Positions 1 to 32,388 of a DNA stretch of 32,388 nt are shown here, in pieces. The stretch is from a virus. Under the pieces are notes generated by a model, which was not told where the DNA came from, searched no databases, and saw only the letters and a program-made list of their open reading frames with translations. Position 1 is the first letter of the stretch; each line of letters starts with the position of its first letter. The translations under genes were made by a program, and so were the position numbers. The stretch lies in IMG/VR virus record IMGVR_UViG_3300021600_000016, positions 1 through 32,388 of that record. One strand, 5' to 3'.

Positions 1-271
1 CCGAAGAACCGCTAGTTCCGTCCGTTCCTGAACTACCTGAGGTACCATCTGTTCCTGAACTACCTGATGTACCATCCGTACCGCTCGAACCTGATGTTCC
101 TGAACTACCTGATGTACCATCCGTACCGCTCGAACCTGATGTTCCTGAACTACCTGAGGTACCATCTGTGCCACTTGAACCTGATGTACCATCCGTTCCA
201 CTTGAACCTGATGTACCATCAGTTCCTGAAGAACCACTAGTTCCTGAACTACCGCTAGTACCTGAAGTTCC
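1..271 (-). repeat. Gly-X-Y triplet-coding repeat with a perfect 45-bp tandem duplication
   Basis: The stretch encodes 30 uninterrupted Gly triplets. At the DNA level a 45-bp unit (15 residues, five triplets) is present as two identical adjacent copies at 51-95 and 96-140, with a partial third copy starting at 141. The perfect identity, including synonymous positions, suggests recent expansion by slippage or recombination. Confidence 0.85.
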
Positions 272-1156
272 CGTTCCACCCGTAAAATTAATTATTACAT
301 TACCACTTCCGTTATCTATAACAGAAGCACCTGAAAATGTCATTCCTGTAACGTTTGTTGCCGTTACACCTGACGTGGCATCATAAACTGTAAGAGGACT
401 TCCTCCTCCACCGCTTGTAAATCCTGAAACATTAACTGAAGAACCATCGCTATTATTTAAAGTAAGCGTGCCTGTTCCACTATTATATGTTCCACCTGTT
501 ACAGTACCCGTAAATCCTGTAATTGTTACTGATGTACCGTCATTATTATATAAATCTAATGAAGTTGTTGCAGAATAATATGTACCACCTGTAACAAACG
601 TGTCGTTTAAATCCGCAATTCTCCATCTTGCATTATTTTTTGTAACACCACTAACACCTTCAATTGTTGAACCTGTCCAAGCATCGATAAGTGCCGCACC
701 ACCAGCAGTATCATTTAATACCGCATAACCACTACCACCAGAATCATAAATTGACCCGTCAGTTTCAGCAACATTCCATAAACTATTATAGTTTGGTATT
801 GTATATTGATACGTTGTTAAATTTTCTTGAACAAAAACCAACATACCCAATCTTCTTCTACCCGAAGAAATTCCATCGTTATTAAGGTTTAATTGATTAA
901 TAACAGGTGGGCTATATGGAACGTATCCACCACACACAAAACTAATAGGAATTACATTACCTGAAAAGTTAACAGGTCCTCCATTGTCATAAATAGTTTG
1001 TGGAATTACCCACTCTAAATCAGCTAGATTCCACACTTCCATGTATCCACCAATACTATTTACACTAAAAATTACACCTGTATCTGATTCTCTAGTCACA
1101 GAAACTGGACCATTTATAATTGTACTTGATGTTGGATTTTTATATTGAAAGCTCAT
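1..1156 (-). CDS. Collagen-like tail fibre protein, 3' end outside window
   Basis: An open frame runs from an ATG at 1156 to the window edge (385 codons, no stop), so the C-terminus is missing. The first ~190 residues are a globular region I do not recognise (it begins MSFQYKNPTSST). Two related beta-type repeats follow, each with the pattern TVTGGTY...L.NNDGTSV.ITGF, at about residues 200-255. From residue 296 onward every third residue is Gly: 30 consecutive triplets of the types GTS, GSS and GTD. Such Gly-X-Y runs form collagen-like trimeric stalks in phage fibres; this one has no proline. The gene is the last of the fibre cluster in the window and follows the Thr/Pro-stalk gene by 30 bases. 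A receptor-binding or fibre role is inferred from composition and position; the tip domain is not visible. Confidence 0.75.
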   Translation of the reverse strand, partial: MSFQYKNPTSSTIINGPVSVTRESDTGVIFSVNSIGGYMEVWNLADLEWVIPQTIYDNGGPVNFSGNVIPISFVCGGYVPYSPPVINQLNLNNDGISSGRRRLGMLVFVQENLTTYQYTIPNYNSLWNVAETDGSIYDSGGSGYAVLNDTAGGAALIDAWTGSTIEGVSGVTKNNARWRIADLNDTFVTGGTYYSATTSLDLYNNDGTSVTITGFTGTVTGGTYNSGTGTLTLNNSDGSSVNVSGFTSGGGGSPLTVYDATSGVTATNVTGMTFSGASVIDNGSGNVIINFTGGTGTSGTSGSSGTSGSSGTDGTSGSSGTDGTSGSSGTDGTSGSSGTSGSSGTDGTSGSSGTSGSSGTDGTSGSSGTDGTSGSSGTDGTSGSS

Positions 1157-1170
1157 TTGTTTTTTCTTTA

Positions 1171-1180
1171 TTATTAAATA
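1171..1180 (-). promoter_or_regulatory. TATTTAATAA box before the collagen-like fibre gene
   Basis: The minus strand reads TATTTAATAA, ending 14 bases before the ATG at 1156 and starting just after the stop of the upstream gene. The same TATTTA core at nearly the same spacing precedes four other genes in this window. It could be a phage-specific late promoter or an A/U-rich translation signal; the sequence alone does not separate these. Confidence 0.35.
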
Positions 1181-1186
1181 TCTTAT

Positions 1187-2953
1187 TTATGCGCTTACAA
1201 GCGTTCCCCCTTGGAAATAATTTGGTAAAGTTGCGGTTCCTAAGTTGAAGTCAGTAAACGCATATGTTGAATACATTCTATAAACTCCAGCAGGTATATT
1301 AGTATTTCCAGAATAATTTATAATTAGACTGTTATATGTTGCACTCATTGTTCTTGAAATCATACCTCCAGCAGAAGTACCATTTTTAACTGTTGAATAT
1401 TTTTGTCCTGGTGTTGCACCTGTTGGAACAATCACAGTAACCCAGTTACCTGATACCGCAGTAAATGCTCCTGTTGGTATTTGAACTGTTTGGAATACGT
1501 TTTGTATGATAGGATTACCATAAATATCATTACCTGAACATCCGCCTATACATATTGGTGTTTGAATAATTGCAGGCTCACTACCACCTGAAAGATTCCC
1601 TGTCCATCCAGTATAACTTAAATAAGCATTCATTTGAGCGTCAAATGTTGCTTGATTTGATGATGGTGCAGTAGGAACAGTGTTAAATCCTTTCCAAGTA
1701 CTACCTTTTGATGTCATCCAAGTATTTAAATTTCCTCTGGCAGGACTCGCACTTGTATCAATAAACAAGTACGCAAATAATGGTTGATTAGTTGGTGTTG
1801 GTGTTTGAGTATTTGTTGGCGTATTAGTATTTGTCGGTGTATTAGTATTTGTTGGTGTCTGAGTTTGAGTTGGTGTTTCTGTGTTAGTTGGCGTATTTGT
1901 TGGAGTCTGTGTTGGAGTTTCAGTATTTGTCGGTGTTTGAGTTGGTGTCTGAGTTGGAGTTTCTGTGTTTGTCGGTGTTTGAGTTTGAGTAGGTGTTTCC
2001 GTATTTGTAGGAGTTTGAGTTTGAGTTGGAGTCTCAGTATTGGTTGGTGTATTTGTATTAGTTGGAGTGTTTGTTGGAGTTTCTGTCGGAGTTTCAGTAT
2101 TTGTCGGTGTTTGAGTTGGTGTCTCAGTTGGTGTAGGAGTTTGAGTTTCTGTTGCAGTTGGTGTTGAACCTGCAGTTGCGGTTGTACTTGGTGTTGGTGT
2201 TTGAGTTTCAGTATTAGTTGGTGTCTGAGTTGATGTTGGCGTTTCTGTATTTGTAGGAGTTTGAGTTTGTGTCGGTGTTTCTGTAGGAGTTTGTGTTGGA
2301 GTCTCAGTATTAGTTGGCGTTTGAGTTTGGGTTGGAGTTTCAGTGTTAGTAGGAGTTTGAGTTTGAGTTGGTGTTTCAGTATTTGTAGGTGTATTTGTTG
2401 GAGTCTCGGTATTTGTTGGTGTGTTAGTAGGTGTTTCAGTTGGTGTAGGAGTTTGAGTTTCAGTCGCAGTAGGTGTTAATCCAACAGTTACTGAAGGAGT
2501 TGGTGTTTGAGTTTGAGTTGCAGTATTTGTCGGTGTATTTGTTGGTGTCTTAGTATTAGTTGGCGTTTGTGTTTGAGTTGGTGTTTCTGTATTTGTTGGA
2601 GTTACTGTTGGTGTTTGTGTATTTGTTGGAGTCACTGTTGGTGTTTGTGTTTGAGTTGCGGTATTTGTTGGAGTAGGTGTTGGACTACTAATAATTGAAG
2701 TAACTGAAGGTGTTGGAGTTGGTGTTGGCGTTGCACATTGAAGGGTAACAACTACACCATTTAACATTTCGTTTCTTGTCTGTGCAGAATAATAAATTAC
2801 AGTATCAACATAAACATTAAATGGCCCTAAAGCATTTGAATTAGACGCTAATCTAACAATGTAAGAAGTACAACCTGTAACCGTTAATTGTTGTTCGATT
2901 TGAGTTGCACATCCTGGAGCGTTATTTGTTACTAATATAGAATATGTGGACAT
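1187..2953 (-). CDS. Tail fibre-like protein with a long Thr/Pro stalk
   Basis: The 588-residue product has three parts. Residues 1-73 form a small domain with Cys residues. Residues ~74-390 are almost wholly T, P, N, E and Q with Thr at alternate positions (units such as TPTNTE and TPTQTQ). Residues ~390-588 form a globular C-terminal domain beginning FAYLFIDTSASPA. The middle must be an extended, non-globular spacer, probably polyproline-like and possibly glycosylated on Thr. The C-terminal domain is not recognised; as the distal part of a fibre-cluster protein it is a candidate receptor-binding or adhesive head. Start chosen: the ATG at 2953, 13 bases after a TATTTATTAA box. The function is inferred from layout, not homology. 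Confidence 0.7.
   Translation of the reverse strand: MSTYSILVTNNAPGCATQIEQQLTVTGCTSYIVRLASNSNALGPFNVYVDTVIYYSAQTRNEMLNGVVVTLQCATPTPTPTPSVTSIISSPTPTPTNTATQTQTPTVTPTNTQTPTVTPTNTETPTQTQTPTNTKTPTNTPTNTATQTQTPTPSVTVGLTPTATETQTPTPTETPTNTPTNTETPTNTPTNTETPTQTQTPTNTETPTQTQTPTNTETPTQTPTETPTQTQTPTNTETPTSTQTPTNTETQTPTPSTTATAGSTPTATETQTPTPTETPTQTPTNTETPTETPTNTPTNTNTPTNTETPTQTQTPTNTETPTQTQTPTNTETPTQTPTQTPTNTETPTQTPTNTPTNTETPTQTQTPTNTNTPTNTNTPTNTQTPTPTNQPLFAYLFIDTSASPARGNLNTWMTSKGSTWKGFNTVPTAPSSNQATFDAQMNAYLSYTGWTGNLSGGSEPAIIQTPICIGGCSGNDIYGNPIIQNVFQTVQIPTGAFTAVSGNWVTVIVPTGATPGQKYSTVKNGTSAGGMISRTMSATYNSLIINYSGNTNIPAGVYRMYSTYAFTDFNLGTATLPNYFQGGTLVSA
1788..2734 (-). repeat. Low-complexity Thr/Pro-coding repeat
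   Basis: About 950 bases of degenerate short-period repeat encode the Thr/Pro stalk. The basic protein unit is six residues (18 bases), with larger blocks recurring: a block containing TPTATETQTPTPTETPT appears twice. The repeat explains several long open frames on the opposite strand, which are artefacts. Confidence 0.85.
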
Positions 2954-2966
2954 CCGATGTTTTTAT

Positions 2967-2976
2967 TTAATAAATA
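2967..2976 (-). promoter_or_regulatory. TATTTATTAA box before the Thr/Pro-stalk gene
   Basis: The minus strand reads TATTTATTAA, ending 13 bases before the ATG at 2953, in a 70-base intergenic gap. It is identical to the box before the giant baseplate gene at 18121-18130. Confidence 0.4.
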
Positions 2977-3023
2977 CCACAACAATACTATTTCAGTAAA
3001 ACTTATTAAAAATAATGAAAGGT

Positions 3024-3350
3024 TTAACAGATAGTGAAAAGACAATTTGATTCTTGAATATCAATATTGACAATACAAGAAACTAATTCAATCGTAATTT
3101 GGAACGCACAACCAAAATCACATTGTATTAATTTAAAGATGCTACATCCATTGTTATCAGTTAAGGTTAACATTATTTCAGGAGCGGTATTAAATATTGA
3201 AGGTATTGTACTATTGTATTCAACTGTAGGTGGAACAGGTCCTGTATTTATAGTACCAAGTAAAGTTTGATAGTTACCATATACATCTGATATGTAGACA
3301 TCAATTGGGTATGTACCTCCCGATATTTCCGTTATTCTTACTTGTTTCAT
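3024..3350 (-). CDS. Small Cys-rich tail-associated protein (108 aa)
   Basis: The start is the ATG at 3350, which overlaps the stop of the upstream SprB-repeat gene as ATGA. A TTG at 3359 would add three residues but is a poorer choice. The protein begins MKQVRITEISGGTYPIDVYI, and its SGGTYP and LTDNNGCS motifs resemble one repeat of its larger neighbour. The last ~35 residues carry five Cys and end in FTIC. It looks like a stand-alone or degenerate SprB-type module, probably a structural partner of the upstream protein through translational coupling. No specific function is recognised. Confidence 0.65.
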   Translation of the reverse strand: MKQVRITEISGGTYPIDVYISDVYGNYQTLLGTINTGPVPPTVEYNSTIPSIFNTAPEIMLTLTDNNGCSIFKLIQCDFGCAFQITIELVSCIVNIDIQESNCLFTIC

Positions 3351-5488
3351 GTTAAACAAATTGTATCATAAACAATTATCAGTTCAATTATAATTTCTTG
3401 ACCGTCTAAACTATTATTTGTTGTACTTGTTTCAATAGTTATTTGATTGTTCGCAGCATCAACACTAATATTACCAATTCCTGGTATTGTTTGTAATAAC
3501 GCAACAACCGTATCATAATAAAGATTATCACTTGGAGCGTCAATCAAAGAAGTTGATGTGTAAAAACTTTGACTTGTTGTCAAACCTAAAGGATTAACAG
3601 AAACTTTAACACTAAAGTCGGCAGATATTAAATTACAACTTGTATTACCTGATGTTAAATCGTCATAACCATCATTTAACATTTGTAATAAACCATATTT
3701 TGTTTGGGATTGAATATTAAACGATTGAGACCCCATAACATATGTTTGGTATGACACATAAGTTGCGTCACAATTAATATTAATAGACCTTAACACTGAG
3801 CATCCATCATCATCAATAATTGTTACACTATATGTACCGCCAGTTAATCCTGTAACCGTAATTTCTTGTGGATTACCATAAACATTATCTGACCAATCAA
3901 AAATAAACGGTGGTGTTCCCGAAGAAATAAACGCAGTAATTGTACCTTCTGAACCTGTACCACAAGAAGTACTATATAAACTATAATCTAATTGTGTACT
4001 TGCATTAACATAAACTTGAGTTGTCTGTGTACATCCAGTATTATCCGTAACAGTAATCGTATGTTGACCTGTCGATACATTATTAAATGTAACCGCAGAT
4101 TGTGAAGTATTATTAATATTAACCAAACCATCCAATGAATAATCAAATGGTGGTTGACCTCCATTAGTTTTAGTAACCGTAACATATCCATTACTTTGAT
4201 TACAAGTTGTTCCTGTGGTTTCAGTTGAAATTGTAAAAGTATTTGTTGTGTATAATGTAACCTCATTCATATAATAACACCCTGAAGCGTCTTGAACTGA
4301 AACCGTGTAAGTTCCCGAATATAATCCTGAAAAAAGTTGGTTTGTTTGGTTGTTGGCGATATTCAATACGTTCCCATCGGGATATATTAAAGTATAAATG
4401 TATGGTGAAGTTCCACCATTAACCGAAACGGTTATAGAACCACCATTACTTGAACATGTTGAACCTTGTGTTGCAATGCTAACTGAAGTAATTCCATTTG
4501 GTGATGTTAATACTGTTCCCGCAACAAATGTACATAAAGCAGCGTCTGTAACTTGAATACTATACGCACCTGGTGATAATCCTGATAACGTCCACGTTGT
4601 CGGATATTGTACCGTAACATCCCCCGTAGATGCAGAATAATAATAAGGTGCAGTTCCTCCCGTAATTTGAATGGTTAAGACCCCATCATTAGAAAAACAT
4701 GTTGGCTGTGTTGTGGTAAATGCTCCGAATCCGATAGGTGCAACATTATTTACTGTTGCCGATTTGGTTGTTACACATCCATAAGAATCTGTAACATTAA
4801 CAGAGTAAACCCCTGCGGTTAATCCTGTAACTGTTGACCCTGTGGCACTTGTTGTCCAAAGGTATGTATAAGGTGGAGTTCCTGTTAACCCTGTAACCAT
4901 AATCTTACCCATAGGATTACCTCCGCAAGATGAATTTGGTACCACATATAACCCATAATTTAATGTATCCGAATCTTCAACAATAAAATTAGAGGTTTGA
5001 CCCGTACAACCACCCAAGTCAACGACCCTCATATAATATGTTCCAGCGGTTAAACTTCCAAAGACAACTGTTGGTTGATTTGTTGTTGCGGATTGTGAAA
5101 ATACGCCATCACCATGATATATGTAAAAATCTGCCGAAGAGTATTCCGATGTAGAACTACCCGTAACCGAACCATTATTTAATGAACATGTCGTACCTTG
5201 TACCGCAAGGACACTTGCACATACACCGCTTGATATAGGTATGTTGATATAAAGTTCATTGTTTATTGGTAGAGTACTATCATTAACCCTAACCGCATAT
5301 GTTGTAGCACTTAAACTAGTTTTTACAGCTGGTTGTGTTGTTATAATATTTGGCGATAATACAGGACTTAACCATTGTACCGTATAAGGTGATGTACCAC
5401 CAGTCAAACTTAAACTGATTGAGCCCGAGTTTGTATTTGAACAATCTCCTGTTACCGCAATATTATAATTAAAAATTGTTGATGGCAT
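3347..5488 (-). CDS. Tail protein built of SprB-type beta repeats
   Basis: The 713-residue product contains about seven tandem units of roughly 75-85 residues over residues ~1-560. Each has the SprB-repeat signature: (S/T)GGTxPYxYxW early, GLxxGxYxVxVTD later, then a GC dipeptide. SprB repeats are known from large surface adhesins and gliding-motility proteins of Bacteroidetes. Residues ~560-713 are a different, unrecognised C-terminal domain. The gene starts at an ATG overlapping the upstream stop by one base (TAATG) and sits between a baseplate protein and fibre genes, so it is most likely a virion protein, perhaps a fibre shaft or adhesin. Repeat recognition is strong; the virion role is inferred from context. 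Confidence 0.7.
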   Translation of the reverse strand: MPSTIFNYNIAVTGDCSNTNSGSISLSLTGGTSPYTVQWLSPVLSPNIITTQPAVKTSLSATTYAVRVNDSTLPINNELYINIPISSGVCASVLAVQGTTCSLNNGSVTGSSTSEYSSADFYIYHGDGVFSQSATTNQPTVVFGSLTAGTYYMRVVDLGGCTGQTSNFIVEDSDTLNYGLYVVPNSSCGGNPMGKIMVTGLTGTPPYTYLWTTSATGSTVTGLTAGVYSVNVTDSYGCVTTKSATVNNVAPIGFGAFTTTQPTCFSNDGVLTIQITGGTAPYYYSASTGDVTVQYPTTWTLSGLSPGAYSIQVTDAALCTFVAGTVLTSPNGITSVSIATQGSTCSSNGGSITVSVNGGTSPYIYTLIYPDGNVLNIANNQTNQLFSGLYSGTYTVSVQDASGCYYMNEVTLYTTNTFTISTETTGTTCNQSNGYVTVTKTNGGQPPFDYSLDGLVNINNTSQSAVTFNNVSTGQHTITVTDNTGCTQTTQVYVNASTQLDYSLYSTSCGTGSEGTITAFISSGTPPFIFDWSDNVYGNPQEITVTGLTGGTYSVTIIDDDGCSVLRSININCDATYVSYQTYVMGSQSFNIQSQTKYGLLQMLNDGYDDLTSGNTSCNLISADFSVKVSVNPLGLTTSQSFYTSTSLIDAPSDNLYYDTVVALLQTIPGIGNISVDAANNQITIETSTTNNSLDGQEIIIELIIVYDTICLT

Positions 5489-8472
5489 TATTTATTACAA
5501 TTTATATTAATATTTATTCCAACATTTAAAGTAACGGTTTCCTGTAAATTTTGAGAAACACATCCTAAATTTGTTATTGTTAATTTATTACCATTTAAGA
5601 AATATGTGTAGCCATAATCATATAATGTCGGTAGATAATCGATTAAAGCATTTCTCCATTGTGAATTTGTTGGTACATCAGTATATCCATATCCATTATA
5701 GAAAGTTTCTTGAATTAAAATTTGATTATTGATTCTTAAGTCAACAAACCATTCAGTTTGAACAGAATTTTGATAACACTGATTAAGTGTTAATCCACTT
5801 GATGACAACATGTTATTAATTCGATTAGAGAGAATACTATTAAAGTTAGAAACGGTAATGTCTCCATTTAGCCATGGATATATGTAAAAATCAACATATT
5901 CGGTATTACATGTGTAATCGAAGATACTTGAAATGATATAACACGGGTCAACAGGGACTGGTATAAATTGACAACCTCTTTGTCTTCTATAAACAAATTT
6001 TTGTTTGTGGAAGATTGAGTTCTCCAATCTAACCCCGCCATTCCAAATGGTTGTGGCAGGAACCATCTGTTCCACCAACTTAGTCCAATAAGGACCTATA
6101 CCATTCACGTAATCAATTAACTTTTGATAAGTGTACTTGTTGTTAGGTAACCCGACAGTTTGTTCTGATTCAATGTATTTCCACCAAATAGATTGTAGTG
6201 TTGGATAACCACCAGTTTTACCATCAGTTATGTATTGTCTATTTCTTGTGTTAATCATATTCTGCCAAAAAGTTTGGGAGAATTCAAAGAACGTTTTCTT
6301 CTTAGGCTTTGGGTCAACATAAGTCCAATCAACCCCACCTGGCACAGGATAACCAACCGTTAAACCTGATTCAGGAATCGGGTAATCATATTTTCTTGAT
6401 TGAGCCCAAACATCATAAACAAGACCTTGTCCTGGATTTAGGAATATATCAACATTCTTAACATTTAACACTAATTTCTCATTATCAACAAAGTAATACG
6501 CATTATAATCCCCTTGAGTCGATAGTCTAACTTTATCATCGTCTGCCAACCAAGATTTATTATTATCAACAATCTTTTGAAGTTTGAATCCTTCATTCAT
6601 GTATGGGAAATCTCTAAACCTATTTAAATAGGTTTGACCATATGTGAATGGTTGTAATTGTGTTTGTATACTAAAGTTCTGTCCTGTGTAAACATTTCCC
6701 GTAAGTACAACATTATCAGGACTTCTATGTGATGGTGTTGTTTCATACCAACCCGCTCCAATTTGGAAGAAATAAGTTTCTGTATTGACAGGAGCCTTAG
6801 GGTATCCTTCAAAGTCCATTGGGTATGCTGCTAATGTAATATTAGTGTCAGTGTATGTGGCGTTTGTTGTGAATGCGGTATATAAATGTCCGTAAACACT
6901 ATAAGTTTGACCTGGTGCATATGTAGGTGTTTGTTGAACATAAGTTCCACCCGATATTTGAGCCCATTGATAATAAAATTGGTCAAGATTTATTTTTTGG
7001 TCGGCCAAATAAATGTGTTCGTTGTATTCAATCAATGAATCTGGCGCCCCAATTAATCTTAATAAAAATTCAATAGACCTTCTTGTACCTTTTGATTTAA
7101 AAAGATAAGAAGCATTAAGAATTAAGTTTCTATAATAAGCGTAGTTTAACTCTGTTGGTGTTAAAGCTCTTGCATAACCAGGATATGTTGGTGTTGAGGT
7201 ATTACCAAAAACAGAACCTAAAAAATCTTCGTTTGTAATCGGTGAGAAATTAGACGACCATCCCAATGTTTGAGATAAATTGGCTAATAATTGTGAAGGT
7301 ATATCATTTGATGGATTATAGTTTACGGAATTCATGTAAGCCAACCCTTCAACAAATTGTTTAATTTGGTCAAAACTCCTACCATAAATTTGGAATATCT
7401 TTTCAACCTTTCTGCCCAAAGTATCAAATTCTTTTAATGAATCTGAAACCAAGAATCTTGAAATTAAATTAGTTTTAAATGAATCTAAGTTAATTGCAAT
7501 TGCTTGGATTTGTTCCAAATAAGAATCAAATAAGAATGAACGAATGTCCAAATTCCAAGGACCATCTTTTGGCCAAGTAACTTGTTGATAATCCGTATAT
7601 GTTTGACCGTATTCATTTTGTTGTGGTACTTGAAATACCGCAGTATATTCAGGTCTAACTAATCTGTTAACTAAGAATTTCTCAACCTCATCAAAACTTT
7701 CTTGAAAGACTTTGTCAACAATATAATCATTTGGTCTAATTTGAAATTCTCTTTGTAGTGTTGTCGCTGTTGAGCCAAATGGTGCCCCTGAAACATAAAA
7801 TGTTAAGTTTCCTGAAGATAAAGTCTCTGACGGAACAAAGGCTAAAATTTTATAAATGTTATCATCAATACTAACACAATAATCCAAATAAGTCTCATTA
7901 ATATTTCTATAAGGTGAAACATCTAATTCTCTAAGGGCTAAGTTGGTTGCAGCACTAACCGAATAATCAATATCAAATGGATTACGAATCCTATCAACAT
8001 TTACTTTAAAATAAGTCTCATCTGTTTGTGTGTCATAAACGATATCATAAGCAGTATCACCTGTGATATAATTTCCATTACTAAATTGAACATCTATTGA
8101 TGCCGGAAAATAATTAATAACACGAGTAATTGAAACCCTAAATCTTTCAGATAAAGAGCCATACATTGAAAAGTTAAGAACTTGAGTAATATCGTAGTTA
8201 GGATAAACTCTAAATTGAGTTGCAAGTATTCTTCTACTTTCTTCTAAACTATCGATACTCATCATATCCAATGTCATTGGTTCAGAGAACGCGCCAACAT
8301 TGAATGTTCGATTAACTTTTTCAGTTACTCCTGTTGTAAACTCAAAATTACCTTGCGTAAGTCCTCCTCCCTCAACAGTTTGTAATCCTACAATGTTGTC
8401 AGAGAAAGTACCCGCTCCGTTACCTGGTCTTGGTGGGTAAAAATATTTAGTATTTGTTGTGTTTACTGCCAT
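5488..8472 (-). CDS. Baseplate wedge protein with P2 gpI / T4 gp7-like region
   Basis: This is a 994-residue protein. Residues ~345-480 follow the pattern of the phage tail protein I family (P2 gpI): a long helical stretch, LANLSQTLGW, then a helix reading YRNLILNASYLFKSKGT and RRSIEFLLRLIGAP, the region that in gpI proteins precedes the interface with the gp6-like partner. In contractile tails gpI corresponds to T4 gp7, which together with two gp6 copies forms the wedge heterotrimer. The much larger size suggests extra peripheral domains at both ends. It is coupled to its neighbours through TAATG overlaps. The domain assignment is by motif pattern from memory; a profile search would settle it. 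Confidence 0.6.
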   Translation of the reverse strand: MAVNTTNTKYFYPPRPGNGAGTFSDNIVGLQTVEGGGLTQGNFEFTTGVTEKVNRTFNVGAFSEPMTLDMMSIDSLEESRRILATQFRVYPNYDITQVLNFSMYGSLSERFRVSITRVINYFPASIDVQFSNGNYITGDTAYDIVYDTQTDETYFKVNVDRIRNPFDIDYSVSAATNLALRELDVSPYRNINETYLDYCVSIDDNIYKILAFVPSETLSSGNLTFYVSGAPFGSTATTLQREFQIRPNDYIVDKVFQESFDEVEKFLVNRLVRPEYTAVFQVPQQNEYGQTYTDYQQVTWPKDGPWNLDIRSFLFDSYLEQIQAIAINLDSFKTNLISRFLVSDSLKEFDTLGRKVEKIFQIYGRSFDQIKQFVEGLAYMNSVNYNPSNDIPSQLLANLSQTLGWSSNFSPITNEDFLGSVFGNTSTPTYPGYARALTPTELNYAYYRNLILNASYLFKSKGTRRSIEFLLRLIGAPDSLIEYNEHIYLADQKINLDQFYYQWAQISGGTYVQQTPTYAPGQTYSVYGHLYTAFTTNATYTDTNITLAAYPMDFEGYPKAPVNTETYFFQIGAGWYETTPSHRSPDNVVLTGNVYTGQNFSIQTQLQPFTYGQTYLNRFRDFPYMNEGFKLQKIVDNNKSWLADDDKVRLSTQGDYNAYYFVDNEKLVLNVKNVDIFLNPGQGLVYDVWAQSRKYDYPIPESGLTVGYPVPGGVDWTYVDPKPKKKTFFEFSQTFWQNMINTRNRQYITDGKTGGYPTLQSIWWKYIESEQTVGLPNNKYTYQKLIDYVNGIGPYWTKLVEQMVPATTIWNGGVRLENSIFHKQKFVYRRQRGCQFIPVPVDPCYIISSIFDYTCNTEYVDFYIYPWLNGDITVSNFNSILSNRINNMLSSSGLTLNQCYQNSVQTEWFVDLRINNQILIQETFYNGYGYTDVPTNSQWRNALIDYLPTLYDYGYTYFLNGNKLTITNLGCVSQNLQETVTLNVGINININCNK

Positions 8473-9380
8473 TAACCAGTTATGTTTGTAAAGTTTTTAC
8501 TGAAGTCAATATTATTACCTCTACTCTGTCTAACCTCATATAACAATGCATTAAATTGGTCTCTAATTTCATACAAATTGTATTGTCTGTATATGTTATT
8601 TTGAGAGTCGTAGATTGTATAGATACCGTCATCAATTGATTTAGTTTGATTACCATAAAGAGCAATTGCAAGAGATGATATATCGTATTCAACCATTTCA
8701 ATTTCCAAAGTAATTGGATTAAAGTATGTGTTTGAAATTATAATGTTTTGATTTGGTTGTCCAATAAATGGTGTCGCATTTGGGTTATTAGTTGGTGAAG
8801 ATGATGGTGATAGGGTTAAGAAAATTAAATTTGAATTTCCCTCAACATATCTATATCTAATAGTTTTTTGTGTTGTATTTGTTTCATTTGTCACAACAGG
8901 CTCACAAAAGAACGATGAGGTAACTACTCTAAAGAAATTAGGAATTTTTGAACCATCAGCATTTAAATACTCAATTCTAAATCCAACAAGTCCTTGAGGT
9001 ACAAATTTGTTTTGGTATTGTGTAGGAACATTAGTAACATCAATAATAATTCCTTTTACGTTTGGTAAAGCATTTAACACGCCACAATCAGTAATCTTTG
9101 TTCTGATTTGTGCTGGTCTTAAATACAAAGTATAAATCCCAAGAGCATTAAACTGTGCTGCAGGTAATGTTAAGTTGTATAACCCTCCTAAAACCTCAAC
9201 ACCAGTGTTTCCTCCCGTTTGACTATTGTTAAAGTAAGGTTTAAGAATTGTTTGTGCATTAAGTTGGGTTAGGGTAAAATTATCCGTAACATCCCTTGAT
9301 GGAGTGTAATTCATTATTATCTGTACGTCTTCAGGTGATACATCTGAAGGTCTAATTGTGCCGTATGAACCGATTGCCAT
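8472..9380 (-). CDS. Unknown baseplate/tail protein (302 aa)
   Basis: The protein begins MAIGSYGTIRPSDVSPEDVQ and is rich in Asn, Thr, Tyr and Ile, with no membrane segment or motif that I recognise. Its stop overlaps the start of the gpI-like wedge gene by one base (TAATG), which points to translational coupling and stoichiometric co-production. A TATTTATAAG box lies 12 bases before its ATG, so it may start a transcription unit. A structural role in the baseplate is inferred from position only. Confidence 0.6.
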   Translation of the reverse strand: MAIGSYGTIRPSDVSPEDVQIIMNYTPSRDVTDNFTLTQLNAQTILKPYFNNSQTGGNTGVEVLGGLYNLTLPAAQFNALGIYTLYLRPAQIRTKITDCGVLNALPNVKGIIIDVTNVPTQYQNKFVPQGLVGFRIEYLNADGSKIPNFFRVVTSSFFCEPVVTNETNTTQKTIRYRYVEGNSNLIFLTLSPSSSPTNNPNATPFIGQPNQNIIISNTYFNPITLEIEMVEYDISSLAIALYGNQTKSIDDGIYTIYDSQNNIYRQYNLYEIRDQFNALLYEVRQSRGNNIDFSKNFTNITG

Positions 9381-9392
9381 ATCTTATTTTAT

Positions 9393-9402
9393 CTTATAAA
9401 TA
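9393..9402 (-). promoter_or_regulatory. TATTTATAAG box before the 302-aa gene
   Basis: The minus strand reads TATTTATAAG, ending 12 bases before the ATG at 9380 and lying in the 24-base gap after the previous stop. The plus strand here contains TATAAATA, the T4 late-promoter box, but in the antisense direction. Confidence 0.4.
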
Positions 9403-9404
9403 GT

Positions 9405-10514
9405 TTAGTTCTTTTTTTCAACGTTAAAAAATCCATAACCGTAGTTAATCATGTCACCTATATTGTCAACCTCCCCTAATCTTTGAACTCTTTCATATGC
9501 AGAATTCTTTCCTCTTTCAACAAAAACATTCGTTTGTATCTGTGGTTGGTCAATGACCTTAAGTAAAACCTCTTCTTTTGTTATTGGTCTTTGTGTTAAA
9601 TTATTATTAGTAAATCCTGAAGATTGTTCAAAAAATATTGTTGTCCCATCTATGTAATCATAGTAATCAACCGAATTAACTGTATAGGCTGTGAATGTTG
9701 TTGCAGTATTAGTTATTGCTCCCCATATCTGACCATTCTTAATTACAGGAACTCCAACTTGGAATTTTAATGGTCCGTACATTGACAACTCATTAAGTTT
9801 TGATTTTGTTAAACCTGAAACTGTATATGGAACCGTTGTGTAATTATTTGACGTTTGAGCGGATACCTCATTAACAGCATCACCTGAAAATATGTAATTA
9901 TAACTGATTGGCGTTTCAAACCAATTACCACCCGCAGGAATAAAAAACGCTTCTCCATTTGGGTTATTTGGTACAACATTAACGTATGGTGTTGTCACAG
10001 TTTTTGAAACTTTTGTGACACCCCAAGGATTTGTTTGTTCTAACGTAATTATATATTTGGCGTTTGACGTAGGATATGTATGACTTATCGAATTTGGTGT
10101 ATAAGACGTAATTGATTGAGATGGTGTTCCATCCCCCCAATTAATTTTATATGCAGATAAATCAAGGAATTTTTGGAATTCACTTGATGTATTATACACA
10201 TTATAGACATATGGGTTGGATGTTGTTGATGAAAATATAAAATTGGCAACCACATCTTTTTGTAAAACCGCTCCATCAAATGGACTATAATATCCAAAAT
10301 CAACCGCAGTTTGTCTAAACAAAATTGGAATGGTTAATCCTGTTAATGTTGAACTTCCATTAGGTCCTGCAGTTAAAACTTGGGTCATACCTGAATATAC
10401 TCCAGTTGTTTGACCAGTATAATCTGAGTTAACATTTTCTCCTTTCATGTTAACCATAAACAAATCACCCTTAATTGTTTCGGGGGATATTATAATATTA
10501 TATAAATCTTCCAT
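9405..10514 (-). CDS. Tail/baseplate protein with a PKD-like domain (369 aa)
   Basis: Residues ~118-176 show the PKD-domain signature: INWGDGTPSQ, then ISHTYP, then a strand with YIITLEQTNPWG. PKD folds are Ig-like beta sandwiches common in surface and adhesion proteins and in phage tails. The C-terminal end is charged and helical-looking (KEEVLLKVIDQPQ...), unlike the beta-rich body, and could anchor the protein in the baseplate. The ATG overlaps the stop of the upstream gene by one base (TAATG). The overall role, a peripheral baseplate or fibre component, is inferred. Confidence 0.65.
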   Translation of the reverse strand: MEDLYNIIISPETIKGDLFMVNMKGENVNSDYTGQTTGVYSGMTQVLTAGPNGSSTLTGLTIPILFRQTAVDFGYYSPFDGAVLQKDVVANFIFSSTTSNPYVYNVYNTSSEFQKFLDLSAYKINWGDGTPSQSITSYTPNSISHTYPTSNAKYIITLEQTNPWGVTKVSKTVTTPYVNVVPNNPNGEAFFIPAGGNWFETPISYNYIFSGDAVNEVSAQTSNNYTTVPYTVSGLTKSKLNELSMYGPLKFQVGVPVIKNGQIWGAITNTATTFTAYTVNSVDYYDYIDGTTIFFEQSSGFTNNNLTQRPITKEEVLLKVIDQPQIQTNVFVERGKNSAYERVQRLGEVDNIGDMINYGYGFFNVEKKN

Positions 10515-11335
10515 TATGGGTTAACATATTCATACCATTTTATGGGTAACGCCGCCCCAGCTCTTTGACCGTCATTAAGATAGATTGATTGATTTGGATT
10601 CATGTTGAATACTTGGTAGTCATGTTTCTCATAATTCAATTCAACTCGATAATAAAAATATTGTGAACTATCGAATGAATATTTATTTCCTGAAATCGAT
10701 GATTGTGGCATATTCGCCATCTTAACAAAATATCCTTTTTTTGCATCATAGAATTTTGCTGTCATAAAGAATGTGTTAATATCCAAGAATGTTCTTTTCT
10801 TTAACCAATAGATAAAAAACCCTTCTTTATCTCCAACATAATCCAAGACAAAATATGGTTTCTTAATACTAACAAGAGTTGTTTGCATAAATGCATCCAT
10901 CTTCAATCCTTGTTGTGTTGGTATAATAATTGTTACATAGTTTTTCTGTCTTTTACTATCCACATTATCATATAAGTCCAATTTAAAAAATGAATTGGTA
11001 AAATTATTTGTATAATAAAAAATATCCTGTGTTGTAAATCCTTCCATCAAATAGTCAGACCTCCAATTCGTACTATCATTCAAAGAACCTCCTGAATAAA
11101 AGTTAAATTCATATTTAATATCTGTTGGTTCAGTTGTTGTACCCGTTAAAGGTGCGTGAGCAAATCGAGTAACCTCAAAGTCTCTACCCTTACCAATAAC
11201 TTCATTAATAATCTCACCTTCATATTCATCAATACTTTGGTCCAACCCAACATAGTCCCAAGTAAATTGAACTGGGATTGTAAGTTGTCTATCAACGAAA
11301 CCGTCTTTACGAATTGTTAATTTATTCACACTCAT
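10514..11335 (-). CDS. Unknown baseplate/tail protein (273 aa)
   Basis: The start is set at the ATG at 11335 (MSVNKLTIRKDGF); a TTG one codon upstream is less likely. The start lies 14 bases inside the end of the upstream gene, and the stop overlaps the next start by one base, so it belongs to a coupled chain. The protein is rich in Tyr, Phe and Asp, soluble, with beta-type patterns and no recognised domain. It is probably structural, judging from the neighbours. Confidence 0.6.
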   Translation of the reverse strand: MSVNKLTIRKDGFVDRQLTIPVQFTWDYVGLDQSIDEYEGEIINEVIGKGRDFEVTRFAHAPLTGTTTEPTDIKYEFNFYSGGSLNDSTNWRSDYLMEGFTTQDIFYYTNNFTNSFFKLDLYDNVDSKRQKNYVTIIIPTQQGLKMDAFMQTTLVSIKKPYFVLDYVGDKEGFFIYWLKKRTFLDINTFFMTAKFYDAKKGYFVKMANMPQSSISGNKYSFDSSQYFYYRVELNYEKHDYQVFNMNPNQSIYLNDGQRAGAALPIKWYEYVNP

Positions 11336-13010
11336 CAAATAATGGTTTTACAGGGTATTGAACACCAACGGTATTGTAGTTTATTCCTTCAGGTATTAAC
11401 CTAAAGATGGCTTCTTTATATGGGTATTGAGCACTATTCAAAAATGGATAATCAACACCTCTTTCAAGATTGTCTTTAAACCCATAAGTATATAGGTCTC
11501 TCCATCTAAATTGTTGGTCCGAAGAAGAATAAAAAGAATAGGATGGTATATTATCAACTTGCCCAACATTTGCACTTTCAACGTAATCAGAGAAAACCCT
11601 GATTGTCATCGACGTGTGGGGCTCATAGTAAAACCCTGGAGCGTTAGTGGAATAAGTATTGGTCGTTTGAAAAACATTTTGATTGTAATTTAGTTTTTGA
11701 TAATATGGTGACACAACTCTTTCAAATTGTTCATAGTCATTCCATTCACAAAAATCCCCATCAATGGTATCACCTGACATCAAATCTTGATTATAATAAA
11801 ATGTTTTGGTTGCACCATTTGTTAGTGTATAATTTGACGTTTGAATATTTGTATCCGAGTTATTATTAAGTAAATCCCACCAATAACTTATTGGTGACGT
11901 TAAGTTAAATTCCCAACCTTGTTTTAATCCAATACCATTATTTGGTTGATTAAAATAACCTGTATATCCTTTATTAATAATTGTTAAAAATAATTCACTA
12001 ACAGGTCTTTTTTGATTATCTAAAATACCATTTAAATTCAAATCATAATTAACTGTAACATTATAAGAGTTACTACTTGTTTTTTGAGATACTCTTGAAA
12101 TTTTGTTTGGTGTTATTGAACTGTATTCAAATTTCTTTTCTTCATTAAAAACATTTTTTTCAAAACCGTTTTTAGTCATGATACAACCATCAACATTGGT
12201 TAAAATTTTATGTTCCCTAATATAATATTTTGATTTTGTTTCTACCAAATTATCGGGGTTAATAACCCTTTTAAAAGTCCCTGTAACACTATTAGCAAAA
12301 GTGGTACCAGTGTATCCATAATTATATATGTTGAAAATATTACTATCACTATCAAATTCATCATTACCTAATGAATAAACTTGAAATAAATTTGTTTGAT
12401 TATAGAAAAAAGATAATTCAACATATTCACCAACGGTTAATCCGTGTGGTGCAACACATTGAAATCTAATAACATTACTTCCGTTTTCTGTTCCATTAAT
12501 AATTGAAAATGGTATTCCTTCCGATGCAATCCAATTATGTGAACTATTGTTTAAATCATACGATAATTTTTTATCATAGTTGTTACTATAAGCATAACTT
12601 ATATAATAAGTCCAATTGTATGTGTAAGCACTTTTTGCCTGATATAAAATATGTTGGTCATTAATATATGGTCTATAAAAATCAAACTCATAATATTGGG
12701 GATAACCTTTCCATATACCACTAACTGAAGATTGTTCTGGCTCAACATAATATAAAGTATTTTGAAATGGTCTATATCGAGTTGTTCCCGTATATGTATT
12801 ACCATATAAATAATTAACTTTAAAGGTTGGTCTAAAGATAGTACTACTTTGTCTTTCATCATCATATACTTGAGCCAAACTAATACTTTGACTTCGGTCA
12901 TATTCAACCATTTGTTGACTTTGTTGTTCTAAAGTAACACTAATTTCTTGGTCGACAAAAGGCGCTGATTTGTATTCTTGACTACTTGGTATGATGGTAT
13001 ACTTATTCAC
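11322..13010 (-). CDS. Unknown Tyr/Asn-rich tail protein (562 aa), GTG start
   Basis: The only plausible start is a GTG at 13010, overlapping the end of the giant upstream gene by eight bases; the next in-frame ATG (MVEYDRSQ) would remove over 30 residues. The protein is strikingly rich in Tyr, Asn and Ser and poor in Cys. It ends with a compact segment containing WRDLYTYGF, RGVDYPFLN and AIFRLIPEG that looks like a folded terminal domain. No family is recognised. Its place directly after the giant baseplate gene suggests a partner in the same substructure. Confidence 0.6.
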   Translation of the reverse strand: MNKYTIIPSSQEYKSAPFVDQEISVTLEQQSQQMVEYDRSQSISLAQVYDDERQSSTIFRPTFKVNYLYGNTYTGTTRYRPFQNTLYYVEPEQSSVSGIWKGYPQYYEFDFYRPYINDQHILYQAKSAYTYNWTYYISYAYSNNYDKKLSYDLNNSSHNWIASEGIPFSIINGTENGSNVIRFQCVAPHGLTVGEYVELSFFYNQTNLFQVYSLGNDEFDSDSNIFNIYNYGYTGTTFANSVTGTFKRVINPDNLVETKSKYYIREHKILTNVDGCIMTKNGFEKNVFNEEKKFEYSSITPNKISRVSQKTSSNSYNVTVNYDLNLNGILDNQKRPVSELFLTIINKGYTGYFNQPNNGIGLKQGWEFNLTSPISYWWDLLNNNSDTNIQTSNYTLTNGATKTFYYNQDLMSGDTIDGDFCEWNDYEQFERVVSPYYQKLNYNQNVFQTTNTYSTNAPGFYYEPHTSMTIRVFSDYVESANVGQVDNIPSYSFYSSSDQQFRWRDLYTYGFKDNLERGVDYPFLNSAQYPYKEAIFRLIPEGINYNTVGVQYPVKPLFDECE

Positions 13011-16000
13011 CTACAGAATATTTTGTTTTAAATTTATCTAATGCAGTTTCACCTTTAATTATTCCAAAATAAAAATGGAATGGTGCACTTACTAAAAATC
13101 TACTGGAAGGTACTCCCGCCATACTATATGAATGAGTACCATTAGAATCTACATTAAAGATATATCCTCTCTCATATAAATCACTTGTGATATTTGAATT
13201 CACAAAATATGTTGGTGAATTGATATTTCTTCTATCTAATGATTGATACTTGTAACCAAAAATACCTGAAAGATTAATGTCTTGGGATTGATTAGTTTTC
13301 CAATTATTCTTTTCACTACCAAAGATAGACGCTGTTGAAGGTTGACTTAATTCCCATTGATAGAATGGTACGTATTGAGATTTAATCCCATATGGATAAG
13401 TTATCGCATTTGCATTATTTGATGGTCTAAAATCAATAACTCCAGGTGTTAAATAATCTTTGTTTTGTAAATCTACCGTTGTTGATGAAAAGAAAACACC
13501 CATTGTTGGATTATCTAATCCACCTAAAATAACCACAGGGTCACTACTTGTACCATAAACACTATAATATTCAGGTGAGAAGGGAATTACACCATATTCG
13601 GAGTTAATTGACATAATTTGAGCTAAATCCCCATCAATTCTTTTTTCAGGTCGGGTAAACAATTGGTTTAATCCATTATTTCCCGCAGTAACAATTTGGG
13701 CTAAGAACCCTTCATCAGTAATTCTAGATATAACAAATAAATTAACCAAGTCAGAAGTATCAGAATAACTTGTCGGATTTAAAGTATTCATGATATATCC
13801 TTTAGCCGATGGGTCAAAAATAATTTCATTATAAAAATCATCTTTAATTCCTAAATTAATAATAGTTGTTGGGAATAACAAATTTCTTTGGTTAACAGGT
13901 TTTACTAATGGTGCTCCATACTGATTTGTATTTGGTCTTCCAATAAATCTTTGACTTGTTGAACCAGAAAAATATGGGGAACTTCTATAATAGAAGTTAT
14001 TTGTTTTGTCGTCAAAATAAACTAACTCTTTTGCAAATTTTGGCGGTAATGGTTTATTATTACTATCAAAAAATGTATCTACTTGTATTGGAAAAGTATA
14101 CAAAGAACCGTTAACCCAATTATTAGTAAATGTTTGAGACAAAACTCCACGACATAAACCATAAAAAAATCTAAATCTATATCCCCACTCTCCAAACGCC
14201 GCTAAATCTTTACCCAAATCTTTCATTGCATGAACCATAAACACATAACAACCATTCTCAACTGAATCACTATTTTGACAATTTGTTGATACTCCAAAAT
14301 TTACACCATTACCACTATAACAATTAAGGCCAACCATTTTTTCGCACACACTTAAAGTTTCTACGACATTAACGCTTGCAAGTTGTCCTTCAATGTCCGC
14401 AGTGGCTTGTGATGCTCCTGTTGAGAATCCATTAATAGTATCAACATTACCAAAACTATTAAATCGATAAGTTGCAAATCCAAGATTTTGTTGTAGTAAA
14501 CTAACATTATTATTTACATCACTTGTATCAATGTAACTTGATGATGGTAATCTATCTGTTCTCATGATTGGTTTATTAGAATCAGTGATACTAAGAGCAT
14601 TTGAACCTGTTAATGTCGGGTACAATATTGGACTAAAATAAGCTTGCGCAACAGTGCCAATATATGCCCCAACATGAGCATCACAAAACCCAAAAGTACA
14701 ATTAACACAAACTAAACTATTATAATATGATGGAATATTTGTTGTTAAAATTGCTCCTCCCGATAAATCTTCTGCGGCATCGTACATTAAATCACTTGTG
14801 GTTGATAAATAATAACCATTATAAGTTTTAGTACTAACACCTTTTCTTAAATTTGGATAAGTTGGTGTTTTATTAACAAAACCTATAGAATTATAAGTAC
14901 CTGTTGGGGCTACAACTATTCTATTTGATGGTACTGAATCTAATGACCCATAATATCCAACATTACTTGTTGTATATGCAGAATATTGAAATCCAGGTGT
15001 TGTTGAGCCAACGACTCCTGGTGTGTAAAAATGAGACTGAGTGTAAATATTATTTTGATTAGTATGTTGTTGTACGGATGTTGTTGTAGTTGTCTCAATT
15101 TTTTGTATTGGAGTATTAAGTCTTGTTGATGCCGTAAATGTCCAATTTGGGTCATTTTCATTAGTCCCCAATATTTTACCAATACCATATTGATTAGTAA
15201 GTAATGGCGAATATGGGTCAACACCTCTTTGTAATATTAATATTTTTTGTTCCGTTACATCTGAAAAATAATTAATTGGTTTTCTAGTATAAGGTGTTAT
15301 CGCCTGTTGAAAGGAACTTTTAAGGAAATCTCCGTTTTTAGTCCATCCATTGTTAGCAGAACTAAAAGTACAATTAACATCTTCTAAAAATCTCCAAGCA
15401 CTTAAAGTAACCGATTTATTTAATAATCCACTCCAAAAACCATCAACACTTCCTGAATTTGGGACAGAATATTGAGTAACCCCATTAACAACACTTGAGG
15501 TAATGGTAATTGCGGTTAATACTTGGTAATATTCAATATCTGAAGGAAATATATATCTTTGACAAGTGTCTCCACTACTAATTAAATTAAAATCCGCAGT
15601 ACCACCTAAAGTACTTATGTTAATACAATTAACGTCATTTATAGTTTGCACCCCTAATGTTGTTGCACTATAAATAACTCCAAGTGTATTACAATCATAA
15701 TAACTAATCACACCCAAACTAGTTACATCAACAGTAACACTATCAACACATGGTAGGCTAGCAGATGGTGGTATAATATATGGGACCAATATTTCATTAT
15801 TTTGATTGTTTGGGTCAGCATACTTAACGTTTACATTAAATTGATTAGTTTTTATTGTACCATTAATACCCTTAAGAGTTGTCGCTCCATTAGTGGTTAA
15901 TCCTGACCATAAATAATTTGGGTCTTTTGTTGTTAATGGGTTAACGAAAGATAATAAAGTTCCTGGTTCTAAATCTTGAGTCGATAATACAGTTAAAGTA

Positions 16001-18108
16001 TTGTCATAGTGATGTGTTGAATTTGCATCTGAGGCGAATGTTACTTTTATTTTATTAACTCCTTGAAAATATTTATTTCTTGTGTTAAAAATATTAATCC
16101 TTTCCCCTATTGGTAAATTATCACTTGAAACATAATATTTACCCCCATCAACAACATAATATCCATTACTATCTATGGTTGGTAATCCAAAATTTTGAGT
16201 TCCTGGAAATATAGTTTGGTCACTAAGTGCCGTTTTAAACACATTAGGTAATGAAGGATTACTATTTCTTCCTGCCATAGCTTGAGCTTCCATTAAAGCC
16301 CACCTTGCATTTACCTCATAATTAGTACTTCCATTTTTTTCGTAATAAGTAATTAAGTTTTCAATATATAACGATGGATTAGAAACTTGAGATAAAAGAC
16401 CAGGACTTGGTACGTCTGCAACTGCTTGATAAATGTCTATTGTTCCACAGTCACAAGCTTGACAATCAGGATAAGTAATCATTGGTAATTTAAACGATGG
16501 AAATCTAAATTCTAAACCCAATAAATATGCAATTTTATCCCATATCCAAGCAATTAAATGATAAACTATTAATAATACTAAACCAACAATTTGTATTATT
16601 TGTAATATAATAGCAAAAAGAAAATAAATTAAATCAAAATTTCTAAATCCTTCATTTACAGGGAACTTATTAATAGTACTTTCACATTCTTGGCTATCAA
16701 TTTCTTTAATACCAATAAATCTACCCCTACCACCATTTTTAAATTCATCGATTAATCCTGAAACAGTATAAACTTTATTAAAGTCAAATTGATAAAACGT
16801 ATCATCACAATTTATTGCTGCTTGTGTGTTTGTATAACCAGTCCAATCTAAACCAAAATAATAAGAACCAGCTAACTTCGTATTTAAAGATGGTGTTGCA
16901 ACCGAATTAGGGTCTTGAAATGAATTTGACCACCCGTATTCTCTAACATTAGGAACTAAAAAATATGGTCTTCTTACTTGTTCCGTTAATGCTGCGGGTT
17001 GTTGCCATTTAATTTTAAAACGATATTTTGCCTTTGTCGGTATACCAATTGTTGGGTCGTTTGAAATAACTTTTTCACCAAATTCATTTGTTATATAATA
17101 ATCCAAATTCATTGGTAATTCTGTTAACCAAACTCCTGTTCCGTCAATAATATTACCCGATTGTTCTAATTTATATTCCTCTAATATTGGATTACCTGTG
17201 GTATCTTGTTGTATTGTTTGTCGTATTGCAAGTATTTGTCCAGGTCCCGTAGTTAAAGAACACAAATTACCCATATCATCTTTTGGTCTTGCATTTTTTC
17301 TAACCCTAAAACCATCAGGTGTAGAATAAATTGAACCCATAAAAACTGAAGTAGGTTGTATATTAACATTTGCATCATCTCTTAAATCAAAATCAAGTCG
17401 ATTTATTGCAATATCACAAATGTCAGGCTCACCCCAAAGTGGTGAAATTTCTAAACTTTTAACTAAATTAATAATTTGAGGTAATGAATTTATATCGTTT
17501 GAACTTCTAAATCTATTTCCCGCAACTTGTCCTTCAGTTGCCAATCCCATTCTAATTAAATCTTGAGGAGTTAATGAAAACTCACCAATATCAGATAAAT
17601 CAACATCCATCACAACGGTTTGATACCCTAAAGGTACCCCCATTATCATGTAATCACCACTTTCATTTGTTTTGGCGGTGAACTTATAATATTTGTCATA
17701 GATTTCAACTGCGGTTGTTCCTGTCAAAGCATCTAACCTTGATGGGAATGTTCCTGTGGCTGCGTGAACTGAATAAGATTTTTCGTAAGGTAATAAATTA
17801 TACCTGTACCCATCTTCATTTTTATCTGTTGGAGATTTGTAAGGGTATATACTTGATATTAATGGGTTGGATTCGTCAACATTAGTTATAGGTATGAATA
17901 TAGATACTCTCGCATTAGGTAAACCAAACCCGTTATTGGCGGTAACCCTACCTACAATAACACCATAATCCGCACAACTTCTAGTATAAACATCTTCTTG
18001 TTGTAACTTTAAAGATAAAATCTCTAACTGTTCAAACTCTTGGTCTAATTGTACGTTGATTGTTTTGTTAACTCCTAATTCAGTCCTTATTCTATATGAT
18101 TGACCCAT
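13003..18108 (-). CDS. Giant baseplate/tail protein (1701 aa) with an internal hydrophobic segment
   Basis: This is the largest gene in the window, directly after gp6. Residues 48-170 resemble a carboxypeptidase-regulatory-like beta sandwich (GVIVGRVTANNGFGLPNARV, later TNESGDYMIMGVPLGYQTVV) with an insertion between the strands. Residues 493-523 are uncharged and strongly hydrophobic, long enough to span a membrane, followed by a shorter hydrophobic stretch to 532. A CxxCxC cluster follows (C549, C552, C554). The remainder is a Cys-containing beta-rich region ending in FHFYFGIIKGETALDKF. In T4 the gene after gp6 is gp7, but the gpI-like features are in the 994-residue protein instead, so I do not assign gp7 here. 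The virion location is inferred from context. Confidence 0.65.
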   Translation of the reverse strand: MGQSYRIRTELGVNKTINVQLDQEFEQLEILSLKLQQEDVYTRSCADYGVIVGRVTANNGFGLPNARVSIFIPITNVDESNPLISSIYPYKSPTDKNEDGYRYNLLPYEKSYSVHAATGTFPSRLDALTGTTAVEIYDKYYKFTAKTNESGDYMIMGVPLGYQTVVMDVDLSDIGEFSLTPQDLIRMGLATEGQVAGNRFRSSNDINSLPQIINLVKSLEISPLWGEPDICDIAINRLDFDLRDDANVNIQPTSVFMGSIYSTPDGFRVRKNARPKDDMGNLCSLTTGPGQILAIRQTIQQDTTGNPILEEYKLEQSGNIIDGTGVWLTELPMNLDYYITNEFGEKVISNDPTIGIPTKAKYRFKIKWQQPAALTEQVRRPYFLVPNVREYGWSNSFQDPNSVATPSLNTKLAGSYYFGLDWTGYTNTQAAINCDDTFYQFDFNKVYTVSGLIDEFKNGGRGRFIGIKEIDSQECESTINKFPVNEGFRNFDLIYFLFAIILQIIQIVGLVLLIVYHLIAWIWDKIAYLLGLEFRFPSFKLPMITYPDCQACDCGTIDIYQAVADVPSPGLLSQVSNPSLYIENLITYYEKNGSTNYEVNARWALMEAQAMAGRNSNPSLPNVFKTALSDQTIFPGTQNFGLPTIDSNGYYVVDGGKYYVSSDNLPIGERINIFNTRNKYFQGVNKIKVTFASDANSTHHYDNTLTVLSTQDLEPGTLLSFVNPLTTKDPNYLWSGLTTNGATTLKGINGTIKTNQFNVNVKYADPNNQNNEILVPYIIPPSASLPCVDSVTVDVTSLGVISYYDCNTLGVIYSATTLGVQTINDVNCINISTLGGTADFNLISSGDTCQRYIFPSDIEYYQVLTAITITSSVVNGVTQYSVPNSGSVDGFWSGLLNKSVTLSAWRFLEDVNCTFSSANNGWTKNGDFLKSSFQQAITPYTRKPINYFSDVTEQKILILQRGVDPYSPLLTNQYGIGKILGTNENDPNWTFTASTRLNTPIQKIETTTTTSVQQHTNQNNIYTQSHFYTPGVVGSTTPGFQYSAYTTSNVGYYGSLDSVPSNRIVVAPTGTYNSIGFVNKTPTYPNLRKGVSTKTYNGYYLSTTSDLMYDAAEDLSGGAILTTNIPSYYNSLVCVNCTFGFCDAHVGAYIGTVAQAYFSPILYPTLTGSNALSITDSNKPIMRTDRLPSSSYIDTSDVNNNVSLLQQNLGFATYRFNSFGNVDTINGFSTGASQATADIEGQLASVNVVETLSVCEKMVGLNCYSGNGVNFGVSTNCQNSDSVENGCYVFMVHAMKDLGKDLAAFGEWGYRFRFFYGLCRGVLSQTFTNNWVNGSLYTFPIQVDTFFDSNNKPLPPKFAKELVYFDDKTNNFYYRSSPYFSGSTSQRFIGRPNTNQYGAPLVKPVNQRNLLFPTTIINLGIKDDFYNEIIFDPSAKGYIMNTLNPTSYSDTSDLVNLFVISRITDEGFLAQIVTAGNNGLNQLFTRPEKRIDGDLAQIMSINSEYGVIPFSPEYYSVYGTSSDPVVILGGLDNPTMGVFFSSTTVDLQNKDYLTPGVIDFRPSNNANAITYPYGIKSQYVPFYQWELSQPSTASIFGSEKNNWKTNQSQDINLSGIFGYKYQSLDRRNINSPTYFVNSNITSDLYERGYIFNVDSNGTHSYSMAGVPSSRFLVSAPFHFYFGIIKGETALDKFKTKYSVGE

Positions 18109-18120
18109 TAATATCTTTAA

Positions 18121-18130
18121 TTAATAAATA
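18121..18130 (-). promoter_or_regulatory. TATTTATTAA box before the giant baseplate gene
   Basis: The minus strand reads TATTTATTAA, ending 12 bases before the ATG at 18108 in a 92-base gap, one of the longest in the structural module. It is the same sequence as at 2967-2976. Confidence 0.4.
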
Positions 18131-18135
18131 GTTTA

Positions 18136-18161
18136 TGTGGGATTTTTAAAGTGAACCCACA
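18136..18161 (-). other. Weak hairpin downstream of the gp6-like gene
   Basis: TGTGGG (18136-18141) and CCCACA (18156-18161) can pair across a 14-base loop, about 40 bases after the gp6-like stop. No T-tract follows on the minus strand, so a terminator function is doubtful. It could be an mRNA end or processing structure, since a putative promoter box follows immediately. Confidence 0.3.
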
Positions 18162-18200
18162 CAATTAAATAATAATCTAAAGAAAAAATAAATAAACTTG

Positions 18201-20039
18201 TTAAGAGAAAGTAATTGATTGGAAATTCTTAACTGAAACTCTAACGTCTTTACCTGGATATCTAATCTGATAAACTTGTGATGGTTGAGCAAATATTGTA
18301 TCATCAACAGGTCCAATAAGTTTTAATGCTGGGTCTGAATACTCCATAGATGTTTCTGCCGATGAATACTGACCTCCAACTTCATTGAATACATCCAAAG
18401 TAGAAACGGTTAACACTCCATTTGTATTTTGAATAATACTTCTAAGTTCAGATAAATAAACGTTCTGTCCTAATTGTCTTACTTGAGGGTTAAAATATGT
18501 TGATACTTTATCAATCACACTTGAAATAACTTGTCCTGAATTTTGTGCAGAGTCTAAAACAATTGCAACATCAACACTTAAATCAATAACCTGGGCACTA
18601 AATATTGAAATATAATCATTCATCATTCGATAATTTGATAGATAATTTGCGATGTTTTGTCTTAATGTGTTTGATACCATATTGGTTAACTTACCAGACG
18701 TATCGTATGATAATATTTGAATTAAAATCTTATTGTTATTTTCTGTAATAGATACTTTTGCAGGTGCTCCAAACTGAGCTGGCATGTTTCTAATAATTGA
18801 TTCGTAATCTTGTACGGTAACCGCTCTCTTTTGAGCTGAGAAGTTAAAGGATACATAGTTTCTAATTTCCTCTAATGATGGAATACCCGCCCCGCCTACA
18901 GCGGCAGTTACGTTAACACACCTTAATGAGTTCACCACAGAAGAGTTTGTTGTCTCTGAAGGTCCATTAACAAAGAATGAAACCGTACCAATTTGATTAA
19001 TTACATTAGTTCCTAAGTTACTTCCTAATCCACCACCAACTCTATATTGTACAAACAATGTTGAGTTTGGTGTTAATGTTGTACCTAATGAGAAATTGTT
19101 TGAATATTTTTGAAGGTCTAATGTAGTACCTAAAGTTGTAAATTGATTCAATTGGTCTTGAGCTGTATTAGTACCCCCACCAAATGTCATTTTCTTAAAT
19201 CCTTCAGGAGTATATTCGGTAATAAATCTATCTTGAGTTTGAATATATCTACCTACTTTAATACCAGGTTGGTCAGAAACTTTTGTTGGGTCTTCAATGA
19301 ATACTCTGTCTTCAGCCAACGCATCAACTTCATACCATCTATTATCTACCCCTAAGAATTCTGCGGTTGTTGGTGTATTTGTATATTGAGTACCGTTCTT
19401 TAATAACACACTTGTAATACCCAAAACATTTTTTTCAGGTAAAAACATTTCAAAGAAAGGTTTAACATCATTTGCTCCAATAACTCTTTTGAATACTTTT
19501 GTAACACCATTTACAACAACTTCCCTTTTTGTAATCGTATAATTAATTAAAACATTATTAGCATTAAAGTTTGGAATCTTTAATCTATTTGGTGCTCCTT
19601 GAGAATTGTACGGAGATGCAAAATCAATGTCATAAACATTTTCAAATACAACTCCAGCCCCAACAACTTGTGAACCTCTTAATAAAGTACCAAGATATCT
19701 TTCATCTTCTTTATCTCCAAAAGCAGGAACCGTAATTGAGAAATCAACTAAAGCAACCGATGGTCTTTGACCAGGTAATTTTAATCCATAGGTTCTGGCA
19801 ATATTGTAAATTGACGACCTTTGTTGTGCATATTGTAATACGGTCTCTTGAATACTTCTATCAATATTATAATGTAAGTTGTCCGCAATTGCAGCATTTA
19901 AATCAATAAACACAGAGAATACAGATGCATCATTAAAGTCTTGGATTAAATCAGGGTAGTATGTTTTTGCATAATTTAAGAGTTCTGTCCTGATTGACTG
20001 ATAATCTCTAGTTGCATATGATATTCTATTATTTGCCAT
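18201..20039 (-). CDS. Baseplate wedge protein, T4 gp6 / baseplate J-like
   Basis: The 612-residue protein begins with the typical gp6/J-like opening: NRISYATRDYQSIRTELLNY, then YYPDLIQDFNDASVF and a helix with LNAAIADNLHYNIDRSI. The central region has RAVTVQDYESIIRNMP, the conserved segment seen across the baseplate J family, and a C-terminal region of alternating helices and strands. T4 gp6 is of similar size (about 660 residues). Two copies pair with one gp7/gpI-type subunit to make the wedge ring that triggers sheath contraction. It follows the gp25-like gene by five bases, the T4 gene order. Confidence 0.85.
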   Translation of the reverse strand: MANNRISYATRDYQSIRTELLNYAKTYYPDLIQDFNDASVFSVFIDLNAAIADNLHYNIDRSIQETVLQYAQQRSSIYNIARTYGLKLPGQRPSVALVDFSITVPAFGDKEDERYLGTLLRGSQVVGAGVVFENVYDIDFASPYNSQGAPNRLKIPNFNANNVLINYTITKREVVVNGVTKVFKRVIGANDVKPFFEMFLPEKNVLGITSVLLKNGTQYTNTPTTAEFLGVDNRWYEVDALAEDRVFIEDPTKVSDQPGIKVGRYIQTQDRFITEYTPEGFKKMTFGGGTNTAQDQLNQFTTLGTTLDLQKYSNNFSLGTTLTPNSTLFVQYRVGGGLGSNLGTNVINQIGTVSFFVNGPSETTNSSVVNSLRCVNVTAAVGGAGIPSLEEIRNYVSFNFSAQKRAVTVQDYESIIRNMPAQFGAPAKVSITENNNKILIQILSYDTSGKLTNMVSNTLRQNIANYLSNYRMMNDYISIFSAQVIDLSVDVAIVLDSAQNSGQVISSVIDKVSTYFNPQVRQLGQNVYLSELRSIIQNTNGVLTVSTLDVFNEVGGQYSSAETSMEYSDPALKLIGPVDDTIFAQPSQVYQIRYPGKDVRVSVKNFQSITFS

Positions 20040-20044
20040 TTCTA

Positions 20045-20515
20045 TTAAATATTAATAATAACAAAATCACTCTGTGCGTATGTCGAACCATTTGTTGAGT
20101 AATCTAATCTTATTTTTGCTGTGTATTCGGCAGTTCCTTTACCAGGAAATCGATAAATTGATGACTCACTTGTTCCTGCAAAGTTTTGACCTGTGGCGAT
20201 ATCCACTTCTTGCTGTGGGTCAGCTGGAGTAATACTTAAACTATTAACCAATAAGTTTGGCATAAAGTTTTCAATAGCATCCCTTATGTCAGATTCAATA
20301 GCATTAAAAGTTAAACCATCAAATGGTTCAAAAAGAAATTCATATAATCTTGTTCCAAATTGTGGTAAAAAGTATCTTGACCCTTTTCTCGTTAATAGTA
20401 AATGTATCAAGTCGGCTTTAATTTCTTGGGCCTGTAATTGAGTAAGTTCTAAATAATCCCCTCGTTTCGAATCTCGAAAGGGAAAATTAATACCATAAGT
20501 AAAACCATTTGCCAT
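20045..20515 (-). CDS. Baseplate wedge protein, T4 gp25 / GPW family
   Basis: The 156-residue protein has the GPW/gp25 core: INFPFRDSKRGDYLELT, a helix with QEIKADLIHLLLTRKGSR, then the hallmark YFLPQFGTRLYEFLFEP and DIRDAIENFMP. In contractile tails this small protein joins the wedge to the first sheath ring and helps start sheath polymerisation. Length is close to T4 gp25 (132). It opens the structural module after the nrdA terminator and precedes gp6, as in T4. There is no Shine-Dalgarno; the start is preceded by an A/T-rich leader. Confidence 0.88.
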   Translation of the reverse strand: MANGFTYGINFPFRDSKRGDYLELTQLQAQEIKADLIHLLLTRKGSRYFLPQFGTRLYEFLFEPFDGLTFNAIESDIRDAIENFMPNLLVNSLSITPADPQQEVDIATGQNFAGTSESSIYRFPGKGTAEYTAKIRLDYSTNGSTYAQSDFVIINI

Positions 20516-20533
20516 AACAATAAATATAATGCT

Positions 20534-20555
20534 ATCTATTTTTCTTTAAATAGAT
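20534..20555 (-). promoter_or_regulatory. AT-rich inverted repeat before the gp25-like gene
   Basis: ATCTATTT (20534-20541) and AAATAGAT (20548-20555) form a perfect 8-bp inverted repeat around a six-base centre. It lies between the nrdA terminator and the gp25 start and contains a TATTTA core on the minus strand. The position suits a promoter or operator for the baseplate module, but the AT-richness allows chance. Confidence 0.3.
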
Positions 20556-20564
20556 TAAAAATGA

Positions 20565-20589
20565 AAAATCCCGATTGTGTCGGGATTTT
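20565..20589 (-). terminator. Intrinsic terminator after nrdA
   Basis: A perfect 10-bp stem (AAAATCCCGA / TCGGGATTTT) encloses a five-base loop, starting five bases after the nrdA stop. On the minus strand the descending arm ends in a T-run. The A-run on the other side means it could also act on plus-strand transcripts, but no plus-strand gene is present. Confidence 0.85.
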
Positions 20590-20593
20590 CAAA

Positions 20594-23020
20594 TTAGGAA
20601 CTACATCCAAAACATTCAAAAGGACTGTCTTCAGGTTTTTGTGTTAATTCATGTATTTCAACTTTTGGTATTTCAACTTTAACTTTAGGTTGTGATATTT
20701 TTGAAACATCAACCGCCAAGTGTTTAGCTCCCGTTGAAATCGCTTTAGTTCTAACATAATAACATAAAGTCTTCAAACCTTTTTCCCATGAGTGGAAATG
20801 TGATGAGGTAATCTTGGACAATGTTGGGTTAGCCATATAGATATTCATTGATTGTGATTGGTCGATAAATGGTGCTCTATCTGCCGCCATGTTAATCAAT
20901 TCTCTTTGCGAAATCTCCCAAATTGTTTTGTACTTACTAATCAAGTGTTCAATACGTTTAACTTTCTTAGTATAGTTTTTATCCTCAGTATCAAGGTGAT
21001 TATTAAAGTTAATGTTTTGAACTGAACCTTCATTTATAATGATTTCGTTTTTCAATTCTTCACTCCAAATACCAATCTTCTCAAAGTCATTAATCAAATA
21101 CTTGTTTACAATCATAATCTCACCACCAACAACTCGTCTGTTAAATAACGCTGAGTGAGCTGGTTCTGTCATTTCAAATGAACCTGTAATCTTAGCTGAA
21201 GACGCCACAGGCATCTGAGCCGTAAATAATGAGTTACAAACACCGTAAGTTTTAACTTCTTCTTTTAAAGAATCCCAATTCCAAAGACCACTTAATCCTT
21301 CATAATCTAACCCCCACATATCAAATTGGAATACCCCTTTTGACATTGGTGAACCTTTAAAGTGAGCGTATGGTTTGTGTATCATTATTTTACATAATTC
21401 CATACTTTCAGTGATTGCCGCAAAGTATATAGTTTCAAAAATAGTTTTATTTAATTTCTTAGCTTCTTCAGATGTGAAAATGTAATCCATCAAATAAAAT
21501 ACGTCAGCTAAACCTTGAGTACCAATCGCAATTGCTCTTTGGTCCAATCCACCTTTTCTACCTTTTTCAGTTGAGTAACTGTTAATGTCAATAACTTTGT
21601 TAAGAGCTCTAACAACTTTTCTTACTTCACTATAAAGTAGGTTAAAATCAAACTCACCTTTCTGAATAAAGTTTTTCAATACCATAGAAGATAATGTACA
21701 GATTGCCGTAGTTTCTTCATCGGTATATTGGTAAATCTCATTACAAAGGTTAGATTGTTTAATCACACCAATGTTCTGATGGTTTGTTTTCTTGTTAGCA
21801 TTGTCTTTAGAACATAAGTAAGGAACACCAGTTTCAACTTGTGATTCAATAATCTTAGTCCAAACATCTTGAGCTTTAACTTTTTTACCAAGACCTAACT
21901 CAACCGCTTTGTTATAGTTTGCTTCGTATTCGTCACCATAACATTCTTGAAGTGGTTTAATACCCGCTTTAAGAATATCGTTAGGACAGAACAAATACCA
22001 ATCAGTACTTTCCTTTACCGCTCTCATGAAGTTGTCAGGAATCCAAAGAGCTGTGAATAAATCTCTTGCTCTTAATTCTTCAGCACCTGTGTTCTTTTTA
22101 ATATCTAACAAGTCCATAACATCTTTGTGCCATGGTTCGATGTAGATAGCAGCACTACCAGGTCGTCTTCCTTGTTGGTTAAAGAATCTTAATGACTCGT
22201 TAACAATTTTCAAATACTTCAATAATCCACCCGCAAATCCACCTGATGAATTGATACGACTTTCTTTACTTCTAATGTTAGACATTGATAAACCAATACC
22301 CGCCGCGTCTGAAGAATACGTTGAGATATCATTCAAGGTTTCTAATAAACCATTACGTGAATCTGAGTTATTATAATGTAATACACAAGACGCTAATTGA
22401 GGAACTTTGGTTCCTGAATTAATAATGATTGGTGTTGCTGGTGAAATAAGTTGATTAGATAACGAATGGTAATATTCAACCGCTTCCTCGAATGAGTTTG
22501 TCACCCATAGAGCAACTCTCATATACATGTGTTGTGGTCTTTCAACTACTTTACCTTGTGGTGTCTTTAACAAGTACATTTCTTGTAATGAACGCCAAGC
22601 AAAGTAATCAAAGTTATTATCATTCTCGTGATTAATAACTTCATCAATCTTGTCGTGGCCATATTCATCCATAGTTTGGATTAACTTGTCGTTAATAACA
22701 CCACTCTCGTGTAACTCTTTAATTGTCTCACAAAAGCTTTCATTAGTCTCTTTGTGGTATGCAGAAATTGCAACCGATGATGCTAATCTTGAATAGTCAT
22801 GGTGACTACCAGTATAAGCGGCAGCGATTTCATAAACCAGCTTATCCAACTCTTTAGTTGTAATAAGTCCTTCAGTTGGTACCGATGTGATAACCTTAAT
22901 GAATATTTCATCAGAGTTAACGTTTAATCCTTTAGCAGCTCGTTTAACTCGATTATAGATTTTTTGAGGATTAAATGATACGTCCTCACCGTTTCTTTTT
23001 TTAATTTTTAATGACATCAT
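20594..23020 (-). CDS. nrdA: Class Ia ribonucleotide reductase, large subunit
   Basis: The 808-residue protein reduces ribonucleoside diphosphates to deoxy forms for phage DNA synthesis, with NrdB supplying the radical. An ATP-cone allosteric domain lies at about residues 3-93. Active-site residues are visible: C212 (LASCVL), N424/C426/E428 in SNLCNEI, and C441 in AICTLSS. The adjacent Tyr pair of the radical path is in LCYYVRTK. The C-terminus carries the redox pair C803/C806 (ECFGCSS). The 15-residue spacing of C426 and C441 and sequences such as KGLKT...YYVRT resemble eukaryotic-type R1. The gene is 12 bases after nrdB and is closed by a strong terminator. ATGs at 23020 and 23017 are both possible. 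Confidence 0.95.
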   Translation of the reverse strand: MMSLKIKKRNGEDVSFNPQKIYNRVKRAAKGLNVNSDEIFIKVITSVPTEGLITTKELDKLVYEIAAAYTGSHHDYSRLASSVAISAYHKETNESFCETIKELHESGVINDKLIQTMDEYGHDKIDEVINHENDNNFDYFAWRSLQEMYLLKTPQGKVVERPQHMYMRVALWVTNSFEEAVEYYHSLSNQLISPATPIIINSGTKVPQLASCVLHYNNSDSRNGLLETLNDISTYSSDAAGIGLSMSNIRSKESRINSSGGFAGGLLKYLKIVNESLRFFNQQGRRPGSAAIYIEPWHKDVMDLLDIKKNTGAEELRARDLFTALWIPDNFMRAVKESTDWYLFCPNDILKAGIKPLQECYGDEYEANYNKAVELGLGKKVKAQDVWTKIIESQVETGVPYLCSKDNANKKTNHQNIGVIKQSNLCNEIYQYTDEETTAICTLSSMVLKNFIQKGEFDFNLLYSEVRKVVRALNKVIDINSYSTEKGRKGGLDQRAIAIGTQGLADVFYLMDYIFTSEEAKKLNKTIFETIYFAAITESMELCKIMIHKPYAHFKGSPMSKGVFQFDMWGLDYEGLSGLWNWDSLKEEVKTYGVCNSLFTAQMPVASSAKITGSFEMTEPAHSALFNRRVVGGEIMIVNKYLINDFEKIGIWSEELKNEIIINEGSVQNINFNNHLDTEDKNYTKKVKRIEHLISKYKTIWEISQRELINMAADRAPFIDQSQSMNIYMANPTLSKITSSHFHSWEKGLKTLCYYVRTKAISTGAKHLAVDVSKISQPKVKVEIPKVEIHELTQKPEDSPFECFGCSS

Positions 23021-23032
23021 ATTTTTTTATAA

Positions 23033-23980
23033 TTAGAAATCTTCCTCAAAAGAAATGGTTTCATTTAATTTTGCTTTTTGATACTCAACAGTTCTTGACT
23101 CAAAGAAATTTCCTTTTGTCTCAACTGCAATTTGTTCCATGAATTTGAATGGTTGTTCAACATTGAATTCTTTTTTACATCCAAATTTAACCAATAGACC
23201 ATCAACAACAAACTCAAGATATTGTTTCATCAAGTTTGAATTCATACCAATTAAAGATACAGGTAATGACTCAGTGATGAATTCTTTCTCAATTTCCAAT
23301 GCTGATAATAAAATCTCTCTGATTTTTTTTTCACTTGGTTTATCTTCAATGTGATTGTTCAACAAGTGAATTGCAAAGTCACAATGTAAGTTCTCATCTT
23401 TAAAGATTAAAGAATTAGCATTACACAAACCTTGCATAATACCTCTTGATTTTAACCAAAAGATTGAACAGAATGAACCTGAAAAGAAAATACCTTCAAC
23501 CGCCGCAAACGCGACTAATCTTTCTTGGAAAGATGATTTTTCAATCCAATCCAAAGCCCATTTAGCCTTCTTTTGAACTGCAGGTAAATTGTCCAAAGCG
23601 GTGAAACATAAATTCTTTTCTTCTTCATTTGAAATGTATGTGTCAATAAGAAGCGAATACATTAAACTATGAATATTCTCCATCATGAGTTGGAAACCGT
23701 AGAAGAATTTTGCTTCAGGGTATTGTACCTCACGATAAAAGTTTTCAGCCAAGTTTTCATTAACAATACCATCAGAAGCTGCAAAGAACGATAGAATGTT
23801 CTTAACAAAATATTGCTCATTCTCAGAAAGATTATTCCAATCTCTGATGTCATTAGTTAAATCTACTTCTTCAGCTGTCCACAAAGCCGCTTGGTGCATT
23901 TTGTAGTACTCCCAAATGTCGTTGTGCTGGATTGGGAAGATAACAAACCTATTAGGGTTCTCCATTAATATTTTTTCCAT
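23033..23980 (-). CDS. nrdB: Class Ia ribonucleotide reductase, small subunit
   Basis: The 315-residue protein forms the di-iron tyrosyl radical needed by NrdA. Predicted metal ligands are D40 (AEEVDL), E101 and H104 (MENIHS), E162 ([11 protein letters not shown]), and E196 and H199 (KDENLHCDF). The radical Tyr is Y108. Motifs [24 protein letters not shown] and [10 protein letters not shown] are strongly of the eukaryotic/Bacteroidetes-type R2 subgroup. The C-terminal tail ends SFEEDF, the peptide that docks on NrdA. It is slightly shorter at the N-terminus than animal R2 proteins. It lies upstream of nrdA, the reverse of the common nrdA-nrdB order. Confidence 0.95.
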
Positions 23981-24001
23981 AATTGTTTTTTTTTTGTTTT
24001 T

Positions 24002-25381
24002 TTACGATTTTTGTTCTTGTTCTCTTTGTTTTCTTTTTTCCAAAAGTTCTTTAACTCTGTCTCTTTTTCTTTCCTCTTGTTGTTCTCCAAAACCTAAGAA
24101 CGTTACAGATGACTCTGTATCGATTTCAAGTAGTTCGTTGTTGAACTTACAGTTCTCAAACACTACTCCATCTTTACCAATACGTGATTTGGTAATAGCA
24201 ATTGTTGCCAAGTTCATTTCCTTTTGTTGTAAAGTTTTAGCCACAGTAATGATAACGTGTCCAACTTGTGCTTTCTTAATAGAACCACCCATTTGGTCCG
24301 TGGTAACAACCTCAGAAGATATAGAGCTTCTGTTACCCTGTGTTGCTGTCCATCCAACCAATGATAGTTCGTGACACATTGCCTCAAAACCTCTCATTAC
24401 CGAACCCTCAGCTTTCCATTCGTCTTTACTTGAGCTTTCAGGAACAACGCAATCGATATAGTCCAAAAGAACCAAGTCAATCTTTGTACCATCAGCAATC
24501 ATTTTTCTGATTTGGTTTTTAATTTGATTCATAGTCATAGAATCTGAAGGAAGTTTTTTCATAATTAACTCGTTCTTCATTGTTTCTTTGATTTCTGTAA
24601 GTTTAGCCATAACCTCTTCTTTGTGTTTTACCAAGTTATCTGGTTCAATACCTGTCCAAAGTGTGAAGTGTTTACGTTGTACAATCTTTGGGTTGTCCTC
24701 AAAAAAGATTTGAAGAACATTATATCCAAGATTAAACGCAGTGTTCGCAATCTTTGTTAAGATGGTAGTTTTACCGACACCTGTGGGTGCTAAGATAACA
24801 CCAATTTCCCCTCTCGCCAAACCACCTTTAAGTAATCTGTCAATACCTGGTATTCCTAATGGAATTGGATGTCTAAAATCATCATCAAGTACTGTATCAA
24901 GATTAGAAAAGACATCAGTTGTACCTGTGTCTTTTTCCCCAACCTGTAATGCTTCACGAACCAAACTCTCAACCTTGTCATAAGATTCAAAGTCTCCTTC
25001 TGTAATAATTTTTTGGGCTTTGTCCATTGCCTTTTGTAGTTCTTGTTGTTTACAGAACTTTAACGCTTTTTCTTGAACAAACTGTGTTCCTTCAAATGGT
25101 GCGTCTTTTACTTGTTTGATAGTGTCAAGGACAATTTTTGCAACTAATTCTTGTGAAATTTCAGATTTTACAATCTGCTCAAGAGTATCGAAGTTAGGGG
25201 TAGATTGGTATTTAACGTGGTACTCCTTGGTCATTTGCAAGATAATCTTGAAGTATTTGTTATCAAAATAAGAACTCTCAATAACATCCATAATTGATGT
25301 CGAAAATTCTTTATCCACGATAAGTTGGTTTAAAAGTTGTATTTGGAATGTATTCCCTAAGTAGTCAAAGTTCTTGTTCAT
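24002..25381 (-). CDS. Replicative DNA helicase, DnaB / T4 gp41 type
   Basis: The 459-residue protein has an N-terminal helical region (to ~165) and a RecA-fold motor. Walker A is APTGVGKTT (K204), preceded by IPLGIPGIDRLLKGGL. Walker B is LVLLD ending at D307, followed by a Gln/Asn-containing sensor-like segment (TATQGNRSS). A late KSRIGKDG motif resembles the conserved C-terminal basic element of DnaB-family helicases. It would unwind DNA at the fork as a hexamer. Length is close to T4 gp41 (475). The C-terminus is a highly charged Glu/Arg/Lys helix. No primase gene is visible nearby. Confidence 0.88.
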   Translation of the reverse strand: MNKNFDYLGNTFQIQLLNQLIVDKEFSTSIMDVIESSYFDNKYFKIILQMTKEYHVKYQSTPNFDTLEQIVKSEISQELVAKIVLDTIKQVKDAPFEGTQFVQEKALKFCKQQELQKAMDKAQKIITEGDFESYDKVESLVREALQVGEKDTGTTDVFSNLDTVLDDDFRHPIPLGIPGIDRLLKGGLARGEIGVILAPTGVGKTTILTKIANTAFNLGYNVLQIFFEDNPKIVQRKHFTLWTGIEPDNLVKHKEEVMAKLTEIKETMKNELIMKKLPSDSMTMNQIKNQIRKMIADGTKIDLVLLDYIDCVVPESSSKDEWKAEGSVMRGFEAMCHELSLVGWTATQGNRSSISSEVVTTDQMGGSIKKAQVGHVIITVAKTLQQKEMNLATIAITKSRIGKDGVVFENCKFNNELLEIDTESSVTFLGFGEQQEERKRDRVKELLEKRKQREQEQKS

Positions 25382-25415
25382 ATTGTATTTTGCGTTCGTC
25401 TGTTTTATTAAATAT

Positions 25416-25868
25416 TCACTTGTTTAGGTCAAAGTCCATATATTCCAAACTTAATTTTGGTTCGGAAAAAATGTCAGTTAATTCTCTTAACGTGTTCTTT
25501 AAAAACGGTCTTACGTCAACGGTATAACGAACTTTTGGTGGGAATTTTTTTCCATCAAAATATCTATGACAAATTGTCTGCTCTCCGATTTTGATGTAAA
25601 TGTTAAATTGTTCACTACCTTCAGTAAACGATGTGTCCATAATTGACGGGTCATTTGAAATTGCATCCATGTTGTCCATCATATAAACAACTGTTTTCAT
25701 TTTCAAGTAGTACTCAATCTCATCTTTAAATTGTCGAATAAAGTAGTATAATTCCAACGAGTTTTTCGCCTTTGGATTATACCCTCTAACATTAAAGAAT
25801 CTTTGTACAACGATGTTATCGTTCAACGTCAATAAGAATTCCATTTTGGTGCTGTCTTGTTCTTTCAT
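25416..25868 (-). CDS. Unknown protein between exonuclease and helicase (150 aa)
   Basis: The protein begins MKEQDSTKMEFLLTLNDNIV and has no motif that I recognise. It alternates charged and aromatic residues, with a probable helix at FIRQFKDEIEYYLKMK, and has no membrane segment. It starts two bases after the exonuclease stop and is followed 34 bases later by the helicase, so it is co-transcribed with replication genes. A replisome accessory role (for example a helicase loader or exonuclease partner) is only a guess from position; the length is less than T4 gp59 (217). Confidence 0.6.
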   Translation of the reverse strand: MKEQDSTKMEFLLTLNDNIVVQRFFNVRGYNPKAKNSLELYYFIRQFKDEIEYYLKMKTVVYMMDNMDAISNDPSIMDTSFTEGSEQFNIYIKIGEQTICHRYFDGKKFPPKVRYTVDVRPFLKNTLRELTDIFSEPKLSLEYMDFDLNK

Positions 25869-25870
25869 AA

Positions 25871-26875
25871 TTAATTTTTGTTTGTATTTCTTTTTTCTTT
25901 TCTTGTTAATTTCATAAATGGTGTGAGGAAGTTAACCCAAGCATCATCATTTTTGGGTAGATACTTAAAGAGACCGTCTTCCATCATCATTCTCATTAAG
26001 TTTTTGTACCCCCTATCTGTAGGGTCTATAGTGTCTGTTAAAATTTGTTCAACTAATTCTTTTCCATCGGTAGTAATTAAAGGGTTTGTAAGGTCGACTA
26101 TCTTTTTGTTTGTTGTATAAAACTCTTCACCAAGTATAGTTGTTTTTGTTTTACCAGTCAAAAGATTTGTAAATGTTTTTGAAGGCTTGTCTTGCAGGAT
26201 ATTTCGTGCATAATCCAAGATTTCTTCCATAGTGCAGGGTTTTTCCTGCACCTGAGGGAAAAACTTAACTAATGTTTTTTCTCCAAGTCCCTGAATACCA
26301 TCTATATTATCCGATTTATCCCCCGTGAATATCTTTGTCAACAATACATTGTAGTGTGGTATGTCTACTTTGTTCAGAGATATCATATCTCCGTTTTTAA
26401 AGTACTTTTTTGTGATAGGTGAATAGATTGTCACATGTTCGGAGATAAGTTGTGTAAGGTCCTTATCTGCAGAAAAAATAATAATCTTCTCGTCTTTAGA
26501 TATCTTACAATAATAAGCGATGAGGTCATCAGCTTCATTGTCGTGCATCTCGACTTGTCTTACAAATATCTCCTCAAGATATTGTTTGATTCGAGACTTC
26601 TGATACAAATACGATTCGTGCTTGTATTCGTTCATATCGTCTTGTCGTCTGTTTGCCTTATACTGTGGGTATATAGATTTTCTGATGGATGAATTTGAAT
26701 CTCCATCCCAAAACACAACAACTTTATCATGGTTGTGTTCGTCAAGGAATTTGCGGAGTACACTCACAAAGTGAAATACTCCACCCACATGAGCTCCGTC
26801 GTTGAACACGTCTTTTGCTCCGTGAAATCCTATCTTAAATAAATTATCTCCGTCTACTAATAATGTCTTAATCAC
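25871..26875 (-). CDS. 5'-3' exonuclease, FEN / T4 RNase H-like
   Basis: The 334-residue protein shows the full set of metal-binding acidic motifs of the FEN/5'-nuclease family: D8 and D10 (LLVDGDNL), D57/D59 (FWDGD), E114/D116/D117 (NEADDL), D137/D139 (SADKDL), and D186/D189 in TGDKSDNI. The last runs straight into a helix-hairpin-helix with GIQGLGEKT. YKANR (72-76) is the conserved helical-arch motif. Such enzymes remove RNA primers and flaps in lagging-strand synthesis. Length matches T4 RNase H (305). The start is GTG at 26875: an in-frame TAA lies four codons upstream and there is no alternative ATG before the catalytic LVDGD. Confidence 0.9.
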   Translation of the reverse strand: MIKTLLVDGDNLFKIGFHGAKDVFNDGAHVGGVFHFVSVLRKFLDEHNHDKVVVFWDGDSNSSIRKSIYPQYKANRRQDDMNEYKHESYLYQKSRIKQYLEEIFVRQVEMHDNEADDLIAYYCKISKDEKIIIFSADKDLTQLISEHVTIYSPITKKYFKNGDMISLNKVDIPHYNVLLTKIFTGDKSDNIDGIQGLGEKTLVKFFPQVQEKPCTMEEILDYARNILQDKPSKTFTNLLTGKTKTTILGEEFYTTNKKIVDLTNPLITTDGKELVEQILTDTIDPTDRGYKNLMRMMMEDGLFKYLPKNDDAWVNFLTPFMKLTRKEKRNTNKN

Positions 26876-26885
26876 ATTTGTGATT
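26870..26885. promoter_or_regulatory. Inverted repeat overlapping the exonuclease start codon
   Basis: AATCAC and GTGATT form a perfect 6-bp inverted repeat around a four-base centre; the GTG start at 26875 is part of one arm. In mRNA the start codon could be held in a small hairpin; in DNA it could be an operator. Either would limit expression of the nuclease. The element is short enough to be chance. Confidence 0.35.
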
Positions 26886-26904
26886 TAAATTGTGAAACAA
26901 TAAC

Positions 26905-27909
26905 TCAATCTTCCTTTTCTTCTTTCAGTTCAAAATCAATTGAACTAACCCCAAGAATATCTTTCCAATATTCTGCATATTCCTTCTTGTAGTTTTCAAT
27001 CGAAACTTTCTCTTCAGCCGCGTCTTTACCTGCCAAGAATCCGTGTGGTGTTACAATAATTTTTCCGTCTTCATAACCCAAACCATTGATGTGATTTTTC
27101 ATTACGGATACTTTTGTTCTGATTGCAAACTTAACACTCCTTTTATCTTTTGTTGCAGTAATCTTGTTTGTTCCCGCACCTTTTTGATTACCAAATAAGA
27201 ATACCAAAGACGAGTTTAACCAAATAGCCTCACCACCTTTTGCTTTAATCTTTGGTTGACCAAATGGATTGTCAGGTAATTCAACCCAAGGCTGATTAAC
27301 AATAACCAATGTGTTTTCATATTTTGAATCAGATTTACGTGAACCTGAAATACGTTGGTTAATACCCATCCCAATCTTATCCGCTAAAGTAGCTGCATTG
27401 TGTTGTTTACCACCTTTACCTTCATAAGTCATCTTACAAGGAACTGAACCAACAGAATCCCACAAGAATAATAGACTATAATCTAACTCACCTTTTTCTT
27501 GTGCATCCAACAAACTATTAATGTAGTCTGTGATTTGTTCAATATAACTAAAGTTGTTATTAAAGATGTAAAAGCCATCCCAATCTAATTCCCCTGTCTC
27601 TTCGTCAACAACTTCTTCACAATCAAAACCCATAAGTTTTGCGTGTTCAAAAGACCATTTTTGTTCTGTAATAATAAATACAGGTAGAATACCTTTCTTT
27701 TGGGCATCAACGGCAGCTTTAACTAACGCAGTTGTTTTTCCTGTATCAGAGTGACCCAAGAACATATTTAAGTGTCCAATTGCAGGACCTGGTAGTCCAA
27801 CCGCATCCAAGAAATCAGAACCTAAATCAAAAAATCTTTGTGCTTTGTACTTAGCAGAAGTAGAGAATTTTTTCTTTACCGAACTAAAATCGTTCTTTTT
27901 AATTGCCAT
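26905..27909 (-). CDS. uvsX: UvsX / RecA-like recombinase
   Basis: The 334-residue protein has a Walker A GHSDTGKT at 52-59, a catalytic Glu candidate E82 (FIITEQKW) and Walker B LLFLWD at 146-151. An L2-like segment follows with NQPWVELP and KAKGGEAIW. It would form filaments on single-stranded DNA for strand exchange in repair and recombination-dependent replication, with gp32 as partner. The TEQ and LWDSVGS patterns fit phage T4 UvsX better than bacterial RecA. The C-terminus is acidic (EEKED). Its start overlaps the end of the 75-residue gene by 11 bases, so the two are coupled. Length is shorter than T4 UvsX (391). Confidence 0.92.
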   Translation of the reverse strand: MAIKKNDFSSVKKKFSTSAKYKAQRFFDLGSDFLDAVGLPGPAIGHLNMFLGHSDTGKTTALVKAAVDAQKKGILPVFIITEQKWSFEHAKLMGFDCEEVVDEETGELDWDGFYIFNNNFSYIEQITDYINSLLDAQEKGELDYSLLFLWDSVGSVPCKMTYEGKGGKQHNAATLADKIGMGINQRISGSRKSDSKYENTLVIVNQPWVELPDNPFGQPKIKAKGGEAIWLNSSLVFLFGNQKGAGTNKITATKDKRSVKFAIRTKVSVMKNHINGLGYEDGKIIVTPHGFLAGKDAAEEKVSIENYKKEYAEYWKDILGVSSIDFELKEEKED

Positions 27910-28126
27910 AATGTGTTGAATAAAATTCTTTTAGGGTTACAAGTTTATCTGAAGCGTTTGTAAGTTTTTCGACAAAATTATCAATCTCTTCCAAATGTTG
28001 TGGGTGTTCCCCAATTCCCACTGCGTTCTCAATATAAACCATTAATGTTGCCTCTGATTCAGCAACTTCGCTCTCGTATTTCAATACAAGAGATTCGAAC
28101 ATTCTTTTTCCTATTCTGTTTTCCAT
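27899..28126 (-). CDS. Unknown small protein upstream of uvsX (75 aa)
   Basis: This short acidic protein (MENRIGKRMFESLV...) is probably all helical: two amphipathic helices separated by a turn around GIGEHPQH, the second rich in Leu and charged residues (LEEIDNFVEKL). No known domain is recognised. It follows the gp32 terminator, starts with a good ATG and overlaps uvsX by 11 bases. The tight coupling to the recombinase makes a replication or recombination accessory role plausible, but that is inference. A coding origin is supported by its placement between genes of certain identity. Confidence 0.65.
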   Translation of the reverse strand: MENRIGKRMFESLVLKYESEVAESEATLMVYIENAVGIGEHPQHLEEIDNFVEKLTNASDKLVTLKEFYSTHYGN

Positions 28127-28151
28127 GTGTTATTTTTTTTATAAAAGAAAA

Positions 28152-28188
28152 GAGCTTGGACACTATGTCTAAACAAGTACCCAAGCTC
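28152..28188 (-). terminator. Terminator after the gp32-like gene
   Basis: GAGCTTGG (28152-28159) pairs with CCAAGCTC (28181-28188); a further ACT/AGT pairing shortens the loop. On the minus strand the hairpin begins eight bases after the gp32 stop and is followed by TTTTCTTTTAT. Partial termination here would allow gp32 to be made in excess over uvsX and the genes behind it. Confidence 0.75.
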
Positions 28189-28195
28189 AGTTTAA

Positions 28196-29041
28196 TTAGA
28201 ATGGTAATTCAGAGTCAACCTCGTCGTTAGCCTGTGGGTCAACAATTGGTGCAGTTTTACCACCAATAGATGTAGTTGATTCAACATCATTTAAATATAC
28301 ATATCCACCTTTATCACTATCCCATTTTGGAGTTTCTCCACGAGCAATTGCTTCAAGATAATCAACAGGTTTTTTAGAATATACATCCAACCAAGTCATC
28401 TCGTCATTAATCCAAGCGTTTGCTTGAGCTTTGTCTTCATGAACAGGAGCTGGGTCATCATACATGATTGTAGAAATACTTGTGTACTCTTTACCTGCAG
28501 GTGTTTTAGATTTACTTAATTCGATAACAAGGTCACGTCCTTTTTCAGGGTCAGTGATATCACCTTTGTTTCTCCAAATTGGAATGATTTTATCCAAGAT
28601 ACCATCATTTTTATAGTTGTGTTTAAATCTCCAAAATTTAACCCCATCTTCTTCGTGGTCTCTATCAATCACTTTAACGATGTAAAACTTACGAGACTTG
28701 TATTGTTTTGCCAATTCTTTGTCCGATTCTTTACCCGTAGACATCAACTCTTCGTAAACCTCATTCAAAGGTGAACGTTCGTTATCATTTTTGCCTGGGT
28801 CAAAGAATTTATTCCATTGTCCACCAACTTGAATTTCGTGGTACCATGCTTCTTTGAATGGTGAAGAACCATCTGGTGTTGGTAGGATACGTACTCTACG
28901 TTGTCCTGATTTCTCTTTGTCAGAAAGGATACAAGCGAAATACTTTTTCATTCTTTCGTCTTGCGACATTTTGCTTTGGGCCCCGCCCCCTTGTTGTGCT
29001 TTTTCGTACTGTGCCAATACGGCATCTAATGAACTCATCAT
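28196..29041 (-). CDS. Single-stranded DNA binding protein, T4 gp32-like
   Basis: The 281-residue protein matches the gp32 layout: a short basic/polar N-terminus, an OB-fold core with RRVRILPTPDG, EAWYHEIQ, KFYIVKVIDRDHEEDG and KFWRFKHNYK, and an acidic C-terminal tail. The tail ends DSELPF, similar to the DDDIPF tip of bacterial SSB that recruits partner proteins. It coats single-stranded DNA at the fork and assists UvsX. Only one Cys is present, so the zinc site of T4 gp32 (three Cys and a His) is missing. It has its own promoter and terminator, fitting a protein needed in large amounts. ATGs at 29041 and 29038 are both possible; there is no Shine-Dalgarno. Confidence 0.85.
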   Translation of the reverse strand: MMSSLDAVLAQYEKAQQGGGAQSKMSQDERMKKYFACILSDKEKSGQRRVRILPTPDGSSPFKEAWYHEIQVGGQWNKFFDPGKNDNERSPLNEVYEELMSTGKESDKELAKQYKSRKFYIVKVIDRDHEEDGVKFWRFKHNYKNDGILDKIIPIWRNKGDITDPEKGRDLVIELSKSKTPAGKEYTSISTIMYDDPAPVHEDKAQANAWINDEMTWLDVYSKKPVDYLEAIARGETPKWDSDKGGYVYLNDVESTTSIGGKTAPIVDPQANDEVDSELPF

Positions 29042-29074
29042 GTTTTTTATATATTAAGATTAATTTGTTTTATA

Positions 29075-29103
29075 AATATAGGATAGTTTTCTCGATTTGT
29101 CAA
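29075..29103 (-). promoter_or_regulatory. Sigma70-type promoter for the gp32-like gene
   Basis: On the minus strand a perfect -35 box TTGACA (29103-29098) is followed, after exactly 17 bases, by TATATT (29080-29075), one mismatch from TATAAT. It lies between a terminator and the gp32 start, the right place for a promoter. It does not match the Bacteroidetes TTTG/TAnnTTTG pattern perfectly, although TATATTTA is close to the -7 element. Confidence 0.65.
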
Positions 29104-29110
29104 ATAAAAA

Positions 29111-29133
29111 AAGGTCACCTTTTGAGTGACCTT
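29111..29133 (-). terminator. Intrinsic terminator between the structural and DNA modules
   Basis: A perfect 8-bp stem, AAGGTCAC / GTGACCTT, with a seven-base loop is followed on the minus strand by a seven-T tract. It lies 20 bases after the stop of the 233-residue gene and directly upstream of the gp32 promoter. Confidence 0.85.
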
Positions 29134-29153
29134 CCATTTTATTTTTGTGTTTG

Positions 29154-29855
29154 TTATTTGTATTTGAACTCGTCTTCAAATCCATTTGATTTGTTTTGAA
29201 AAGAATTTTTAATATCGCTAACATTGATGTCGGTCACGTCATCAGGTGTTAAAACATAATCATTTTTTCCCGTTTTTTCCATCTCTTCCGATTTATCATC
29301 GAAGAATTGTGATAACTTTTGATTGAATGGGTATGAATCGTAACTTCTTAATTCTAATTTTTCCTGTGGAGTTTTTTCTCTGTATTTCTCAATTTTGTTT
29401 TCAAGAGCATTTAACTTGTTCATGATTGCATCCATCTCACCTAATCTTGATTCTAATTTACCTAATTGTCCAAATAAATTTTCAAAGTATTCGTCTTGTT
29501 TTGATTGAGTATCTTTTTGAGTGGTTACTAAATCAGTGATATCAAGTTCTTCACTATCACCACTTTCGTCTTTACCTTTTTCTTCCGATTCTCCATCGTC
29601 TCCAATTTTTTCAACGTCGGGGTCATTCTCAACATCAATTGGCGCTGGTGCTCCTGCTTCAGGTGCCGCCTCACCTCCAGGAGGTGGTGGTGGAACTGCC
29701 GCTGCGTCAGATGGTGGTGGTGGAGGTGCCGCTCCCGCATCAGGTGCCAAAGCTCCTAAATCATCAGGTGCAGGTTCTGCCGCTTGTTCCATTATATATT
29801 TGTTGATACTATTGTATCTTTGAATTTCACTTAATATTTTTTTATCTATGCTCAT
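29154..29855 (-). CDS. Pro/Ala-rich acidic coiled-coil protein, possible prohead core or virion protein (233 aa)
   Basis: The layout is: a short N-terminal helix (residues 3-22), a Pro/Ala/Gly-rich disordered stretch (24-72), a very acidic stretch (73-105), a heptad-like helical region (about 115-165, FGQLGKLESRLGEMDAIMN), and a charged C-terminus. The N-terminal helix ends YIME-Q at residues 20-24, matching the I/L-x-E cleavage rule of T4-type prohead proteases and resembling a capsid-targeting sequence. This, plus disorder and acidity, suggests a scaffold/core or internal head protein. No homologue is recognised. The preceding gene ends four bases upstream. Confidence 0.6.
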   Translation of the reverse strand: MSIDKKILSEIQRYNSINKYIMEQAAEPAPDDLGALAPDAGAAPPPPPSDAAAVPPPPPGGEAAPEAGAPAPIDVENDPDVEKIGDDGESEEKGKDESGDSEELDITDLVTTQKDTQSKQDEYFENLFGQLGKLESRLGEMDAIMNKLNALENKIEKYREKTPQEKLELRSYDSYPFNQKLSQFFDDKSEEMEKTGKNDYVLTPDDVTDINVSDIKNSFQNKSNGFEDEFKYK

Positions 29856-29859
29856 ATTA

Positions 29860-30084
29860 TTAACCGTTTAATAATTGTTTAACACCGTTAGCCGTTTCAA
29901 CTCTAACTCTTCTGTTTGCAGTTGTTTGGTGTCCAGCTCTTTCAATAAGTCCGTCTCTTTCTCTTACAGTATAACAATCTCCTGTATCTAAGTCACAAAC
30001 TTGTTTAGTTCCGTCACCGTTATCTTCTTGAGAAATCCTTGTAGATTTGCCAAGGTAGTTGTCTAATGCTGATTTAATATCCAT
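29860..30084 (-). CDS. Unknown small protein (74 aa)
   Basis: The protein begins MDIKSALDNYLGKSTRISQE and has a basic C-terminal half (ANRRVRVETANGV). Two Cys lie in VCDLDTGDCYTV. It has no membrane segment. It is preceded by a TATTTATATA box 11 bases before the ATG and ends four bases before the next start, so the two are probably co-transcribed. The function is unknown; the compact beta-type pattern (QVCDLDTGDCYTVRE) suggests a small folded domain. Confidence 0.6.
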   Translation of the reverse strand: MDIKSALDNYLGKSTRISQEDNGDGTKQVCDLDTGDCYTVRERDGLIERAGHQTTANRRVRVETANGVKQLLNG

Positions 30085-30095
30085 AATTATGTTTC

Positions 30096-30105
30096 TATAT
30101 AAATA
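30096..30105 (-). promoter_or_regulatory. TATTTATATA box before the 74-aa gene
   Basis: The minus strand reads TATTTATATA, ending 11 bases before the ATG at 30084 in the gap after the hub-like gene. The plus strand reads TATAAATA here, again antisense to the gene. Confidence 0.4.
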
Positions 30106-30122
30106 TATCGTTATTTGTTAAA

Positions 30123-32388
30123 TTATAATTGTATTGTTACCTTAAATGATTGTGGTACTGTAACATATGGAGTGACAAATGAGACACTATGAGCATTTAT
30201 GGTTATTATTACTACTATCTCACTACCTGACGGTGGTGATTGCCAATTACTTGTAATTTTGTCAATGATTTGAGTTTGGTCTATATAGAAATGCGTTGGT
30301 GATTGGAAATAACTATCATTCAAAGTAATACTACTTTCTTTCAATACTGTTTTTGTAATTGTATTATTTGGTCCCGCAATATTCTTTGTTACTTTATAAG
30401 CTAACACTGGTTTGATATTTGAAGGTAACATTGAATATGTACCAATTAAAGATGGTGTAATGTTAACGTCGACATATGCTTGATTTAACGAATATAAACC
30501 ATTTTGTAATTGAGATACCATAGTTACTGGTCCTGTTTGTTGTGGTTGTGTATTGGCATTTGGGACAACTCCTGGTACAACTGTTGGTGGAGCGGCGGAT
30601 GTTTGTGATGGATTGTAAGTGAAAATAGTTGAGCTAGTTCCATTACCATGCGTACCTTTAAGAGTGATTGTATTATTCTGAATAACTGTGGTATTACTAA
30701 ATGGAACTAATACAACAATGTTTACACCACTATTGATTGTTATTCCTGTTGTAGTTGTTACCCCATTTATAGTTGCCGCAGTTACCGTACTTAAGTCATT
30801 TCCTGTAATATTCAATATAGTTCCTGTTACACCTGTTAATGGTGAGAATGAAGTAATAGATGGAGGAAGACATACAGGCCCTGGTAGTGTTGTAGTGTTA
30901 AGGTTATTTTGGGATTGAGCCATCGCCAACTGAACCGCCATAGATGTCTGACTTGCTCCATTAGTCGCGACATCAGTAAATCCAACTTCTTTTGCAGATG
31001 CAACACCTTTAGTTAATGTATCAAAAAGTTTTTTAAATTCAGTTAAATGTTCATCAAAATATTGTGATGTAATATTTTCATTTGTTGCTGTTGGTGGTGT
31101 CCAATAACAAACATAATATTTATCAATACCAATTGGACTGCTACCATTTTCACCGTAACGTATTCTTGTTATGTTTGGGGTTAATCTTGCAACCATAAAA
31201 CTTAAAAAATCGTCAATATTTTTAAAATTGGCAATTGGTTTAACTACCGATGAATCATTAGTTGACCCTGAAAGTGATACACAGGATGATTGTTTTTGAA
31301 TAAAGTATTGTGTACTTGCCCCCCAATATGTATCTAAGGCAGCATTAACAAAATTATTATTATAACCGTAAAACTTATTTTTATTAAATGTTGTTATATA
31401 ACACATTAAATAAATTAAAAGTTGTAAATCAGGATTACTTGTTTTATTTTTAATTGCGGTTGCCATCTCTTGTGGTGTCAATGATATAGTCGCAGATTCA
31501 ACAAAATCACCCCAAGTACTATAGTTTGTATTAAGACTATTGGTACATGTATTAGTTGCTGCCGCAGCGTTATTACCCGTTTGAGATAACAATGCACTTT
31601 TGTTAATATTAGTAATTGGCTTATTACTTACACTATCTTTCTTATTTTTAACAACACTTTCAATCTGAGTTAAAAGATTTAGATTAATACTTTGTAATAA
31701 ATTATCTATTGATGGTAAATCATAAATACCTTGTCGTATTCCACTAAAATTTGTTTGGAATTCACCTGCAGTTATAGTGTGATTAACTTCAGTGATTAAA
31801 TAAGGACCATTAAACATTGGAACGTGTCTAAGGTTAAAATACATTGTTGGTTGTAATAATGCATTACCCAAACAAACCACCTGACATTGATAACTTCTTT
31901 GTTTATAAAGATTATATAATCCAACGTTTTGTGTTGCGACATTTCTACCACTTGCTTGGTCAACCATGTTTAATTGTGTCTGAACACTTTCTGAAGTAGC
32001 CTTCCCACTATCCATCGACACACTAAAAGAATAAAATATATTTTGATTTCTTGTACCAATATCAACATTAAATCCAACACACTTATTTGATAATGCCCAA
32101 TCTTTTTTTCCAACTTGGTTTTCAATTAATGGATTTTCAGACGCTCGTCTTAATTCAAACGCATCATCTCTAAATCTTGAATTTCCTTTTGGTAAATCTA
32201 ATTGTGCTGACGGTATTCCAGCATAAAAACAAATTAATTTTGGTCCTGACTTTCTATAGTCAACATCTAAAAATGTTCCCCACATATTGTCAGCAAACTC
32301 TAAAGACCCTTCGGCACTTTGTGATAATGTTGTACCATCCGCATCTTGTACATTATAAAAGTTAACATATGCAGGTAATGGCATCACA
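30123..32388 (-). CDS. Baseplate hub-like protein with IPT/TIG domain, 5' end outside window
   Basis: At least 754 residues are visible. The frame stays open to the window edge, and the first in-window start codons (GTG at 32387, ATG at 32384) are probably internal. Residues ~140-215 resemble the end of tail-hub (gpD/gp27-type) proteins: NLYKQRSYQCQVVCLG, then RHVPMFNGPYLITEVNHTI and FQTNFSGIRQG. Residues ~504-592 form an IPT/TIG Ig-like domain (PPSITSFSPLTGVTGT, ITGNDLSTVTAATING). The last ~150 residues are beta-rich and unrecognised. A hub protein would sit at the tail axis and link tube and baseplate; the IPT/TIG part may bind sugar or another virion protein. Assignment to the hub is by motif pattern, not a search. 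Confidence 0.55.
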   Translation of the reverse strand, partial: VMPLPAYVNFYNVQDADGTTLSQSAEGSLEFADNMWGTFLDVDYRKSGPKLICFYAGIPSAQLDLPKGNSRFRDDAFELRRASENPLIENQVGKKDWALSNKCVGFNVDIGTRNQNIFYSFSVSMDSGKATSESVQTQLNMVDQASGRNVATQNVGLYNLYKQRSYQCQVVCLGNALLQPTMYFNLRHVPMFNGPYLITEVNHTITAGEFQTNFSGIRQGIYDLPSIDNLLQSINLNLLTQIESVVKNKKDSVSNKPITNINKSALLSQTGNNAAAATNTCTNSLNTNYSTWGDFVESATISLTPQEMATAIKNKTSNPDLQLLIYLMCYITTFNKNKFYGYNNNFVNAALDTYWGASTQYFIQKQSSCVSLSGSTNDSSVVKPIANFKNIDDFLSFMVARLTPNITRIRYGENGSSPIGIDKYYVCYWTPPTATNENITSQYFDEHLTEFKKLFDTLTKGVASAKEVGFTDVATNGASQTSMAVQLAMAQSQNNLNTTTLPGPVCLPPSITSFSPLTGVTGTILNITGNDLSTVTAATINGVTTTTGITINSGVNIVVLVPFSNTTVIQNNTITLKGTHGNGTSSTIFTYNPSQTSAAPPTVVPGVVPNANTQPQQTGPVTMVSQLQNGLYSLNQAYVDVNITPSLIGTYSMLPSNIKPVLAYKVTKNIAGPNNTITKTVLKESSITLNDSYFQSPTHFYIDQTQIIDKITSNWQSPPSGSEIVVIITINAHSVSFVTPYVTVPQSFKVTIQL

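What the first reader, a model, noticed from the sequence alone, without database searches (positions are those of the whole stretch)
13003..18108. Membrane-like segment and CxxCxC cluster inside a 1701-residue baseplate protein
Residues 493-523 are uncharged and hydrophobic, continuing as a hydrophobic stretch to 532, then C549/C552/C554. Virion tail proteins rarely contain such segments. It could be a buried trimer core, or a segment released on contraction to insert into a host membrane, with the Cys cluster as a metal site or disulfide knot. This is the most unusual single feature in the window.
Basis: partly seen in the sequence, partly recalled or inferred. Interest (0 to 1): 0.65.

Follow-up and report, generated by a model that had tools for sequence, protein, structure and literature searches.

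The report
Conserved membrane-like helix in phage baseplate
A large tail-base protein shared by hundreds of uncultured, contractile-tailed aquatic phages carries a conserved, very greasy helix bracketed by invariant cysteines, which probably lets the tail engage a bacterial membrane, something not previously assigned to this kind of baseplate protein.

Summary
The 1701-aa ORF is on the minus strand. Residues 493-523 carry no charge and are by far the most hydrophobic stretch of any tail gene in the window, followed by C549/C552/C554. The feature is family-wide: it is present in all 65 non-redundant relatives aligned, in 381 loci by motif, and in relatives at 37-40% identity. C475 is also invariant, so four invariant cysteines bracket the segment. 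In about half of the relatives the insert is much longer (127-147 aa between C475 and C549, 2-4 TM-like segments); the window's copy is probably a secondarily shortened form. The gene always follows gp6 (208/208 loci), in phages that carry a tail sheath. It has no match in cultured phages, Pfam, PHROGs, NCBIfam or PDB. AlphaFold gives one 40-residue helix in the window and a confident long helix plus return helix in a long-form relative. The helix's variable face is hydrophobic and its conserved face polar, the reverse of a soluble coiled coil. Best reading: a core baseplate protein whose helix engages a host membrane during infection, working like T5 pb2's hydrophobic stretch but in another protein. 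A buried oligomer core is not excluded; no oligomer was modelled and no virion exists.

The parts
13003..18108 (-). 1701-aa core baseplate-module protein (P0001)
   Evidence: relatives; strict linkage to gp6
16639..18108 (-). Highly conserved N-terminal region, residues 1-490 (invariant C45, C231, C283)
16684..16686 (-). C475, invariant cysteine before the insert
   Evidence: 65/65 representatives; Cys present in 204/204 loci
16633..16671 (-). Near-invariant flank NKFPVNEGFRNFD, residues 480-492
16519..16638 (-). Hydrophobic helix, residues 491-530 (predicted as one helix)
   Evidence: Helix H491-530, blocks at mean pLDDT 63-83; hydrophobicity
16540..16632 (-). Uncharged stretch, residues 493-523
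16465..16488 (-). Near-invariant flank LPMITYPD, residues 541-548
16447..16464 (-). CxxCxC: C549, C552, C554
   Evidence: 65/65 representatives
18201..20039 (-). gp6/J-like baseplate wedge gene, always the neighbour
   Evidence: PHROG 219 and Pfam Baseplate_J; 208/208 loci
20045..20515 (-). gp25-like baseplate wedge gene
   Evidence: Pfam GPW_gp25, E=2e-11
11322..13010 (-). 562-aa gene downstream, conserved neighbour
   Evidence: Next detected window homolog in 156 of 162 loci
5488..8472 (-). 994-aa ORF, distant match to large tail proteins near gp6 in other phages; likely the gp7/gpI-type protein
   Evidence: blastp E=9e-8 to a Mel-JY01 ORF, 0.004 to immuto gp109; the gp7 label is inference

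Best explanation
P0001 is a core baseplate protein of a lineage of contractile-tailed, mostly aquatic phages. Its large soluble domains sit in the baseplate next to gp6. From a site bracketed by four invariant cysteines (C475 before, C549/C552/C554 after) a hydrophobic helical arm emerges. The arm is held packed in the mature virion and is released when the baseplate opens on the host, where it inserts into a host envelope membrane to anchor the tail or help form the DNA passage. The conserved base is one helix of about 40 residues; the part beyond it is lineage-variable: absent in the window, a cysteine-bearing tip in 'mid' relatives, a hydrophobic hairpin in 'long' relatives. Shown here: conservation, predicted helicity, hydrophobic character on all faces, strict linkage to gp6, a sheath gene in all eight long records tested, and absence of comparable hydrophobic segments in the other tail genes examined, including the tape-measure-like gene. 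Inferred: presence in the virion, release on triggering, which membrane, anchoring versus channel, and that the four Cys meet at one site.
For: Universal conservation of the segment and Cys. Insert length varies 71-147 aa with 1-4 TM-like segments, hard to reconcile with a tightly packed oligomer core. Predicted helix 491-530 in the window; in a long-form relative, a 68-residue helix plus a 24-residue return helix, with pLDDT block means of 80-98. All heptad positions of 493-523 are dominated by hydrophobic residues. Over 149 distinct helix sequences the hydrophobic moment (permutation p=0.0006) lies about 160 degrees from the conservation moment: conserved face polar/small (Q506, H517, S/A499), variable face hydrophobic. 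gp6 is the upstream neighbour in 208/208 loci. Sheath gene in 8/8 long records. In the 317-kb relative the other tail ORFs, including a 613-aa tape-measure-like one, have no segment above KD19 1.82. Precedent: T5 TMP pb2 has a 46-residue hydrophobic stretch proposed to insert into the outer membrane (PMC10038345).
Against: No virion, membrane assay or oligomer model. AlphaFold of the window's residues 1-760 is poor overall (mean pLDDT 49, pTM 0.30), so the setting of the helix is unknown. The conservation moment alone is not significant (p=0.25) and entropy does not correlate with hydrophobicity. T4 gp7 also carries a hydrophobic stretch (KD19 2.07) and a GenBank note of a predicted membrane domain, yet is a solved baseplate wedge protein. 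Helix-packing (small-xxx-small) motifs are only weakly enriched.
Confidence: 0.45

Rival explanations
1. The helix is a purely structural element: a fully buried core helix of an oligomer or of the contact with gp6 and other wedge or hub proteins, never meeting lipid.
For: T4 gp7 has a segment with KD19 2.07, was annotated as a predicted membrane domain, and is a solved baseplate wedge protein. Conserved polar Q506 and H517 spaced 11 residues apart could form layers in a helical oligomer. Tail proteins are built from tight oligomers (general knowledge).
Against: The insert varies from 71 to 147 residues between relatives. The hydrophobic face varies freely while the polar face is conserved. 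T4 gp7's stretch is shorter and weaker than 2.94 over 31 uncharged residues.
Confidence: 0.3
2. The helix acts during assembly: it tethers nascent baseplates to the inner membrane of the infected cell, as an internal membrane anchor of a mainly cytoplasmic protein.
For: A long internal hydrophobic segment would be expected to be recognised by the host membrane-insertion machinery (general knowledge). In the long-form sequences shown, the C-terminal flank is rich in basic residues.
Against: A protein fixed in the inner membrane would have to leave it to enter a free virion. The even number and pairwise loss of extra cysteines at the tip fits an oxidising location better than the cytoplasm.
Confidence: 0.15
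3. Despite its place the protein is not in the virion; it is a late membrane protein encoded in the tail operon.
For: No direct proof of a virion location; no homology to any known structural protein.
Against: Strict linkage to gp6 (208/208 loci) and a conserved downstream tail-module gene; a 1700-aa protein conserved over its whole length.
Confidence: 0.07

Closest known systems
T5 tape measure protein pb2 (PMC10038345)
   Different: T5 is a siphophage and pb2 is the tape measure; P0001 belongs to a sheath-bearing (contractile) lineage, lies after gp6, and a separate tape-measure-like gene without such a segment is present in a relative
T4 gp7 baseplate wedge protein
   Same: Large protein encoded directly after gp6; GenBank notes a predicted integral membrane domain at its C-terminus; best hydrophobic segment KD19 2.07
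   Different: No detectable sequence relation (blastp E=6.4); weaker, C-terminally placed segment; the window's likelier gp7-type gene is the 994-aa ORF
Lambda tail-tip protein gpL with a [4Fe-4S] cluster (PMC10721106)
   Same: Tail-tip protein with four conserved Cys, a precedent for a metal site in a tail tip
   Different: Different Cys spacing (173, 182, 205, 212 against 475, 549, 552, 554); no metal shown here
Moraphages (PMC12619734)
   Same: Aquatic jumbo phages with sheath, gp19, gp25 and gp6, genomes to 307 kb, predicted Bacteroidota hosts, no tape measure found
   Different: Identity with this lineage could not be tested; glutamine synthetase and HSP70, reported for moraphages or some of them, were not found in six long records, several probably incomplete

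Membership tests
T4 gp7 baseplate wedge family | Sequence homology to gp7 | tested here: not met
   blastp P0001 against T4 gp7 E=6.4; the A2 profile finds no gp7 chain in the PDB, where gp7 is present
T4 gp7 baseplate wedge family | Gene directly after gp6 | tested here: met
   208/208 loci; T4 order
Tape measure proteins with membrane segments (T5 pb2 type) | Long hydrophobic stretch compatible with TM helices | tested here: met
   KD19 2.94, 31 uncharged residues; longer in relatives
Tape measure proteins with membrane segments (T5 pb2 type) | Is the tape measure: helical length-determining protein located in the tail tube | tested here: inconclusive
   P0001 is largely beta/coil in a poor model and lies after gp6, not next to the tube gene; a separate 613-aa gene near tube and sheath looks tape-measure-like by sequence, not proven
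Tape measure proteins with membrane segments (T5 pb2 type) | Inserts into the host membrane on triggering | not testable with these tools
   Needs virions or purified protein with liposomes
gpL-type tail-tip iron-sulfur proteins | Four conserved Cys in one domain | tested here: inconclusive
   C475, C549, C552, C554 invariant in 65/65, but that they meet in space is not shown
gpL-type tail-tip iron-sulfur proteins | Metal cluster bound | not testable with these tools
   Needs protein and metal analysis
Moraphage lineage | Membership by marker-gene phylogeny (TerL, MCP, PolB) | not tested
   Their sequences are not held in the collections searched
Known annotated protein families | Match in Pfam, PHROGs, NCBIfam or PDB | tested here: not met
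   No match above curated cut-offs or at a meaningful E-value

The most novel reading that the evidence does not exclude
A widespread, uncultured lineage of contractile-tailed phages uses a dedicated baseplate protein, not the tape measure, to put hydrophobic helices into the host envelope, with a conserved base helix bracketed by four invariant Cys and an interchangeable tip (none, cysteine-bearing, or hydrophobic hairpin).
Probability: 0.35. Interest if true: 0.75.

Novelty: new variant of a known kind. Interest (0 to 1): 0.57.

Why it matters
How contractile phages get DNA through the membranes after the tube has pierced the envelope is poorly understood, and membrane insertion is usually credited to tape measure proteins. 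A conserved hydrophobic arm in a baseplate protein would give a concrete, testable candidate for membrane engagement in a large phage lineage whose protein has no match in the 50,697 phage records searched. The family also gives more than 380 loci with natural variants of the same arm and different tips.

Tried and rejected
Soluble coiled coil: rejected because the heptad positions of 493-523 are hydrophobic all round. Homolog of T4 gp7: rejected at sequence level. Cellular or prophage relatives: none found in GTDB contigs. Relatives in the phages collection: none by tblastn; a profile search of immuto, Mel-JY01 and LR756508 was empty, without a positive control. Known fold: Foldseek against PDB and BFVD gave nothing at E<=0.001; VIA-align gave only generic helical hairpins, Z up to 9.2, which is inconclusive. 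Glycine-zipper-like enrichment: weak, 7.3 observed against 6.0 expected. CHAP domain: not found in 8 long records. One paper search failed on a short term.

Full report
WHAT WAS CLAIMED.

The ORF runs on the minus strand from 18108 down to 13003. The residue numbers are exact. The 19-residue hydropathy maximum is 2.94; none of 2000 shuffles of the protein exceeded it, though the best equalled it to rounding. Among the window's tail genes the next highest value is 1.89, and among 13 T4 baseplate, neck and sheath proteins the highest is 2.07 in gp7. Neighbouring ORFs with Pfam or PHROG hits support a T4-like contractile tail module: gp6/J-like 18201-20039 and gp25-like 20045-20515.

IT IS A FAMILY TRAIT. 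I aligned 65 non-redundant relatives. C45, C231, C283, C475, C549, C552 and C554 are present in 65/65. The flanks NKFPVNEGFRNFD and LPMITYPDCQAC are near-invariant. By motif the arrangement is in 381 loci, with a segment hydropathy maximum of at least 2.04 in every one. Four distant loci missed by the motif (L329, L330, L343, L350; identities 37-38%) come from two divergent types, and reading L329, L343 and L350 shows they keep the Cys, the FD start, the long hydrophobic stretch and CxxCxC.

THREE SIZES OF INSERT. The C475-C549 span is 71-82 (short, includes the window at 75), 88-104 (mid) or 127-147 (long). Long forms carry 2-4 TM-like segments. On a FastTree tree that leaves the insert out, the window's small clade of short and mid forms is nested inside a clade of long forms, so the window's version is most simply a reduced one. 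The root is a midpoint only, so the direction is likely, not proven.

CYSTEINES. In 171 distinct segments, extra Cys inside the insert number 0, 2, 4 or 6 in all but one. In all 17 two-Cys 'mid' segments the two that remain are the one just after the helix and the one about 17 before the CxxCxC; the two middle ones are gone together. On the tree, two-against-four needs 5 changes. This is what disulfide pairs would do. The window has none of these extra Cys. For the four invariant Cys I cannot tell metal from disulfide; lambda gpL is a precedent for a four-Cys Fe-S site in a tail tip (PMC10721106).

STRUCTURE PREDICTION. AlphaFold2 on window residues 1-760 with 64 sequences is poor overall (mean pLDDT 48.8, pTM 0.30), but predicts 491-530 as one continuous helix, with pLDDT block means of 78-83 over its main part and 63 in its last block. 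For the long-form relative L046, a 254-residue fragment with 109 sequences gives a 68-residue helix (94-161) and a return helix (168-191), with block means of 80-98 over the helices. No confident fold match. No coordinates and no oligomer modelling were available.

MEMBRANE OR CORE? The heptad positions of 493-523 are hydrophobic all round, so it is not a coiled coil with a wet outside. Over 149 distinct helix sequences, the hydrophobic moment (p=0.0006 by permutation) points about 160 degrees away from the conservation moment, and does so in both halves of the helix: conserved positions are polar or small (Q506, H517, S/A499), variable ones hydrophobic. That pattern is the one described for membrane helices that pack on each other (general knowledge). 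Caution: the conservation moment alone is not significant (p=0.25) and entropy and hydropathy are uncorrelated. The insert's length variation also speaks against a tightly packed core. Against me, T4 gp7 carries a GenBank note of a predicted integral membrane domain and is a solved wedge protein, so hydropathy alone can mislead in this very class of protein.

GENOMIC SETTING. gp6 is the upstream neighbour in 208/208 loci with room to tell; the 562-aa gene is the next detected window homolog downstream in 156 of 162. All eight long records tested have a sheath match, below the curated cut-off but at E of about 1e-7. In a 317-kb relative I see sheath (1069 aa), a tube-like protein (162 aa) and a tape-measure-like protein (613 aa; by sequence look, not proven); the only strong TM-like segments in the tail genes are in the P0001 homolog. 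The nearest cultured phages by gp6 and UvsX are the Flavobacterium immuto phages (28% and 44%); the tail ORFs next to their gp6 show no comparable hydrophobic segment and no P0001 homolog was detected. The 994-aa ORF of the window, not P0001, distantly matches the large tail ORFs near gp6 in Mel-JY01 and immuto.

MECHANISM I COMMIT TO (45%). A core baseplate protein whose hydrophobic arm, bracketed by four invariant Cys, engages a host membrane during infection, as proposed for the 46-residue stretch of T5 pb2 (PMC10038345). Conservation, predicted helicity and linkage are shown; virion location, release and membrane contact are inferred. Rivals: buried core (30%), assembly tether (15%), non-virion protein (7%).

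LINEAGE. The recently described moraphages (PMC12619734) resemble this group in habitat, genome size, gene set and predicted Bacteroidota hosts. I could not test identity; glutamine synthetase and HSP70 were absent from six long records.

Noticed in passing
window 17797-17826 (-), residues 95-104: DKNEDGYRYN, a DxNxDGxRxN stretch whose D95, N97, D99, G100, R102 and N104 are invariant in 64 sequences: looks like a calcium-binding loop.
   Followed up: no
mid-class relatives, e.g. L065, L009, L130 (insert before CxxCxC): Extra cysteines in the insert are even in number in 170 of 171 distinct segments and are lost in pairs (middle two together), suggesting a disulfide-held tip.
   Followed up: yes
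window 3347-5488 (-): 713-aa ORF with six SprB-repeat matches (Pfam PF13573), a repeat known from Bacteroidota surface adhesins; hints at a Bacteroidota host and a fibre-like role.
   Followed up: no
window 1187-2953 (-): 588-aa ORF with a long PTPTNT-type low-complexity repeat between two ordinary ends.
   Followed up: no
window 14152-14346 (-), P0001 residues 1255-1319: Second Cys-rich patch: C1255, C1287, C1319 present in 64/64 representatives with letters there, C1263 and C1277 in 60/64.
   Followed up: no
G001 (317-kb relative of the window), 50397-53606: Tail sheath of 1069 aa, much longer than T4 gp18 (659 aa); sheath open frames of about 1070 aa in all eight long records.
   Followed up: partly
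window 20594-23980 (-): Ribonucleotide reductase-like gene pair lies between the gp25-like gene and the helicase; in the 317-kb relative a different reductase-like ORF of 620 aa sits at that place.
   Followed up: no
L116 and L182, residues about 1032-1074 of the P0001 homolog: A second pair of TM-like segments in the C-terminal half of a few relatives; L315 has such a pair too.
   Followed up: no
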